NCBI RefSeq assembly: GCF_020405225.1
Contig: NZ_CP084473.1
Coordinates: 186,001-250,000 of the forward strand
DNA length: 64,000 nucleotides
Reading direction: 5' to 3'
Source of the DNA: Natrinema sp. DC36
GTDB lineage: Archaea > Halobacteriota > Halobacteria > Halobacteriales > Natrialbaceae
This document shows, in pieces, positions 1-64,000 of this stretch (position 1 is the first letter of the stretch; each line of letters opens with the position of its first letter). Made by a program: the position numbers and the translations under genes. The notes below the pieces were generated by a model that was not told where the DNA came from, made no database searches, and saw only the letters and a program-made list of their open reading frames with translations.

Positions 1-1
1 C

Positions 2-682
2 GTCGCGGAGTGTCTCGCCGACTCGCTTCACCCGAAAGGCGTCCACCCATACGGATCGCTCGTCAACGACGAGAGCAAGCGCGTGTTACTGGGGGGAAAC
101 TGCTGGGCGAACAACCTCGCTCGCACTCCCCGCCTGAAGGGGGGAACCACCTCCGTCGTCGCCAGCAACGTGATGTACAACTTCGAACGAGCGACGAACC
201 TCGGCGGCGGCACCGAGGAGGAGACGCTCGCCACTATCACGGGGAACTACTACCGCGCGGGTCCGAACACTCCGCAGAACGATCCGATGATTGGCGCGAC
301 GTTCACCGACGCGGAGGGCTCGATCGAGGCGTACATCGCGTTCAACACGACCGATCCGTCGAGTATGTCCGTCATCGACGCCGGGGCACAACTCACTCGC
401 GTCTCGAGTCGTCCGCTCTGGCCTGAGAACCTCTCGGCCGGAACGAGCGGCGTGTACGACTCGGTTCTGGAAACCGTCGGCGCGCGCCCGGCCGACCGGA
501 CCGAACACGACGAGCGCGTGCTGACCGACGTTCGCGAACGGACCGGCGACTACATCGACAGTCAGTCGGAAGTGGGCGGCTACCCCGACCTCGAGGCGAC
601 CGAACGCACGCTCGACGTGCCCGACACCGGGCGCGCCGAGTGGCTCGCCGAGTTCACCGCCGCCGTCGAAGTCGCTTCGTGA
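2..682 (+). CDS. Pectate lyase, PL1 family, C-terminal part (5' end outside window)
   Basis: The frame is open from the first bases of the window to TGA at 680-682, so the N-terminus is missing. The retained ~226 residues contain the PL1-type segment HPKGVHPYGSLVN and then repeated beta-helix-like turns (NVMYNFERAT). The C-terminal tail (VGARPADRTEHDERVLTDV, then YIDSQSEVGGYP) closely matches the tail of the complete lyase at 7236-9374, so the two are paralogues. PL1 enzymes cleave polygalacturonate by beta-elimination and are normally exported; the signal would lie upstream of the window. It converges on the pectin methylesterase with almost no spacer. Family assignment is firm; substrate specificity is inferred. 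Confidence 0.85.
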   Translation, partial: VAECLADSLHPKGVHPYGSLVNDESKRVLLGGNCWANNLARTPRLKGGTTSVVASNVMYNFERATNLGGGTEEETLATITGNYYRAGPNTPQNDPMIGATFTDAEGSIEAYIAFNTTDPSSMSVIDAGAQLTRVSSRPLWPENLSAGTSGVYDSVLETVGARPADRTEHDERVLTDVRERTGDYIDSQSEVGGYPDLEATERTLDVPDTGRAEWLAEFTAAVEVAS

Positions 683-683
683 C

Positions 684-1679
684 TCAGGACGCGTCCTCGA
701 GTCGCGTCGTCGGATCCCACCCGTCGAACACCGTCTCCAGTGAGGTGTGCTCGGCGGCCTCGGCGTCCGTGAGTCGGTCGGCCCACTCGACGCGCTCCTC
801 GGGGACGTAGCCGGGGCCGCTATTCTCGTATTCGGCGTACGTGGCCGTCTCCTCGTTGTCCGGGTCGCGCCAGTTGTGCCATCCCGCCGGTTTGATGTGG
901 TCGTCGAGAGAGCAGTTCACGAAGACGGTCTTCGCGTACGGTCGCCACGGACGGCCTAGATAGAAGGCGTTCGACGGTGCGTCACCGGTTACCTTGCAGT
1001 CCGTGAACACGTAGCCGTAGTCGGATTCCTCGGGCGTCGAGGCGGCCGTGACGTATCCCTTGTCGCCCACGCAGAATATCTCGCAGTCCTCGAAGACGGC
1101 CGTCGCCCAGCCGAAGACGAAGTCGACGCGCCCCTCGATGTAGCACTCGCGGTAGTACTGCCGGGTATCCTCGCCGTACGTGTAGAGGGTGTCCTGCCAG
1201 CCGACGAAGCGACAGTTCTCGAAGACCGCCCGGTCGGCGTCTACCCGGACCGCGACCGCCTGTGCGACGTGGTCGGCGTCGTTCTCGAAGGTGACGTTCC
1301 GCGCAGTGAACCCGTCGCCGTTGACGAAGAAACTCGACGATCCCGTCGTCCCGATCTCATCGCCGTTCACGTCGGTTACGTCGGCGTGATCGTCGTAGGT
1401 GAGCACCGTTTCCTCGGCACCGGCCCCGACGAACGTGACGTTCGTCTTCTCCGCCGGTAGAACGAGTTTCTCCTCGTACCGTCCCGCTTCGATTCGGACG
1501 ACGGTCTCCGACGGGTCCCGGTCGGTAACCGCGTCGATGGCGGCCTGTACTGTCTTGTAGTCGCCGCTCCCGTCGTCCGCGACCACGATGTCGTACTCCG
1601 TCGCTGCTCGCCGCTCCGATTCGTCGTTCGTTTCTGGGTTCCGTGTCATGTTCTCCGCGCCGCTGGACGGCGTTGTCAC
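684..1679 (-). CDS. Pectinesterase (pectin methylesterase), CE8
   Basis: It removes methyl esters from homogalacturonan so that lyases and polygalacturonase can act. All CE8 landmarks are present: Gln-Ala-Val at about 140-142, GWQDTLY with Asp163, GRVDFVFG with Asp186, and LGRPW with Arg243 and Trp245. At 331 aa it spans the catalytic beta-helix. There is no obvious export signal at the N-terminus, which is unusual for an enzyme acting on a polymer and may mean it works on imported oligomers or that the true start differs. The GTG at 1679 is favoured because a TTTTTAT box lies about 25 nt upstream, fitting a leaderless transcript; an ATG at 1649 is the alternative. Confidence 0.92.
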   Translation of the reverse strand: MTTPSSGAENMTRNPETNDESERRAATEYDIVVADDGSGDYKTVQAAIDAVTDRDPSETVVRIEAGRYEEKLVLPAEKTNVTFVGAGAEETVLTYDDHADVTDVNGDEIGTTGSSSFFVNGDGFTARNVTFENDADHVAQAVAVRVDADRAVFENCRFVGWQDTLYTYGEDTRQYYRECYIEGRVDFVFGWATAVFEDCEIFCVGDKGYVTAASTPEESDYGYVFTDCKVTGDAPSNAFYLGRPWRPYAKTVFVNCSLDDHIKPAGWHNWRDPDNEETATYAEYENSGPGYVPEERVEWADRLTDAEAAEHTSLETVFDGWDPTTRLEDAS

Positions 1680-1730
1680 GTCCCAGATCGGGCACCGATA
1701 AAAAGGAATCGACGGAATGATCCGTCGTCG

Positions 1731-4253
1731 TCAGTCGCGGCGGTACAGCAGGAAGCCGGCGGCGAGCAGTGCCGTCAGCGCGACGGAAATGCCGAAGCCG
1801 GGCGTGCCATCGGAATTCTCTCCATCGTTGCTGGAGTCGTTCCCATCGTCATCGCCGCTGGTATCCCCGCCGTCCGAGCTCTCGACGGTGTAGTCGAAGC
1901 TAGCGGACAGGTGGTCGCTGTCCTCCGCCGGGTACGGATCGTCGGAGATCGGGAAGTCGTACTGTTCGTTGTCGTTGCTGTCGGTGTGGACCAACACGTA
2001 CAGCGTGGTGTCCTCAGTCACGGCTTCGCCGAGGTCGACCGACAGATCGGTGTGGGTTCCGGTCTCCAAGTAAGCGGATGAACCGACCGTTGCGCCGGTC
2101 GGCGATCCCCTATGAACGGAGACGAACCCGCCGTCGCTTAGCTCGAGCGAGTCGATGGTGATGCTCTCGCCGTTACCGGACTGACCGGAGACGCTGATGG
2201 TTCCGGACGGCGGCTCGACGATCTGGCCGTCCGCCTCCGCGACCGTCACCGGCGTCTCGTAGTCGCTGGGCAGGTCAGCCACGATGCGTGCCTCCGCGTG
2301 GAGTTCCGTTCCCTGCGGGATGTCGCTCGTGTCGAAGGTCGCGGAGATCGTCCCCCACGGGTCCGTGTTCGGGCCGTCACAGCAGATCTGTTCTCCGAGC
2401 CCGTCGAGCGTCATCTCGCCGGTGGACTCGTCGAAGTCCTCGCCCTCCGCGACGAGCCTGATGTCCATCGCGGTACCGCGAGCCATCGTGGAGTTGAACG
2501 TTACTTCCGCTTCATCGGATTGGGTCAACTCGAGGTCGTCGGTCGCGAGGACTGTCTTGCCCTCGACGATTTCGAAGGTGATGGTCTCCTCGATAGTCCC
2601 CTGCGCTTCGGTTTCGATGGAGAGGGTCGCCTCGAACTCGTCGCCGATTTCGGGTTCGACCTTCTCACCGTCCTGGAAGAAGACCATATCGTTCAGCTTG
2701 AACGAGAAGAACAGCCCCGTCTGTTCGGTCCCGTTGTAGAGACGCGCATCGGAGGAATCGTTGTCCGGTGCGAGGAACACGCCGGAGCTGTTCTGTTCGA
2801 GGTCCAGCGTCTTCGGCTCACCGTTCGCGTTCGTCTGCGTCACATCGAGCGAGAGCGGTGAGTTGGTGAACTGCTCGACGGGGTCGGCGCCCGGTGACTT
2901 CTCGATCGCCGGGAAGACTTCGGTCCCCGTCTCGTAGTGGAGGAACATCTCGTCGAAGTACGGCTGCTCGACGTTGACGTTCTTTGCGATCGTGGAGTCG
3001 CCGGAGAGGTGGCCGTCACCGACCTGATTGGCGATGGCGCTGGCCTCCTTGTGGTCCGGGTTCGTGTACGCGATCGTCAGGGGTTTGGAGTCCCTGATGA
3101 CCGTGTCCTCGATGGTGTAATTCGGGTCGATGACGTCGTCGACCGTCATCGTCGTGGAACCGAGGAGGTGTTCGAAGTCGCCGCTTCCGCGGCCGCCTTC
3201 ACCGTACACGTACACCTCGAGTTCTTGGTTCTCCATGCCGGCGAGGTTGAACGTCGCGGACACCGTACCGCGCGGCACGGTGCCTGGGTTCGAGACGTCG
3301 CCAATTTTCATGTTACCCGTGACCGTGGTCTCGGCCGTCTGATTCTCGCCGTCTTCGGGAACGACGACCATCTCGACGTCCGTGTTGGCGCTGAGCGAGG
3401 ACTCGCCTGCGACCTCGGCCTGGCCGGTGTTCGGCGCGCTGGCGTCATCCGCGAAGACCGCGTCGCCCTCGACCATGTCGAACGTGACGTCCTGGCTCTG
3501 GCCGTGGATGTCGATCTTCGCGTTGTACGATTCACCGGTCTCGAAGCTGGCTTCCTCGCCGTTTTCGTCCAGCGTCGCGCGGTTCGGATCGATCCAGACG
3601 TAGAGGCTCGTGTCCGGACCGCCGTCTTTCATGTAATCTGTCTGGACCTCTTCCGTATCGGCGAGGACCATAACCGGCGGAATCTCCGGTCCGGTGGGCG
3701 CGGCGACTTCGGCCGGCTCGAAGTTCTCTTGGTTCTCGGCGATGTCGAGCGTCTTATCGCCGCCGTCCTGGCTGATCTCGAGGTCCCAGTTCTCGTTCTC
3801 GAGGAATTCCTGCGTCACGACGCCGTCCTCGGCGGGGTCGTCGGAGGCGGGCTCGAGTTCCTCGAGCGTGTCCGCGCTGACCTCGATGTTGAGCGCGACC
3901 ATGTCCCACTTGCCATTGGGGTTCTTCGCCGTCGAGTTGTCGACCGCGATGTGGTCGTCCCCTTTGGCGTTACCGAACATGTGGATGCCGTTCGAGTCGT
4001 TCCCCTCGTACTCGTTTGGCGGAACCGGGTACGGGCCGTTACCGTCGCCGTCATCGCGGAACCAAGAGACCGTCATTACCTTGAGACTGTCTTCCTGGAC
4101 GTCCGCCGACGACTGAATTGCCGACGACATGTTCGCCGTAGTCGTCGCGTCCGTACTTCCCGCCGCCCCTCCTACGGAGGCGGCCGCGAAAACCGATACG
4201 ATCATCAGCGTCGCGAGAATCGCTGCTCTCAGCTTCGTATGTAGTTCTGTCAT
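1731..4253 (-). CDS. Secreted, PGF-CTERM-anchored surface protein with DUF7282 domain
   Basis: An 840-aa acidic cell-surface protein. The N-terminus is a Sec signal peptide (hydrophobic stretch about 10-30 ending in alanines). The C-terminus has an Asp/Ser/Gly-rich spacer followed by TPGFGIS, a hydrophobic helix and RRD, which is the PGF-CTERM tripartite signal processed by archaeosortase A and replaced by a lipid anchor. The region at about 660-780 (GGFVSVHRG ... DSNDNEQYDFP) matches the haloarchaeal DUF7282 fold; earlier repeats look related but more divergent. Its position inside the pectin locus suggests substrate capture or display, but no catalytic motif is visible. Function is inferred from location only. 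Confidence 0.8.
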   Translation of the reverse strand: MTELHTKLRAAILATLMIVSVFAAASVGGAAGSTDATTTANMSSAIQSSADVQEDSLKVMTVSWFRDDGDGNGPYPVPPNEYEGNDSNGIHMFGNAKGDDHIAVDNSTAKNPNGKWDMVALNIEVSADTLEELEPASDDPAEDGVVTQEFLENENWDLEISQDGGDKTLDIAENQENFEPAEVAAPTGPEIPPVMVLADTEEVQTDYMKDGGPDTSLYVWIDPNRATLDENGEEASFETGESYNAKIDIHGQSQDVTFDMVEGDAVFADDASAPNTGQAEVAGESSLSANTDVEMVVVPEDGENQTAETTVTGNMKIGDVSNPGTVPRGTVSATFNLAGMENQELEVYVYGEGGRGSGDFEHLLGSTTMTVDDVIDPNYTIEDTVIRDSKPLTIAYTNPDHKEASAIANQVGDGHLSGDSTIAKNVNVEQPYFDEMFLHYETGTEVFPAIEKSPGADPVEQFTNSPLSLDVTQTNANGEPKTLDLEQNSSGVFLAPDNDSSDARLYNGTEQTGLFFSFKLNDMVFFQDGEKVEPEIGDEFEATLSIETEAQGTIEETITFEIVEGKTVLATDDLELTQSDEAEVTFNSTMARGTAMDIRLVAEGEDFDESTGEMTLDGLGEQICCDGPNTDPWGTISATFDTSDIPQGTELHAEARIVADLPSDYETPVTVAEADGQIVEPPSGTISVSGQSGNGESITIDSLELSDGGFVSVHRGSPTGATVGSSAYLETGTHTDLSVDLGEAVTEDTTLYVLVHTDSNDNEQYDFPISDDPYPAEDSDHLSASFDYTVESSDGGDTSGDDDGNDSSNDGENSDGTPGFGISVALTALLAAGFLLYRRD

Positions 4254-4417
4254 GGATGTCCTGTGGGTCCATCCCTATCATATGAGCAGTTGTGTATATA
4301 GATTGTGTTACGTTCTATCATCCACCAATCGATATGAGTGACTGTAATTACCGCGTTTACGAAAAGCGTAGAATAACCGATGATCGGTGCGATACATACT
4401 ATTTCCGGCGACCCGCA

Positions 4418-5464
4418 CTACTCGAAGACGCCGTCGAGGAAGGGAAACTCCTCGTCGATATCGACCCGCTCCTCCCGGCGGCCGGACTCGTAGGCGGCCA
4501 TCGTCACGACCACTGCCTTGAGCCCGTCGTACACCGTCGCGGGCGGGTCGGTCCCCTCGACGATGGACTCGAGGAACGCGCTCCCCTTGCTCAGCCGGCG
4601 GCTGTAGCCGAAGTACGGGTCGCGTTCGGTCCCTTCGTCGTCGATGGTATAGCCCGTCCGGTCGTCCCACTCGCGGCCCTCGAGGTAGACTGCGCCCTCC
4701 TCATCCCAGATGTGGACGTGTTCGCGCGTCCGAGCGACGACGCCCGTATCGGAGACGTTCGCCATCGCACCGTTCTCGAACTCGATGTTGATAGTCGATT
4801 GCTTGTCGAATATCTGCTCGTCGTCGTGGAATTCGACGTTCGCGTTGACCTCGGTCGGCTTCAAGCCCGTCGTCCAGAGGATGGCGTCGATGACGTGGGT
4901 GCCCACGTTCAGCAGGTGGCCGCCGCCGCTGAGTTCCGGGTCCATCCGCCAGTCGTTCATATTCTCGTAGTATGACTGCCAGTCGTGAGTGATCTCCCCG
5001 GTAATGAAACGGGGATCCCGATCGCCGAGCGCCCAGCGCTCGCGGGCCATGTGGTAGGCGGGATTGAAGTGTCGCTGATAGCCGACCATCACGACGTCGT
5101 CGCTCTCCTCGGCACGCCGAGTCACCTCGTAGGCGTCCTCGACGTTCGTGGCGAGGGGCTTCTCGCAGAGCACGTGGAGGTCCGCGTCGAGGGCCGCAAG
5201 CGTCTGGTCGTAGTGGAGCCCGTTCGGCGTCGCAATGCCGACCGCATCGAGCCCTCCCTCTTCGATCATCCGTTCGTACTCCGTGTACTGGCCCGTCTCC
5301 GGAACGTCGAACTCCTCGCCGACGTCCGCCAAGGCCGCCTCGTTCACGTCCGCGAGCGCGACGAGTTCCGAGCCGTCCAGTTCGACGAACTGCTCCGCGA
5401 GCCGTCGTCCGAGGCTCCCGATACCCACCACACCGACAGTGATCGCGTCTGAGTCTCCGGTCAT
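4418..5464 (-). CDS. Gfo/Idh/MocA family NAD(P)-dependent oxidoreductase
   Basis: A 348-aa cytoplasmic dehydrogenase. The N-terminal Rossmann fold has the dinucleotide motif GVVGIGSLG (about 11-19). The family EKP motif follows (CEKPLATN near 104), and the C-terminal substrate domain has GGGHLLNVGTHVIDAILW, in which the GxxxxxxGxHxxD pattern supplies the conserved Asp/His pair. Members oxidise or epimerise sugars, sugar acids and inositols. Between a surface protein and polygalacturonase it probably handles a pectin-derived sugar or uronate, but the substrate cannot be read from sequence. The ATG at 5464 has an AT-rich box (CAACTATTTCC) roughly 26-35 nt upstream. Confidence 0.85.
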   Translation of the reverse strand: MTGDSDAITVGVVGIGSLGRRLAEQFVELDGSELVALADVNEAALADVGEEFDVPETGQYTEYERMIEEGGLDAVGIATPNGLHYDQTLAALDADLHVLCEKPLATNVEDAYEVTRRAEESDDVVMVGYQRHFNPAYHMARERWALGDRDPRFITGEITHDWQSYYENMNDWRMDPELSGGGHLLNVGTHVIDAILWTTGLKPTEVNANVEFHDDEQIFDKQSTINIEFENGAMANVSDTGVVARTREHVHIWDEEGAVYLEGREWDDRTGYTIDDEGTERDPYFGYSRRLSKGSAFLESIVEGTDPPATVYDGLKAVVVTMAAYESGRREERVDIDEEFPFLDGVFE

Positions 5465-5549
5465 TACCTGATACTCCGACAGTCAAAACGGAAATAGTTG
5501 TATGCTCACGGTCGGTACCTCGCCCTCGGCCGCTCGTTATCGATACCGC

Positions 5550-7085
5550 TCAGTTCTCGTCCTCGACGATGACGCCGTCCTCGGCGTCGATACCGGCCGC
5601 CAACGAGCCGTGATTGCCGGCGAGCGAGACGACGCCCTCGCCGCCAGCTTCGAGGAACGTTTCGGGGGACTTCGCCCCGTCGCAGCCGCTCACGACCGTC
5701 CGATCCACGTCCTGCAAGACGACGGCTGGGCCGGAGTCGGCCGTCACCTCGAGATCGTCGAAGGTCACGGATTCGGTTTCCTCGAACGTCAGCGCCGGGC
5801 CCTCGGGGGTCCGAATCTCCACGTTCGTAAACGAGATATCGTCGATGGACTTGCAGAACAGCCCGTGGCGCTGTTCGTAGTTGCTCGCCATCGCGGGGCT
5901 CAGATCGGAGGCGCCGAGATCCCGCGTTGCGTCGATTTCGACGTTGTCGAAACTGATGCCTTCGAAGTGCTGTTCGGGCAGGCCGGCCAAGAAGGCGGCG
6001 CTCTCCACGTCGCGGGCCGTGATGTCGTGGAAGTTTACGTTCCGGACCATCGGCGTCCCCTCGTCGACGGGGATCTCGTCGCTGTCGATGTCCATGAAGT
6101 AGTAGCCGTTGATGACGAACGGACACGCGACGTGGCGCATGACGATGGTGTCGAAGCGGAGGTCCTCGACGACGGCTCCCCGGTCGCGTTGGGTTTTGAT
6201 GCGGATCCCGCGGTCGGTGTTGGTGAACGTACAGTTCGACACCGTCACGTCGCGCACGTCACCGGACATCTCGCTCCCGATGACGACGCCGCCGTGGCCG
6301 GCCTCGACGGTGCAGTTCGTTACGGTGATCTGGGCGGCGGGGATACCGACCTCGCGACCCTCCTCGTTTTTCCCGGACTTGATACAGATGGCGTCGTCGC
6401 CCGCGTTGATGTACGAGTCACTGATGCGGACGTGCTGTGAGGAGTCGATGTCGATGCCGTCGCCGTTCGGCGCATCTGCTGGGTTCGCCACGTTCACGTC
6501 GTGGAGCGTGACGTTGTCCGAGTAGACGACGTGGGTGTTCCAGAACGGCGAGCGCTTCAGCGTCACGCCAGAGACGGAGACGTTCTCGCTGTCGTACACC
6601 TGAAACAGCGGGGGGCGGAGCGTGAAACTGCTCACGTCGTCTTCCTTCTCGTTTCGTTCGCTGAACTCGGCCAGTCGCTCTCGGAGTCCGTCGGGTATCT
6701 CCGACTCGTCGGCCTCGTAGAACTGCCACCAGTAGTCGCCCTGGCCGTCGATGGTTCCGCGACCCGTAATTTCCACGTTCTCGGCCTCGTACACCCGAAG
6801 ACACGGGTGGAAGCCGACCTGATCCCACCCTTCCCAGCGGCTCTTCGCGCTCGGGAACGCCTCGTAGTCGCGGACGAACAGCAGCGTCGCCCCGGCGTCC
6901 AGCTGGAGCGTCGTGTCGTCGCCGACGACTAGCGGCGCGCTCAAATACTCTCCGGGAGGGAGACGGACCGTTCCGCCGTTCTCGGCCGCCTCGTCGAGCG
7001 CCGACTGGAGTACCTCCGTGTCCCGTCGCTCTCCGTCGCCCGTCGCACCGCGTTGCCGTACATTGATACTGGCCGTAGATACCAT
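5550..7085 (-). CDS. Polygalacturonase-type glycoside hydrolase, GH28
   Basis: It hydrolyses alpha-1,4-galacturonosyl links in de-esterified pectin or rhamnogalacturonan. The GH28 signature residues appear in order: NGDGIDID (207-214), AGDDAICIKSG (228-238, the catalytic Asp pair), EAGHGGVVIG (261-270, catalytic-site His) and RGIRIKT (292-298). The 511-aa length is typical. There is no signal peptide, so it probably acts on oligogalacturonides inside the cell or leaves by an unrecognised route. The ATG at 7085 is preceded by a CTTATTC box at 7109-7115, consistent with leaderless expression. It is divergent from the secreted pectate lyase at 7236. Confidence 0.92.
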   Translation of the reverse strand: MVSTASINVRQRGATGDGERRDTEVLQSALDEAAENGGTVRLPPGEYLSAPLVVGDDTTLQLDAGATLLFVRDYEAFPSAKSRWEGWDQVGFHPCLRVYEAENVEITGRGTIDGQGDYWWQFYEADESEIPDGLRERLAEFSERNEKEDDVSSFTLRPPLFQVYDSENVSVSGVTLKRSPFWNTHVVYSDNVTLHDVNVANPADAPNGDGIDIDSSQHVRISDSYINAGDDAICIKSGKNEEGREVGIPAAQITVTNCTVEAGHGGVVIGSEMSGDVRDVTVSNCTFTNTDRGIRIKTQRDRGAVVEDLRFDTIVMRHVACPFVINGYYFMDIDSDEIPVDEGTPMVRNVNFHDITARDVESAAFLAGLPEQHFEGISFDNVEIDATRDLGASDLSPAMASNYEQRHGLFCKSIDDISFTNVEIRTPEGPALTFEETESVTFDDLEVTADSGPAVVLQDVDRTVVSGCDGAKSPETFLEAGGEGVVSLAGNHGSLAAGIDAEDGVIVEDEN

Positions 7086-7235
7086 GCCCCACCGTTCCAG
7101 TAGTGTACGAATAAGCGTTGTGCTGTGCCGTCAGTCGGCCGCCGCGGTCCGGTCCGGCCGCCCATATATTGGGAGGCTATTACACACCACAACCATTAAA
7201 GTAGGGCAGAAGCAACGTGCTGCTGAATATAAATC

Positions 7236-9374
7236 ATGGAGAATAATAGACGAACCTTCATCCGGACGATCGGCGTCGGCTCACTCGCCGGCCTCGCTGG
7301 CTGTTCCAGCCTAACTGGAGACGAGACGACGGACGAAAATCCAGGCGGGAACGGCGGGGACGGCCCCAAAATCATCACCATCGACGGAGCGGGAACCGAT
7401 ATCTGGAACACCGCCGACGCGGGACACTGGTTCTACACGCAGGTGAGCGGCGACTTCGACGTGCGCGTTCACTGTACTTCGATCGAGAACACGAACCCCC
7501 ACGCGAAAGGGGGCATCATGGCCAGAGCGAGCACGGAGCCTCGCGCGAAGAACGTCATGATCCGCCGCCGCCCGGGTTACGCGACGTCGCCGCAGTGGCG
7601 CCCCGAGAACGGCTCCTCGACGACGAGCACCACCTCCGAGGACGGGCAACCGCTCTCTCGCGTCGACGGCGGCATGTTCGACGGCAACTGGCAGCGCCTG
7701 GAGCGTAGCGGCGACACCATCCGCGCGTACGGCTCAGAGGACGGTGAGGAGTGGACGCTGGTCGCAGAGATTCCGTCGAACGTGATGTCGCTCCCCGACG
7801 AGGTCTCTCTGGGCCTCGCCGTGACGAGTCACGATCAGGCGAACGCCGCCACGGCCAAGTTCCGCGGCCTCGAGGGCCTCGACACGGCCGACATGACCAG
7901 CGAGGACCTCGGGAACCCGATCATCAAGGGCAGCGTCACCGTGAGCCAGCCGGCCGTCGTCAACCTCACCGAACCCGACACGTCGCCTACTGCGGCCTCG
8001 CTCACCGGCGAACTCGAGACCATGGGCGGTGCCGACGCCGTCGACGTCTCCTTCGAATACCGAGAGGCGATGTCCGACGAGTGGCAGTCGACGGACGTCA
8101 CGACCCTCGAGGAGACGGGCGAGTTCGGTTTCGACGTCTCCGGGTTAACGCCGCGTCGCTATTACCAGTATCGCGCGCACAGCGACAACGGTGAAGCGGA
8201 AATCAGCACGGTAAACCAACTGTTCTCCACGCCCAGCAACTCCAGCGGCAGTTCCGAGGAGGGTCCCCGGAGCGCCTCTCAGATCGACCCCGGTGACGGG
8301 TTCGCAGACGTCGCGCCGTGGCTCGACGATGACACGCCGCTCGTCGTCGTCAGCGAGCCGACTCGCGAGGAACTGGCCCGCGCGACGAATATCGCCGGTC
8401 CGCGCGTCGTCGTCTTCGAGACGAGCGGCACCATCGACCTCGGCGCGGAGGACCTGAACGTCCGGAACGATAACTGCTGGATCGCTGGCCAGACCGCTCC
8501 CTCGCCCGGCATCACGCTCATTCGCGGCGGTCTCTGGGTGTACGGCAACAACTCCGTCGTGCAGCACATCCGTGTCCGGCCCGGAGACGCCGGCCAGGAT
8601 GAGGGATGGCAGCCAGACGCTATCGAGATGGCCGACGACACCGAGGGGAACGTCATCGACCACTGTACCGGCACGTGGGGCGTCGACGAGAACATCAACG
8701 TCGGGTACGACACGAATGATTCGACGATCTCGAACTGTCTCATCGCGGAGCCGCTCAATGACGCGACTCACGAGAAGGGCGAGCACGGCTACAACTCGAT
8801 CGTCGGCAACAACGCGAAGAACGTCGCCCACGTCGGCAATGTGATGGCGCTCGGCACGGACCGGAACCCGCGCCTGAAGCAGGGGACCGAGACGGTCGTC
8901 GTCAACGACTACGTCCACTACTACGGCGACGGCATGTGGGCCGACCCCGACACGAGTCACGCCATCGTCGGCAACGTCTTCGAGGACCCGCAGTCCGACG
9001 AGGCCAACGTCTTCGGTGACGGGAGCGTCTACGCCGAAGACAACCTGCAGGCCGGTGACGGGAGCGTTGACATGATCGGCAGTAACATCACGATGCTCGA
9101 CTCCGAACCTCACTGGCCCGAGACCCTGGAGGCGCTCGACTCCAGTGCGGTAATCGAGCACAACCTCGCGAACGTCGGCGCGCGACCGGCTGACCGGACC
9201 GAGGACGACGAGCGTATCATCAGTGCCATCAGCAGCGGGGACGGCGGCGTCATCGACAGTCAGGAAGACGTCAACGGCTACCCCGAACTCGCCGAGAACA
9301 CCGAGGACCTCGGCGAACCCGAGAGCAACCTGCGCGCGTGGCTCCGCGAGGAGGCGCTCGCCGTCGAGGAGTAA
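7236..9374 (+). CDS. Tat-exported lipoprotein pectate lyase (PL1) with N-terminal accessory domains
   Basis: A 712-aa extracellular lyase. The N-terminus has a twin-arginine motif (NRRTFIRTIG) ending in a lipobox (LAGC), so the protein should be exported folded and lipid-anchored. Residues about 50-220 resemble a DUF1349/laminin-G-like jelly-roll (HWFYTQVSGDFDVRV), about 225-330 a fibronectin-III-like domain (VSGLTPRRYYQYRAHS), and about 345-690 a right-handed beta-helix of PL1 type (NCWIAGQTAPSPG, ARPADRTEDDERI). The tail repeats that of the partial gene at 2-682. An AT-rich element (CATATATT at 7162-7169, and ATTAAAG near 7195) precedes the start. It is probably the main surface depolymerase of the locus. 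Confidence 0.88.
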   Translation: MENNRRTFIRTIGVGSLAGLAGCSSLTGDETTDENPGGNGGDGPKIITIDGAGTDIWNTADAGHWFYTQVSGDFDVRVHCTSIENTNPHAKGGIMARASTEPRAKNVMIRRRPGYATSPQWRPENGSSTTSTTSEDGQPLSRVDGGMFDGNWQRLERSGDTIRAYGSEDGEEWTLVAEIPSNVMSLPDEVSLGLAVTSHDQANAATAKFRGLEGLDTADMTSEDLGNPIIKGSVTVSQPAVVNLTEPDTSPTAASLTGELETMGGADAVDVSFEYREAMSDEWQSTDVTTLEETGEFGFDVSGLTPRRYYQYRAHSDNGEAEISTVNQLFSTPSNSSGSSEEGPRSASQIDPGDGFADVAPWLDDDTPLVVVSEPTREELARATNIAGPRVVVFETSGTIDLGAEDLNVRNDNCWIAGQTAPSPGITLIRGGLWVYGNNSVVQHIRVRPGDAGQDEGWQPDAIEMADDTEGNVIDHCTGTWGVDENINVGYDTNDSTISNCLIAEPLNDATHEKGEHGYNSIVGNNAKNVAHVGNVMALGTDRNPRLKQGTETVVVNDYVHYYGDGMWADPDTSHAIVGNVFEDPQSDEANVFGDGSVYAEDNLQAGDGSVDMIGSNITMLDSEPHWPETLEALDSSAVIEHNLANVGARPADRTEDDERIISAISSGDGGVIDSQEDVNGYPELAENTEDLGEPESNLRAWLREEALAVEE

Positions 9375-9518
9375 GCAGGCTACCTGAGCGACTTTTCCGT
9401 TCCGCTTCGTCAGTCGCGTCACGTCCGTTGTCGCGGCCCGTCTATCGTTCGCGACGGGCGGTGCATATCCCGAATTCCCAAACGTACAAGGTCCTGCTCG
9501 CCGATACCACGTTACTGT

Positions 9519-11039
9519 ATGACTGTGCCTTCCGCGAGCGAGATCGTCGACGGCGTGCGGACTCACGTCGACGCGGTCCTCGAACACGCCCGCGACGACT
9601 ACGGCGACGAACACACGCCGTTGCTCGTCGACGCCCTCGAGGCGACGACGCGGACGGGCGTCGCGTACGACGGTCGCGACGTCGCCCACGGCCACCTCTC
9701 GAACGTCGCCCTCCAGCAGTCATTTCTGCGCGCGCTCGTCGGCCTGAGCGAGGTCACTGACGACGGAACGTATCGCTCGAGGGCCGACGATATTGTCTCG
9801 TGGACGTTCGATCACGCCACCGACGACGCCGGCCTGGTATACTGGGGCGGTCACGCCGCCTACGACCTCGAGGCCGACGAGGTCGTCGTCGGGAAGAGCG
9901 ACCACGAACTCAAGTTCGAGTACCCCTTCTACGAGTTCCTCTACGACGTCGCTCCGGACGCGACCCGCCAGTTCGTCGCGGCGTTCTGAAACGCTCACAT
10001 TCTCGACTGGGAATCACTCGATTTCAACCGCCACGGCGGCTGGAACGAGCCGATAGGGGACCTCTGGGATCACGAGTACGAGGGCGGCGACGTGTTCTTC
10101 TGGGGCGACGGCCTCACCTTCGTCAATACCGGCAGCGACCTCTACTACGCGGCCGGGCTGCTCGCCGAACTCACCGGCCAGGACGAACCCCTGGCGTGGT
10201 CGAAGCGACTCGCACACCGATACGTCGAGACCAGACAGGACCCCGGAATCAGCGGCTATCAGTTCAGCCAACACGCGAGTTACTGTAACGGCCCCGAAAT
10301 TCGCGGGGACCGGGCCCAGTACCAGTTCGCACCGTACATCCACGGCGATAACCGCATCTTCGAGGGGACGCTGTTCCGTCCCCGTCCCATCGTCCAGCGC
10401 CAGCAGTTGGCGCTCGCCGAGCGATTAGGGGAGCGCGGAACACCGTTCGGCCGATGGGCGATCGAGGAACTCAGGTCATGGCGCGAGGCCGCCTACCGGC
10501 CCGCCGAAAACGAGTTCGAGCCGATGCTCACGGACGGGTTGAGTCTGGACGGGTTCGTCGTCCGCCGGGAGGGGTATTTCGGTCCGAAGGGACGGGTCAT
10601 CGGCCCCATCGAGGCCGGCCCGGACTTCCTCTGGACGTACGCTCGCGCGTATCGGGCGAGCGGCGACGACCTGTGCCGGGCGACGGTGCGGGATATCGCC
10701 ATCGGCCTCGGTCTCGGCGACATCGGTGCGCCGCACGAACAGCCGGCGCTCGAGTCCGATCCGATCCCTGACGCCGTGGGGCCGGAGCTGCTGTGTGCGC
10801 TCCTCGAGTTGTATCGGGCGAACGGTGACGACGCGTATCTCGACGCTGCAGCCCGGGTCGGCGGTCGCCTCCTCGCCGAGCGGGAGAACGGCCTGTTCAC
10901 CGACGACGCGGGTCGGGCGGTACTCGATGACCTGACGCCGCTCGCGCTCCTCCGTCTCGCCGTCGCGCTCCGCGGTGACTCCCTCGACGCGCTTCCGACG
11001 CCCGTCGGTGACCGAAGCACTCCGACGGGTGGTGTGTAG
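9519..11039 (+). pseudogene. PL2-like exopolygalacturonate lyase interrupted by an in-frame TGA
   Basis: Two reading frames, 9519-9989 and 10092-11039, lie in the same frame and are separated by a single TGA at 9987-9989; translation continues cleanly across it (AAF, stop, NAHILDWESLDFNRHGG). Together they give about 505 aa without export signal, resembling PL2-type exo-polygalacturonate lyases ((alpha/alpha) barrel; FEYPFYEFLYDV, SDLYYAAGLL, WSKRLAHRYVETR). From memory the family has Trp at the stop position (FWxAHxxDW), so a TGG-to-TGA change is the simplest explanation. The downstream half could be expressed from GTG 10092. Family call is moderate; the broken state is seen directly. A sequencing error or readthrough is also possible. 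Confidence 0.6.
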
Positions 11040-11120
11040 CACGCCCGTGGCGACGCATCGTCGTCCGGATATGCAGAACGGGCCCGAGGAATTTATGTGA
11101 GTGCGAACTACTGTCGAAAT

Positions 11121-12365
11121 ATGCGCATCACAGACGTTGGGGGATTCGCCCTGTCGTCCCCGATAGACCCGTCACAAGACCGAGACTTCCACGGCGGCAC
11201 CCGTCGTCTGCTGAAACGCGACGTCGTGCTCGCCGTCGTCGAGACCGCCAGTGGACTCCGCGGGGCCGCGACAGCGGGCGCGACGAGTTCCGCGATGCGA
11301 GAGTACTTCGAGGGCGACTCCCAGGGGACCTTCGCCGACGTGCTCGAGAACGAAGTCGCCGCCGCGCTCGAGGGGGAGGAGATCGACGAGATCACTGACG
11401 CCCACGACCTCGTCGAGGCTACTGCCCTTCCCGACCGCCTCGAGACGAAGGCCATCTCCGCGATCGACGTTGCCCTGTACGACATTCGGGGGAAGGAGCT
11501 GGGAACGCCAGTGTACGAACTTCTCGGAGACCAGTACGAGAACCCCCCGGAACCCACCACTGACCTCCCGCTCTACGCCAGTTCAGGGATGTACATGGAA
11601 CCGAAGGAATTCGCCGAGCAGGCCGGCTACGTCGAGGAAGCCGGCTTCTTCGGCTACAAGTACCGCCCCGGGATCGGTCCCGATGCCGACCGCCGAACGA
11701 TCGATCTCGTCTCGGAGGCGCTCGACGAGACCGAGATGATGCTCGACTCGCACACCTGGTGGAAGCTCGAGGACAGTTACGGCGACGAGACCGTCGACGA
11801 CATCGTCGCGTACGCGGACGAAAAGGGCGCGTACTGGGTCGAAGAACCAGTCGCACCAGACGACTACGCGGGCTACGAACGCCTGGCGGAGACCGGCGCA
11901 GCGCTCGCGGGAGGCGAGAGCGAGGCGTCACCCGACGGGTTACTTGCGCTCGGCGAGACGGGCGCCGTCGACTTCCTGCAGGGCGATGTCCGCCACCACC
12001 GCGGCTTCACCGGCTGCCGGCGCGCGATCGAGTTCTGTCGCGGTCGAGACGTCGAATTCGTCCCGCACAACTTCGGTACCTGGCTTGGCCTGCTCGCGAA
12101 CGCTCACCTCGTCGCCGCCGCACCCGAAGTCGACCTCGTCGAGTACCCAATTTTTGAGGACGATCCGCTCGTCGACGCCTCGGGCGACCCCGGAATGTAT
12201 CCGTTTGATCTCGCATTCGACATCGTCGAGGGACGGCCACCGGTCGAGAACGGTCGGCTCACCGTTCCCGACGAGCCAGGACTCGGTATCGAAATCGACC
12301 TCGACGTCGTCGAGGAGTACCCGTTCATTGAGGGGCCGTGGACCGAATTCCGCTACGAGTCGTAG
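11121..12365 (+). CDS. Mandelate racemase/muconate lactonizing enzyme-like sugar-acid dehydratase (enolase superfamily)
   Basis: It is predicted to abstract a proton alpha to a carboxylate, most likely dehydrating a sugar acid to a 2-keto-3-deoxy acid. The enolase-superfamily layout is visible: an N-terminal capping domain, then a barrel with KYRPG (Lys), MMLDSHTWW (Asp metal ligand), WVEEPV (Glu ligand), ALAGGESE (Glu ligand) and FVPHNFGTWLG (His). The ATG at 11121 is chosen over 11097 because TTTATG at 11092-11097 then sits about 26 nt upstream. As the last gene before the island it could feed 2-keto-3-deoxy acids to the kinase/aldolase at 25107-26776. Substrate is not determined. Confidence 0.85.
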   Translation: MRITDVGGFALSSPIDPSQDRDFHGGTRRLLKRDVVLAVVETASGLRGAATAGATSSAMREYFEGDSQGTFADVLENEVAAALEGEEIDEITDAHDLVEATALPDRLETKAISAIDVALYDIRGKELGTPVYELLGDQYENPPEPTTDLPLYASSGMYMEPKEFAEQAGYVEEAGFFGYKYRPGIGPDADRRTIDLVSEALDETEMMLDSHTWWKLEDSYGDETVDDIVAYADEKGAYWVEEPVAPDDYAGYERLAETGAALAGGESEASPDGLLALGETGAVDFLQGDVRHHRGFTGCRRAIEFCRGRDVEFVPHNFGTWLGLLANAHLVAAAPEVDLVEYPIFEDDPLVDASGDPGMYPFDLAFDIVEGRPPVENGRLTVPDEPGLGIEIDLDVVEEYPFIEGPWTEFRYES

Positions 12366-13228
12366 CGACTGCAGGATCACCGATGAGGGATCGTTTCAGG
12401 TCTTGTAATCTGATAGGAACATTTCTTCGCCGTGATGGCGGCAATCTGTTCCCTCTTGGGGAACACTACTGGGCCGTATTACTGCTGCTGGTCCCTCTTT
12501 AGTCAGACGGCAGCGAGCCGCGGTAACCGATACGTTCTCATTTCGCCGAGAATCCGCGACTCCTTCTGGCCAGTCGGTAACGGTCGATTCAATTCCGCTA
12601 CTGTCCAGAATACGTCTGGTAACCGAGAGGGGTTCCGTTCGATCCCTGTGCTTCAGCAGGGCATAGCCAACGTTTGCGAACGTGATCGACCGATTTCGGC
12701 CGACCCGACGTGTGGAATGGACGGGGGTGGAGAAACAAGCGATTCGGGACAGGAGAACGAAAATTGGGTTTAGCGCTGCCATAGAAGAAACGACCGCTTC
12801 GAGGACCCCGCAGTACGCTTTATGACGTTTGTTGTTCGTTGGAACGTGATCCGAAAGCTTACCAAATGTTTGGATCTTGAAAGCTTGGCTCGGCTGAATC
12901 CCGCGATTTAAGGGATCGCTCGTCGCCGGAGAACGGTAATTTCTCATCTCGTGATGCGTTCCCGAAGGGGGAACGGACCAAAAGCTTTCAGTAAACCCGA
13001 CTGGAAGGGGTGATGGCCCTACTAATTTACATCCATATTACTGTAAATCGGGCTCCGTCGAAATCAGCTGCTATCGAACGTGCGGGCGAATGAAATCGGA
13101 ACAGAATTCATTAGTCGTTGATAGGAAACAAGCAGAACCGAGTGTGTGGCGATGCCTCCGCGACCACGATTATGGATCAGAACAAGGCAGAACGGTATGA
13201 TAAACGGCTCTTCGTCCGTCCTCGCTGA
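12366..13228. other. Intergenic stretch without a recognisable gene
   Basis: About 860 bases. An open frame on the minus strand (12396-12947) has no recognisable family and low-complexity composition unlike neighbouring haloarchaeal proteins, so I do not call it. A small hairpin (gttccc/gggaac, 12958-12974) is followed within 40 bases by the 13-mer ccgactggaaggg, which recurs at 18637. An imperfect palindrome (atttaca ... tgtaaat) lies at 13026-13049. The stretch may be decayed mobile DNA. Confidence 0.4.
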
Positions 13229-15187
13229 TCAGATGTCCGTGATAATGCCGGGGTCGCCGTTGATGGCCTGTGCGTCCTCGTCCAGCAGTGCCACGACGAG
13301 ATAGGGAACGTGCGTTTCGAAGTACTCGACGAGCGCCGCGATCCGCTTGGAGTCGATCGCTTCGAGGGAGTCGAGCAACATGAACGGGACCGTCTCGTAC
13401 ACGTCGTGAACGAGATAGCCGGCTAACGCGAACACAAGTCCGGTCACTTCTCGTTCGCTTTCGCTCAGATGGTCGATCGTATCCTCGTAGGCCGCACCTT
13501 CGTCAGTACTGCGGACGACCTTGAGATCGAACGACGACTTCGAGACTTTCTGGCGCCCGTCACGAACCTCTCGACTGGTCTGATCGATCCAGATCCGATC
13601 GAGATTGTCGTAGCCGAGTGACTCACGGAGGTTCTCCATGTGTTCGTTGAACGCCTCGACCGCGTCCGCTTCGATCTGACCGATCCGCATGCGGAGATCC
13701 GTCTGTTCGTCTGTTACGTCCTCGCGGCGCGCTTTGAGCTTCTCCCGCTCACCGAGTCGCTCTTCGATCGTAGCGATTTCGTCTTCGATCTCGTCGCGCT
13801 CCCGTTCCTTGCGTTCGAGTTCGAACTCGAGTTGGTTGACCTCCTTGTGCTGGTCGAGAATTCCACTGTACTCTTCGGTCTCGAGCTCGTCAATATCGGT
13901 CTCGAGTTCGTCGATTTTGTCGGTAAGGGATTCGCGCTCGTCCGTCAAGTCCTCGATTCGGTCGCTCCGCCGCTCGATCTCGTCAGTGGTCGACTCGAGG
14001 CGCTGTCGCGTCTGACGGTATTCGGCCCGGTTTTCGTTGATCGCGGAGCGCGTCTCCCGCCGATCCTCGAGATCGGCGCTGATCTCGGATCGCTCTTCGA
14101 GTCGCTCCTGTCGGACGGTTCGGAGTTGTTCGAGCGTCGTCTCGATCTGTTCTCGAGCGACCGACGAACCGCAGGTCCAACACGTGACCGTCTCGGCGTC
14201 GGCGAGCAACCGATCCGTCACTGGTCCGTCGTCAGTCTGGCCGTCGTCTGCGAGGACGGAGTCGGGCTCGTCGAGGAGTTGCTCGTTGAACTGGATCGTG
14301 CTCTGAAGCTGTGAGATCTCTTCGGAGAGATCTGCTTTCTCCGCCTGGAGCGTCTCGATCTCGGCTTCGATACGGCTAATCTCGGTCTCGTCACCCGCCG
14401 AGAGCGATTCGAGTCGGTCCTCAATCTCGTCCCGTTCTTCCTCCAGTGCTTCGATACTCTCGCGCTCGGTCTCGATTCGATCGCGAACGCGCTCGAGTTC
14501 GGACTGCGTGTCGCGTAGTTCTCCGAGTTTCGTTTCGAGCGTGGACTGCTTCTCTCGTCGCTGTTCGACATCGACGTTCGTCTCTTCGAGTTCCGCTCGA
14601 GCCGTCTCGAGTTCGTCCCGTAGCGTCTCGATCTCGTTCGTTATCCGCGTTCGCTTTGCCTCGAGATCGGGGAGCCGCTGGTCGAGCGTTTCCAGTCTCT
14701 CGAGTCGCTCGTCGAGCTCTCGTTTTCGTTGTTCGTACTGTTCGATTTCGGCCTTGATCGCGGCAGTATCGATCGGCCGCATGATCAACTCGCGAAGATC
14801 GTCGCCGCGAGCGACGGCTTGCCGCGCCTCGTTGGATTCGAGCAGAAAGGCGAACAGATCCGCAATCTCCGGGTCCGCTAAGTACGGGTCGCCCTCGGTG
14901 GCGATCGCTCCGGCTCGCCGTTCGAGCCGCCGCCGATAGATCTCGTTTCCGAACTCGAGTGTCACGCTTCCGTCGTCGGCATCTGCTTTGAGACTCACTC
15001 GATCGCTTCCGAGCGCTGCCATGATCGCCTGTAGCAGTGACGTACGGTTAGTCGCGTTTCTTCCTGAGAGAATCGTCACCCCTTCCTGAAAAGAGACTTC
15101 CGCCTCGTCGATACCGCCGATATTGCTGACAGAAAGCGTTGCTTCCTTCGGGATGTCGTGTGTCTTCTCGTCCACGCTACTTGCCAT
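13229..15187 (-). CDS. Archaea-specific SMC-related protein with zinc hook and degenerate ATPase motifs
   Basis: A 652-aa Rad50/SMC-like coiled-coil protein. The N-terminal globular part contains ILSGRNATNRTS (39-50) where a Walker A would be, but the GK[ST] lysine is absent. Long coiled coils (about 145-300 and 345-520) flank a CWTC zinc-hook-like motif (Cys336, Cys339). The C-terminal globular part has LSESEREVTGLVF in place of the ABC signature and FMLLDSLEAID in place of Walker B. This gene type is typically paired with rdfA, as here (119-nt gap, same strand). It may act in chromosome or cell-shape control by dimerising rather than by normal ATP hydrolysis. A damaged paralogue lies at 31884-33083. 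Confidence 0.85.
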   Translation of the reverse strand: MASSVDEKTHDIPKEATLSVSNIGGIDEAEVSFQEGVTILSGRNATNRTSLLQAIMAALGSDRVSLKADADDGSVTLEFGNEIYRRRLERRAGAIATEGDPYLADPEIADLFAFLLESNEARQAVARGDDLRELIMRPIDTAAIKAEIEQYEQRKRELDERLERLETLDQRLPDLEAKRTRITNEIETLRDELETARAELEETNVDVEQRREKQSTLETKLGELRDTQSELERVRDRIETERESIEALEEERDEIEDRLESLSAGDETEISRIEAEIETLQAEKADLSEEISQLQSTIQFNEQLLDEPDSVLADDGQTDDGPVTDRLLADAETVTCWTCGSSVAREQIETTLEQLRTVRQERLEERSEISADLEDRRETRSAINENRAEYRQTRQRLESTTDEIERRSDRIEDLTDERESLTDKIDELETDIDELETEEYSGILDQHKEVNQLEFELERKERERDEIEDEIATIEERLGEREKLKARREDVTDEQTDLRMRIGQIEADAVEAFNEHMENLRESLGYDNLDRIWIDQTSREVRDGRQKVSKSSFDLKVVRSTDEGAAYEDTIDHLSESEREVTGLVFALAGYLVHDVYETVPFMLLDSLEAIDSKRIAALVEYFETHVPYLVVALLDEDAQAINGDPGIITDI

Positions 15188-15306
15188 AATTACTTGTTTC
15201 GCCCATCATATATAGGAATTGTCCTTTTATTTGCAGCGTCTCCGCGCGTATGGCGACCGCCACGGTCTGACCGGTAGTCTCGTTATTGCTCTCTGTTGCC
15301 CGATAT

Positions 15307-15927
15307 CTAGCAGTTACAGGAGCGTTGGTCGAGCAGTTCTCTGATAGTGTATTCCTGGTAGCAGTCCTCGCAGGTCACCGTCACGGAGACGTTCACGTTG
15401 AATGCACCGATCTCGAGAATCTCCTTTCGCTCGAGTCGCTCGACCGTGTCCGATGTGACTACCGCGGTTCGATTCTGGAGCGCACCCAGTTTCTCGGTAC
15501 TTCTCTCGAGTTGTTCCTCGTCGCTGGGGGTTCCAATTGCGGTGTCGAGACACTTCGTCAGATGGTTGTAGACCGTCTGGTGGGAGACGAAGTCTGACTC
15601 GACCTGTTCGACCGGGACACCGTCACGCTGTAGTTCGTTTCGCGTCTGGACCCGTGTTCCGCTGGTGACGTCGTCGCTCGTGAGCAAACGGTACGTGTTC
15701 TTGACCGCTCCCTCTCTAGGGGGGATGTCCGCGTTCGTAAGCGCCGTCTCCAGTACCCGCTGGTTCACGTACGTTGCGAGTTCGCGCGTGCTGCGCTGTT
15801 CGTCGGCGTCACCGGTCCAGTAGCTGATTAGCGTGTCGTGGAGATCCGTGAGGTCGTACCTCTCGGAAACTCGACCGAGTTTACACCCACACCTTGATTC
15901 AGTCGTATCGGAGCCCTCGTCGGTCAC
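15307..15927 (-). CDS. rdfA: Rod-determining factor RdfA family protein
   Basis: A 206-aa cytoplasmic protein of the RdfA family, which in Haloferax is needed for rod-shape development. Recognisable features are the N-terminal CKLGRVSERYDL, the central NTYRLLTSDDVTSGTRVQ, FVSHQTVYNHLTK, and a C-terminal zinc-binding-like CEDCYQEYTIRELLDQRSCNC-type tail with paired cysteines (CxxC and CxC). It is upstream of and codirectional with the SMC-related gene, the usual arrangement. Haloarchaea often carry several such pairs on plasmids or islands, so this copy may be accessory rather than the shape regulator itself. Confidence 0.85.
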   Translation of the reverse strand: MTDEGSDTTESRCGCKLGRVSERYDLTDLHDTLISYWTGDADEQRSTRELATYVNQRVLETALTNADIPPREGAVKNTYRLLTSDDVTSGTRVQTRNELQRDGVPVEQVESDFVSHQTVYNHLTKCLDTAIGTPSDEEQLERSTEKLGALQNRTAVVTSDTVERLERKEILEIGAFNVNVSVTVTCEDCYQEYTIRELLDQRSCNC

Positions 15928-16304
15928 TGCCGATAAATACTGCTGTGAACATAAAATGGTTTCTGTCCCGGAACGTGGCGGAGTCAGTCTCTTCGGTCAG
16001 TGGTATACTTCGTCACCAGCTGTACCCCCTATCATATTCAGACCTATCACTTCGTTACTGACGTGACCGTTCGGTTGCCGTCTTCGGAAGAGCGGTGGTC
16101 GTTAATTCGGGCGTTATGGAATCTGTCCGAAAGGGACTGTCGTTTGACCACTGATCGTTACAGGTGTACAGTTGTAATTACTCTCTGTCCGATACCCCCG
16201 ACACTTGATGGTACCATCCGTTTTCACCGTGGGTATACGCGTGATCCCCTCGTGTGTAGATAAACTGGTTCCACGCGGAAACGAACGGTCTCGGCCACTC
16301 ATCA
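15928..16304. other. Intergenic stretch, no gene recognised
   Basis: About 375 bases between rdfA and a decayed IS6-type transposase. No credible coding frame or RNA gene was seen. It contains the presumed promoter of rdfA: ATAAAT-type AT-rich sequence about 30 nt upstream of the 15927 start. Confidence 0.4.
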
Positions 16305-16740
16305 GCCGTCTCCGCGCGTGTGTTGCTGAAGTAGTTTGAGTCTGGAGTCGTTTACCATTTTACCATCTTGAATATATGTTCGAACTATTCCGACCTCCAC
16401 GTTTTCAGTGTCGAATCGGGATCCGTTTCGACGGAATGCAGTCTGAAGACGCGTCGCTTCACCAAGGAGGGACACGAATCGTTGAAATTGTTTTTCTCGG
16501 TACGTTTCTGATTACGACGTTCCGTTAGAACGAACAAAATTGCCGAAAACAGCCGTTTACGAGCGGTTTTGCTCGTTACTGGATCAACAGTAGTGGACAG
16601 TAGTAACGGTGTTCGCCAATCAGAATTCCCGTCTCGTCGACCCCGATACGATTCGGAGAACGTCAAATTTCGGCTGTAGATCGAACTTATGAACCCGATT
16701 TCCGACTCCGCCTGACACCGCACTTCTCGAGTCACAGAGT
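16305..16740 (-). pseudogene. Remnant of an IS6-type DDE transposase
   Basis: Translating the minus strand in shifting frames gives scattered matches to the haloarchaeal IS6-type transposase also remaining at 31140-31600. Examples are a WVHK-LQP-like stretch near 16700, VDPVTSK near 16570 and SNYFSNTRAETADE near 16310-16345. Many stops and frameshifts separate them. No terminal repeats were found. It is a dead copy lying next to the insertion at 16810. Confidence 0.55.
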
Positions 16741-16809
16741 TGTACTGAAAAACGATAATTCGGAAAGAGGTGGAACTGTCTCTAGTAGACGTTAGAAATA
16801 GTTGCTCAC

Positions 16810-17551
16810 GGCACTGTCTAGTTCTGTACCTCCTCGATCGGCGTCTTTCCATCGAGAGCTTGATGCGGTCTCTGATGGTTGTAGTAATGCATAAACTTTT
16901 CAAGCCACCCGCGGACGCTCGACCGACTGCCCACCCACGAATTATGGAAGCGGTCGATACGCATTTTGAGGGTGTGAAACCACTTTTCGATGAGGTTTCG
17001 GTCGGTATAGTTGATCTGACCGCTCAATCCTAATCGAGCAAGGGCAGTCCGATAGCCGAATTGATCAACGAGAAACTCAACATCCGAGAGATCGTGTTTC
17101 TCGGTGAGTCGATGGAGAAACGCAGCCGTCGGATCGGTGCCATGCCGCCCAAATAACGCAACATCGAGAATCAACTTTGTCTCGATGCCTATTGCAGCGT
17201 ACAACCAAGACCATTCGCCGTTAATCTTGACAGCGGTTTCGTCAACGGCGACCCGCTTCGGCTGCGCCTCAGGCGGGTCGCGTCCGCTGTCAGCTAGCCG
17301 ATGAACCCAGTTCCAAACCGCTCCGTGAGATCGTTGAACGCCTAATTCCGCTAAAATCGTTGTTGTCTCCCGAAGCGAACAGCCGGTCTGATGGAGGCGG
17401 ACGGCGAACGCCCTGACGCCCGTCAGTCCGCTCATTCTCCCAAGATTCTTCAAAATCCGGTTCATAGCTCTCGCTGAGCAGGTCTGCGAGCATCTAACCA
17501 ATTCACTCAACCATCTGCTCACTTCTCAAATTGACTCAACTAGACAGTGCC
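16810..17551 (-). mobile_element. IS6-family insertion sequence (742 bp)
   Basis: The ends are a perfect 14-bp inverted repeat, ggcactgtctagtt at 16810-16823 and its complement at 17538-17551. The flanks (ttgctcac and ggccgcgg) do not match, so there is no target duplication, which suggests recombination after insertion. It holds one transposase frame (16818-17522). A 5'-end fragment of a close copy lies in the same orientation at 21981-22173. Confidence 0.85.
16818..17522 (-). CDS. IS6-family transposase, N-terminus probably frameshifted
   Basis: A 234-aa DDE transposase with RVAVDETAVKING (first Asp), FLVDQFGYRTA (second Asp) and RNLIEKWFH (Glu). The ORF's first ~30 residues are not homologous to other copies. 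The expected N-terminus (MLADLLSESYEPDFEESWEN) is encoded in another frame at 17435-17493. Comparison with the fragment at 21981-22173 shows that this copy lacks 2 bp near 17423 (gcggactgacg versus gcggacggcgacg), which shifts the frame. The DDE core is complete, so residual activity from the alternative start cannot be excluded, but the copy is probably damaged. Confidence 0.75.
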   Translation of the reverse strand: MSRWLSELVRCSQTCSARAMNRILKNLGRMSGLTGVRAFAVRLHQTGCSLRETTTILAELGVQRSHGAVWNWVHRLADSGRDPPEAQPKRVAVDETAVKINGEWSWLYAAIGIETKLILDVALFGRHGTDPTAAFLHRLTEKHDLSDVEFLVDQFGYRTALARLGLSGQINYTDRNLIEKWFHTLKMRIDRFHNSWVGSRSSVRGWLEKFMHYYNHQRPHQALDGKTPIEEVQN

Positions 17552-18006
17552 GGCCGCGGATGTCGAATATTGGGATAAAATTTTGGAAGTGATTAGTCAA
17601 ATACCGACTGAGCAATATTTGGATTCGGAATCACTGTAGGAGGCAGTCAAACGAAAACAGAGGTCAGTACGCGTGTCTTGTTATCAGCCTCTTCGAAATC
17701 GTCTACCTGAATGAAAGAGGAGAGACCGCTGCAAATGCCCCTAAGGGGGCAAGGTAATCTTGCGGCGCGCAGAGCGCGCGCCGCGCTTGCGAAAAATTTG
17801 GCCGGCCGATATTGGACGTTACAACGGTGCTACCCCTGGGTAGTGAAGAGTGGTACCTCGATAATCCACCTTGCCGGGTCTGCTTAGGACGGGAGACGAG
17901 ACCTCAAGCAGCTGTATCTAAGGCCAAGGTCACAAATTACCGCCCCGCCGCTGGTAGGGCAAGCCGAAATAGAGGGTAAAGAGGAAGCACCAATATAAGA
18001 TGGTTT
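17552..18006. other. Intergenic stretch with a strong GC hairpin
   Basis: No gene was recognised. A perfect 9-bp stem (gcggcgcgc/gcgcgccgc) with a 5-base loop lies at 17762-17784, just after a palindrome (gcccctaagggggc). The composition of the surrounding DNA is AT-richer than the chromosome average. The minus-strand open frame at 17884-18129 crosses the end of the element at 18007 and is not supported. Confidence 0.45.
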
Positions 18007-18722
18007 GGCTCTGTTGAAAACATATTCTTCAGAGCATTTTAGCGTGAAACTAATACTCACTACACGTGCGTATTGATCGCTGTTTAATAGGAAGAACAGA
18101 TTGAGATTTGACCGAATGTAAGCTAACATAACAAAGCATTTAACCTATCTTTTCGTAGCTGGAATTATGGGGATCACCCGCCGGAAGGCACTCCTGCTTG
18201 GAGGCGGTCTTGGAATGTCAACGCTTTCGGGATGTGCTAAACTGCCGTTCGTCGGTCCACAACTGACGTTAACGCTTATGAACTTTGATTCGGAACCACA
18301 TTCTCTCAATGTTGAGATACTCCGAGCAGAAGGTGGCGAACGAAGCGAGTCAAGAGTTTTTCAAGAAAATTTTAAGCTGCCACCGCTGGAAGAAGATGGT
18401 GCCGACAATACGGTACAGGAGTCCGATGTTCTCGAAAGTCGGAAATACGCTGTTCGCGCGAACCTGAGAGAGAATGAATCAGTGCGGGAAAAGTACCTCT
18501 TCTATCCCGATTGTACTGGTAATGATGAACCAGATGAAGAACTCTATATTGAGGTTAACAGGGAAGAGGAGGATGAAGAACCCTATATCAAGTTCCAGCA
18601 AAATTGGTGTGGAAGTGATTCGTGGTGGTTCTGAGTCCGACTGGAAGGGACGTTAACTATGCTTCCTGTACTTACCGCAGAGGGTGCCAGACCTATCATG
18701 TTCGAAGGATTTCAACAGAGCC
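18007..18722. mobile_element. 716-bp transposon-like element without transposase, flanked by 8-bp direct repeats
   Basis: The left end ggctctgttgaaa (18007-18019) and the right end tttcaacagagcc (18710-18722) are a perfect 13-bp inverted repeat. Immediately outside is an identical 8-bp sequence on both sides, gatggttt at 17999-18006 and 18723-18730, as expected for a target-site duplication. The interior has no transposase; it contains only the lipoprotein gene at 18167-18634. Eight-bp duplications are typical of IS6-family transposases, so it may be moved in trans. The intact duplication argues for a single, fairly recent insertion of the whole unit. Confidence 0.85.
18167..18634 (+). CDS. 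Small Tat lipoprotein carried by the 716-bp element
   Basis: A 155-aa exported protein with the twin-arginine motif TRRKALLLGGG and a lipobox (LSGC) at about residue 22. The mature part resembles the beta-rich small haloarchaeal lipoproteins (LTLMNFDSEPHSLNVEI) and ends with a cysteine-containing tail (FYPDCTGND, FQQNWCGSD). No catalytic motif is visible. Codon use is AT-richer than the flanking chromosomal genes. Its 5' region, with AT-rich promoter-like sequence (ttatct near 18148), lies inside the mobile element, so it can be expressed wherever the element lands. Function unknown. Confidence 0.75.
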   Translation: MGITRRKALLLGGGLGMSTLSGCAKLPFVGPQLTLTLMNFDSEPHSLNVEILRAEGGERSESRVFQENFKLPPLEEDGADNTVQESDVLESRKYAVRANLRENESVREKYLFYPDCTGNDEPDEELYIEVNREEEDEEPYIKFQQNWCGSDSWWF

Positions 18723-18802
18723 GATGGTTTCTATATGTCAATTAGGTCTCCAGAATCCTAATCTCTGAAAGATTTAATTATGTGGGTGAAGTATCATCTG
18801 TT

Positions 18803-19123
18803 ATGAGTAACGCAAAGGAACTATTCGGCTTAGGTGCATTTGTGGCAGGAACTCTATTTCTATTTTATTATTACACGCGAATTGTGGCTGCAGATTCGAT
18901 GTCAGAATCTGTTGAAATATTCTCGCGAGCGATACAAACTCTTATCTTTACTTTTGTTCCAACATCTGAGATTGCAGCGCTGATTTCAGTGACTGCTGGA
19001 TTTATCGGGTCAGCTATTTCCATCAAGTCACTTGGGCCTAAACTGGGTATGATTATTTTCTCATTTGGATTTCTTTACACATCTACAAACCTCATCATTT
19101 ACTGGTTCACAGTCTCGGTTTAG
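18803..19123 (+). CDS. Small membrane protein, function unknown
   Basis: About 106 aa starting at MSNAKELF, with three hydrophobic segments (FVAGTLFLFYYYTRIV; the AALISVTAGFIGSAISI stretch; LGMIIFSFGFLYTSTNLIIYW). ATG 18803 is preferred over GTG 18782 because tttaatta at 18773-18780 falls about 26 nt upstream. It has low GC and sits just outside the 716-bp element, in the AT-rich island. I do not recognise the family. Confidence 0.6.
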   Translation: MSNAKELFGLGAFVAGTLFLFYYYTRIVAADSMSESVEIFSRAIQTLIFTFVPTSEIAALISVTAGFIGSAISIKSLGPKLGMIIFSFGFLYTSTNLIIYWFTVSV

Positions 19124-19295
19124 ATCAATCCTCAAGTTTCCCTCCCTGGGGTTGCACGTCGACAAATCCCGTTCCCCGAATATGCACACGAGCTGCGACT
19201 CGTCATGTGCATATCTCGAGTCGATCCGTTGTTCGAGCCGTCGTTCGTATCTGGATAGCCGATACGTTCCGACGTTTGGACCGAAATAGGTTGTT

Positions 19296-19590
19296 CAGTG
19301 AGCCAAAAAGCTAGGATTTCGGGGGTCGTGTGTACGAGTACGCGAATCAGGACTGAGACTACGCATATCAACGAGACGCGATCGAAGATACAGCTGACTT
19401 CTACAACTGCAACAAGACGAAAGCGGTGGTGAGTGCCTGCGACGACATTCCGAAGTTCGTCCAAGTGTCCCGCCAAGTCCTTGAGCACGACGACCTCACA
19501 CTCGAGCAACGCCGGGAGATCGCCGAGACGCTGTCGACGCGAGCGGTGACCTTCGAGGCCAGTACCGAGATCGTCACCGAAACCGCGTGA
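19296..19590 (+). pseudogene. C-terminal fragment of an unrecognised protein with an in-frame stop
   Basis: The frame reads RVYEYANQD, a TGA near 19354, DYAYQRDAIEDTADFYNC and then an uninterrupted acidic tail (CDDIPKFVQVSRQVLEHDD, EIAETLSTRAVTFEAS) ending at 19590. The coding-like periodicity is clear, but there is no start and the 5' part is missing. The stop probably replaces a Trp codon (QDWDY). I do not recognise the family. Confidence 0.5.
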
Positions 19591-19839
19591 GTGTTTCCCT
19601 CAGTACTGGTTGCTGTCTGCGAGTAAGTGTACCGCTTGGGTTCGATGTCTCGAGAAACGCCTGCCAGAGACCGGCGTTAGAGCCCCCACCCTCACGTGGT
19701 GTGTCAATTGGGGGAAGCTGCCCGAAATTTGGCACCGATATCACGGAGCCTTCTACTGGACCCTGGAATCAACTAGTGGTGTTTATCGCCCCAGAAGTGG
19801 TGAAGGGGCTGATCAGTTGTCCTCTTCGGAGTTATCGAT

Positions 19840-20517
19840 GGCAACGAGAGACATCTACACGACGACGTTTGACGAAAGCGTTCAGACGACTACAACTACC
19901 TGTCAGACTGTGGCGGCAGCGTTCGATCGACTGACCGCGAGACGATCTGTGAGGACTGTGGACCTATCCTCGAGGACACCAAACTAGACCGAGGACCAGA
20001 TTGGGGTCGACATGACGAGCAGGGATCCAAGAGACGGACCGGCGCTCCGCTGACACCGACACGCCACGATCGAGGCCTCTCCACCGAGATCGGGTACAAG
20101 CAAGACGGACATGGAAACGCCCTCTCGAACACGAAGCGCCGACAATTGAACCGGTTGCGTCGCGAACAGTCCCGTGCCCAATGGCAGTCGAAAGCCGAAC
20201 GGAACCTCGCCTACGGTCTCAGTGAAATCCGGCGGATCGTCGCAAGTCTCGGCTTCGCACAGAGTATCCGGGACCAGACATGTTCGCTCTTCCGAACTGC
20301 ACAGTCTGAACGGCTCTGTCGCGGACGATCGCTCGAGGCCGAAGCCGTCGGGTACATTGTCGGTCGGTATTTCGGGCTGGACACGAGCGGGTCAGCGTTT
20401 TACCTCGCTGCATGGGAGGGCGAAGAGTCGGAGGCTATCCTCGACCGACTCGAGCGGATCAGTTCGGCCGCTCAGGAGATTATCGACGCCGTCAACAAGG
20501 TGGGAAACAATGAGTGA
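19840..20517 (+). pseudogene. Chimeric remnant: transcription factor B N-terminus joined to ArdC-like C-terminus
   Basis: The first part is an archaeal TFB: MATRDIYTTTFDES, the zinc ribbon (CEDCGPILEDTKLDRGPDW), the B-finger region (SKRRTGAPLTPTRHDRGLST) and the start of the first cyclin repeat. A one-base loss near 19906 separates the start from the zinc ribbon. At about 20344 the sequence passes in frame, through LEAEAVGY, into the C-terminus of an ArdC/antirestriction-type protein (VGRYFGLDTSGSAFYLAAW). The second half of TFB and most of ArdC are gone. The junction looks like a deletion or recombination between two genes with similar short sequence. Confidence 0.7.
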
Positions 20518-20729
20518 CAGTGAGATTCTGCTCGAGATCGTTAACGCGCTCGAAGAGAAGGGGGCTCTCTCGTGACGAGTATCAACTACAGCAGGTGATC
20601 GATGTCGAATCACTCGAGCAACTCGTGGACCCGACGAGTCAACACACTGATCTCGAAGTCAGATTCTCGGTTGGAGAGTTCCGTGTACTGGTTTCACCAT
20701 CCGATGTGGCTGTGCTGAGGATCTCGTAG
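20510..20729 (+). pseudogene. Frameshifted small haloarchaeal protein following the ArdC fragment
   Basis: It starts at ATG 20510, overlapping the stop of the ArdC-like fragment as in a translationally coupled pair, and reads MSDSEILLEIVNALEEKG before a frameshift in a run of G. The second frame continues LSRDEYQLQQVIDVESLEQL and ends at 20729. The intact family is a small acidic protein often next to ArdC-type genes; its function is not known to me. Confidence 0.55.
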
Positions 20730-20912
20730 AATAGTACTCTCTATCGAATTAGCGTTCAGATCGATTCCCCAGTAACTCATGGAAAGAAAAATACCTATAA
20801 GATAGGACTCCAATAGATATTCAAATGACATTACATCTAAGAAACCCCATTATGCAACAAACACTATTGATCGATACAACCGACAGACCACGAAAGCTGG
20901 TAATGAAAGGAA

Positions 20913-21068
20913 ATGCCTGAATGTCAGAATTGTGGTTCGCATGTTACTGAACAATATTCTCGTGTGTTCACGCCAGATGGCGTTGATGAACCTCGGGTCT
21001 GTCCACAGTGTCCCGATAAGCTTCGAGACGGAGCAGAGATCCGAGATGCGAAATCACAACGTCGGTGA
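20913..21068 (+). CDS. Small zinc-finger protein, DUF7563-like
   Basis: A 51-aa protein with two CxxC pairs (MPECQNCGSHVTEQY and RVCPQCPDKLRDG), the pattern of the very small haloarchaeal DUF7563 zinc-finger proteins. The full length and both metal sites are intact, and the gene has its own ATG and stop. Such micro-proteins are thought to bind zinc and sometimes affect metabolism or biofilm formation; a specific role here is unknown. It is one of few intact genes among the pseudogenes of this island. Confidence 0.75.
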   Translation: MPECQNCGSHVTEQYSRVFTPDGVDEPRVCPQCPDKLRDGAEIRDAKSQRR

Positions 21069-21218
21069 TCAAGATTAACAGCTATTTGAGCAATTCAATA
21101 GAAGTGGATAGTATTCCCTCGACAAATATGGTCTTCGGTCGGTTTCCACTTTAATACTTCGGCAATACAGTGTTCGAATATACCAATTCTATTCATATAA
21201 TATCTATAATTCTTACAA

Positions 21219-21457
21219 TTATCGCATTCGGCCCTCGTCATAATAAAACACGTCTGTAAGTCCAAGGTCGAGACCGGATGCCGAATAGACGGTGAGCAGA
21301 TCGCCGGCTTCGATCTGCGTACTCCCTTTAGGCGTGATCGACGGGTCTTCTCCCTCACGGCCGATTGCGACGATAAGGACATCATCGGGGAGCAGATCCT
21401 CGTCTGCTTCCTCGATGAGTGTCTTCCCGTCGATCGGCGCATTCCCGGTGACCTGGC
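21219..21457 (-). pseudogene. C-terminal RCK_C (TrkA-C) domain fragment
   Basis: The minus strand reads VTGNAPIDGKTLIEEADED, LLPDDVLIVAIGREGEDP and GDLLTVYSASGLDLGLTDVF before a TAA at 21219-21221. This is the ligand-binding RCK_C domain found at the end of K+ transport regulators and related permeases. The coding sequence stops abruptly at 21458, exactly where a ggctctgttgaa transposon end begins, so insertion or deletion by a mobile element removed the 5' part. Confidence 0.65.
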
Positions 21458-21469
21458 TCTGTTGAATTC
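21458..21469. repeat. Solo end related to the 716-bp element's terminal repeat
   Basis: ggctctgttgaa at 21458-21469 matches 12 of the 13 terminal bases of the element at 18007-18722. It abuts the truncated RCK_C fragment. No partner end was found up to 22200, so the rest of this element is lost or too diverged. Confidence 0.5.
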
Positions 21470-21571
21470 CTCACTAGTTAACAAGTTCTATAAGGAATCG
21501 GGAGGTACAGAACGCATAGTCGCCGTTGAGTATTCAATCATAAACTCTACGGAACGTCGTAGCACTTCTTC

Positions 21572-21781
21572 CTATTTTTGATTCAGATTGGACCAATAGC
21601 TGAGTGTAGTCAAGGTAAGACCGATTCCGATTGCGAATGCATAGTTCGGATTCCCGAGGGCCAAGGTAACTACGAGATTACAAAGAGTGGCTGTAACCCC
21701 AGTAAGAATGGCATATTCGCCGCGAGATAGTCCCCATATCCCACTGTCTAGGCGTCTATATACCTGTCTAATATTGTCCAT
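21572..21781 (-). CDS. Small two-helix membrane protein
   Basis: Sixty-nine residues from MDNIRQVYRRLDSG, with two predicted membrane helices (YAILTGVTATLCNLVVTLAL and YAFAIGIGLTLTTLSYW). ATG 21781 is chosen because an AT-rich box (attatttt) lies about 26-33 nt upstream. It is AT-rich and lies inside the accessory island. No family recognised. Confidence 0.5.
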   Translation of the reverse strand: MDNIRQVYRRLDSGIWGLSRGEYAILTGVTATLCNLVVTLALGNPNYAFAIGIGLTLTTLSYWSNLNQK

Positions 21782-21980
21782 ACGTACTTTCTTTACCGAA
21801 GCAAAAAATAATTTTCTATTCAATGACACGTGGTCCAGAGGGGCACTATGTCTCGATCACGTCTCCGAGTAATTGAAAGTCCAGATTCAATTCGCTGTTC
21901 TTCCTATCAGGATAGACAGAGTGGTTCTGGAGAAAGAAATTTGCTCATCAGTCTAATAGAGACTATGTGTCTCTCATGAC

Positions 21981-22173
21981 TGTTGTCTCCCGAAGCGAAC
22001 AACCGGTCTGATGGAGGCGGACGGCGAACGTCCTGACGGGCGTCGCCGTCCGCTCATTCTCCCAAAATTCTTCAAAATCCGGTTCATAGCTCTCGTTGAG
22101 CAGGTCTGCGAGCATCTAACCAATTCACTCAACGACCTGCTCACTTCTTAAATTGACTCAACTAGACAGTGCC
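21981..22173 (-). mobile_element. 5'-end fragment of the IS6-family element
   Basis: About 193 bp nearly identical to 17361-17551, ending in the same terminal repeat (aactagacagtgcc, 22160-22173). It keeps only the start of the transposase (MLADLL..., TATPVRTFAVRLHQ) and is in the same orientation as the full copy. It carries the intact reading frame where the full copy has lost 2 bp. With 16810-17551 it brackets the AT-rich island. Confidence 0.8.
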
Positions 22174-22470
22174 AATCTGAAGGGGTAGGGGGGACGGTGT
22201 ACGTGAAACGGGACGGTTTCTCCTCCCCCGAAACGAAAATCGAACGCCTGCCGATCTCGCCGTTCGACGGCAAGTCGACTCGTCGCCGATATTGCACGCT
22301 CGTTTGCAACTACGGCGGGATGTCACGCATACGAGCGCCCCGACAACCCGTTTCCGACGTTAGCGCCGGATGATCGATCGAAATCGACGGATCGAAGAAC
22401 GACGATCGCCGTTCCGCTCCCCGCCACGGGGATCGCCATGATTATTTTTCTTGCCATCGCAGGAGGAGAT

Positions 22471-23271
22471 ATGGATGTCTATGGTATCATCGGAAACCCC
22501 GTCGAACACTCACTGTCACCACCGATGCACGAAGCCGCCTTTCGCGAGCACGGAATCGATGCCAAGTACGTCACCTTCGAGGCCGATCCCGATCGGATCG
22601 AGGAGGCGTTCCGTGGCGCGGATGCGCTCGGGATCGACGGTCTGACTGTCACGCTGCCGTTCAAACACGACGCCTTCGAGTTCGCCGAGCCGGACGAGCA
22701 GATCCGACGGGTCGGGGCGGTCAACACGATCGACTTCACTGAGAACGGGCCCGTGGGATACAACACCGACATGACCGGGACGCTCCGCGCCTTCGAGCAT
22801 CACGACGTGAACCTGAAAGACACTCGTGCGGTCGTCGTCGGTGCTGGCGGTGCTGCCCGGGCGCTAGCCTTCGGCTTCGAGGACGCGGGCGCCGACGTAC
22901 AGATCGCCAACCGGACGGCGTCCAAGGCTCACGACCTCGCCGACGAGGTCCCGGGTGCGACCGGTCACGGACTCGAGGACCTTTCCGACCTGATGGCCGA
23001 CGCCGACGTCGTCGCCAACGCGACCAGCGTCGGGCTGGAGTCCGACGAATCGGTCGCGCCGGCCGACGCCTGGCACAGGGACCTCGTGGCCTTCGACGCG
23101 GTATACAAGCCGCTCGAGACGCGGTTCTTGACGGATGCGGCGGCCGCTGGCGCCCAGACGATCGACGGCGCCTGGATGCTGCTGTTCCAGGGCGTCGGCG
23201 CCTTCGAGACGTGGACGGGCGAGGACGCACCAGTCGAGACGATGAACGGGGCGCTGCGCAGTCACCTGTAA
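22471..23271 (+). CDS. aroE: Shikimate dehydrogenase
   Basis: It reduces 3-dehydroshikimate with NADPH in the chorismate pathway. The substrate domain has NPVEHSLSPPMHEAAF with the Ser pair (about 8-23) and the catalytic Lys in LPFKHDAF; NTIDF and GYNTDMTG follow, then the nucleotide site VVGAGGAARALAFGF and the NADP-type NRTASKA loop. The 266-aa length is normal. ATG 22471 is chosen over 22438 because of a GGAGGA motif 4-9 nt upstream, with gattattttt (22439-22449) at about -26. It marks the return to conserved chromosomal sequence after the island. Confidence 0.93.
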   Translation: MDVYGIIGNPVEHSLSPPMHEAAFREHGIDAKYVTFEADPDRIEEAFRGADALGIDGLTVTLPFKHDAFEFAEPDEQIRRVGAVNTIDFTENGPVGYNTDMTGTLRAFEHHDVNLKDTRAVVVGAGGAARALAFGFEDAGADVQIANRTASKAHDLADEVPGATGHGLEDLSDLMADADVVANATSVGLESDESVAPADAWHRDLVAFDAVYKPLETRFLTDAAAAGAQTIDGAWMLLFQGVGAFETWTGEDAPVETMNGALRSHL

Positions 23272-23450
23272 CTCACGCTCGGCGACGACTGCGAACTGCG
23301 AGTTGACCGTTCGAGCGCACCTATTTCGTTTCTTTCGCTGGTCGCCGTGAGGCGTGGCCCGTCGATGGACGGCGAATCGAGGCCATCGGTTCGGGCGCGT
23401 CAGCGACCGATTCGGCGTCGATAGCGGGCAGAGGTAAGTCCCCGACCTGA

Positions 23451-24500
23451 TCAGACGTCAGCGTCCGACTCGAGGACCCGCTTGCCGGCGATCAGGAACC
23501 AGCCCTGGCCGTAGAGGTTGATCGCCTGCGGAGCCTCCGGACCGCCGGGCATCGCCGCATTGCGCTGGACCGCACCGTCGGGGGTCACGACCGTCTTGGC
23601 CGCACCGATCGCGTCTTCGGCCACCTCGCGGTATTCCTCGTCGAGTAGGCCCCGATCGACGGCCTCGGTGAAGGCGTAGGCGTACTGGAGGGTTCCCGAC
23701 GTCTCCAAATACATCGTGTCGTCGTCGATGAGGTGGTGCCAGAAGCCGCTGGCGTCCTGGTACTCGGCCATGCTCAGGAGGTGGTCACGGACGAGCTCCT
23801 CGAGGCGATCGCGCTCGGGGTGGTCTTCGGCCACGTAGTCTAACGTGTCGAGGACGCCCGTGGCGAACCAGCCGTTGCCGCGCAGCCAGAGCGAGCCGTC
23901 GGGATAGTTGTTGGGATGCTCGCGCCAGATGTGCCGGTAGAGGTCGGTGTGCGGATCGCGGAGATGTTTCGCGTGGACCAGGATCTGGTCGACGGCTTCG
24001 TCGATCGCTTCGGGCGTGTCCGTGAGCTGGCCGTAGCGGGCCATGAACGGACACATCATGTAGATGGCGTCGATCCACAGTTCGATGTCGTCCATGTGGT
24101 GAGTAATCCCCCCGTCCACGCTTCGAGGCGCGTCCTCGTGGAGGTACTCGAACTGTCGTCGGCAGGCGTCGAGGTAGGAGTCGGGACCGCCGTTTTCGTA
24201 GACCTCGAGGGCGAGGATGGCGACAGCTCCAGCGTCCGGAATGGGACGGAAGATACGGTGTTCGTCCCACTCCGGTACGACGTCGATCGATCCGTAGGCC
24301 ATCAACCCGTCGCTCGACTGCGATCGGACGGCCCAGTCGATATACCGTTCGGCGATCTCGGTGTGTTCGTCGTCGTCCGTCGCCAGCAGGCCGCGGAGCG
24401 CCATCGGCCGTTCACCCTGAATGAAGTCCTCGAAATCGAGGTCGAACGTGTACTCGGCGACGGTCGGGAGCAGTTCTTCTAACGGACGTTCCATGGGCAT
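23451..24500 (-). CDS. Unsaturated rhamnogalacturonyl hydrolase-like GH105
   Basis: It removes the unsaturated uronic acid made at chain ends by pectin lyases, releasing 5-keto-4-deoxyuronate. The 349-aa (alpha/alpha)6 barrel shows GH105 hallmarks: MRYGSIDVV-like MAYGSIDVV, ELWIDAIYMMCPFMARYG with the catalytic Asp, LWLRGNGWFATGVLDTL, and ETSGTLQYAYAFTEAV. There is no signal peptide, so it acts in the cytoplasm on imported oligosaccharides. It fits between the extracellular lyases at 1-12365 and the KDG kinase/KDPG aldolase just downstream. Confidence 0.9.
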   Translation of the reverse strand: MPMERPLEELLPTVAEYTFDLDFEDFIQGERPMALRGLLATDDDEHTEIAERYIDWAVRSQSSDGLMAYGSIDVVPEWDEHRIFRPIPDAGAVAILALEVYENGGPDSYLDACRRQFEYLHEDAPRSVDGGITHHMDDIELWIDAIYMMCPFMARYGQLTDTPEAIDEAVDQILVHAKHLRDPHTDLYRHIWREHPNNYPDGSLWLRGNGWFATGVLDTLDYVAEDHPERDRLEELVRDHLLSMAEYQDASGFWHHLIDDDTMYLETSGTLQYAYAFTEAVDRGLLDEEYREVAEDAIGAAKTVVTPDGAVQRNAAMPGGPEAPQAINLYGQGWFLIAGKRVLESDADV

Positions 24501-24816
24501 ATGCGGATATGTGACGGATTATCACTTAAGGTTATAGATGTCGATCCGGTCAACGACTATCGAATCGACCTATCGTGTGTTCGATCGGTTCGTTGAGGGT
24601 CTCTCCAATCACGATGATTGGCAGAGGGAAATCCGATGTAGTCCATCGCGATGTGAACTCACGTTCGGGAGCCGGGAATCCTGGACGATAACGGATCTTG
24701 ACGCCGAAATAGCAGCTATTGACGTCGTGAATTGATAGAATTGGACAGTAATCACTCCTGGGAGATGCGCGTATTGACCCACGCTACGACGTTTATTACA
24801 TACGTACATCCGTAAT
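24501..24816. other. Intergenic stretch, no gene recognised
   Basis: No supported coding frame. It contains the upstream region of the GH105 gene and, at its right side, an AT-rich promoter-like element (tttattacatac, 24791-24802) that reads rightward into the structured segment at 24840-24908. Confidence 0.4.
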
Positions 24817-24970
24817 GTTCGTGAGACGGGAACCGATCTCACTCGCCGGTCTCGAGGACGTGACGAGGTGGATCATCGGCGATCCCACCTCACGCACGCC
24901 GGCGAGTGGTTGACCGTAGATCGGTCGGTCGGCTCAGGCCCGTACGGCTGCTCGAGCCCATTTTTGAGCC
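24817..24970 (+). ncRNA. Possible structured small RNA or mRNA-independent hairpin
   Basis: A perfect 10-bp outer stem (cactcgccgg, 24840-24849, with ccggcgagtg, 24899-24908) encloses a second stem (gaggtgg, 24865-24871, with ccacctc, 24885-24891). A promoter-like tttattaca lies about 26 nt before the proposed 5' end, and a T run (catttttgag) near 24961-24967 could end transcription. No protein is encoded. It matches no RNA family I know; a recombination site or terminator for the converging genes are alternatives. Confidence 0.3.
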
Positions 24971-25106
24971 AGACCTATCTAAACCCCGAACAGTACTCAA
25001 AAAGCGAGATCTCAGAAGGGAAAGCATAGCGAGCGATAGCGACTGTCGCGTCGTTTCCTCACGACCTACGGACCTCGAGCCGAATCGAATACGACCGACC
25101 GCTATT

Positions 25107-25745
25107 TCAGTTTCGTGCTGACTCGACAGTGTCGACCATTCGGCGCGCGTTCTCGGTGATCGTTGCGTAGTCCTCGTTCGCGACGGCGTCGTCCTCAACG
25201 ATCGCGCTGCCGGCGCCGACGGCGACGGCTCCAGCCTCGATGTACGCCGCCGCGTTCGACGGACCGACGCCGCCGGTCGGGACGAGCGGGATCTGCGAGA
25301 GCGGGCCACCGATTGCGGCGACGTGTTCCGGCCCGCCAGTTTTCGCCGGAAACACCTTCACGAAGTCGGCGCCCGCTTCGTAGGCTCGCAGTGCTTCGGT
25401 CGGCGTGAACGCGCCCGACGCGATAGGCGTCCCGTAGCGGTTGCTCACCTCGATGACGTCGGTGTCGACGGTCGGCGTCACCAGAAACTCCGCACCAGCC
25501 AACTGCACGGCCCGCGCCGTTTCCGCGTCCAGGACGGTCCCTGCGCCGACGAGGACGTCGTCGAACCGACTCGAGAGCGTCTCGATCGTTTCCAGGACGT
25601 TCTCTGTATCCGCCGTCACCTCGAGCGCCGTGACGCCGCCGTCGGCGACTGCCGAAGCGACGTCTATCGCAACGTCCGGCTCGACGCCTCGAAGGATTCC
25701 GATTACACCGCCGTCCACGATCTGCTCGATCTTTTGAACACTCAT
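25107..25745 (-). CDS. 2-dehydro-3-deoxy-phosphogluconate (KDPG) aldolase
   Basis: It splits KDPG to pyruvate and glyceraldehyde-3-phosphate. The class I aldolase motifs of the Eda family are in order: ILRG, ALEVTADT, VGAGTVLD, FLVTPTVD, ASGAFTPTEA, FVKVFPAKTGG with the Schiff-base Lys, and LVPTGGV. ATG 25745 is preferred because aatttagta lies about 26-33 nt upstream; 25757 is an alternative. It is codirectional with the KDG kinase upstream (65-nt gap), giving the last two steps for galacturonate- or glucose-derived KDG in the semi-phosphorylative Entner-Doudoroff route. Confidence 0.92.
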   Translation of the reverse strand: MSVQKIEQIVDGGVIGILRGVEPDVAIDVASAVADGGVTALEVTADTENVLETIETLSSRFDDVLVGAGTVLDAETARAVQLAGAEFLVTPTVDTDVIEVSNRYGTPIASGAFTPTEALRAYEAGADFVKVFPAKTGGPEHVAAIGGPLSQIPLVPTGGVGPSNAAAYIEAGAVAVGAGSAIVEDDAVANEDYATITENARRMVDTVESARN

Positions 25746-25810
25746 ACGGAGTGCCAACGGAGGATGCCTACTAAATTACACTGATATTGATCGGTCCACG
25801 GTACGGACAG

Positions 25811-26776
25811 TTACCTGTCGATCGCGGCACCTCCATTGGCGATGACTGTCTCGACCTCGTCTTCAGTGATCACCGCCAGATCGCCTTTGACCGTCCGTTT
25901 CAGCGCTGCCGTCGCCGCCGCCCATGTCAACGCGTCCCCGACGGACGCATTGCGGACGTACCGCGAGAGGAACGCGCCGACGAACGCGTCGCCGGTCCCG
26001 ATTGGGTCGAGCGTCTCGGTGTCGAACGCGGGCTGACTCACGCTCTCGTCGGCGGTGCTCGCGACTGCGCCGTCCGACCCCCGTGTTACGACGACTATCT
26101 CACAGTCGAACCGCGTGCGGAGTCCGTCGGCGATCGCTTCGCCCGTCCCGTCGACCTCGAGTATCGACCGGGCGTCGCGCTCGGGGGCGAACAGCAGATC
26201 GACCTTCGGGAGGAGCTCCTCGTACGCCGACCGCGCTGTCGATCGCGACCAGAGTTTACTCCGATAGTTGAGGTCGAAGGCGGTCGTGGTGTCGATGTCC
26301 AGCAGTTCGCCGGTTGTGTCGGACAGCGTTTCGGACAGCGCCGGCGTGATACCCGTGGTGAAGAATACGTCCGACGATCGAATCGCGTCGATCGGCACGT
26401 CGTCCGGTTCCGCCGTCGTTATCGCCGCGTCGTGCCGGTCGTAAATGACGTTCGTTCCGCGCGGTTCTCCGCCCTCTTCGATGTAGTACGCTCCCTGTCT
26501 CCCCTCGTCGCTCCAGACGACCGCCGGCGTAACGCCGTGCGACCGTACTTCGGTGGTCACGCGCCGACCGAGCGACGTCTCCGGAAGTTTCGATATCCAG
26601 ACCGCGTCGGCGCCGAGCCGACTCGCCGCGATCGCGACGTTGCTCTCGGCGCCCGCCGTCCGGAAGTCGAGCGACTCCGCCGTTTCCAGTCGCTCTCCGC
26701 GTTCCGGCGACAGGCGGAGCATCGTCTCACCGAACGTCGTGATATCGGTCGTCGTCTCATCGGTGGAATCCGTCAT
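25811..26776 (-). CDS. kdgK: 2-keto-3-deoxygluconate kinase (PfkB/ribokinase family)
   Basis: It phosphorylates KDG to KDPG. The PfkB fold shows the N-terminal GETMLRLSP, the substrate loop GAESNVAIAASRLG, DLNYRSKLW, VTRGSDGA and the C-terminal signature DPIGTGDAFVGAFL with the catalytic Asp. The fourth motif and adjacency to the KDPG aldolase support KDG as substrate over other sugars. The start is set at MTDSTDE (26776), with gttatgtcc about 27-35 nt upstream. Both genes could also serve glucose catabolism, which uses the same intermediates in haloarchaea. Confidence 0.88.
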   Translation of the reverse strand: MTDSTDETTTDITTFGETMLRLSPERGERLETAESLDFRTAGAESNVAIAASRLGADAVWISKLPETSLGRRVTTEVRSHGVTPAVVWSDEGRQGAYYIEEGGEPRGTNVIYDRHDAAITTAEPDDVPIDAIRSSDVFFTTGITPALSETLSDTTGELLDIDTTTAFDLNYRSKLWSRSTARSAYEELLPKVDLLFAPERDARSILEVDGTGEAIADGLRTRFDCEIVVVTRGSDGAVASTADESVSQPAFDTETLDPIGTGDAFVGAFLSRYVRNASVGDALTWAAATAALKRTVKGDLAVITEDEVETVIANGGAAIDR

Positions 26777-26919
26777 ACTTGTCAGTTGCCAGTTCCCGGC
26801 GACGGACATAACTTTGGGGATTCCCGCCGGAACGCCGGGAACCTGTCGGGGTCACCTGCGAGGGCGTGGGTACACCGCGTATCGCGATAGAAACCGATCC
26901 GATTCGGCAGCGCCGACGA

Positions 26920-27306
26920 ATGCGAGTGGAGCGGACACCGCCGGAAGAATTGCGTTCCCACTCTCGATAATCCGCAAGAACGATACTCCGTCGACGAGAC
27001 CGGGTCCCGCGCCGCCGTGTGGACGTGTCCGGCCTGCAGTCGTCCGAGGTCGTACAGCCCGTTGCCGCCGGCGTCGACGTCGGCGTCCCACTCGTACCAC
27101 GGCTGGTTGCCCGTAGTCGGTCCGTCGCCGGATCCCCGCCGCCCGCTCGCCGTCCCCGAGAGCGCGCCGAGTCCGGTCGCGCCGAGCACCGCCACGCGCC
27201 GCGTCGGCCCATCGAGAGCGGTGTGGTATCGGCCGTGTCCGTCTTCGCGGTTCGGTTCGTGTGACCGGGCTCCGTCGACCCGACCTGGTTGCTATCATTT
27301 CCCATG
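26920..27306 (-). pseudogene. 5' remnant of a Tat-exported protein of the polysaccharide locus
   Basis: From ATG 27306 the minus strand reads MGNDSNQVGSTEPG to a twin-arginine start (MGRRGAW), then a frameshift near 27190 into VAVLGATGLGALSGTASG (hydrophobic part of the signal) and the mature start PWYEWDADVDAGGNGLYDLG. This resembles secreted beta-helix proteins of haloarchaea. The frame then dissolves and the rest is missing. Confidence 0.5.
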
Positions 27307-28004
27307 TTAACTCCTGACGTAATTTCGCAACAGCGTATTCCGCAATACACCATCATATAATTGTTTGTATATGAATTACAATTATATATGATTATTAATA
27401 ATATTTACTGATCAAGTACTCTAACGTCTGTTCGATGCGTCAGTGTGTATGGCAGGCAGTCACACCGATCAGCAGACGGGGTCCGATATGTGGCCTACTC
27501 GAGCAGAAAGTTCCGGGTCCTCCGGCCGGAAGACGGTCGGCAATACCGGACGTCCGTCATAGAGCGGATATCGGAAAATCCGACAACGTGTCGGAGTCGA
27601 CTGCGCTACGACGATCACGTTCGTGATAGTTGCACCGCCTCCCGGACTTTTGTTCGCTCCCACCGGATAGATTCTCGGTATCTCGAGGCCGACGATCGGT
27701 GGGCCGGTGTGGGGCGCCTTCGTTCGCGATACGACGGGCCCGCCACGCCGGTTGCCCGTCCGTTTCCCGAATCGGTATCGGCTGAGGTCGGTCCTCGAAT
27801 ACAGCTGTACAGATGTAAATATAGAGGCTATACCGTGCTACCGGTGACCGATCACGTTCGCCATTGCCGGACGAGAAGGTCCCCCACACGTGGGCGCTGA
27901 CTGACACGGCCGACGACCGCGCATCGACGGCGCTGACCGCTACGATTCTTGTTCACTCCATCGGGTCTGTCTCTCGAGTCACCCGCCGGAACCGGACGCA
28001 GGCG
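27307..28004. other. Non-coding decayed stretch
   Basis: About 700 bases. The first 110 are very AT-rich (27340-27420). The remainder has several short open frames on both strands, none with a recognisable motif or haloarchaeal amino-acid bias. It lies between two remnants of polysaccharide-degradation genes and is probably decayed coding DNA. Confidence 0.4.
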
Positions 28005-28439
28005 TCACTCGAGGCGCCGGTCCCGCGTCTCCCGCGGTCCGAGATACGATCGGCGAGTGTCGCCGTCGATATGGACGATCACTCGATCGACGACGACGCC
28101 AGGATCCATCGCGTACAGTGACAGCATATGACGACCGGACCCCTCGAGTTCGTGGCTCGTCATCGAGCGGACGGTCGAGCGGAGCACGTTCCGCTGCCAC
28201 TGCGGGTCGTGTTCGCTGCCGTTCGCGTCGAAGTCGACGACCGTCGGCTCGGCGTCGTCGATCGCGACCGCGTACCGGTGGGGCGTCGAATCGGTCGGCG
28301 CGTGCGTCGGAAGCAACTGAACCTCGACGTGGACGTCACCGGCATCGGCCTCGAAATCGTACTCGAGGCGTGCCGCTCGCTCGCGGACTGCGTCGTCGTC
28401 GTCGTCGACGCGGGGATCATCGATCGGGCGCCCGGCCAT
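28005..28439 (-). pseudogene. C-terminal fragment of a GH115-like glucuronidase
   Basis: The fragment reads RLEYDFEADAGDVHVEVQLL, THAPTDSTPHRYAVAIDD, WQRNVLRSTVRS and VVDRVIVHIDGDTRRSYLGP, the pattern of the C-terminal beta domain of GH115 alpha-glucuronidases acting on xylan or arabinogalactan. The catalytic domains are missing: the reading frame ends upstream at 28439, where unrelated sequence on the other strand begins. The normal stop is retained. Confidence 0.65.
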
Positions 28440-28511
28440 CGCGGTCCCGGTCGTTCGACTGAGGCATTCGACGGGTTCCCAGCGCGTCTCTGCCTGAGTT
28501 GCGGCCGTCGG

Positions 28512-28853
28512 ATGATTGGCCTCGAGTCGCTCCGCCGGACCGTAACGATCGACCGAACCGACGGCGTCGTCACGGTCGGCGACGACGTGGTGTTCTCGAA
28601 CGCGGACAACACGTTCGAGTCTCCGCTCGTCTCCACGTTTCCGATTCGAAGCGACGAGCGAGGACTCGTCATCACCGGCGACCGCGGTCGCCTGCGAGTG
28701 ACGCCGAACGGTCCGGACGCTAACCGCAGCGTCGAACGGCTTGCGGACGCTATCGAGACGGCCGACGGGACGTGCGACGTCTACCGCGCTCGCATTGAAC
28801 GGACCGTCAGTAGCCGCGTAACTTCGCTACAGCTACGGATAGAACCTGACTAA
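28512..28853 (+). pseudogene. C-terminal fragment resembling a heparinase II/III-like lyase
   Basis: A 113-codon frame reads VTIDRTDGVVTVGDDVVFS, TFESPLVSTFPI and GLVITGDRGRLRVTPNGPD, like the C-terminal beta-sheet domain of polysaccharide lyases of the heparinase II/III type. No catalytic part is present, and the ATG at 28512 is probably not a natural start. Family call is tentative. Confidence 0.45.
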
Positions 28854-28882
28854 GATCGAAATCTATGACTCATATGGTAGAC

Positions 28883-29223
28883 GGCAGTGTCTAGTCAGGC
28901 CAGTTTGAGGAACGAGCAGGTCGTGGAGTTAGTTTGGAGAGAATCGCAGACCCGCTCAGCGAGTGCGACGCAGCGGAATTTGATGAATCTTGGGAGCGAA
29001 AGCAGACGGCGACGCCCGTCAGGGTGTTCGCCGTCCGTCTCCACGCGACCGGTTGTTCGCTTCGAGAGACGCAAGCCATTCTTCGCTGTCTCGGCGTTGA
29101 GCGCTCTCATCAAGCAATCTGGCACTGGGTAGATCGGCTGGTTGACGGCGTTCCAGACCCGCCGATTGCTTCGCCGTCGCGGGTCGCCATTGATGAGACC
29201 GCTGTCAAGATCAACGGCGATTC
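28883..29223 (+). mobile_element. Truncated IS6-family element (5' half)
   Basis: It begins with the terminal repeat-like ggcagtgtctag at 28883 and encodes the N-terminal ~97 residues of a transposase (MERIADPLSECDAAEFDES to DETAVKINGD) nearly identical to the copy at 37126-37809. It stops after the first catalytic Asp, at 29223, where unrelated sequence begins. The second half and the other end are absent. Confidence 0.8.
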
Positions 29224-29303
29224 GATGTGACACTCGCGATCGTCGGTCGCCAGCCCCGACAGAAATCGGTATATTATAGCCCATCGAGGGTCGAACGTGT
29301 CGC

Positions 29304-29975
29304 GTGAAGCAGTACACGATCACCCGTGCACAAAGCGACGTCCCTCTCGGTGACGCTGTCAACGGAACGCCGTGGGAGGAGGCAGCGGAGTTTCGCATCG
29401 ACGAGTTCTCGTGGTACGAGGGCGGTCCGAAACCGCTCACGACCGGTCGCGTCTGCTACGATGACGAGGCGATATACCTGCAGTTCTTCGTCGAGGACCC
29501 CGATATCATCGCTGCGGTGACGGAGCTCAACGGTCCGACCTTCGAGGACAGTTCCGTCGAGTTCTTCGCCGATCCGACTCCCGACGAGGACTCAATGTAC
29601 GTCAACTTCGAGCCGAACTGCTGTGGTCAGTTCAAGCTCGCCTGGCAAGCAGCTGGCTGGCAGGAGCGAGGGATCGATCGCGACCTCGTCTCGCCCGAAC
29701 TCGCATCCCGAATTTCGGTTCGGACGTCGGTCCCTGGCCCGACGACGGCGGGTGACTCTGCCGACAACTGGTGGCTCGCAGCCGCGATTCCCTTCGATGT
29801 CCTCTCGAGACTGACCGGCCGCGAGATTGCGCCGACCGCGGGGACGGAGTGGCGGGGTAACTTCTACCGGAGTGGTGTCGCTTCCGACTCCCAGAAGGCG
29901 ACCTGGAACCCCATCGAGAAACCCGTTCCCGACTACCACTCGCCGGAGTACTTCGGTCGGCTCCGGTTCGAGTGA
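29304..29975 (+). CDS. CBM9-like carbohydrate-binding protein
   Basis: A 223-aa single-domain beta-sandwich of the family-9-like carbohydrate-binding type: RVCYDDEAIYLQFFVEDPD, EDSSVEFFADPTPDEDSMY, NWWLAAAIPFDVL and WRGNFYRSG are characteristic. No signal peptide is visible, so the location is uncertain; the CBM9-like single-domain proteins have unknown roles in sugar polymer use. It starts at GTG 29304 with tatattatag (29270-29279) about 30 nt upstream. A truncated IS lies 80 bp upstream and may have replaced earlier sequence. Grouped with the pectin genes by content. Confidence 0.78.
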   Translation: MKQYTITRAQSDVPLGDAVNGTPWEEAAEFRIDEFSWYEGGPKPLTTGRVCYDDEAIYLQFFVEDPDIIAAVTELNGPTFEDSSVEFFADPTPDEDSMYVNFEPNCCGQFKLAWQAAGWQERGIDRDLVSPELASRISVRTSVPGPTTAGDSADNWWLAAAIPFDVLSRLTGREIAPTAGTEWRGNFYRSGVASDSQKATWNPIEKPVPDYHSPEYFGRLRFE

Positions 29976-30011
29976 CTCCTCGGTGGCGCTAAAACAAGCG
30001 AATTGATGCTG

Positions 30012-31040
30012 TCAGTCCTCGAGCAACGGCTCGAGTTCGGCAGCGAGGTTCTCACCTATCGTGATCATGGCGTCGTCACCAGGGTGGACCAGATCGGCGG
30101 TGAGGCCGCCGATGGTAGGCAGCAGTTCAGGCCCCTCGAGGAGGTGGACATTTTCATGGGGTGTCTCGGCGACGACCTCGCGGAGTTCCTCGCGGAATCG
30201 CTCGCACAGTCCGTCGGGGTCAGCACTTCGACAGACGTCCCGGGCGTTGCGGAAGATGGTGATAGCGACGACCGGGTTGTTGCGATGGGCGCTCGCGACC
30301 CGGTCGATCAGCTGCGCAGCGCGTTCGCGGAACTCCTCGGGGGAGAAGGTCCCGACCATGTTCACCGAGATCGAGAGCGTTGCGATATCCCAGTCATCGC
30401 GCTCGGCGATGTGATCGGCCATCGCGGCGTCGCAGTAAGCGGTGCCACAGGAGCCGAGGTTGATCAGGTCGGCATCGAGCCGACGGGCCGTCTGGCTGAC
30501 GTAAGTCAGGTGCTCGCCCAGCGGCGCCTCGCCTTCGGTGATCGAAGTGCCGTACGCGAGGTAGCGCCGATCGGGCAGTTCCTCCTCGCGGGGCGGACGG
30601 ACGTCGCCCTCGAGGTCGTGATAGACCATCGGTCCGCCGCGGTGCTCGCCGGGTAACTGGATCCGACAGACCCGCGGATCGAACGCGAGATCGTCGCGGA
30701 CCGACGGCTCGAGGTCGGTCAGCTTCTCCGGAAGCGCGACCGAAATCGTCGTCGGGTCGTCGCCGATGACGACCTCGGTCGCGCTCTGGATCGGTCCCCA
30801 AGAGACTCGGACGGTCCCGTCCTCGGAACTCCCTCCGGGAATCGTCGAGAGCGTCACCGTCGCGGGACCGTCGGGGACGAATCGGAGTTCGACGCCCGCG
30901 GGGTGGCGCATCCGCGACTGCGCACCGTCGTTGAGATTAGTTCTGACCGCTTTCGGAACCCGTTGTAGCAACTTCCCGTCTCGACCCTCGATCGACTGCA
31001 CGTCGCCGACGTTGTGAAACTGGATACCGTCGTAGTGCAT
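30012..31040 (-). CDS. SGNH/GDSL-family esterase
   Basis: A probable carbohydrate (acetyl) esterase. The N-terminal half is a beta domain (about 1-165). The C-terminal half is an SGNH fold with YGTSITEG (nucleophile Ser), LINLGSCGTAYCD (Gly block), LSISVNMVGTF (Asn block) and DLVHPGDDAM (Asp-x-x-His). ATG 31040 (MHYDGIQF) is chosen; 31109 adds an unlikely extension. In this neighbourhood deacetylation of pectin or rhamnogalacturonan oligomers is plausible but not shown. No signal peptide. Confidence 0.8.
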   Translation of the reverse strand: MHYDGIQFHNVGDVQSIEGRDGKLLQRVPKAVRTNLNDGAQSRMRHPAGVELRFVPDGPATVTLSTIPGGSSEDGTVRVSWGPIQSATEVVIGDDPTTISVALPEKLTDLEPSVRDDLAFDPRVCRIQLPGEHRGGPMVYHDLEGDVRPPREEELPDRRYLAYGTSITEGEAPLGEHLTYVSQTARRLDADLINLGSCGTAYCDAAMADHIAERDDWDIATLSISVNMVGTFSPEEFRERAAQLIDRVASAHRNNPVVAITIFRNARDVCRSADPDGLCERFREELREVVAETPHENVHLLEGPELLPTIGGLTADLVHPGDDAMITIGENLAAELEPLLED

Positions 31041-31139
31041 ACGGATACGTTCTCCCGCTACACTATCAACTGTTTGGGATTCCGGTCGGTCGTGTTTAGT
31101 TTGTATCATTGTGCTGGGCTACAAAGGCTTGGAGCCACG

Positions 31140-31600
31140 ATTCAGCTGCTGACGGTTGGCGTGACTGAAACAGTTTGAGAACGAAGATTTATATTGTTTT
31201 ATCTCATAGAAGATACGTTCAACAGCGTTCCGGTTTCCCTGTTTTTCGTATCGAAATCGGAGCCCAGATCGACGGAGTGCAGTCTGAATATGTTTTGCTC
31301 CATCGATGAGAAACAGGGTATCGTCAAGATTCTATTTCTCAGTGATTCCATGTAGGAAGCGTTCTGTCAATGCGGTCGTAGTTGTCGAATACAGCAGTAG
31401 TTGGAGTATTTTGTTCGTTTCTGGATCAACCGCAGCGTACAGCTAATAGCGATATTCGTCACGTTAAATCACCGTTTCCTCGAGCACGACGTGATTCGAC
31501 CTCGCATCATCTGTCGGCTGTAGATCGCACTTGTGAACCCAATCGTGGACTGCCTTTCGACTGCGTTCGACACCAAAAATATGTAATTTTCGAACAGTGT
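31140..31600 (-). pseudogene. Decayed IS6-type DDE transposase
   Basis: On the minus strand shifting frames give WVHKCDLQPTDDA, LYAAVDPETNKILQ, LFLIDGAKHIQTALRRSG, LRFRYEKQGNRNAVERIFYE and SSFSNCFSH, in the right order for an IS6-type transposase. They are separated by stops near 31480 and 31350. Terminal repeats were not found. It is similar to the older remnant at 16305-16740. Confidence 0.7.
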
Positions 31601-31883
31601 TCGAAATAGAGAGACCAACAAGGTGGAGTCAAATGCCGAGCTCCATCCGCTGCCGTGGTGTGCGGCGTCAACGGAATTCTCGAGTTTCGAAAGCGTCTGC
31701 ATTGCGAATTATGTCGACGAGAATGAGAACTACTGCCACTAAAAGAAGAGCCACTACTACCAAACCATTAAAAATGGTTCTCCTGTCGGGAACGGATATA
31801 CGCCGCCAGCTGAAGACTGATGACAAGTCCTCTCGTGAGAAGGGGAACCGCTCGGTCGGTATCAGTTATATCTCTGTGATTAC

Positions 31884-33083
31884 TCAGTGATTCCCTTCGA
31901 TTGCCTGTGCGTCCTCGTCCAGCAGTGCCACGACGAGGTACGGCACGTAGGATTCGAAGTACTCGACGAGGTCGGCGATTCGCTCCGAATCGATCGCCTC
32001 GAGCGAGTCAAGGAGCATGAACGGAATCGTCTCGTAGACCTCGTGGACGAGATAGCCGGCCAACGCGAACACGAGGCCGGTCACTTCCCGTTCGCTCTCG
32101 CTCAGATGATCGATCGAATCCTCGTAGGCCGCGTCATCGTCGGTACTTCGCACGATCGTGAGGTCGAACGACGACTTCGTAACTTTCCGACGGCCTTCGC
32201 GGACCTCGCGGCTAGTTCGATCGATCCAGATCCGATCTAAATTGGTATATCCGAGCGTCTCGAGCAGGTTCTCCATGTGCTCGTTGAACGCTTCGACTGC
32301 ATCCTGTTCGATCTGGTCGATCCGTGTGCGGAGGCTCGTCAGTTCGTCGGTAACATCCTCGCGACGCGCTTCGAGTCCGTCGCGGTCGTCGAGTCGGTCC
32401 TCGATCGTTTCGAGTTCTTCTTCGACTTCGTCCCGTTCGCGCTCTTTTCGCTCGAGTTCGAACTCGAGTTGATTGACCTCCTTGTGCTGGTCGAGGACGT
32501 CGCTGTAGTCCTCCGTTTCCAACTCGTTGATCTCGCGTTCGAGTTCGTCGATCGCATCGGTCAGCTCCTCACGCTCGGCCGTCAGCTCTTCGAGTCGATC
32601 GCTCCGCCGATTGATTTCGTTGTCAGTCGACTCGAGGCGGCGACGCGTTTGTTCGTACTCCGTCCGATTTTCCTCGATATCGGCGACCGCCTTCCGCCGG
32701 TCGTCGAGTTCGGCGCTGATTTCGGAGCGCTCCTCGAGGCGGTCCTCTCTCGCGGTCCGGAGCTGGTCGATAGTCATCTCGATCTGCTCTCGAGCGACTG
32801 CGGACCCACAGGTCCAACACGTGACCGTCTCCTCGTCAGCGAGCAACTGATCCGTCACGGGATCATCGCCCTCCTCATCGTGGCCCGCGTTCGGCTCGAA
32901 CGAATTCGGCGCTTCGAGGAATTGCTCGTTGAACTGGATCGTGCTCTGGAGTTGCGAAATCTCCTCTGAGAGCTCGTCTTTCTCCTCCTGAAGCGTTTCT
33001 ATTTCCGCTCGGAGTCGACTGATTTCTGACTCGTCGCCCGTCGACAGAGAATCGAGTTGCTCCTGAATCTCCGTTCGTTTACA
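31884..33083 (-). pseudogene. Truncated paralogue of the SMC-related protein
   Basis: About 400 residues co-linear with residues ~253-650 of the protein at 13229-15187 and very similar, including the zinc hook (TVTCWTCGSAVAREQIE), the HKEVNQLEFELERKERERDE stretch, LSESEREVTGLVF and FMLLDSLEAID. The N-terminal ATPase lobe and first half of the coiled coil are missing. Upstream of RTEIQEQLDSLSTG the sequence changes abruptly to an IclR/ParA fragment in another frame. Without the N-terminal lobe it is unlikely to work. Confidence 0.8.
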
Positions 33084-33309
33084 CGCACTGACCATGTTCT
33101 TCGGTGAACAACCAGACCGTCTCCCCCGTCTTCTCCGCCAGCGACTCGAGCTCGAGACGCGACGCCGCCACGATGGGAAGGCGTTCTCTGGCCTGGATGC
33201 CAATGTCGAGAAACTTCAGGCCCGCTCGAGCGTGTGCGACTGCCAAGTTTGCGGCTGTCTTCGTTTTGCCCACCCCACCTGCCTCGCTGTACGTTGAGTA
33301 CGCTAACAT
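33084..33309 (-). pseudogene. Mosaic fragment: ParA N-terminus joined to IclR-type regulator
   Basis: From ATG 33309 it reads MLAYSTYSEAGGVGKTKTA and NLAVAHARAGL, the start of a haloarchaeal ParA/SojA ATPase with its deviant Walker A (the usual KTTTA is KTKTA). It then switches in frame to LDIGIQARERLPIVAASRLE and LAEKTGETVWLFTEEHGQ, which is the ligand-domain region of an IclR regulator, and ends at the junction with the SMC fragment. Three unrelated genes are thus fused within 1.4 kb. Confidence 0.7.
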
Positions 33310-33318
33310 ACTCTCGTC

Positions 33319-33523
33319 ATGAACACCATCCATATTGAAAGTCCGGTGTGTTCATTCTTTCCTGGAGTTCGTTATGTGTTGTGGTGGAGTTCACTGATGA
33401 ACACCAGCAGTGAACATTATGAATGAACACAGATAACGAACACATGTAGGAGAAACACTCAGTGGAGCGTCTTAATGAATGTATGAGGGGAACACACCTA
33501 CTGAAGCGTCTTAATGACTGTAT
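33319..33523. repeat. TGAACAC-type repeats upstream of the ParA start
   Basis: TGAACAC occurs at 33320-33326, 33398-33404 and 33424-33430, its inverse GTGTTCA at 33348-33354, and one-mismatch forms at 33411-33417, 33437-33443 and 33489-33495. In addition gcgtcttaatga is repeated directly (33467-33478 and 33506-33517) within a longer ~20-bp imperfect repeat. Clusters of short repeats before a parA gene suggest a partition site or plasmid origin remnant. Confidence 0.5.
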
Positions 33524-33572
33524 TTGATAGAAGTCATTAGTGAACCCGAGGACGGCGTCGGGGGACCTGTCG

Positions 33573-34007
33573 TTATCTAACTTCAGGATCGGTCACTGGC
33601 TTGGCGAAGGCAACCGACTCCCGCACATTCGTGATCTCAACGTCGGCCTTATCGCCGGGTTGGATCCCGGAAACGACCACGACGAACCCTCGTTCCACCT
33701 TCGCAATTCCGTCACCTTGGTCGTCCAGTGTATCGATGGTCACTGACCGCACCTCGCCCTCTTCTACCGGCAGTGTCCCATTCACATGGCGGTTCCGATC
33801 GCGGTCGTCGTTTGGCACTGGTTCCGAGTTGGCCTGTCCATCTCGAGCTCAGTCCGCTGAGGCAAGCAGCGCCACCCGGTAGACATCACCAGTTGAGAGT
33901 GAGCTTTCGTCGACGAACTCCTTCGGAATCGATACCGTGTACTGGTCCCCGCGCTTTTCGAGTGCCGTTTCGTAGAGAAGACGTAACAAATCCTGAATCT
34001 CTGCCAT
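33573..34007 (-). pseudogene. TRAM-domain protein split by an in-frame TGA
   Basis: Two frames (34007-33849 and 33818-33573) are in phase with one TGA at 33849-33851 between them. The first encodes the usual N-terminal part (MAEIQDLLRLLYETALEKRG, YTVSIPKEFV, GDVYRVALLAS) and the second the TRAM RNA-binding domain (VRSVTIDTLDDQGDGIAKVE, GFVVVVSGIQPGDKADVEIT). A GTG at 33818 could start the TRAM part alone, so a functional short product is possible. Intact TRAM proteins in haloarchaea are small RNA-binding proteins with cold-shock-like roles. Confidence 0.6.
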
Positions 34008-34394
34008 TACCGGCTGTATGGCGGGCTGACTGAAGGAAATTTGATTGTCCAGCGGATCAACCGGCTTCGCAAACTCTCCACCAATTCGATATAGCGGAAT
34101 ACAGTTCACAACCACGTCACCATCGTCTATTCGGTGGATAGGCGTCTGGAAACCCCCGAAACCGATGGATTGTTTCGATTTACTTGTTGGTCATGATTAC
34201 CCCAATAATCACGACCACTTTGAAGTACCCCGACGCCGTCGGGTAAGCACGAATGTTGCAACCGCCTCATGACGCCGCTTTCTCCGGGGTAGAGACGCTG
34301 AGAGTGGGGGTCTTTCTGCAGTTACCGAGTGGTTTTCGAATTCACCTCCCCAGCCGGAAGCCTGATCACGAATTATTGACAATCCGTAATCGAG
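34008..34394. other. Intergenic stretch, no gene recognised
   Basis: About 390 bases with no supported coding frame. A minus-strand frame extending the TRAM protein to 34115 exists but has no family similarity. The right end holds gaattattga (34368-34377), about 26 nt before the HTH-like frame at 34395. Confidence 0.4.
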
Positions 34395-34585
34395 ATGGCG
34401 AACTCACCTCCCTGGTCGGACAAGCCACCCATTCAGCAGCTTCAGACGGTCGTCGACCTCCTCGAGACGCCAATACTCGCTCAGATTTATGTCCCATTTT
34501 GCAGCACGGTCCCGTCACTTTTTCCGAGATCGTCGACGAACTCGGTATCCGGATGTCTTTCTCCGCAAGCACGTTGATCCCGTAG
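34395..34585 (+). pseudogene. Frameshifted winged-helix regulator fragment
   Basis: It starts MANSPPWSDKPPIQQLQTVV and DLLETPILAQIY, then continues in another frame as ILQHGPVTFSEIVDELGIRM, the helix-turn-helix part of a haloarchaeal winged-helix regulator (DUF7437-like). The frameshift is near 34485, and the sequence runs out at 34585. A leaderless-type AT box precedes the start. Confidence 0.5.
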
Positions 34586-34650
34586 TGAGTATTTAGGTAG
34601 AATCAGGTCCACATATAATGTTTTTATAGTAGTAGTCCGTGTCACGTCAT

Positions 34651-35346
34651 ATGAACCGCGAGACGGAAAGTACGGATTCGCCTGGAGCATCTATTTCGCT
34701 TTCGGTACCCCCTTCAGATCCGGAACTATTCAAACATAAGGCGACGAGTGATGTCCTTTTATTTTTAACAAACCATCGATTCAGTGACTTTTCGCTGCGA
34801 GAACTTGCGACACAGATCGGCCATTCACACCAGTCCGTTCGACGGGCTGTGAATGTTCTCAGTTCGAATGATCTGGTCACAGAATCTCCCAAAAGCAACC
34901 AGCGCCTTGTTCAGATCAACAGACAGCGCCTTTCCATCCCAGACGATCCGATTCTTCGGATTCCCCAATCGGAGTATCACCAGCCGGTCAAAACTGCTGT
35001 AACGAAGCTCCGTGAGAACATTAGTGACGTCGTCGGCATCATCCTGTACGGGAGTGTTGCCCGGGGAGATGCTGACCGACGAAGCGATATCGATCTCTGG
35101 GTGCTGGCTCGCTCTGAGCGGGCCGAAAGGCAACGAGAATCGAACGCCATCGCACGCGACCTCGAAGAGATGGAATTCGATGGTGACCGGTACGCGTACG
35201 ATATCGACGTCGAGGCCGTCCAAGCGATTCCGGCCTACACCGATGACATTCGGGAAATCATCGTCTCGGGAATTCCGGTCTACAAGACGAGTGACTTCGA
35301 AACTGTCGAAAACCTCCTTCTGGAGGAAGGAGCTGCCGATGAGTAG
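34651..35346 (+). CDS. Winged-helix plus nucleotidyltransferase (MNT) protein, antitoxin-like
   Basis: A 231-aa two-domain protein. Residues about 15-90 are a winged helix (DFSLRELATQIGHSHQSVRR). Residues about 110-225 are a minimal nucleotidyltransferase with GSVARGDADRRSDIDLWVL, containing the GS motif and the catalytic DxD. Such MNT proteins pair with HEPN proteins in toxin-antitoxin systems, where the MNT can AMPylate the HEPN toxin. The next gene overlaps by 8 nt and is a HEPN-like protein, so the two form a coupled pair. ATG 34651 is preferred; 34639 (GTG) is possible. Confidence 0.8.
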   Translation: MNRETESTDSPGASISLSVPPSDPELFKHKATSDVLLFLTNHRFSDFSLRELATQIGHSHQSVRRAVNVLSSNDLVTESPKSNQRLVQINRQRLSIPDDPILRIPQSEYHQPVKTAVTKLRENISDVVGIILYGSVARGDADRRSDIDLWVLARSERAERQRESNAIARDLEEMEFDGDRYAYDIDVEAVQAIPAYTDDIREIIVSGIPVYKTSDFETVENLLLEEGAADE

Positions 35347-35848
35347 CGGCTCAGACCCGTCATCTGTGCTCGCAGCACTTGAGCGTGCGCAGGACGCCTT
35401 CGAGATGGTTGGACGAGGTCGGACAGAATTCGAGGACGGAATTAGCGCCGATGCAGACTGGAAGACACAACTGACGAAAGCATGTCGCCTTCTCGAAGTT
35501 GTTGACACACTCCAAGCACAAGACGGGTACTACACTGCCGTCATCGAGGTCTGTTTCGGGGCCATTGAACGGTCGATCGAGGCGTATGCCCTCTCGATGA
35601 CGACCGATACACTCCAAGATTTCCAGGATCATCAGTTCAGCTACGAACGTGCCCATCAGATCGGGCTATTCGAGAGGCAGACTGCAGAGGAGATGAAGAA
35701 CCTCTACAGCGAAAACCGGACTGAGAGTTATTACGGTGGCGGTCGTCCAACCGAAGAACAAGCGGACGCAATGACCGAACTCGCAATCGCTGTCCATCAG
35801 TTCGCGGTGAGTCAGATCCGGGAGGGCGGCGTCTGTCTGTGTGACTGA
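35339..35848 (+). CDS. HEPN-domain protein, partner of the MNT gene
   Basis: A 169-aa all-helical protein starting at ATG 35339 inside the end of the MNT gene. ADWKTQLTKACRLLEVVDTL, FGAIERSIEAYAL and RTESYYGG match HEPN proteins found next to MNT genes. Canonical HEPN toxins use an R-x4-6-H RNase motif. Here the segment after the Arg is RTESYYGG with no His, as in the variants reading R..xDY, so RNase activity is uncertain. It probably works with the upstream protein in defence or plasmid maintenance. A cysteine pair (VCLCD) ends the protein. Confidence 0.72.
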   Translation: MSSGSDPSSVLAALERAQDAFEMVGRGRTEFEDGISADADWKTQLTKACRLLEVVDTLQAQDGYYTAVIEVCFGAIERSIEAYALSMTTDTLQDFQDHQFSYERAHQIGLFERQTAEEMKNLYSENRTESYYGGGRPTEEQADAMTELAIAVHQFAVSQIREGGVCLCD

Positions 35849-35875
35849 CTCCATTAGACACTTAGAGAGAACACT

Positions 35876-37129
35876 ATGGACCAGAATACATCCACAGGAC
35901 GAACGCAATTGACCCCATTTATCGACTCGTTCGAGCGCTACCTCCAAGACAAGGGGAAAGGCCGCGGTGGGGACGGCGGGAACTACCGACGCAACGCAGC
36001 GCGCGAGCTCGAGCGGTTCTTCGAGTGGGCTGCCGGCGACCGCGGCGACGACTGGGCCGGGATCGTCCCCGACGATGTCGACCGAAAGCCCACCTTTGAG
36101 GACCTCGACGAACGCGTCTTTCGAGAGTACGCCCGGCACCTCGCCGGTGATCGAGGGCTCAAACAGAATACTGTACAAACCTATTACCGCTATATCTCTG
36201 CGTGGTGTGGCTGGTGCGTCAACGAGGGCTACCTCGAGGCGCACTACGCGCAGCGGGCGAGTGCGATGGCACCACTCCCCGACGACGACGGCCGCAAGCC
36301 CGGTGACCAGCAGGCCTGGACGTCCGAACAACGCCATGCCATCACTCGGCACGTTGACGAGCGAGCCCACGATGCCATCGAGATGTACACGACACTCCCG
36401 GAAGATGTCGGTCCCCTCGACAGACAGCGAGCGCGATACACGGCGCTGAAAGCTGCCCGTGAACGCGCCCTTGTGTTCGTCCTCGCCTACACAGCTGTCC
36501 GTGTCGGGGAACTGCTTCGAGACCCGAACGACCCGCGCCGGCGCGGGGTCCGATGGGAGGAAATCTCGCTCGAGGACGGGAGCATGGACGTCTATCGGAA
36601 GAAACAGCAGTGGGACGCTGCGAGCCTCCCCGATCCGGTTATCTCGCCGCTTCGGAGCTATCAAAAGTTGATGGAGCCACCAACTGAGCACTGGCCAGTG
36701 TTCCCGACGTTCGACCAGCGGACGCTCGCGACGCTCGTGGAGGATGAGTTGGCCGATCGAGGAGAACGCCCGGCTGCAGTCAGCGAGCGACGTGGCGAGT
36801 ACGCTCGTGACCTCTTACTAGCTCTCGACGAGGACATTCGACCGCCGTCGATCACGACAGATGGAGCACGGTCGGTTCTCCAACGACTCTCAGAGGTCGC
36901 GGAGATCGATATCGACCATCCGAAACACGACTATCTCGCGCCCCACGGTGGTCGTCGTGGGATGGGGGAAGTTCTCGTCCGCGCGTTCGGGTACACGGTA
37001 GCAGCCCGCTATTTGGATAACTCCGAGGAGATGGTTCGTGAGCGTTATTCACATATTGAAGCAGGAGAGCTAGGTGATGTTGCTACTGAGGCCCTCGAGG
37101 AAATCGACAGTATATCGGGCACTGTCTAG
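35876..37129 (+). CDS. Tyrosine recombinase/integrase, C-terminus altered by IS insertion
   Basis: A 417-aa phage-type integrase. A SAM-like N-terminal domain (about 12-120) is followed by the catalytic domain with TAVRVGELL (first Arg), the YRKKQQWD Lys, PHGGRRGMGEVLV (His-x-x-Arg) and RERYSHIEAG (nucleophile Tyr). The position of the second His is ARYLDNS. The last codons (GTV and TAG) come from the end of the IS at 37119, so the natural C-terminus is lost, but all catalytic residues precede it. It is the only intact site-specific recombinase here and probably belongs to the island that carries the MNT/HEPN pair. Confidence 0.85.
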   Translation: MDQNTSTGRTQLTPFIDSFERYLQDKGKGRGGDGGNYRRNAARELERFFEWAAGDRGDDWAGIVPDDVDRKPTFEDLDERVFREYARHLAGDRGLKQNTVQTYYRYISAWCGWCVNEGYLEAHYAQRASAMAPLPDDDGRKPGDQQAWTSEQRHAITRHVDERAHDAIEMYTTLPEDVGPLDRQRARYTALKAARERALVFVLAYTAVRVGELLRDPNDPRRRGVRWEEISLEDGSMDVYRKKQQWDAASLPDPVISPLRSYQKLMEPPTEHWPVFPTFDQRTLATLVEDELADRGERPAAVSERRGEYARDLLLALDEDIRPPSITTDGARSVLQRLSEVAEIDIDHPKHDYLAPHGGRRGMGEVLVRAFGYTVAARYLDNSEEMVRERYSHIEAGELGDVATEALEEIDSISGTV

Positions 37130-37859
37130 TTTAGCACCTCCGCTGGCGTCTGTCTGTTGAGTGATTGGTCCGGTCGTTGTGTGTTATAGTAGTGTGCAAA
37201 CTGGTCAAGCCATTCTCTAACGCTCGCCTGACTGCCTATCCAGGAGTTATAGAAGCGATCAACGCGAATTTTGAAGGTGTGAACCCACTTTTCAATCAGG
37301 TTTAGATTACAGTAATCAAGCTGATATTTCCATCCTAATCGGGAGATGGCAGTCAGATGTCCATAGCCGTCAACGAGAAATACCGTCTCGGAGAGATCGT
37401 GCTTCTTGATCAACCTAGGTAGGAACGCAGCAGATCGATCTGTGCCTCGTCGTCCGAAGATTGCGATATCGAGAATCAACCGCGAGTCTAAGTCAATTGC
37501 AGTATATACCCAAGACCAGTCGCCATTGATCTTGACAGCGGTCTCATCAATGGCGACCCGCGACGGCGAAGCAATCGGCGGGTCTGGAACGCTGTCAGCC
37601 AGCCGGTGTACCCAGTGCCAGATTGCTTGATGAGTGCGTTCAACGCCGAGCAAGCGAAGAATAGCTTGTGTCTCTCTAAGCGAACAACCGGTCGCGTGGA
37701 GACGGACGACGAACACCCTGACGGGCGTCGCCGTCTGCTTTCGCTCCCAAGATTCATCAAATTCCGCTGCGTCGCACTCGCTGAGCAGGTCTGCGAACTG
37801 CAAAGCCAAACTAGCTCTACGACCTGCTCGCTTCTCAAACTGCGCTAACTAGTGTTGCT
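37119..37859 (-). mobile_element. IS6-family insertion sequence inserted in the integrase 3' end
   Basis: The left end is ggcactgtctagttt (37119-37133), as in the element at 16810. The right end is diverged (aactagtgttgc, near 37847-37858), so the exact boundary and a target duplication cannot be fixed. It carries an apparently intact transposase (37126-37809). A decayed IS630-type remnant directly adjoins the right end. Confidence 0.75.
37126..37809 (-). CDS. IS6-family transposase, complete
   Basis: A 227-aa DDE transposase with an N-terminal HTH (VRLHATGCSLRETQAILRLL) and catalytic residues in RVAIDETAVKINGDW (Asp), VFLVDGYGHLTA (Asp) and LNLIEKWVHTF (Glu). Unlike the copy at 16818-17522, the N-terminus is in frame (LLSECDAAEFDESWERKQTA). 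The truncated copy at 28883-29223 is nearly identical. It is the likeliest active transposase in the window. Confidence 0.85.
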   Translation of the reverse strand: MALQFADLLSECDAAEFDESWERKQTATPVRVFVVRLHATGCSLRETQAILRLLGVERTHQAIWHWVHRLADSVPDPPIASPSRVAIDETAVKINGDWSWVYTAIDLDSRLILDIAIFGRRGTDRSAAFLPRLIKKHDLSETVFLVDGYGHLTAISRLGWKYQLDYCNLNLIEKWVHTFKIRVDRFYNSWIGSQASVREWLDQFAHYYNTQRPDQSLNRQTPAEVLN

Positions 37860-38080
37860 TCAAGCGTTATTTGAGACGGGATAGAGCGTTCGAAGTTTGG
37901 TTCGAGCGACTGCTGTAGCGAACTGCCACTCAATAGCGGACGGCACATTGTTTCGCTGCTGTTCCCACGTAGCGACCTCCGAACGGAAGGTCGCTGCGTC
38001 AGGAATCCGCCGATTCAAGCATTAAGTCTCGAGTGCTCTGAGCACGCCGATTGCCGGCCCAGAGGTAAGCTCGCGGATGA
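37860..38080 (-). pseudogene. IS630-type transposase C-terminal remnant
   Basis: The minus strand reads CLNRRIPDAATFRSEVATWE, QQRNNVPSAIEWQF and ARTKLRTLYP before a stop at 37860-37862, which is the C-terminal pattern of IS630 transposases. An internal stop precedes CLNRRI, and the catalytic part is missing. Confidence 0.55.
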
Positions 38081-38244
38081 ACTAACTTGAAAGAAAGGAG
38101 GCTCCCGAAATGATTCGATGGCAAGTAGATATTCAGGCCGTAAGCCCCATGGGCGGCGGCAATCCGGAAAATCGTAAAAGGCGCAGGACAGATTTTCCCT
38201 CTGAGTCGCCTGAATTCGATCGGTAGAGACCAGCGGGGATCGTA

Positions 38245-38433
38245 CTATAAGCTGCGCTCTTTCATCTTTCTGGTAATATAACCAGCGATTCGATTTCTCA
38301 CCCGCTTAGCCTCTACGCTGGTTAACTGTTCGACACGAACCTTGTTCTCCTCGAAGTCGTCGGTGAAAGTGCTGGGATGTTGTTCGATTAACGAATCACC
38401 GATAGACATGATTTCGTTGGCGTTCGAGGGCAT
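38245..38433 (-). CDS. Ribosomal protein S17e-like small protein (copy 1)
   Basis: Sixty-two residues, [39 protein letters not shown] and TRKMKERSL, which is the full conserved part of archaeal S17e of the small ribosomal subunit. A second, distinct copy lies at 39048-39230. The ATG at 38433 gives the normal length; the frame extends upstream to 38583 (112 aa), where an AT box (ttaatatat) is better placed, so a longer form is possible. As an accessory-island gene it is probably not the housekeeping S17e. Confidence 0.75.
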
Positions 38434-38639
38434 AGTGATAGCACGATAGCATTGACAATAGTTCTTTGGCAAACTTTGTATTGGTAGTTGATAACGATTG
38501 GCTTTGCGAGCAGACGCGGTTGTGATGTCGATTGTGGAATCCAACTCTTCACAGGCGGTGATTGTCGATCTTCGGAGTGCCATGTGTCGTCGATATATTA
38601 ATTGCCCTCTAGTCAGAAGGTGAGATGAGAGCAATCACC

Positions 38640-38882
38640 ATGACACGAAGCGTCACGATAACTATCAGAGAAATGCCTACTGAACAGACTCGCGTTTGCC
38701 ACTTCGACGAACTGTCGGAACGAGCAAAAGACTGTCTCCTACGGACAATCGAGAACGAGATCACGGCCGGGGTTGATCCCGAAGTCGCTACAGAGCTCGT
38801 ACAGTACGACCTGATCAAATTCGTCGAATACTACGACGTTCAACTCACTGATCACGGAGCCAGCGGCTCGGTTTCCGCTTAA
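38640..38882 (+). CDS. Small acidic hypothetical protein
   Basis: Eighty residues from MTRSVTITIRE, with a predicted helical core (CHFDELSERAKDCLLRTIEN, DPEVATELVQYDLIKFVEYY). Start at 38640 is likely, with 38673 (MPTEQTRVC) an alternative. It is divergent from the S17e-like gene. Similar small proteins occur on haloarchaeal plasmids, but I recognise no function. Confidence 0.5.
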   Translation: MTRSVTITIREMPTEQTRVCHFDELSERAKDCLLRTIENEITAGVDPEVATELVQYDLIKFVEYYDVQLTDHGASGSVSA

Positions 38883-39047
38883 CGTCCTGGTTGATAACTA
38901 TAAAACCGCTTATAAATATGGGCAAGGTGAGTGGGAATATATAGGGTTCTGGATATAAATGGAATGTGTCGATTTTTGTCGGAAGAACCGGTAAGAGGGC
39001 AGATCAACCAAAGGACTTAAGAATAAAATGACCGAAGACAGTAACTG

Positions 39048-39230
39048 ATGACGGCAGAACCAGAAGATATTATCAGCATCGGAGACCGCTTGTTACGTCA
39101 GCATCCCGACTCATTCACGAACGATTTCAGTACGAATAATCAGGTAGTAGCGAAGATGACCAACGTCGGATCAACACGGATCAGAAACAGGATAGCTGGG
39201 TACATAACCCGAAAGCGAGCCGAAAAGTAA
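39048..39230 (+). CDS. Ribosomal protein S17e-like small protein (copy 2)
   Basis: Sixty residues: [40 protein letters not shown] and ITRKRAEK. It aligns end to end with the copy at 38245-38433 and with archaeal S17e, but the two copies differ at many positions, so they are not a recent duplication. The start is ATG 39048. Both lie between the integrase/IS cluster and the purine locus. It may replace S17e in some ribosomes or have a new nucleic-acid-binding role. Confidence 0.75.
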
Positions 39231-39694
39231 TCAGACGGCACTCGTTTTCGTGGGTCGATTCTGTGATCTGGCTTTCGTCTAGCCCACGTCCAGTGCCGAT
39301 TTTGTACACGTATTCCTGAACTGCCCCACCCTTCAGAATCAGCGCAGTCGTGCGTATAACGATACTGTTCACCATCGGTTTCGCTCGCTTGTCCGGGAGA
39401 AATTGCGCAGACGGACGACTGCGTCTCAGCGTCCAATTGAGAACGGTACATCCAATCGCGGTCCGTACGCGCCGACCATTGTTTAACAGACTTAGTATGT
39501 TAATCTACGGTATCAGGGAGAACCGTTTCCACGGCTCACGAGTACACGACGGCGAAGCCACACATTCGATACGAAACAGCTACACACTCTATACGCCCGA
39601 TTCCTTAGGGATCCGACTGCGTCATTGAGACTCGAACGTCTCGAAGAGAAAAGGAAGAAAGATTTTTGGAGATATATGTAGTAACTGCTAACAG
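39231..39694. other. Intergenic stretch, boundary between island and purine locus
   Basis: About 460 bases with no supported coding frame or RNA. The right end carries the promoter-like gatatatg (39670-39677), which is about 24 nt before the ATG at 39695 and fits leaderless expression of the amidohydrolase. Confidence 0.45.
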
Positions 39695-41023
39695 ATGTTA
39701 ATCGCTGGCACGGTAATCGTCGACTCCAGTACCATCATCCGTGACGGTGCCGTCGTCGTAGATAATTCGGTCATCGAGAGCGTCGGGAACCGAGGTGATC
39801 TCGTTGATCGGTATCCCGATCACAAGCAAGAGGAGTACGATGTTCTTCTCCCCGGCCTCGTAGGAGGACACATTCACTCCGTACAGAGTCTCGGTCGTGG
39901 AATCGCCGACGATACGGAACTCCTCGACTGGTTGTTCGACTATATTCTACCGATGGAATCGTCGCTTTCGGCCGAGGAGATGGAAGTGGCTGCGAAGCTC
40001 GGATACCTCGAGATGATCGAGAGCGGAACGACAACGTGCGTAGACCACCTCTCCGTCGACCACGCGGATAAGGCATTCGAGGCCGCGGGAGAGATCGGCA
40101 TTCGAGGGGTTCTCGGCAAAGTACTGATGGATCGTCGCTCACCGAAGGATCTCTTGGAAGACACGTCGGAGGCACTGGCAGAGTCGGAACGCCTCATCGA
40201 GAAGTACCACGGTTCGTTCGACGACCGCATTCGGTATGCCGTCACCCCGCGGTTCGCTGTCTCCTGTACCGAGGAGTGTCTGCGCGGCGCTCGCGAACTC
40301 GCCGACGAGTACGAGGGCGTCAGAATCCATACGCACGCGAGCGAGAATCAGAGTGAAATCGAAACCGTCAAGGAAGATACCGGAATGCGAAACATTCACT
40401 GGCTAGACGAGGTCGGCCTCACCGGTGACGATGTCGTCCTCGCCCACTGTGTCTGGACGGACGAAAGCGAACGACGGGTCCTCGAAGAAACAGGGACTCA
40501 CGTCACTCACTGTCCGTCCTCAAATATGAAACTCGCAAGCGGCATCGCCCCAATCTGGGACTATCTCGATCGAGATATCAACGTCGCGCTCGGCAATGAC
40601 GGGCCACCCTGTAACAACACCCTCGATCCGTTCACGGAAATGCGACAGGCGAGCCTCCTGCAGAAAGTGGATCGGCTCGATCCGACCGCAACTCCTGCCA
40701 GCGAGATATTTGAAATGGCCACGATAAACGGCGCGAAAGCGGCCGGCTTCGACCGTCTGGGAGCACTCCGCGAAGGCTGGCACGCCGACATCGTGGGCAT
40801 TCGGACGGACATCACGCGTGCGACGCCGTTACACGATGTTCTCTCTCATCTCGTGTTCGGCGCTCACGGGGAGGACGTGATGTTCACGATGGTCGATGGC
40901 GATGTCCTCGTCGAAAACGGCGAAGTAACGACCGTCGATGCAGAAATTATTCGCCAGCAGGCAGACGATGTCGGACTCTCGATCGAGTCTCACCGCGAGG
41001 CGGCAAAGGAAGTGAAGCCGTGA
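39695..41023 (+). CDS. Amidohydrolase, guanine deaminase/chlorohydrolase type
   Basis: A 442-aa zinc-dependent deaminase of the ATZ/TRZ group. Metal and catalytic motifs: PGLVGGHIHSVQ (HxH), GTTTCVDHLS, RIHTHASENQSE (His and Glu), VVLAHCVWTD (His) and NVALGNDGPPCNN (Asp). This group includes guanine deaminase, S-adenosylhomocysteine deaminase and SsnA. The neighbourhood (purine permeases, adenine deaminase, xanthine dehydrogenases) favours guanine to xanthine deamination, but specificity is not shown by sequence. It lies upstream of a TusA-like gene on the same strand. Confidence 0.8.
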   Translation: MLIAGTVIVDSSTIIRDGAVVVDNSVIESVGNRGDLVDRYPDHKQEEYDVLLPGLVGGHIHSVQSLGRGIADDTELLDWLFDYILPMESSLSAEEMEVAAKLGYLEMIESGTTTCVDHLSVDHADKAFEAAGEIGIRGVLGKVLMDRRSPKDLLEDTSEALAESERLIEKYHGSFDDRIRYAVTPRFAVSCTEECLRGARELADEYEGVRIHTHASENQSEIETVKEDTGMRNIHWLDEVGLTGDDVVLAHCVWTDESERRVLEETGTHVTHCPSSNMKLASGIAPIWDYLDRDINVALGNDGPPCNNTLDPFTEMRQASLLQKVDRLDPTATPASEIFEMATINGAKAAGFDRLGALREGWHADIVGIRTDITRATPLHDVLSHLVFGAHGEDVMFTMVDGDVLVENGEVTTVDAEIIRQQADDVGLSIESHREAAKEVKP

Positions 41024-41163
41024 CTCCGAACGACTGTTTCCGCTGTGGTGTCTCTCTCGATAGCGACTAAACTAGCTTCCTGGTCGAGTACGTAATACCG
41101 TGGCAGCCGGCCGCAGATCAGGGATCGTCGAGTTTCGCGGCGACAAACACACCGCATCGCCGC

Positions 41164-41519
41164 TAGCCGTTATTTCCAGTATCGCGCTGAGCCGGACCAC
41201 TTTTCCGCACCCTGTTTCGGCGCATCTGCGTCTGCGAGCGACCGATTTTCGGTAGCGTGAACTGCAGGCGTGTTCGCATCGTCATCGCCTGGACGAGGCC
41301 GGCGTAATCCGATGTCGTGAGCAGGTCGACTGACACGTCCAGTTCGGACTCGAGATACGTGGCGAGTTCGGTATTTTGCTCGATAGCCGTGTCGGGGTCG
41401 ACGTCCGGAATGACTCCCATAGTGAGCGTCGGGGAGCGCTGCCCGGTCTGGAGGCAATTGCCGACGAGGCCAGTCCCAACCGTTCCGAGAACCGACCGTC
41501 TCGTTCTACCAGTGGTCAC
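41164..41519 (-). pseudogene. PhnD-like phosphonate/phosphite-binding protein with internal deletion
   Basis: It has a Tat start (TTGRTRRSVLGTVG) and the PhnD N-terminus (LTMGVIPDVDPDTAIEQNTE, TTSDYAGLVQAMT). Then sequence jumps, in another frame, to a C-terminus-like end (ADADAPKQGAEKWSGSARYW) at about 41170-41250. Most of the ligand-binding domain (about 200 residues) is absent. The neighbouring permease genes of such a transporter are also absent. Confidence 0.55.
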
Positions 41520-41665
41520 AGATTCTATCTATCTCGAGCGGAGTATGAATAGGTTGCCGTGACAGCAATCTTCCGGAGGCAGACCCCAACGGATAGCCGG
41601 TGTGTCGCGTCGTGCCGTTTCGGTGCTGGGACAACGTTATGGGTGTGTGTGCGCTGTCGTGTCAT

Positions 41666-41902
41666 ATGGAGATCGACGTGAGTGGCACAGTGTGTCCCCA
41701 GACGGTACTAATCGTGAAACGGTGTCTGGAGGAACTCGAGCCCGGTGACGAACTCACGGTAGTCGGAGATTATCCGCCAGCAGAACGGAGCATCCGACGC
41801 TCGTGCCATAAACACGGGTACGGCGTATCGACGGCGTCCACCACGGACTCCGAGTCGGAGTTCGCGCTGCGAATCCGCGTGACCAGCGCAGCAAAATCGT
41901 GA
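41666..41902 (+). CDS. TusA-like sulfurtransferase domain protein (CPQT variant)
   Basis: A 78-aa SirA/TusA fold protein. MEIDVSGTVCPQTVLIVKR has the active-site Cys10 but CPQT instead of the CPxP motif; GDELTVVGDYPPAERSI matches the paralogue at 53565-53813 (GDYPPAERNL). TusA proteins carry persulfide sulfur, and the YedF branch goes with selenium metabolism. ATG 41666 has gttatggg about 27 nt upstream. It is one of two TusA-like proteins in the purine/selenium locus. Confidence 0.82.
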   Translation: MEIDVSGTVCPQTVLIVKRCLEELEPGDELTVVGDYPPAERSIRRSCHKHGYGVSTASTTDSESEFALRIRVTSAAKS

Positions 41903-41974
41903 CAAACCGGACAGAATCAGTGCGGGTCCTCGAGCCGGATGCAGGGTTCCGTGAACGGATCCCTAGCCGTCAGT

Positions 41975-42355
41975 TCACTCGCTCGACGCGATCGCTTCGA
42001 TCTCGACACCGACTCCTTTGGGGAGGTTTGCAACTTCGACGGCACTACGGGCAGGAGGCTCGTCGTCGAAGAATTCGCTGTAGGTGTCGTTCATTTCCTC
42101 GAAATCGTCGATATCGTCCAGGAACACGGTCACCTTCAAGATATCGCTCATGTCCAGTCCCTCAGTCGACAGAACGCCCTGGATGTTGGACAGAGACTGA
42201 TCGGCCTGCGTGGCGATCGGTTCGTCGGAGAGCAACTCACCGTCGGGCGTCATCGGTATCTGACCGGCGGTAAACACGAGGTCGCCATCGGTCGTCGCCT
42301 GACTGTACGCACCGACTGCCTCTGGAGCATCGCTCGAGCTGATAACTCGCTTCAT
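41975..42355 (-). CDS. RidA/YjgF family imine deaminase
   Basis: A 126-aa RidA protein that hydrolyses reactive enamines and imines. The signature is intact: APEAVGAYSQA, LVFTAGQIPMTPDGE and the C-terminal ARSAVEVANLPKGVGVEIEA with the conserved Arg. ATG 42355 gives the normal start (MKRVISSSDA). RidA members occur in pyrimidine (Rut-type) and purine degradation clusters, so a role in clearing aminoacrylate-like intermediates is plausible. It is codirectional with cofC upstream. Confidence 0.9.
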   Translation of the reverse strand: MKRVISSSDAPEAVGAYSQATTDGDLVFTAGQIPMTPDGELLSDEPIATQADQSLSNIQGVLSTEGLDMSDILKVTVFLDDIDDFEEMNDTYSEFFDDEPPARSAVEVANLPKGVGVEIEAIASSE

Positions 42356-42409
42356 ACAGAGAGAGTCCCAGGCTTGCCTCTTAATAGTATTCTCTGACAA
42401 GGGAGACGA

Positions 42410-43048
42410 CTACTGGGATGGCTCATGTGTGACGTCTGTGCGCCGAACGGTGGTCCGGCCGGCTCCCGATGCGAGCCGAAAGCCCTGATCGCGCAACCAC
42501 TGGGTCGCGTGGCCCTCTCCGTGAAGCAGTAATTCTGCGAGATCGTCCGGTTCATCGACGTCGGTCGCGAGACGGTACGAATCGATCTCCGCCACCGCGG
42601 CGCCTATTTCGCGCGCTGTGGACCGATGGGCGAGATAGGAGTTGCCGTGATAATCGACTTCGAAGTCGGACGTACGGGAAACGAGCGCGTTCGTCCCGCC
42701 CCCTACGCCGCGCGCGAGCACGACATCCCCCTCCCTGGTGCACAGTCGCTCGAGCGCTGCGTCTGTAATCAACGGTAGATCGGCCATGACGACGGCTACC
42801 GCTGACGAAGCGGCCTGAAGTCGTTCGTTGACAGCACGCGAAAGCGACCGTTCGTCGACAGATACGGGACAGTCCCCGATCTCAAGCGGTGTCGAAGAGA
42901 GGATGAGTGGATCCCTTCCAGTGTCCTGAACGACGGAGACGACGTCTTGTAACATTGCCCGTGCGAACTCGTTCCGGTCGCCGTAATCGAAGAGCGCCGA
43001 CAGCCTCGTTTTCGGGTCCCGACCGTCAAAGGGCACGATGACTCGCAT
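42410..43048 (-). CDS. cofC: 2-phospho-L-lactate guanylyltransferase (CofC)
   Basis: It makes lactyl-2-diphospho-5'-guanosine for coenzyme F420. The 212-aa GT-A-like nucleotidyltransferase shows the family start MRVIVPFDGRDPKTRLS, VVMADLPLIT and DVVLARGVGGGTNALVSR. It is unusual here because cofC is normally a single housekeeping gene near other F420 genes. Inside a molybdenum/selenium purine locus it may be a second copy or a related nucleotidyltransferase for a different cofactor. It is divergent from the purine permease gene. Confidence 0.85.
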   Translation of the reverse strand: MRVIVPFDGRDPKTRLSALFDYGDRNEFARAMLQDVVSVVQDTGRDPLILSSTPLEIGDCPVSVDERSLSRAVNERLQAASSAVAVVMADLPLITDAALERLCTREGDVVLARGVGGGTNALVSRTSDFEVDYHGNSYLAHRSTAREIGAAVAEIDSYRLATDVDEPDDLAELLLHGEGHATQWLRDQGFRLASGAGRTTVRRTDVTHEPSQ

Positions 43049-43252
43049 GGTGATTCTCTCTCGTGGTTACCGGTACGACACCATCAATCTCCGCGTTTTG
43101 GTGTCGGATCGCTCCCGACACAATTCGCGGCTGTGGCTCGAATCCAGCACACAGATCTGGCAAACTGTGGTCACTGGGACGACGGCGGTTGTCCGTCGTT
43201 GCTATTTATGTTATCCGGAAATACTATCAGTTCGTGTCACACCACCCCACGT

Positions 43253-44644
43253 GTGACAGAGTCTAACGAGCAACAGTCGAAGGTGGCATCGTTCTTCGGC
43301 TACGAGAAGTACGGTACCGACACGAAAACGGAGGTCATTGCGGGGATAACGACGTTTCTGACGATGTCGTACATCATCGTCGTCAATCCGGTGATCCTCT
43401 CAGCTGCGATCAGCATCGACGGCTACTCCGACGGAGAGGTGTTCCAGATGATCGCGATCGCGACGATTCTCGCAGCGGTCGTGGGAACGGCCGTCATGGC
43501 CTTCTACGCGAACCGCCCGTTCGGACTCGCACCCGGAATGGGACTCAACGCGTACTTCGCGTTCACCGTCGTCATCACGCTCGGTGTCCCGTGGCAAACT
43601 GCGCTCGCGGCGGTGTTCGTCGAGGGACTCATCTTCATGGCGATGTCCTCGGTCGGCGCGCGGCGGTACATCATCGAGTTCTTCCCGAAACCGGTCAAGT
43701 TCGCCGTCGGGGCTGGTATCGGGCTGTTCCTCCTTCTGCTGGGACTCATCGAGATGAACGTCGCGGCCGCACACGATTCGACGTTGGTTACCTTGGGGAG
43801 CGTCGCCTCCGATCCGGTCGCTATCCTCTCCCTCGTGGGCCTGGCGTTTACGCTCATCCTTTATTCGCGTGACGTGACCGGTTCGATTATCATTGGGATC
43901 CTCACCACGGCCGTTGCCGGCTGGGGGCTGACGATCTCCGGCGTGGTCAACGATGGTCTCCTCACCCCTGGTTCCGTCCCCGAACCACATTACGATATTA
44001 CGCCGCTGTTCGGCGCATTCCTGCAGGGGTTCCAGAACATCGAACCGGTCACGTTCATGATCGTCGTATTTACATTCTTCTTCGTGGACTTCTTCGACAC
44101 GGCTGGAACGCTCATCGGCGTCTCCCAGTTCGGCGGGTTTCTGGACGACGATGGGAACCTACCGGAGATGGAAAAGCCGCTGATGGCGGACGCGATCGCG
44201 ACGACCTTCGGAGCGATAGTCGGAACGACGACTGTCACGACCTACGTCGAGAGTTCCACGGGGATCGAAGAGGGAGGCCGGACCGGGATGACCGCTCTCG
44301 TCGTCAGCCTCCTGTTCCTACTCTCGCTCGTCGCGATTCCGATTGTCGCTGCCATTCCGACGTACGCGTCGTACTTAGCACTGGTCGTCGTCGGTCTGAT
44401 CATGCTCGAGGGTATCACCGAAGTGAACTGGGAACAGTCCGATTGGCTGATCCCGGGTGGCCTGACGATGGTGATGATGCCGCTGACGGCGTCGATCGCC
44501 AACGGTATCGCGGCGGGGATCATCAGTTATCCGATCATCAAAGCGGCCCAAGGGGACCACCAAGACATCCACACTGCACAGTGGGTGCTCGCGGGAGCGT
44601 TTATCCTCTATTTTTACGTGACTTCCGGAGGTGTGATGGGATAG
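43253..44644 (+). CDS. NCS2 purine permease, AzgA type (adenine/guanine/hypoxanthine)
   Basis: A ~463-aa proton-coupled permease with about 12-14 membrane segments. Family motifs include ITTFLTMSYIIVVNP, FGLAPGMGLNAYFAF, FFFVDFFDTAGTLIGV (Asp pair) and TTTVTTYVESSTGIEEGGRT. The GTG at 43253 (VTESNEQ) is chosen since atactatc at about -26 fits a leaderless start; an ATG at 43208 is possible. It probably brings adenine, guanine or hypoxanthine in for the deaminases and hydroxylases of this locus. Confidence 0.9.
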   Translation: MTESNEQQSKVASFFGYEKYGTDTKTEVIAGITTFLTMSYIIVVNPVILSAAISIDGYSDGEVFQMIAIATILAAVVGTAVMAFYANRPFGLAPGMGLNAYFAFTVVITLGVPWQTALAAVFVEGLIFMAMSSVGARRYIIEFFPKPVKFAVGAGIGLFLLLLGLIEMNVAAAHDSTLVTLGSVASDPVAILSLVGLAFTLILYSRDVTGSIIIGILTTAVAGWGLTISGVVNDGLLTPGSVPEPHYDITPLFGAFLQGFQNIEPVTFMIVVFTFFFVDFFDTAGTLIGVSQFGGFLDDDGNLPEMEKPLMADAIATTFGAIVGTTTVTTYVESSTGIEEGGRTGMTALVVSLLFLLSLVAIPIVAAIPTYASYLALVVVGLIMLEGITEVNWEQSDWLIPGGLTMVMMPLTASIANGIAAGIISYPIIKAAQGDHQDIHTAQWVLAGAFILYFYVTSGGVMG

Positions 44645-44739
44645 CTATCACAACGCTCGTTCCGGACGGTTGAGAGCGATGCCCGGGAAGACGACACACG
44701 AACCCCACCATCTCGATAGCGCGGATATATCGCCCTTAC

Positions 44740-45948
44740 ATGACACCTGTGTCCTCACGGCAAGCACGAGGAGACGTACCGTGGACCTCTGCGATCTTTC
44801 AGACGGTGCTGGCGTGTTCGCTCATCGGTGTGATGGGTGTCACCCTGATCAGTCCCATTCTACCGGACCTCCGCTCAGTATTCAAGATCAGCGATGCGCA
44901 AATAGGGCTCATGATCACAGCGTATACGCTCCCCGGCGTGTTTCTGACGCCGTTTATCGGCCTGTTATCCGACCGTCTGGGACGCCGGACGGTCGTCCTC
45001 CCTCTGTTGGTCCTCTTCGGCCTCGCCGGCGGTGGTATCGCGCTCGGCCCGTCGTTTCGCGGGGTGCTGGCCCTCCGATTCGTTCAGGGGATCGGCGGCA
45101 GCGGACTTATGGTACTGGCGATAACGCTCATCGGCGATTTCTACGGGGGAAAACGACGGAATAAGATCATGGGCGTAAACGGCAGTGCCATTGGCATCGG
45201 TGCCGCCACGTATCCTCTGCTCGGTGGAGCGTTAGCCACTATCCGCTGGAACATTCCGTTCGCGTTCTTCGGCCTCAGTCTCGTCGTCGGTGCTATCGCT
45301 CTCTTCACTCTCGAAGAACCCACGATAGCCGATCCGCCTGCGATCGGAACGTACGTATCGCGGGTGATCTCTGCGGTCCTCATCTCGAGAGCGCTCGGAC
45401 TCTGGGCTGCAGCGTTTCTCACGTTTTTCCTGTTTTACGGGTGCATTCTAACAGTTCTCTCTCTGCTTTTGAGCGACGTTCATGGCCTTTCCGCTGGACA
45501 GATCGGCCTGCTATTCAGCATGGTTTCCATCGCCAACGCCACCACGGCGTCTCAGTACGGGCGCATCTCCCAGTACTTCGACGCACGGCAGTTGATCTCT
45601 CTCGGTTTCGTCGGATTCGGTGTCAGCCTCCTCGGCGTCTGGGCTGCTTCCACGCCGATACTGATCGGTGCGATGTTACTCTGTTTCGGCCTGGGATTCG
45701 GGCTCGTGATGCCCTCCCTCGATACGACTGTCGTGAGCCTCGTCTCAGGCCAACTTCGCGCGAGCATGATGGGGGTCCTGACGAGTATGCTCTGGCTCGG
45801 ACAGACCGTCGGACCGATCGCGTTCACCGGTTTCGCGGGCGCCGCTTTCGACGAACCGGTGACCGGATATCGCTTTTCGTTGCTGTTCTGGGGGACGGCT
45901 ACGCTCATCGGCGGTGTACTCGCGTTTCTAGCTCTCAATCGCCGATAG
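44740..45948 (+). CDS. Major facilitator superfamily transporter
   Basis: A 402-aa 12-helix MFS protein. The first half has the A-motif region (GLLSDRLGRRTVVLP) and RFVQGIGGSGLMVLAITLIG, typical of drug/metabolite exporters of the DHA1 type. Its substrate is unknown; it may export purine analogues or an end product of purine use. It lies 95 nt after the purine permease on the same strand. Confidence 0.85.
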   Translation: MTPVSSRQARGDVPWTSAIFQTVLACSLIGVMGVTLISPILPDLRSVFKISDAQIGLMITAYTLPGVFLTPFIGLLSDRLGRRTVVLPLLVLFGLAGGGIALGPSFRGVLALRFVQGIGGSGLMVLAITLIGDFYGGKRRNKIMGVNGSAIGIGAATYPLLGGALATIRWNIPFAFFGLSLVVGAIALFTLEEPTIADPPAIGTYVSRVISAVLISRALGLWAAAFLTFFLFYGCILTVLSLLLSDVHGLSAGQIGLLFSMVSIANATTASQYGRISQYFDARQLISLGFVGFGVSLLGVWAASTPILIGAMLLCFGLGFGLVMPSLDTTVVSLVSGQLRASMMGVLTSMLWLGQTVGPIAFTGFAGAAFDEPVTGYRFSLLFWGTATLIGGVLAFLALNRR

Positions 45949-45994
45949 CGACGAAGAGACCACACGGTTTGCCATTGTTTGGTCACGGCACCGT

Positions 45995-47215
45995 CTACTC
46001 GATGACCGGATACGGTATCACGCGTACCGACTCCCCGGCTGCAAGATCCGACTCCGTTATGACGATACCGTCGGCTCGCGTCGCACGTGTGCTCGAGGAG
46101 AGGACGCTCGGATCGAACGTCTCTTCGTACACTTCGAGCGGGGAATCAACGTGGCCCAAGGGGATAGCGTTCCCCTCGTCAACCGTCACCGGCACTGCGT
46201 ATTCGAATCCGGCCGTTCCGATACCGACGTCGCTCGTGAGGGTCGCATCGATCGTCGGTACCGGTTCCGTCTCGCCGACGAAGAACGAACGCATGACGAG
46301 TGTCGCAACCGTGTGCGCGCCGACTGGCTTTCCCGGAATCGCGAAGGCGACCGCATCGTGATCGGGGAGTCGCGAGACTGCGATCGGTTTGCCGGGACGA
46401 ATCCGGACGCGATGGAACACTACCTCGCCCAACGCCTCGAGGGCTCGGATAACGTGATCCTTCTTGCCGACGCTCGTTCCGCCAGTCGTGATGACCACAT
46501 CGTGTTCGTCGGCCAACTGCTCGATTCGGTCTCTCGTCCTCTCGTATTCGTCGGGAACCGTTCCCTCGATCGTGACACCGTGCTCCCACGAACGGACGAG
46601 CGCGGCCAGCATCGGCGAGTCGAGATCGGCGGTCTTCTCCTCGTGAATTTCGGATCCAGTAGCCAGTAACCCCGCGGAGAAGGGTTCGTACACGCTGACG
46701 CGTTCGATACCGAGGTCTCTGAGCAGGATCAGATCTTTCGCAGAAATCCGTTCACCGGGCCGAAACAGCACTTCACCAGCTGACACGTTGCTTCCCCGTT
46801 CGTACGTATACGTACCCGGTTCGAGGCTACTCCCCCTGAGTTCACCTGCTTCGACGGATGCTTCCTCGATCTTGAGCACGGCGTTTGCGCGCTCTGGGAG
46901 CGGTGCCCCCGTAGCGATGCGGGCAGCTGCCCCGGCCGCTAGCGACGGTGGCTCGTCCTCCGGAAATATCTCTCCGTCACTGACCGTGAAGGGATACGAC
47001 TCGGTCGCGTCGACGGCGAATCCGTCCATGGTCGCGTGGTCGTGAACCGGAACGTCTCTGGGGGCAGTTATCGACTCTGCGAGAAACCGTCCAGCTATGC
47101 CGTCTCCGACGCTCAACTCTTTCGTCTCGTGGTTCGACAGCACTCGGTCGAGCACATCGAGAACCTCCCGCACGGCCTCGGAACGAGAGAGCATCGATTC
47201 GTGGTCGTGAGCCAT
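45995..47215 (-). CDS. moeA: Molybdopterin molybdotransferase MoeA
   Basis: It inserts molybdate into adenylylated molybdopterin. The four-domain MoeA layout is clear: VHDHATMDGFAVD (domain with catalytic Asp), GLLATGSEI, VVITTGGTSVGKKDHV (MPT-binding motif), RIRPGKPIAV and AIPGKPVGAHTVAT. At 406 aa it is full length and without the PBP-like extension found in some archaeal MoeA. The start is 47215, or 47194. Presence inside the locus suggests a dedicated copy for the hydroxylases downstream. Confidence 0.93.
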   Translation of the reverse strand: MAHDHESMLSRSEAVREVLDVLDRVLSNHETKELSVGDGIAGRFLAESITAPRDVPVHDHATMDGFAVDATESYPFTVSDGEIFPEDEPPSLAAGAAARIATGAPLPERANAVLKIEEASVEAGELRGSSLEPGTYTYERGSNVSAGEVLFRPGERISAKDLILLRDLGIERVSVYEPFSAGLLATGSEIHEEKTADLDSPMLAALVRSWEHGVTIEGTVPDEYERTRDRIEQLADEHDVVITTGGTSVGKKDHVIRALEALGEVVFHRVRIRPGKPIAVSRLPDHDAVAFAIPGKPVGAHTVATLVMRSFFVGETEPVPTIDATLTSDVGIGTAGFEYAVPVTVDEGNAIPLGHVDSPLEVYEETFDPSVLSSSTRATRADGIVITESDLAAGESVRVIPYPVIE

Positions 47216-47503
47216 AATACTGAGTTGGGTATATTATCACAAACCCCTTTCGTCCGTTTTTCAACCAAACGGGAACTCTCTGCGAACGGGCGGGCTCCTC
47301 GTAACGGAAAGAGAGGCCGCCAACATGTCGTTCAGTTACCGTTACACTCATCAGGTGCGATTCTAGTCTGCGTACCGTTTTCGACCCATCACGCGATTTC
47401 GTCGTGCCAAACCGCAATCTAAAGACAGGGCCGACTTATGTGAGAAAATATATATTCAATAAGCTATTTATGCCAAACCCATGTCTATGTGAATCGACAG
47501 CAC

Positions 47504-48889
47504 ATGTCAGAGAGGGACGGATCCATCGAACTGGCGTACGGATTAGAAGACAAACCACCGGCGATCAAGGCGCTCTTTCTCGGCGTCCAGCACGTAGCGG
47601 CCATGATCGTTCCGGCGACGGCGGTGGCACTCATCGTCGGAGGAGCCGTCGGTGTTGGCTCAGCTGACACGGCGTTCCTGGTTCAAATGGTGCTCGTGTT
47701 CTCGGGACTCGCGACGCTCGTGCAGGTGTTCCCCATCGGTCCTGTCGGATCCCGCTTACCCGTCGTGATGGGAACGAGCTTCGCGTTCGTCGGTGCGGCG
47801 ATAGCCATCGGAAGCCAATACGGTCTCGACGCCGTTTTTGGCGCGATAGTGATCGCGGCACTAGTGGAGGTACTGATCGGGTGGCAGTTCAAACGGGTTA
47901 AGAGGTTCTTCCCGCCACTGGTATCCGGACTCATCGTTATGATCATCGGCCTCTACTTGATCCCGGTGGGGATGGACTACCTCGCGGGTGGCGTTGGCGC
48001 CTCGGACTACGGCGCGTACCACAACCTCGGTCTGGGCTTGCTCGTCATCGCCGTAACCGTCGGATTGAATCTCTTTACGGACGGCCCTTTACGGATACTC
48101 AGTATCCTCATCGGTCTCATGGTCGGATACGTGGCTGCGATCGCGATGGGTATCGTCAACTTCTCGCCCGTCGCGGAAGCAAGCTGGTTCGCCGTTCCCG
48201 TCCCGGGTCGGTTCGGGTTCTCCTTCGAACCGGTGGCCATCCTGACGTTCACTGCCATTCACATCACGGCAGCGATCGAATCCGTCGGGGACATCTCCGG
48301 CATCACATCCGCCGAAGGGCGAACTCCGACCGAAGACGAGGTAACGGGCGGACTCTTCGTTGACGGAATCGGCAGCTCGATCGGCGCACTGTTCGGCGCG
48401 TTCCCGCTAACAACGTTCTCTCAGAACGTTGGTCTCATCAACTTCACCGGCGTTATGAGTCGCTACGTCGTCGGTATCAGCGGTGTCGTCCTACTGGTTC
48501 TTGGTTTTGTTCCGAAAATTAGTGCCGTCGTGACGACAATTCCGAGTGCGGTACTCGGTGGTGCCGTGCTGGTCATGTTCGGAATGGTGATGTCGAGCGG
48601 TCTTCGCCTCATCTTCTTGAACGAACGGATGAACCGACGGAACATGGTCATCATCGCGACCTCGATCGGTGCCGGCCTTGGCGTCGAGGTCCGACCTGAC
48701 GCGCTCAGCGCGTTACCGGATCAGGCGACGATTTTCTTCGGAAATGCGATCATTGTGACTGCCATCGTGGCGGTCCTGCTCAACACGCTGGTACCCCGCG
48801 AGACGGAAGCCAATCTCCAAGACGCAGCCACGACGGGTGATCTCGATGAAGGTCTGGGTACCGATGCAGTTGGGTCGTCCGAAGATTAA
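47504..48889 (+). CDS. NCS2 xanthine/uric acid-type permease
   Basis: A ~461-aa nucleobase:cation symporter-2 family protein with about 14 membrane segments. GLEDKPPAIKALFLGVQHV is the typical start; VMGTSFAFVGA, ITAAIESVGDISGIT and TTFSQNVGLINFTGVMSR (the QNxGxxxxT signature) follow. Relatives transport xanthine and urate. ATG 47504 is preferred; GTG 47489 is possible because tatttatg (47463-47470) lies about 26 nt upstream of that point. It is divergent from moeA and probably supplies xanthine to the dehydrogenases. Confidence 0.9.
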   Translation: MSERDGSIELAYGLEDKPPAIKALFLGVQHVAAMIVPATAVALIVGGAVGVGSADTAFLVQMVLVFSGLATLVQVFPIGPVGSRLPVVMGTSFAFVGAAIAIGSQYGLDAVFGAIVIAALVEVLIGWQFKRVKRFFPPLVSGLIVMIIGLYLIPVGMDYLAGGVGASDYGAYHNLGLGLLVIAVTVGLNLFTDGPLRILSILIGLMVGYVAAIAMGIVNFSPVAEASWFAVPVPGRFGFSFEPVAILTFTAIHITAAIESVGDISGITSAEGRTPTEDEVTGGLFVDGIGSSIGALFGAFPLTTFSQNVGLINFTGVMSRYVVGISGVVLLVLGFVPKISAVVTTIPSAVLGGAVLVMFGMVMSSGLRLIFLNERMNRRNMVIIATSIGAGLGVEVRPDALSALPDQATIFFGNAIIVTAIVAVLLNTLVPRETEANLQDAATTGDLDEGLGTDAVGSSED

Positions 48890-49153
48890 GACGATAAGTT
48901 CACTTCTTTGAATGGGGTTCTTGGTTCTCTATTGCCGTCTAAGTGGTGTGGCGCTTACGTTCACACAGTCTGGTGTGTTCATACGTAGCGTGTACCGCTA
49001 GTCGGTCAGTCATGCTACACCATGGCAATCTATTTCACGATCGCACTGGACATTCCGCTATGCAGTTCAATCGTGTCGCAGTCACCGAACGGTCTCATCG
49101 CCGATTCCGCGAAGACACGGCGGATGAAAGGTTCTGGAACGGGGTGATGTATC

Positions 49154-50821
49154 GTGACCGAACGCGTTGACACCCTCGTCCGCGGGACGTTAGTCAACGT
49201 GAACACCGGAAACGTGGAGGATCGCGCCGTGGCGATCGACGACGGGATCATCGTCGCGCTGGAAGAGCGTCCCGCCGAACGTGAACTCCACGCGAAATAC
49301 GTCACGCCCGGACTCATCGACGCTCACATGCACGTCGAATCGAGCATGGTGACGCTTCCACAGTACGCGGAAGCGGTCGTCCCGAACGGCGTGACAAGCG
49401 TCGTACACGATCCCCACGAAATAGCAAACGTGGTCGGCGCTGCGGGCGTCCGCGCCGTCATTCAAGACGCTGAACAGACGCCGTTGAAGGCTCGATTCAC
49501 CGTTCCTTCCAGCGTCCCAGCGTCGGACCTCCAAGACTGCGGGGCGACACTCCCCGCCGAAATGGTAACTGATCTACTCGAGGAACCGAACGTCATCGCG
49601 CTCGGCGAAGTAATGGACGTTCCTGGATTGGTCGCGGGAGACGAGGACGTCCACGCGAAGATCCGAGCCGCACGGGAGCGCGGATTGACTGTCGACGGAC
49701 ACATGCCACAGGTCACGGGTGACGAACTACACGAGGCCGCACGGTATCTGGACAACGACCACGAGAGTATCACGCTCGCCGAGGCCCGCGAGAAAGCCGA
49801 TGTCGGTCTCCGCGTCTACCTGCGCGAGGGATCGTCCAGCAAGAACCTCGCCGAACTCTTGCCGCTCACCGAGGAGATCGATACTCGGCGACTCTCGCTC
49901 TGTACAGACGACCGTGAAGTCACAGACATTATCGACGAAGGCGGCGTCGACTTCGCCATTCGGAAAGCGATCCAGGAAGGCGCAGACCCGGTTAACGCCG
50001 TACAGATGGCGACGATAAACACGGCGGAGAGTTACGACCTCCCGTTCGGAAGAGTGGAACCGGGTGCACCGGCAGATCTCGTGTTGCTCGAGGATCTGGA
50101 CTCCTGGCGCGTCGACGACGTACTCATCGACGGTGAACTGAATCCGACGGAGGACGGGACTGTCCCTTCCGCGACCAATCTTCCGACGGACACGGTCGAG
50201 TTCCCCTCGGTCTCGGCGTCCGACCTCGCGATCACGGCTCGTGACAGCCGCAGTCGCACCGCTCGCGTCCGCGTCATTGACGCCGTCGGCGGCCTCCAGA
50301 CCGATCCCATGACCGCCGAAGTCCCCGTACGGGAGCGCACGCTACTGCCGGATCCGGACGAAGATCTGCTCTCACTCGCTGTCATCGAGCGACACGGTGG
50401 GAACGGAGGGATCGGCCGCGGCTTCGTTCACGGGTTAGACATCGACCGCGGTGCTGTCGGGTCAACGATCGCTCACGACGCGCACAACTGCGTCGTCGCC
50501 GGCGCTGATCACGCCTCCATGGCAGCGGTCGCGAACAAACTCGAGGAGTTAGACGGCGGCGTCGTCGCGTACGATCCCCTCGACGACGAATTCGCTTCAC
50601 TCGCGCTCCCGGTCGCCGGTCTGATGTCGAACGAGTCGATAGAAACTGTCTACGAGCAGTTCGAAACCGTAGAGACCCACGCCGCAGAGATCGGGATGGC
50701 AGAAACCGGACTGATGGAACTCTCTTTCCTCGCCCTCGAGGTGATTCCGACGTATCGGCTCACGAACAACGGCCTCGTAGACGTCACGGATGGCAAGTAC
50801 GTGGACGTGACGATGTCGTAG
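49154..50821 (+). CDS. ade: Adenine deaminase
   Basis: It deaminates adenine to hypoxanthine. The 555-aa protein has the amidohydrolase domain (VTPGLIDAHMHVESSMV with HxH, SVVHDPHEIANVVG, IALGEVMDVPG, LTVDGHMPQVTGDEL, LSLCTDDREVTDII) and the C-terminal domain specific to Ade (IERHGGNGGIGRGFVHGL, IAHDAHNCVVAGADHASM). GTG 49154 is the start. It supplies hypoxanthine, the substrate of xanthine dehydrogenase, linking the permeases to the hydroxylases. Confidence 0.95.
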   Translation: MTERVDTLVRGTLVNVNTGNVEDRAVAIDDGIIVALEERPAERELHAKYVTPGLIDAHMHVESSMVTLPQYAEAVVPNGVTSVVHDPHEIANVVGAAGVRAVIQDAEQTPLKARFTVPSSVPASDLQDCGATLPAEMVTDLLEEPNVIALGEVMDVPGLVAGDEDVHAKIRAARERGLTVDGHMPQVTGDELHEAARYLDNDHESITLAEAREKADVGLRVYLREGSSSKNLAELLPLTEEIDTRRLSLCTDDREVTDIIDEGGVDFAIRKAIQEGADPVNAVQMATINTAESYDLPFGRVEPGAPADLVLLEDLDSWRVDDVLIDGELNPTEDGTVPSATNLPTDTVEFPSVSASDLAITARDSRSRTARVRVIDAVGGLQTDPMTAEVPVRERTLLPDPDEDLLSLAVIERHGGNGGIGRGFVHGLDIDRGAVGSTIAHDAHNCVVAGADHASMAAVANKLEELDGGVVAYDPLDDEFASLALPVAGLMSNESIETVYEQFETVETHAAEIGMAETGLMELSFLALEVIPTYRLTNNGLVDVTDGKYVDVTMS

Positions 50822-50894
50822 CGCGTCAGAAATTCCGATACTGACAGTGCTCGGGTACCGACGACGGCGGCAGCGGAATCGCGCGCACTGTCGC

Positions 50895-51689
50895 TCACCG
50901 GTCAACCACGGCGGACAGGATCACGTCGTCCGCGTAGGTCCCGTCCAGCAGATAGTGATCAGCGCGTGTCGCTTCGACGGTCCAGTCGCGCTCGACGAGG
51001 AAATCGATTCCCGTCTGATTCGTGGCGGGGAGGTGCTGATACAGTTTCTCGTAGCCACAGCGGTCGGCACACTGCCGTGCGTACGCCAACAGTCTGGTCC
51101 CGATTCCCGCCTCGCGTCGCGATTCGGCGACGCCACCGGTCACCGTCGCCGTGTGGGCGGTTTGTGCTCTGTCCGTCGCGTCGATGTGAATCCACCCACA
51201 GACCGCGTCCTCGATGGTCGCCACGTAGACTGCGCACTCTCTCGTCGAATCACGTCGGTGGGGCGTCCCGTCGTTTGTCACCGTTGCCACGGTCGGCGCC
51301 GTTTCGACGGACGGCTGTTCGCCGGCCATTGATCGCATGACGCTGACCAGTTCCACCCGATCGTCCTCGGTCGCCGGTCGAAATTCGACGGGCAAATCGA
51401 AACCGGTGAGACCGACCGTTTTCGGCTCCGCCACGCGGTTCAGATTGGCGGTCAAACGGACCCGGTCGTCAGTCTCGACCAGCAATCCGTTTTGCTCGAG
51501 GAGCGCTAGATGATGATCGATTGCGCGCCTGTCGTTGGGGTAGAGTGCCTCCTGCAGGCGACGAGGACGAACTGGACCGTGTTCGACGACGTACTCGTAG
51601 ATGGTCCGCCGCTCCTCGTTGGTAATCTCGGTTACTGACGCTGTACTCGACCGTACCACGCCATCAGTCGGACTCGAATTTTCGCGCAT
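50895..51689 (-). CDS. GNAT-family N-acetyltransferase with N-terminal winged helix
   Basis: A ~264-aa protein. Residues about 25-80 form a winged-helix domain (YEYVVEHGPVRPRRLQEALY, DHHLALLEQNGLL). The rest is a GNAT fold (VEFRPATEDDRVELVSVM, ESRREAGIGTRLLAYARQCA with the acetyl-CoA loop, NQTGIDFLVERDW). The fusion suggests a regulator that is or senses an acyltransferase. It lies 3' to mocA on the same strand (249-nt gap), and is the only DNA-binding candidate in this half of the locus. Confidence 0.8.
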   Translation of the reverse strand: MRENSSPTDGVVRSSTASVTEITNEERRTIYEYVVEHGPVRPRRLQEALYPNDRRAIDHHLALLEQNGLLVETDDRVRLTANLNRVAEPKTVGLTGFDLPVEFRPATEDDRVELVSVMRSMAGEQPSVETAPTVATVTNDGTPHRRDSTRECAVYVATIEDAVCGWIHIDATDRAQTAHTATVTGGVAESRREAGIGTRLLAYARQCADRCGYEKLYQHLPATNQTGIDFLVERDWTVEATRADHYLLDGTYADDVILSAVVDR

Positions 51690-51937
51690 AGTTTCTCCTG
51701 ACACGACGGTTGCAGTCCGGCCGCTGCCTGAAATCCGTGGCTATCGACAGTACAGTCGGAATCGAGGTATATAGTTGCTCGAACGGACACGCCGCCAGAC
51801 GCTCGTGGCAACACCTGACACATTCGGACAATGGCCGCACTGCCGGCGACCGTTACCGTGATTCAGGACGTCTCACTGTCTGATGCTGAGTCGTCGTATC
51901 CCGCTGGGGGCTGATTCGCTTTCCATCCGAAGGGGCA

Positions 51938-52582
51938 TCAGTCGGTGGCCCGCTCCAAATCCGACTGAGAGTCGATGTCTCTTCTCACGCCCGGGTCGTC
52001 GACATCGACGAAGACGGTGTTTTCGTGGTTCTCAACGAGGTCTCGGCCGCCTCGGTCGCCGGAAACGGTCGACAACGTGTCGTAGTGCTGTCGACCGAAC
52101 AGGATGGGATTCCCACGCCGACCGTCGTACGTGGGGGCGACGATGCTCCCGTCGCCGGTCACGTATGCTGTTCGCAATGCGTCCACAGTCAGTGGACGAA
52201 CGAACGGCATATCTCCGAGCATGAACACGGTCGCGTCCCAGTCCGCGCCGCGTGCCGCGTCGACGCCGGTCCGGACCGACGCGCTTTGTCCCGCTTCGTA
52301 GTTCTCGTTGGAGCGGATCGAGAGATCGAGATCGGCGAGAGCCGCCACCACACGGTCCGCCTCGTGCCCGACGACGGCGACGATATCGTCGACGGACGAC
52401 TGACACAGCGTCTCCGCCGCATGTCTCACAATGGGTGTCCCCTCAACGTCCGCAAGGAGTTTGTTCCCTCCCCCGAACCGGGTCCCCTTCCCCGCCGCGA
52501 GGATCACACCCCCGATAGTATTGACTTCATTACCGCCATCCGGTCCGTCGACAGCCCGAGCCGTGTCTGACCGATCTGCCAT
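51938..52582 (-). CDS. mocA: Molybdenum cofactor cytidylyltransferase-like protein (MocA/MobA family)
   Basis: It is predicted to attach CMP to Mo-molybdopterin, the cofactor form used by xanthine-dehydrogenase-type enzymes. The nucleotide motif GGVILAAGKGTRFGGGNKLL, the VVGHEADRV segment, FMLGDMPFVRPLTV and GNPILFGRQHYD are those of MocA. ATG 52582 gives the usual short N-terminus. Downstream of yqeC on the same strand, with a 113-nt gap, it matches the yqeC-mocA order seen in selenium-dependent hydroxylase loci. Confidence 0.88.
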   Translation of the reverse strand: MADRSDTARAVDGPDGGNEVNTIGGVILAAGKGTRFGGGNKLLADVEGTPIVRHAAETLCQSSVDDIVAVVGHEADRVVAALADLDLSIRSNENYEAGQSASVRTGVDAARGADWDATVFMLGDMPFVRPLTVDALRTAYVTGDGSIVAPTYDGRRGNPILFGRQHYDTLSTVSGDRGGRDLVENHENTVFVDVDDPGVRRDIDSQSDLERATD

Positions 52583-52695
52583 ACGACCATTTCGTGACGG
52601 ACCGTACTGGTTCTTTTCCCGTCGCCATCTCTGTCGACTTGCATCCTGACAGCGAGTACGCTCGAGAGACGCAGCACCGATAGTTCGCGCTCCTA

Positions 52696-53457
52696 TCACG
52701 ACGACTCGCTCTCGACGGGGAGGCAAACGTCTCGGTCGAACGACGTCACGAGGCCTCGGGTGAACCGAGTCGTTTCCTCGAGCGCGTGCTCGAGTACCGC
52801 TCGCGCCGTCTCTTGGTGGTCCGGCGTGTCCGCCTTGTTGACTACGGGTGTGACGACTGCGATATCGGGCACGTGTCGTAGTCCCCCGTCGGGACTTGCG
52901 AGCACGGTGCCGATCGTTTCGGGCGTAATCGTGTCGCCGACGGAGAGGTCGGTGATCGCGGTGACGCGTTCGGGACGGTGAACGACGGCTTCGGCGAGCG
53001 GTTCGCCGACGGCGTGCACTGAGGCCACGGGGACGACGTGAGTCGCCTCGTCTGGAACCACCGGCTCGTCGGTTCCGGGGGCCTTGAACTCCCGCCGTCG
53101 AGCCCCATCGGCTTTGACGAGGAGCCAGTCGACAATCCCACGATCGAGAACCGACGCCAGCGGCTCGGGATCGAACCCGCGAACTTTTCGGTCGACTCGT
53201 TCGGGATCGGCGACCCTTTCGCTCGCGAACGCGACCGGTGGCTCGGTTTCGAGCAGCGCGTCCGGCAGTCGCTCGGCGTTCGTGACCGTCAGCGGCAGAT
53301 CGGGTGGCGGCATCTGTGTCGTCGTCGTGAACCCGACGTCGTACCCCCGCTCGGTTCCGTCCGTCGCGAGTCGGTGCATGGCGGTCTTCTTGCCGCCGGC
53401 ACCGACGAACGCGACGAGCTCTCGGTCGCCGAGGCCCAGCGCGGTCGACAGTTCCAT
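52696..53457 (-). CDS. yqeC: Selenium cofactor biosynthesis protein YqeC
   Basis: A 253-aa P-loop protein, one of the marker proteins of selenium-dependent molybdenum hydroxylases. The N-terminal Walker A is AFVGAGGKKTA (16-26), followed by TTTTQMPPP, and by the diagnostic LVKADGARRREFKAPGTDEP. The later VTPVVNKAD is a G4-like nucleotide motif. Exact chemistry is unknown; family members are thought to act in Se insertion or cofactor processing with YqeB and SelD. ctattttcg at about -26 fits a leaderless ATG 53457. It is divergent from tusA-selD. Confidence 0.92.
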   Translation of the reverse strand: MELSTALGLGDRELVAFVGAGGKKTAMHRLATDGTERGYDVGFTTTTQMPPPDLPLTVTNAERLPDALLETEPPVAFASERVADPERVDRKVRGFDPEPLASVLDRGIVDWLLVKADGARRREFKAPGTDEPVVPDEATHVVPVASVHAVGEPLAEAVVHRPERVTAITDLSVGDTITPETIGTVLASPDGGLRHVPDIAVVTPVVNKADTPDHQETARAVLEHALEETTRFTRGLVTSFDRDVCLPVESESS

Positions 53458-53564
53458 ACCGTCACTGTGCGACGAGAGCGAAAATAGATTTGCCCCATCG
53501 GAGTGCGAGCCGCGGAGTAGATCGAGCCGATACTGTTTTGCGACTCACTCGCATACGTTGACGC

Positions 53565-53813
53565 ATGACGCGAGTAGATGTGCGCGGAGAAATCTGTCCG
53601 CGGCCGGCGCTGATCGTCCGCCAGCAGCTCGCCGAACTGGAGACGGGCGACGAGTTACTCGTGCGAGGCGATTACCCCCCGGCGGAACGGAACCTCTGTC
53701 GAATGTGTCGCAAACGCGGGTTCACCGTCGCGAAGACCGAGGACGGAAGCGACGAGAACGCGTTCGAGTTGCGCATCGAAGTGACCGACGACGCCGAGAT
53801 TCCGGAGGCGTAG
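53565..53813 (+). CDS. TusA/YedF-like chalcogen carrier preceding selD
   Basis: An 82-aa SirA/TusA domain with an intact active site (MTRVDVRGEICPRPALIV, Cys11-Pro-x-Pro). In bacteria with this system the partner is YedF, a TusA domain with a DsrE-like extension; here only the TusA half is encoded and DsrE-type proteins are separate genes at 56445-57414. It ends 3 nt before the selD start, so both are translated from one mRNA. It probably passes selenide or persulfide to or from SelD. Inferred from context. Confidence 0.88.
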   Translation: MTRVDVRGEICPRPALIVRQQLAELETGDELLVRGDYPPAERNLCRMCRKRGFTVAKTEDGSDENAFELRIEVTDDAEIPEA

Positions 53814-53816
53814 TCG

Positions 53817-54860
53817 ATGAGCGACCGTTCCGACGACGGCACCGTACAGCTCACCGAGTACGCCGACCTCCACGGCTGCTCCTGCAAGGTCGGTCAGAGC
53901 GATCTCGACGATCTACTTCGGGACGCGGGGCTGACCGAATCTCGAGACGAACTGCTGTTCGGCGTCGGCGAGGACGCCGCCGCGCGGCGACTGACCGACG
54001 ATCTGGCGCTCGTTTCGACGGTCGATTTCTTCACGCCGATCATCGACGACCCCTACGACTTCGGTCGCGTCGCAGCGTGTAACGCCGCGAGCGACGCGTT
54101 CGCGACGGGGGCCGTCGACAACCTCGACTGTCTCGTCGTCCTCGGGCTCCCACAGGAATTGACGGACACTGCACCGATGATCCTGGCCGGTATCGCCGAT
54201 GCGATCGACGACATGGGCGGCGTGATCGCGGGCGGCCACACGATCGTCAGCCCGTGGCCGTTCGCCGGCGGTGCCATCTCTGCGACTGCACCGCCCGAGG
54301 CGCTGTTGACCTCACAGCGCGCGACAGCCGGAGACTCTCTCTACCTTACGAAACCGCTCGGAACGCAGTCGGCGATGGGAGGACTGCGCGTTTCGGACGA
54401 CGAGTTCGCCGACGTCGTCGCAGAGGCCACGGAACGGTCGGTTCAAAAGATCGGCGACGAAGCGCTCGCCTGGATGACGACCCCGAACCGGGCCGCTGCA
54501 ATGGCCAGTCGCGACGTCGCGACCGCGGCAACCGATATAACCGGGTTCGGGCTCGTCGGGCAGGCGCAGGTCCTCGCCGACAACGCCGACGTGGGGATCG
54601 AGGTAACTAAGCTGCCGATCATCGAAGGAACCGATGACCTCTCGAGTCTGTTCGGGTACGGCCTCAAGGACGGCGAGAGCGCGGAAACCAGCGGCGGCTT
54701 GCTCCTGTCGATCCCCGAGTCGCGAACTCCGACGCTCGAATCCCGTCTCGACGGCGCTGACGTCTTCTACCGTCGTATCGGACGCGTCACTGACGGCAAC
54801 GGCGTTTCGTTACGCGATCCAACGATAGAACCGATCAGCCGGGAGAAACGAGACAACTGA
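53817..54860 (+). CDS. selD: Selenophosphate synthetase (selenide, water dikinase)
   Basis: It makes selenophosphate from selenide and ATP. The N-terminal LTEYADLHGCSCKVGQSDL carries Cys21 and Lys24, which align with catalytic Cys17 and Lys20 of E. coli SelD; there is no selenocysteine codon. The ATP/metal motifs VGEDAAARRL, VSTVDFFTPIIDDPYDFGRV, CNAASDAFATGA, GGHTIVSPWPF, TDITGFGLVGQA and SAETSGGLLLSIP are in place over 347 aa. No selA, selB, sepSecS or selU is visible in the window, so the product is likely used for the molybdenum hydroxylase cofactor. Confidence 0.95.
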   Translation: MSDRSDDGTVQLTEYADLHGCSCKVGQSDLDDLLRDAGLTESRDELLFGVGEDAAARRLTDDLALVSTVDFFTPIIDDPYDFGRVAACNAASDAFATGAVDNLDCLVVLGLPQELTDTAPMILAGIADAIDDMGGVIAGGHTIVSPWPFAGGAISATAPPEALLTSQRATAGDSLYLTKPLGTQSAMGGLRVSDDEFADVVAEATERSVQKIGDEALAWMTTPNRAAAMASRDVATAATDITGFGLVGQAQVLADNADVGIEVTKLPIIEGTDDLSSLFGYGLKDGESAETSGGLLLSIPESRTPTLESRLDGADVFYRRIGRVTDGNGVSLRDPTIEPISREKRDN

Positions 54861-54867
54861 CCGGTCG

Positions 54868-56448
54868 CTAGCTGAGTTTCAGGACGGCCTCGAGGACGCC
54901 GCCGCCGAGACAGAGCGCTTTATCCGAAATTTTCGCCGGGTCGACGTCGTCGCCGCGCGGATCGATATCGCCGAGTTTCGCCCCTTCGTTGACCTCAAGT
55001 CCGCCGTGGACGAGACCGCGAACGAGGCCGTCGATTTCCGCGACTACGTCGGTGTTGCCGACGTGACCCACGGTCTCGCCCGCCGAAACGAGATCGCCGA
55101 TTTCGACCACGGGCTCCCACAGTTCCTCGCCCGGCGCGCGGAGGACCCGTTCGTGCGTGTAGCCGCGCCGTTCGCCCGGTTCGCCGTCGTACGGACTCGC
55201 CCGGCCGTCGTAGAAAACGCGACCTAACTCGTGGCCTCTGTCCGTCTCGACGACGGCGTCGACGTCCTCGCCGGCTTCGAATCCGGGACCGAGACCGACG
55301 ACTACGTCCGCGTCGTCGCGGCGGGTGCCCGTATCGGTCCGACCTTTCGCCAGTATCGCATCGACGACCACGGCCGCATCGAGCGTCGCCGCGATCGAAG
55401 CCCCCGGGTCCTCGAGGACCGGTACCGCATCGTCCTCGAGTATCTCGATCGCCTCGTCCACGTCGGCCGCTCGGCGGCCGACGACGCCTTCGATCGAAAC
55501 CTCGTCTTCGTACATCGCTGCCGCGAACGCCACCTTCCGTCGAACGACGGTCGGTCGCTCGACCTCGGTCACCACGACCGGATACCCGGCCTGGTGCAGT
55601 CGGTAGACGACGCCGCTTCCGAGGTCGCCGCCGCCCCGGACGACGACGAGGTCGTCGAGATTCAGTCGCGTCGCGCGCTGTCCGTCAGCACCGTACCGAT
55701 CCATGTTCACCTCCGAGAGGATCGCCAGCGCGACGTCTTCTGGGCCGCTCCCGCCGAGATCGAGCCCGACTGGTGCCCTGACCCGCGCGAGTTCTCGCCG
55801 GCTGTACCCCTCCTCGGCGAGCGAATCGATGACGTGTTCCGTCTTCGTGTCGCTGGCGACGAGGCCGACGTAGCCGGCGTTGCCGTCGAGCGCCGCCGCG
55901 ACGGCGCGCTGATCGAACGTCCCGCTGCGCGTCGCCACCGCGACCGATGTTTCGGCCGTCATCGGGAACTCGGACAGCGTTTCCCCGTACTCTCCATGGA
56001 TGACGTTTGTGTCGTCCGGGAACGCATCAGGGTCGGTGTATTCCTCGCGGTCGTCGATCACCGTAACGTCGTACTCCAACTGCTCCGCCAGCGCCGCGAG
56101 TTCGACGCTGATGTGGCCGCCACCGGCGATGTAGAGGCGCGCCCGTCCGCGAATTCGTTCGATGAAGACGTCCATCGAGCCGCCACAGACCATGCCGGTG
56201 TTCCCGCCGGGCTCGAGTTCGTACGTTTGAACGCCGGAGTCGACCTCACCGTTCAGCACTGCTCGCGCGTCCTCGACGGCGAGGTGTTCGACCGTTCCGC
56301 CGCCGATCGTGCCGTAGTCGCCGTCCGCGGTGACGAGCATCCGATCCCCGACGTCCCTGGGAGCGCTCCCGTCCTTGTCGACGATCGTCAGCATCGCAGC
56401 CGCCTCGCCGTCGTCGACCAGTTCGGTAACTCGTTCGAACACGCTCAT
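54868..56448 (-). CDS. XdhC-YqeB fusion: molybdenum hydroxylase accessory protein
   Basis: A 526-aa two-part protein. Residues 1 to ~260 are XdhC (AAMLTIVDKDGSAPRDVGDR, GGGTVEHLAV, RLYIAGGGHISVELAALAEQ, APVGLDLGGSGPEDVALAIL), which in bacteria binds sulfurated cofactor and delivers it to xanthine dehydrogenase. Residues from about 265 are YqeB/EF2563 (VVVRGGGDLGSGVVYRLHQA, YPVVVTEVERPTVVRRKVAF, GLGPGFEAGEDVDAVVETDR), a marker of selenium-dependent hydroxylases. The fusion implies that delivery and selenation are coupled. Its start overlaps the end of the upstream DsrH-like gene by 4 nt. Confidence 0.92.
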   Translation of the reverse strand: MSVFERVTELVDDGEAAAMLTIVDKDGSAPRDVGDRMLVTADGDYGTIGGGTVEHLAVEDARAVLNGEVDSGVQTYELEPGGNTGMVCGGSMDVFIERIRGRARLYIAGGGHISVELAALAEQLEYDVTVIDDREEYTDPDAFPDDTNVIHGEYGETLSEFPMTAETSVAVATRSGTFDQRAVAAALDGNAGYVGLVASDTKTEHVIDSLAEEGYSRRELARVRAPVGLDLGGSGPEDVALAILSEVNMDRYGADGQRATRLNLDDLVVVRGGGDLGSGVVYRLHQAGYPVVVTEVERPTVVRRKVAFAAAMYEDEVSIEGVVGRRAADVDEAIEILEDDAVPVLEDPGASIAATLDAAVVVDAILAKGRTDTGTRRDDADVVVGLGPGFEAGEDVDAVVETDRGHELGRVFYDGRASPYDGEPGERRGYTHERVLRAPGEELWEPVVEIGDLVSAGETVGHVGNTDVVAEIDGLVRGLVHGGLEVNEGAKLGDIDPRGDDVDPAKISDKALCLGGGVLEAVLKLS

Positions 56449-56690
56449 ACGAAGTTTTTCACCTCGTTCTCGACTATCAGGTCGATTAAATCGTCGTACG
56501 TGATCTCCTCGATTTCCTTGGGGAGGTCGACACCGCGGACGTCGACGTCTTTCTCGACTGCGTAGAGTTCCGCGTCGAGCGCCGGAGACAGGAACACGCC
56601 GTCCTGTACGAGGACGACGCGTGCCTCGGGGTCGTCCGCCGCAGTTCGAAGTCCGATATCGGCCATGGGTTCGTCTATCAGGTATAGCAT
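56445..56690 (-). CDS. DsrH/TusB-like protein
   Basis: An 81-aa DsrE-fold protein, MLYLIDEPMADIGLRTAADD and VVLVQDGVFLSP being typical of DsrH/TusB. No Cys is present. ATG 56690 is the natural start (56711 lies in the upstream gene). It is the third of three DsrE/F/H-type genes in tight overlap, followed by xdhC-yqeB. In sulfur oxidisers and in tRNA thiolation such trimers relay persulfide; here a selenium or sulfur relay to the hydroxylase cofactor is the likely analogue. Confidence 0.75.
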   Translation of the reverse strand: MLYLIDEPMADIGLRTAADDPEARVVLVQDGVFLSPALDAELYAVEKDVDVRGVDLPKEIEEITYDDLIDLIVENEVKNFV

Positions 56691-56692
56691 GG

Positions 56693-57046
56693 TTAGAAGT
56701 CCAGAACGCAATCGGCGTCCCGAATGCGCGCCGAAACCTCGTCGCCGGCGCGAACAGTCACGTCGTCAGCGATCTCGTCGGTGGAGATACCCCGCTCCGT
56801 CAGCGCGGCGGCGTCGACGATCATCGCTCCGTTCTGTTCCCGCAGATCGGCGATGTGCCCCGGCATGTTCAGCGCGTCTCGGTCGACGTCGCTTCGGGCG
56901 GCATACGTGCCGTCTTCCGTGAAGACGACTGTGACGTCGTGCCGGTCGAACCCCGCGGCGACGCCCCGCGCCGCCCGCAGCCCCTCCGGGACGTGCACGC
57001 GCCCGTACGGTGCTCGAGTCAGTAACACGACGACGTCGCGTTTCAT
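56693..57046 (-). CDS. DsrF/TusC-like protein
   Basis: A 117-aa DsrE-superfamily protein (VVVLLTRAPYGRVHVPEGLR, VTVVFTEDGTYAARSDVDRD, MIVDAAALTERGI). Its start overlaps the stop of the preceding DsrE-like gene by 4 nt (ATGA) and its stop is 2 nt from the next start, so the three are translationally coupled. It has one Cys near the C-terminus (DADCVLDF). The role is inferred from family and neighbours. Confidence 0.78.
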   Translation of the reverse strand: MKRDVVVLLTRAPYGRVHVPEGLRAARGVAAGFDRHDVTVVFTEDGTYAARSDVDRDALNMPGHIADLREQNGAMIVDAAALTERGISTDEIADDVTVRAGDEVSARIRDADCVLDF

Positions 57047-57414
57047 AGCGATATCACTCGGTCTGCATCGCCGATCGTGTCCGCCAGATCGGGGAGGAGT
57101 CCGACCTCAACGCCGTCCGGATAATCGTCCGGCGCGTCGATACCGCGGGCGTCGACACAGAGGCCACAACAGATCACCTCGGCACCGTCGGCGATGAGTT
57201 CCTGAAATTTCTCCGTCGGCATCTCGTCGTAGAGGCCAGTGTCTGAACAGTCGGGAAACGTCTGTCCGTCGACGGGCACGAGCGCCCCGTCGAGGTAGTG
57301 AAAGAACGAAACTTCGTGGCCTTTCCCGAGCGCCGCCTTTCCGAGTTCGTACGCCGTTCGCCAGCGCTCGCTGTCGAAGGGCCCGCCGGTCAGTAGAATC
57401 CCGATGGAAGCCAT
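57043..57414 (-). CDS. DsrE/TusD-like protein with active-site-type cysteines
   Basis: A 123-aa DsrE-fold protein: SIGILLTGGPFDSERWRTAY at the start and ICCGLCVDARGID with Cys82, Cys83 and Cys86 near the position of the persulfide Cys of DsrE/TusD. It is the first gene of a four-gene unit (DsrE-DsrF-DsrH-XdhC/YqeB); a promoter-like tattattatc lies about 26 nt upstream of ATG 57414. Of the three it is the one that can carry sulfur or selenium covalently. Confidence 0.82.
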   Translation of the reverse strand: MASIGILLTGGPFDSERWRTAYELGKAALGKGHEVSFFHYLDGALVPVDGQTFPDCSDTGLYDEMPTEKFQELIADGAEVICCGLCVDARGIDAPDDYPDGVEVGLLPDLADTIGDADRVISL

Positions 57415-57524
57415 GCTCTACCATAGCGGAGTAGCGATAATAATAGTTCGGACGACTCCGGTACGCCTCGAGAGATTCGGGACGGGAGACGGTATTTCGG
57501 AAGACCGCTTCGTATTATCGGCGA

Positions 57525-59984
57525 CTAGTCGTCGCGTTCGTCGAGGGCCCGTCTGATATCGTCGGGCGTAATGGGCAGGGAGTTCACGCGGACGCCGACG
57601 GCGTCACGGATCGCGTTGCTGAGCGCCGGCGGAACGCCGTTCGTGGGGAGCTCGGCGATCGACTTCGCGCCGAACGGCCCGGTCGGTTCGTGCGTTTCGA
57701 CAATGATCGTCTCCATCGGCGGATGATCGGTCGTCCGTGGCATCCCGTACTGTCGGAAGCCGAGCACCTCCGGATTCCCCTCGTCGTCGAACTCCAGTCC
57801 GCCGCTGGTGGCGTACTCGAGGCTCATGTGCTCGCCACCTTCGATCTGCCCTTCGACGAGCGCGGGGTTGATTGCAACGCCGCAGTCGGCGGCGAACGCC
57901 ATTTCGTTGATCTCGTACTCGCCGGTTTCTTCGTTCACGGTCACGTCGACGAACTGGGCGCCGTACGGCGGCGGACTTTCGTCCGTCGAGTGATTGCCCT
58001 TACCGAGGATGTGTTCGCGGTCGTCGTGGCCGTACGTCGCTTCGTACCCGATTTCCTTCAGCGACACGCCGTCGCCGGTCACCTCGCTGTACACCTGCCC
58101 GTCGCCCGTTTTCAGGTTCTCGACGGGTTCATCGAGCATCTTCGACCCCCAGTGGACGAGCCGTTCCCGCGCGTCTTCGGCCGCTTCCTTGACGGCTTGA
58201 CCGCTGATGTAGGTCGTCGAGGAGGCGTACGCGCCGTAGTCGAACGGCGTCAGGTCGGTGTCCGAGGAGATAACGACGATATCCGTGGGCTCACAACCCA
58301 GAACCTCCGCGGCGACTTGGCTGAACATCGTGTCGGAGCCGGTGCCGGTGTCGACGCCGCCGACCTGCAGGTGGAACGAGCCGTCCTCGTTCATCTTGAT
58401 CTGGGCCGCGCCGAGTTCTCGCCCGGCGACGCCGCTGCCCTGGGCGATCATCGCCATTCCGACGCCACGGTGGCGGTGTGGCTCCGCGGGTTGCTCGAGA
58501 TCGTCGTAGCCGATGGCCTCCTTCCCGCGCTCGATACACTCGCGGAGTCCGCACGACCGTATCTCCCGGCTGAACCGATCGCCGTCTTTCAGTATGATGA
58601 CGTTCCGGTCGATATCCCCCTCTCGAACGGCGTTGCGTTTGCGGAACTCGATCGGATCGAAGTCCAGCCGGCGCGCGACCTCGTCCATGTGCGACTCGAC
58701 TGCGAAATGGCCCTGCGGGGCGCCGTAGCCGCGCATCGCCGCACCCATCGGCAGGTTTGTGTGGACGACGTCGCCCTCGAACCTGACGTTCGGAACGCGC
58801 GGATACAGCGGGAGCGGTTTCGTTCCGACGTTGTTCGCGACGGTCATCCCGTGGGTGCCGTACGCCCCCGAGTTCGAGAGCGTATACAGATCCATCGCCT
58901 CGAGCGTCCCGTCCTCGTCCACCGCTGTCCGCATGCGCATCTGCATCGGATGGCGAAACCGGAGCGCGTAGAACTCCTCGCGGCGGGTCATCTCCAGTTT
59001 GACCGGCCGGTCGGCCGCCAGATGGAGTACGAACGCGATCGGTTCGATCGCCATCTCCTGTTTCGCACCGAAGCCGGCCCCGATGCGGGGTTTCGTGACG
59101 CGGACGTCGCGAATGGGAACGTCGAACAGATGCGCGATCTGCCGCCGGGTGTGGAACGGAACCTGCGTCGCAGTGATGAACGAGTACCGGCCGTCCTCGT
59201 CCGTGTGGGCGATCGTCGTGTGGGGTTCGGGGACACAGTGTGACTGGTATGGTGTTTCCCATTCCGTCTCGATCACCCGGTCGTCGTCCGTTCGATCGAA
59301 CACCCGCTCGACGTCGCCTCGCTCGCCCTCGAAGTGAGACTCGAGGTTCCGCTCGTAGTCGGCACCGCGCTGTTTGTTCTCGACCTCGTCGGGATCGAAT
59401 AACTGTGGCGCGTCCGGATCCGTCGCCGTCTCGGGGTCGAGGACGGGGTCCAGTTCCTCGTATTCGACGTCGATCGTCCGCGCGGCGCGGTCTGCCGTCT
59501 CCGTGTCCGTTGCGGCGATCGCTGCGATGGGATCGCCGACGTATCGCACGTGTTCTCGGAGTACGCGCAGATCCCAGGGACTCGGTTCGGGGTAGGACTG
59601 GCCCGAACTCGAGTACGCTTTGTCGGGCACGACGTCGTCCCACGGCGTGATCACAGCGTACACGCCGTCCATCGCTTCGGCCTCGCTCGTATCGATGTCA
59701 CGGACGTATCCGTGTGCGATTTCGCTCCGGATTACTTTCCCTTCGGCGAGCTCCGGGAAGCGATCACGGTAATCGGCCGTGTAACGGGCCTCCCCGGTGA
59801 CGATTTTCCGAGCATCGTCTTTCTCGACGTCCTCGGTCAGATGCTCGCGCTCATCCCGGGATTTCCGGTCGTCTGCAGCCACCTCACTCTCCCCCGGAAA
59901 CGCGTCCGCTTCCGTGGCCTCCTCCTCCGCCCGATCGCCGTCGGGTCTCTCGTTCCGTCCCGGTGTCTCTTCCAGATTGCTCAT
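57525..59984 (-). CDS. Xanthine dehydrogenase-type molybdenum hydroxylase, large subunit (copy 1)
   Basis: The 819-aa molybdopterin-binding subunit. An acidic N-terminal extension (about 1-50) is followed by the family domains: [77 protein letters not shown] and GPFGAKSIAELPTNG with the active-site Glu near the C-terminus. It is coupled to the [2Fe-2S] gene upstream (ATGA overlap). There is no FAD subunit next to it, so electrons may go to ferredoxin or a distant partner. It is a candidate target for selenium. A paralogue lies at 61053-63500. Confidence 0.9.
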   Translation of the reverse strand: MSNLEETPGRNERPDGDRAEEEATEADAFPGESEVAADDRKSRDEREHLTEDVEKDDARKIVTGEARYTADYRDRFPELAEGKVIRSEIAHGYVRDIDTSEAEAMDGVYAVITPWDDVVPDKAYSSSGQSYPEPSPWDLRVLREHVRYVGDPIAAIAATDTETADRAARTIDVEYEELDPVLDPETATDPDAPQLFDPDEVENKQRGADYERNLESHFEGERGDVERVFDRTDDDRVIETEWETPYQSHCVPEPHTTIAHTDEDGRYSFITATQVPFHTRRQIAHLFDVPIRDVRVTKPRIGAGFGAKQEMAIEPIAFVLHLAADRPVKLEMTRREEFYALRFRHPMQMRMRTAVDEDGTLEAMDLYTLSNSGAYGTHGMTVANNVGTKPLPLYPRVPNVRFEGDVVHTNLPMGAAMRGYGAPQGHFAVESHMDEVARRLDFDPIEFRKRNAVREGDIDRNVIILKDGDRFSREIRSCGLRECIERGKEAIGYDDLEQPAEPHRHRGVGMAMIAQGSGVAGRELGAAQIKMNEDGSFHLQVGGVDTGTGSDTMFSQVAAEVLGCEPTDIVVISSDTDLTPFDYGAYASSTTYISGQAVKEAAEDARERLVHWGSKMLDEPVENLKTGDGQVYSEVTGDGVSLKEIGYEATYGHDDREHILGKGNHSTDESPPPYGAQFVDVTVNEETGEYEINEMAFAADCGVAINPALVEGQIEGGEHMSLEYATSGGLEFDDEGNPEVLGFRQYGMPRTTDHPPMETIIVETHEPTGPFGAKSIAELPTNGVPPALSNAIRDAVGVRVNSLPITPDDIRRALDERDD

Positions 59985-60535
59985 TTCGATCGGCCCTCCT
60001 CACGGGGGCAGGTCGAGGGGAACTCCTCGCAGCGGCTTTCCCCGCCATCTGCCGCCACGGTCTGCTCACCGTCCATTCGGTCTGCAGCTTCGAGAACCGC
60101 TTCGACGATCTTCTTGTAGCCGGTACACCGGCAGAGGTTGTCCGCCAGCGCTTCCCGCACCTCCGTCTCGGTCGGTTCCGGATTCGTCTCCAGTAGCGCC
60201 TTCGAACGCATGATCATGCCCGGGATACAGAAGCCACATTGGAGCGCCGAGTTGTCCACGAACGCCTGCTGAAGCGGGTGGAGATCGCTCTGCGTCCCCA
60301 GTCCTTCGATTGTTTCCACCGTCGATCCGGCGACTTTCGCGGCCGGCGTGACACAGGACATCGCCGGTTCGCCGTCGATTTGGACCGTACACATCCCGCA
60401 CGCGCCCGTATCACAGCCGCGTTTCGGGCCGGTGTAGCCGTTTCGCCGCAGTACGTCCAGCAGGACGTCCGATTTCTCCGCCTTGAACGTCCGTTGTTGG
60501 CCGTTTAGCTCTAGTTCGAGTTGCATGAGTCTCAT
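59981..60535 (-). CDS. Molybdenum hydroxylase [2Fe-2S] subunit (copy 1)
   Basis: A 184-aa iron-sulfur subunit. The plant-ferredoxin-type cluster has Cys41, Cys46, Cys49 (GCDTGACGMCTV) and Cys61; the second cluster uses QCGFCIPGM and CRCTGY. All eight ligands are present. A Gly/Ser/Glu-rich tail follows. It overlaps the large subunit by 4 nt. ATG 60535 is given; 60526 (MQLELEL) is equally possible. Confidence 0.92.
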   Translation of the reverse strand: MRLMQLELELNGQQRTFKAEKSDVLLDVLRRNGYTGPKRGCDTGACGMCTVQIDGEPAMSCVTPAAKVAGSTVETIEGLGTQSDLHPLQQAFVDNSALQCGFCIPGMIMRSKALLETNPEPTETEVREALADNLCRCTGYKKIVEAVLEAADRMDGEQTVAADGGESRCEEFPSTCPREEGRSK

Positions 60536-60859
60536 CGTGGGAGAGAGACCCTCCCTTCCTCCGAGTATCGGTCTCGAGAACCTAAATAGCTACTCCGAAG
60601 TGTGACGATAGCGGTCGGAAGCAAAAGAGAGAATCGCCGGCGAACGGACGATATCGCTGATCAACTGCCCTTTGCGAGTGAATCGGTCGTCCGAGCGGGC
60701 GTATTCGCCGACTGTGCCGAACTGCCAAGCGAACACGGCCGAGGCAACGTCGCGTGGAACGGGGATCGATCCTCCCACAGCGGGCAAACGTCGCACATTT
60801 TCTACGCGAACGGGACACACCAGTACGTTAATCCCGAGCCGTCGAAAACTCGAGACGGT
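60536..60859. other. Intergenic stretch between the two hydroxylase operons
   Basis: About 320 bases. It includes the upstream region of the copy-1 operon with a purine-rich tract (ggaggaagggaggg on the minus strand, near 60550) and an AT box (ctatttag, near 60585). A plus-strand frame through it has no family similarity except for its end, which is the pdxS fragment. Confidence 0.45.
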
Positions 60860-61003
60860 ATGACGAGCGACGATCGAACCGACTTGACGGAGCTCGAGCG
60901 AGGCAGTGAACTCGTCAAACAGGGGTTCGCTCGCATGCAAAAAGGCGGCGTCATCATGGACGTCGTCAATCGCGAGCAGGCCCGCATTGCGGAAGACGCC
61001 GAC
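60860..61003 (+). pseudogene. N-terminal fragment of pyridoxal 5'-phosphate synthase PdxS
   Basis: Forty-eight codons ([48 protein letters not shown]) are the unmistakable start of PdxS, the ribose-phosphate-utilising subunit of PLP synthase. The remaining ~250 residues are absent, and the frame runs into unrelated sequence overlapping the 3' end of the copy-2 hydroxylase. A promoter-like gttaatccc remains about 26-33 nt upstream. An intact pdxS should exist elsewhere. Confidence 0.8.
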
Positions 61004-61052
61004 GGCCACGACGACTGGTTAGCGGATAAGATCGAAATCGAAAGCAGACGCT

Positions 61053-63500
61053 CTACTTTTCGTCGAGCGCCGTCTTGACTTTCTCGGCGGTAACGGGCAT
61101 CTCGTTGATGCGCACGTCGACGGCCTCCCGGATCGCGTTACTGAGTGCCGGCGGCACCGTGTTGGTCGGCACCTCCGCGACGGATTTTGCGCCGAACGGT
61201 CCCGTCGGTTCGTGAGTCTCGATGAGAATGCTCTCGATCGGCGGCGTCTCCGTCGCCGACGGAAGCCCGTACTCGTCGAAATCCGAGACTTCTGCGCGGC
61301 CCTGCTCGTCGACGGTGATACCCTCACTCACGGCCATCTCGAAGCTCATGTGATTGGCACCCTCGACTTGCCCCTCCGCCATTCCGGGGTTGATCGCGAC
61401 GCCGCAGTCGACAGCGACGACGAGTTTGTTGACCTCGAACTCGCCCGTCTGCTCGTCGACGGTCACGTCGACGAACTGCGCGGCAAACGGCGGCGGACTC
61501 TCCTCCGTGGAGTGCGTTCCCTTGCCGAGGATGTGCTCTCGATCGTCGTGGCCGTACACTGACTCGTAGCCGACGTCCTCGAGCGTAACCGCCTCTCCGC
61601 TCTCCTCGCTGTACACCTCGCCGTCGCGCGTCTCCAGATTTTCCGCGGGTTCGTCGAGCATCCGCGACGCCCACTCGAGGATGCGCTCTTTGGCGTCCTC
61701 GGCGGCCTTCTTCACCGCCATCCCGCTGATGTAGGTCGTCGAGGAGGCGTACGCGCCGTAGTCGAACGGCGTGTTATCGGTGTCGGAGGATTTGACGATG
61801 ATGTCGTCTTCGTCACAACCGAGCACCTCGGAGGCGATCTGGATGAACGCCGTATCCGCGCCCGTGCCGATGTCCACGCCGCCGACCTGCAGGTGGAACG
61901 AGCCGTCCTCGTTCATCATGATCTGTGCGGCGCCGAGTTCGTCGCCGGCGACGCCGGTCCCCTGGGCCGACAGGGCCATGCCGATGCCGCGGTGGCGGTG
62001 TGGCTCCGAAGGTTGCTCGAGGTCGTCCCAGCCGATGGCTTCCTTGCCGCGCTCGATACACTCGTCGAGACCGCAGGAACGGATACGACGCTCCGCGCCC
62101 TCGCCGCCCATCATGCCGGCGATCTCGTCCAGGTCACCGACCTCCATGTAGTGTTGCCGGCGGAATTCGATCGGATCGAGGTCGAGATCCCGCGCGACCT
62201 CGTCCAAGTGACCTTCGAGAGCGAGCGTCCCCTGGGGGGCGCCGTATCCCCGCATCGCACCGGTCTGTGGCGTGTTTGTGTGGACGATGTCGGCCTCGAA
62301 GCGAGCGTTCGGTACCTTCGAGTACAGCGGCATCGGCTTGCTGCCGACGTTCCCGGCGACGGTCATGCCGTGGCTTCCGTACGCGCCGGTGTTCGAGAGC
62401 GCGTAGAGGGCGATCGCTTCGATCGTCCCGTCGTCGGTGACTGCCGTACGCGCACGAACCTTCATCGGGTGACGCGAGCGCATCGCGTAGAACTCTTCGT
62501 CGCGGGAGGCCTCGTACATGACGGGACGGTCTGTCGCGAGCGACAGCGCGAGCGGGATCGGCTCGACGACCATCGCCTGTTTACCGCCGAAACCACCACC
62601 AACGCGAGGTTTCTTCACTCTGATGTCCCGAATCGGGATATCGAACAGGTGCGCCAGCTGGCGGCGAGTGTGGTTCGGGACCTGCGTACTCGTGATGAGC
62701 ACTTTCCTGTCGTCCTCGTCGGTGTAGGCGAGCGACGTGTGTTTCTCGATCTGTGCGTGGGACTGCCGGATGGTTTCCCACTCGGTTTCGTGGACGTGCG
62801 CGTTCTCGCGTTCGAGCGCGGCGTCGACGTCTCCGATCTCGCCCTCGATGTTGGACATCCGGTTGCGGTCGTAGTCGTGGCCGACGATTTTGTTCTCAAC
62901 CTCGTCGTCGGCGAACAGTTGCGGAGCGTCTTCGTCGAACGCCTCCTCGGGATCGACGACGTGGTCGTACTCCTCGTACTCGACCTCGATGGTGTCGACC
63001 GCTGCCGCAGCGGTGGTCGCGTCCTCGGCCGCGACCGCCGCGATCGGGTCGCCGATGTAGCGGACGTGCTCGTTGAGCACGTTCATGTCCCACGGGCTCG
63101 GTTCGGGGTACGACTGGCCGGCGCTCGTGTACTTCGCGTCCGGCACGTCGTCTGACCACGGTGTAAGAACGGCGTAGACGCCGTCCAGTTCCTCGGCCTC
63201 GGTCGTGTCGATGGCCGTCACGCGGCCGTGTGGTACCTCGCTGCGGACGACTGCGGCGTGAGCGAGATCCGGGAATCGCTCTTCGTAGTCCGCGGTGTAC
63301 TTGGCCTGTCCGGTGACGAGCTTGCGGTCGTCGAACTTTTCGGCCGGCTGGGAAACGCTCTTTCGCTCCCCCGGTGCCTTGTTGTTGTTCGCCGATTCGT
63401 CCCACTCGAGGGGGTGTTCTTCGAACTCCTGTGGCTCTTCCGAGGTCGGCTTCGACGCGGTACCACCGTCGGTCTGGGGATCGTTCGGGTCGTCACTCAT
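61053..63500 (-). CDS. Xanthine dehydrogenase-type molybdenum hydroxylase, large subunit (copy 2)
   Basis: About 815 aa from [12 protein letters not shown]; the longer frame to 63605 lies inside the upstream gene and is rejected. It aligns throughout with copy 1: [77 protein letters not shown] and [15 protein letters not shown] with the active-site Glu. It overlaps the 3' end of the [2Fe-2S] gene by 8 nt. Differences such as CVPEPHTT versus AQIEKHTS suggest different substrates or partners. No FAD subunit is adjacent in the window. Confidence 0.9.
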
Positions 63501-64000
63501 CGGAATCACCGTCGTGACCGGTGTCGTCGGTTCCGCGAGAGTCGATCCGTGAGCCGCCGTCGGCGGCGACCGATCGATCGCCGTGCATTCGGTCGGCGGC
63601 GTCAAGGATCGCTTCGACGGGTTTCTGATAGCCGGTACACCGGCAGAGATTATCGTCGATGGCCTGGCGTACCTCAGCTTCGGTCGGATCGGGGTTATTC
63701 GCGAGTAGCGACTTGGCCTCGATTATCATGCCGGGAATACAGAAACCACATTGGACGGCGAAGTGGTCGACGAACGCCTCCTGAATCGGATGGAGATCGT
63801 CCTGTGTCCCGAGCGCCTCGATCGTTTCGATCTCCGCACCGTCGACGTTCCGGGCGTCAACGCCGCAGGCCATTTTCACTTCACCGTCGACGAACACCTT
63901 CGATGCGCCACAGACGCCACTATCACAGCCACACTTCACGCCCTTGTAGCCGTTCCGTCGCAGTACAGTCGCCAGGTCGTCGTCCGATTCGACCGCCACA
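63493..64000 (-). CDS. Molybdenum hydroxylase [2Fe-2S] subunit (copy 2), start outside window
   Basis: The frame is open to the end of the window, so the first residues are missing. It aligns with copy 1, including QCGFCIPGM and CRCTGYQKPVEA for the second cluster. In the ferredoxin-type cluster the ligand row reads CGCDSGVCGASKV. The positions of Cys41, Cys46 and Cys61 of copy 1 are Cys, but that of Cys49 is Ser (GAS, codon tcg on the minus strand near 63901). An extra Cys lies two residues before the first ligand. The cluster may be Ser-ligated or altered. Confidence 0.85.
   Translation of the reverse strand, partial: VAVESDDDLATVLRRNGYKGVKCGCDSGVCGASKVFVDGEVKMACGVDARNVDGAEIETIEALGTQDDLHPIQEAFVDHFAVQCGFCIPGMIIEAKSLLANNPDPTEAEVRQAIDDNLCRCTGYQKPVEAILDAADRMHGDRSVAADGGSRIDSRGTDDTGHDGDSDE

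Follow-up and report, generated by a model that had tools for sequence, protein, structure and literature searches.

The window, which is the whole stretch of 64,000 nucleotides from Natrinema sp. DC36 analyzed here, contains with high probability a mobile insertion cassette (MIC), composed of a gene for a Tat lipoprotein between the "A" and "B" ends of an insertion sequence (IS) of the IS5 family that generates 8-bp target site duplications (TSDs). Judged by sequence comparison, the element has precise ends and a TSD, the same end types were present in ISs of the same genome that encode an IS5-family transposase, and there were many relatives without a transposase. By the same comparison, an identical cassette was located at unrelated sites in two families, and two insertions had empty sites and several unrelated cargos. 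Taken alone, the element in the window would be an archaeal MIC; the more interesting result is its family, in which the cargo seems to have been replaced in situ.

Structure of the window element and its lipoprotein gene

The element comprises 716 bp and is bounded by a perfect inverted repeat of 13 bp (13/13 bp), with GGCTCTGTTGAAA as the left terminal repeat at positions 18007 to 18019 on the plus strand and its reverse complement as the right one at positions 18710 to 18722 on the minus strand. An exact direct repeat, GATGGTTT (8/8 bp), flanks it at positions 17999 to 18006 and 18723 to 18730, without strand assignment, and the element plus its duplications covers positions 17999 to 18730 in the order GATGGTTT / GGCTCTGTTGAAA ... 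TTTCAACAGAGCC / GATGGTTT. Both repeats had been noted in a previous, sequence-only reading of this DNA and are present as given there, and so is the sole gene inside, one long open reading frame (ORF) at positions 18167 to 18634 on the plus strand. It encodes a protein of 155 amino acids (aa), which begins with MGITRRKALLLGGGLGMSTLSGC and carries a twin-arginine motif and a lipobox. No transposase was found within the 716 bp by the list of ORFs or by Pfam/NCBIfam, and a search of the region in Rfam yielded no match.

The repeat structure was evaluated against all exact 13-bp inverted pairs located less than 2 kb apart in the window. An exact 8-bp flanking repeat was present in only 1 of these 21 pairs, that of the window element, and in none of the 138 inverted pairs from 20 Markov shuffles. 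The 13-mer of the inverted repeat, with up to 1 mismatch, occurred 33 times in the whole genome compared to 0 occurrences of the reversed control. This indicates that the structure is not the result of chance.

The 13-bp repeat is the mere tip of longer ends: other loci share about 70 bp with the left end (B-end) and 57 bp with the right end (A-end). When the genome was searched with the element, its last 58 bp and its first 70 to 85 bp were found at other loci without the middle part. Alignment of the recurring ends resolved two distinct modules: the A-end, which has 57 bp (GGCTCTGTTGAAATCCTTAGAACATGATAGGTTTGGCACCCTCTGCGGTAAGTACAG), and the B-end, which has about 70 bp (GGCTCTGTTGAAATCCTATTCTTCAGA...GTGAAAC...). 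The B-end module of the window element (about 70 to 75 bp, positions 18007 to 18080, plus strand) is of the type located 3' of the transposase gene in the cognate ISs. The A-end module of 57 bp (GGCTCTGTTGAAATCCTTCGAACATGATAGGTCTGGCACCCTCTGCGGTAAGTACAG, with GCGGTAAGTACAG as its inner part) occupies positions 18666 to 18722 on the minus strand. An unpaired A-type-like end (GGCTCTGTTGAATTCCTCACTAGTTAACAAGTT...) at positions 21455 to 21510 of the window is apparently what remains of another element belonging to this group.

As in a MIC, inverted IS ends enclose a passenger gene without a transposase, and the TSD has the length of that of the cognate IS. Mobilization in trans, the other property of a MIC, would be indicated by an identical transposase-less element in two families and by empty sites for two other insertions. 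With 716 bp and an intact gene for 155 aa, the element differs from a miniature inverted-repeat element (MITE), which is short and non-coding.

The lipoprotein matched no Pfam or NCBIfam family. Homologues with about 40% identity were present in other genomes of the genus, and their inspection for element ends gave no matching pair; a scan of genome contigs with the lipoprotein revealed no relative. Homologues without element ends would be expected if the ends had captured a gene of chromosomal type. A start typical of a Tat lipoprotein was encoded in seven elements, those of the window, L144, L154, L161, L214, L269 (positions 4750 to 5631), and L156. Lipoproteins are thus a recurrent cargo, yet one class among many. 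The sequence-only reading had regarded the lipoprotein as an unexpected peculiarity and had asked if it was always the cargo, which is not the case: kinases, regulators, enzymes, and other products are encoded between such ends, and the cargo is highly variable. At L061 (positions 9844 to 10353) in the window's own genome, an A-end is followed by a different Tat lipoprotein gene (147 aa), for which the second end was not found.

Two other repeated sequences are located close to the element. At positions 17668 to 17901, there is a repeated sequence of 160 to 230 bp that many genomes of the genus contain with about 70 to 92% identity, for the most part on their chromosomes; it had no match in Rfam. 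Positions 19144 to 20339 match regions annotated as genes for TFB (transcription initiation factor IIB) and are present in several Natrinema plasmids with 80 to 94% identity in different contexts.

The transposase probably acting on the ends

The genome of the window also contains a 1177-bp IS, which shares the 13-bp ends of the window element exactly, has the 8-bp TSD GAATTTCT, and carries an intact gene for a DDE transposase of 273 aa (L058, positions 169 to 987), preceded by an A-type end and succeeded by a B-type end. The assignment to the IS5 family came from NCBIfam model NF033579 (transpos_IS5_2), with 208.7 and 201.1 bits compared to a cut-off of 140; a second copy of the transposase gene in this genome was 91% identical. 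Full-length ISs with the same ends, for which the sequence-only reading had proposed to search, do therefore exist. Together with the missing transposase gene in the window element, they agree with its description there as a minimal cargo transposon, presumably mobilized in trans.

The TSD has a length of 8 bp in the window element as well as in the IS5-family IS of its genome. An IS5-family transposase acting in trans is therefore the likely helper of the window element, which does not encode one itself, in contrast to its autonomous partner. Concerning the ends, the B-ends of the IS elements shared 70 to 87% identity with the best-matching cassette B-end. Between the A-ends of the cassettes and those of the sampled ISs, a good match was confined to the outermost 20 bp or so, and the identity over 57 bp was 56 to 63%. 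This similarity of the A-ends in their outer part only means that the best helper may be another, unsampled IS5 subtype.

The sequence-only reading had proposed an IS6-type transposase instead. IS6 elements likewise make 8-bp duplications, and a complete-looking one is located about 450 bp upstream of the cassette, at positions 16810 to 17551 of the window (transposase gene at positions 16818 to 17522, minus strand). Its ends of 14 to 15 bp, GGCACTGTCTAGTT, are unlike GGCTCTGTTGAAA, and the ISs that do possess the ends of the window element encode an IS5-family transposase. None of the complete elements bounded by GGCTCTGTTGAAA and a TSD had an IS6 transposase as its only one; in L170, where an IS6-like gene lies between such ends, an IS5 transposase is present as well. 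An IS6 transposase belonging to the ends of the window element was not found. Due to the different ends of the neighboring IS6 element and the IS5 transposases of the ISs with matching ends, the proposal is unsupported, and mobilization of the cargo by an IS6-family transposase has hardly any probability left. A near-identical fragment of the IS6 element is present at positions 21981 to 22173.

Relatives of the element and the probable exchange of their cargo

To count as complete, an element had to possess both 13-bp ends and the 8-bp duplication with no more than 1 mismatch, and the regions around A-ends were scanned for these. About 50 complete elements were found in haloarchaea and 0 in the reversed-sequence controls. 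Approximately 35 of the 50 carried cargo without an IS5 transposase. The remaining ones were ISs with a transposase, ISs plus passenger genes (L060 and L169), or very small, and small members such as L215 (262 bp) and L233 (241 bp) fit the definition of a MITE. An A-end on one side and a B-end on the other were assigned to 40 of 45 elements, a few with marginal scores; most scores were far above 6, the 99th percentile of random 60-mers. A model of the A-end matched 25 of the 29 genus genomes (E ≤ 1e-3). Model R1 of the A-end matched 47 of the 125 genomes of the family in 17 of 29 genera, and 110 of the 391 Halobacteria genomes, representing 33 of 86 genera and several families (both E ≤ 1e-7).

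The cargo assigned by Pfam included PAS-histidine kinases (L136, L158, and L230), a PAS protein (L225), an AsnC-type HTH protein with DUF7344 (L135), BAT-HTH_10 (L223), HalOD1 (L140 and L234), cupin (L139), alpha/beta hydrolases (L152 and L163), a pyridoxamine-oxidase-like protein (L060), SCO1/SenC plus YtkA (L144), an acyltransferase (L154), and a PQQ beta-propeller (L240). A response regulator in L141 and an Mrr-like nuclease in L260 are likely cargos as well, judged from their translations alone. Counting one TSD per shared site, 36 different TSDs were present in 36 elements. With the exception of a weak bias for a purine at the start and a pyrimidine at the end, they were unrelated, which argues for a loose choice of the target. 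Elements with the same ends and other 8-bp flanks, the first thing that the sequence-only reading had suggested looking for, do exist. The opposite outcome considered there, a lack of further copies and of any IS sharing the ends, did not arise. Elements of 124 bp in L056 and L071 possess similar 13-bp ends that fit neither the A- nor the B-type and were excluded from the family. Those in L205, at L260 positions 4049 to 4988, and of 127 bp in L263 and L265 have the ends TGCTCTGTTGAA / GGCTGTGTTGAAT, represent other ISs or MITEs, and were not counted.

Movement without an own transposase was visible in two cases. A transposase-less element of 417 bp with a gene for a 64-aa membrane protein showed 0 differences in 417 positions between two families (f1 and f6), with its copies located at unrelated sites with the different TSDs TCCTGGTC and ATTCACGG. 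A HalOD1 cassette of 438 bp was present at three sites with three TSDs in two genera, with 88 to 90% identity. An empty site for the window element, as sought by the sequence-only reading, or a second copy was not present in the 29 genus genomes or the PLSDB plasmids. Evidence for movement of the window copy comes therefore from its own TSD and from its family, and we infer from both that this copy may be mobile. A region apparently shared with Natrinema SYSU A 869 proved to consist of the element ends and a separate repeated block downstream, and the flanks of the chromosomal hydrolase element L152 were too divergent to reveal an empty site.

Alternatively, the window element could be a decayed IS or MITE, a host gene that came to lie between two ends by chance and no longer forms a mobility unit. 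Several ends in the genome are indeed unpaired remnants, and the window cargo has no second copy. The perfect 13-bp repeats and TSD of the window element, its intact sub-terminal modules, and the movement of sister elements with the same architecture make such a decayed state very improbable compared to that of a functional cassette.

At two plasmid sites, cassettes with different cargo occupied the same position. Site 1 was represented by six TSD-complete elements in five genomes with homologous flanks, about 85 to 96% identical over 300 bp on each side and, between L148 and L150, 94% identical over 4.9 kb. The duplication was GAATACGT; in L153 and L233, one of its copies had changed. The ends of these elements were closely related and the middle parts unrelated: L148 contained a gene for a small membrane protein, L150 for a 248-aa protein, L153 for a 139-aa membrane protein, L155 (and also L167) a 45-aa ORF, L161 a gene for a Tat lipoprotein, and L233 no cargo. 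A further occupant, L156, encoded a Tat lipoprotein of 409 aa and had the flanking repeats GGACACGT / GAATACGT. Conservation ended sharply about 64 to 71 bp into the B-end and 57 to 60 bp into the A-end. In L251 and L254, the site was unoccupied, with a single and diverged copy of the target.

Site 2 involves the end subfamily of the window element itself. The ends of its occupants were 92 to 95% identical to one another; compared to the ends of the window element, the aligned parts were 89 to 96% (A-ends) and 86 to 91% (B-ends) identical. The B-end of the window element was 88% identical to that of L135 over 75 bp and 86% to that of L136 over 71 bp, and its A-end 96% to that of L135 over 57 bp. 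With the duplication TCTCGATT, some copies of which differed by one or two changes, this site harbored a cassette of 1398 bp with the Lrp and DUF7344 genes in what is presumably Natrinema sp. SYSU A 869 (L135), a histidine kinase cassette of 3501 bp in a presumed Natrinema zhouii plasmid (L136), and a response-regulator cassette of 688 bp in another presumed N. zhouii plasmid (L141). In a third such plasmid, the B-end was followed by other genes, and no A-end was found. An exact empty site with a single TCTCGATT was present in L279 (...GTCTTAGTCTCGATTGTACCATTTGGG...).

At both plasmid sites, occupants with unrelated cargo thus share one insertion, its duplication, and its end sub-type, and relatives have empty sites. 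This suggests that the cargo was replaced between conserved ends, so that an exchange in place may be assumed for sites 1 and 2. Different cargo at the same site would also result if elements had inserted there several times independently, the site being a preferred target. ISs can prefer targets, and the TSDs display the weak purine-pyrimidine bias, but 36 different TSDs in 36 elements do not agree with a strict preference. Moreover, the site 1 occupants compared were all in the same orientation and the six TSD-complete elements formed one clade with common substitutions and a support of 1.0 in a tree of the ends, which is indicative given the short alignment; the ends at site 2 were, as stated, 92 to 95% identical. 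Independent insertion is thus unlikely as an explanation, and replacement of the cargo remains the preferred one. In a related observation, ISH3D in one Halobacterium plasmid and ISH3B in another were located in an identical sequence context (PMC10264941).

The following sequence of events may explain these data. An IS5-family transposase would bind to the ends in trans and move the cassette by a cut- or copy-and-paste process, with the ends persisting as transposase-binding modules. For replacement of the cargo in place, homologous recombination would be the most likely route, with the ends of about 60 to 75 bp of the incoming cassette recombining with those of the resident one; onward transposition may sometimes follow such a replacement. 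In the case of the window element, the ends would have acquired the chromosomal-type lipoprotein gene before insertion into the plasmid-like contig.

Comparison with known elements

Haloarchaea are known for a frequent exchange of genes, and dedicated vehicles for single accessory genes in these organisms are, to our knowledge, poorly described. The family described here would be a concrete vehicle for this gene traffic, with sensor kinases, regulators, lipoproteins, and enzymes as freight. The entry of new cargo between conserved ends becomes testable, and annotation would gain, because such cargo now looks like isolated plasmid genes. In integrons, unrelated genes are likewise exchanged as cassettes at one fixed position flanked by conserved modules. 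In the present family, these modules consist of transposon ends accompanied by a target duplication, and no integrase or attC site was noticed. As a wider and tentative interpretation, which we consider possible, the IS5-family ends could form a gene-cassette system across the haloarchaeal class, in which the A- and B-ends evolve apart from the cargo and resident plasmid cassettes act as fixed slots with a repeatedly replaced content, as a functional counterpart of integron exchange without an integrase.

MIC231 and the modular IS231 elements (IS4 family) of the Bacillus cereus group have IS ends around passenger genes, and the cognate transposase can activate them in trans (PMC3129680, which cites the MIC231 papers; PMC2266710 for the modularity of IS231). 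They resemble the window element in their modularity and in the replacement of the transposase by a passenger gene; they differ by their IS4 ends, duplications of 10 to 12 bp, and occurrence mainly in Firmicutes from the archaeal family with IS5-family ends, 8-bp duplications, a wide range of cargo, and replacement at fixed sites. While MICs are known from bacteria, a class-wide archaeal family with in situ replacement of the cargo is provisionally regarded as new: in a literature search of limited coverage for haloarchaeal elements with passenger genes or cargo, no account of the A/B-end family was found.

The nearest case found in haloarchaea is ISH2 of Halobacterium, a transposase-less MITE with termini related to a full IS, which is mobilized in trans by ISH8 (PMC10264941) and contains a short ORF for a non-transposase protein (PMC3119063). 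Unlike the family of the window element, ISH2 has ISH8-type ends, 10-bp duplications, and one short ORF, and no exchangeable cargo has been described for it in these sources. MITEHsal2 from Halobacterium salinarum 91-R6 has a length of 411 to 413 bp and TSDs of 8 and 6 bp (PMC10264941); compared by description only, its length and one of the duplication lengths would fit a small member of the family. Duplications of 8 bp are also made by ISH1 of Halobacterium (PMC10264941). The family shares these with haloarchaeal IS5-family ISs, and its autonomous partners, in contrast to the window element, encode the NF033579 transposase. Judged from the 8-bp TSD, these partners possibly belong to the ISH1 group.

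Transporter ISs (tISs) of the IS1595 family carry passenger genes unrelated to transposition (PMC3129680). They keep their transposase, in contrast to the window element and most of its relatives, and are resembled by L060 and L169. The transporter-IS-like element in L060 (positions 4678 to 7829, 3152 bp) is an IS5-family element with a Tat multicopper oxidase gene as passenger beside the transposase and a perfect 8-bp TSD, GAACGATT; its end types scored weakly. An element of 3.7 kb in L263 (positions 9764 to 13449) has two A-type ends and a perfect TSD, ATGTGAAT, and contains an IS5-type transposase gene as well as one for a Tat-type protein. In L164 (positions 4545 to 6195), two B-ends and the TSD GAAATAGA bound what is apparently a cassette linked with an intact IS, with an A-end in the interior; the whole could be a composite moving as one unit. 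Two genomes have the same element at a common site (L257, positions 2616 to 6054, and L258, positions 822 to 2847), with flanks that were 99.7 to 100% identical; the L257 copy is longer by a segment that includes an ORF of 437 aa and is possibly a nested IS.
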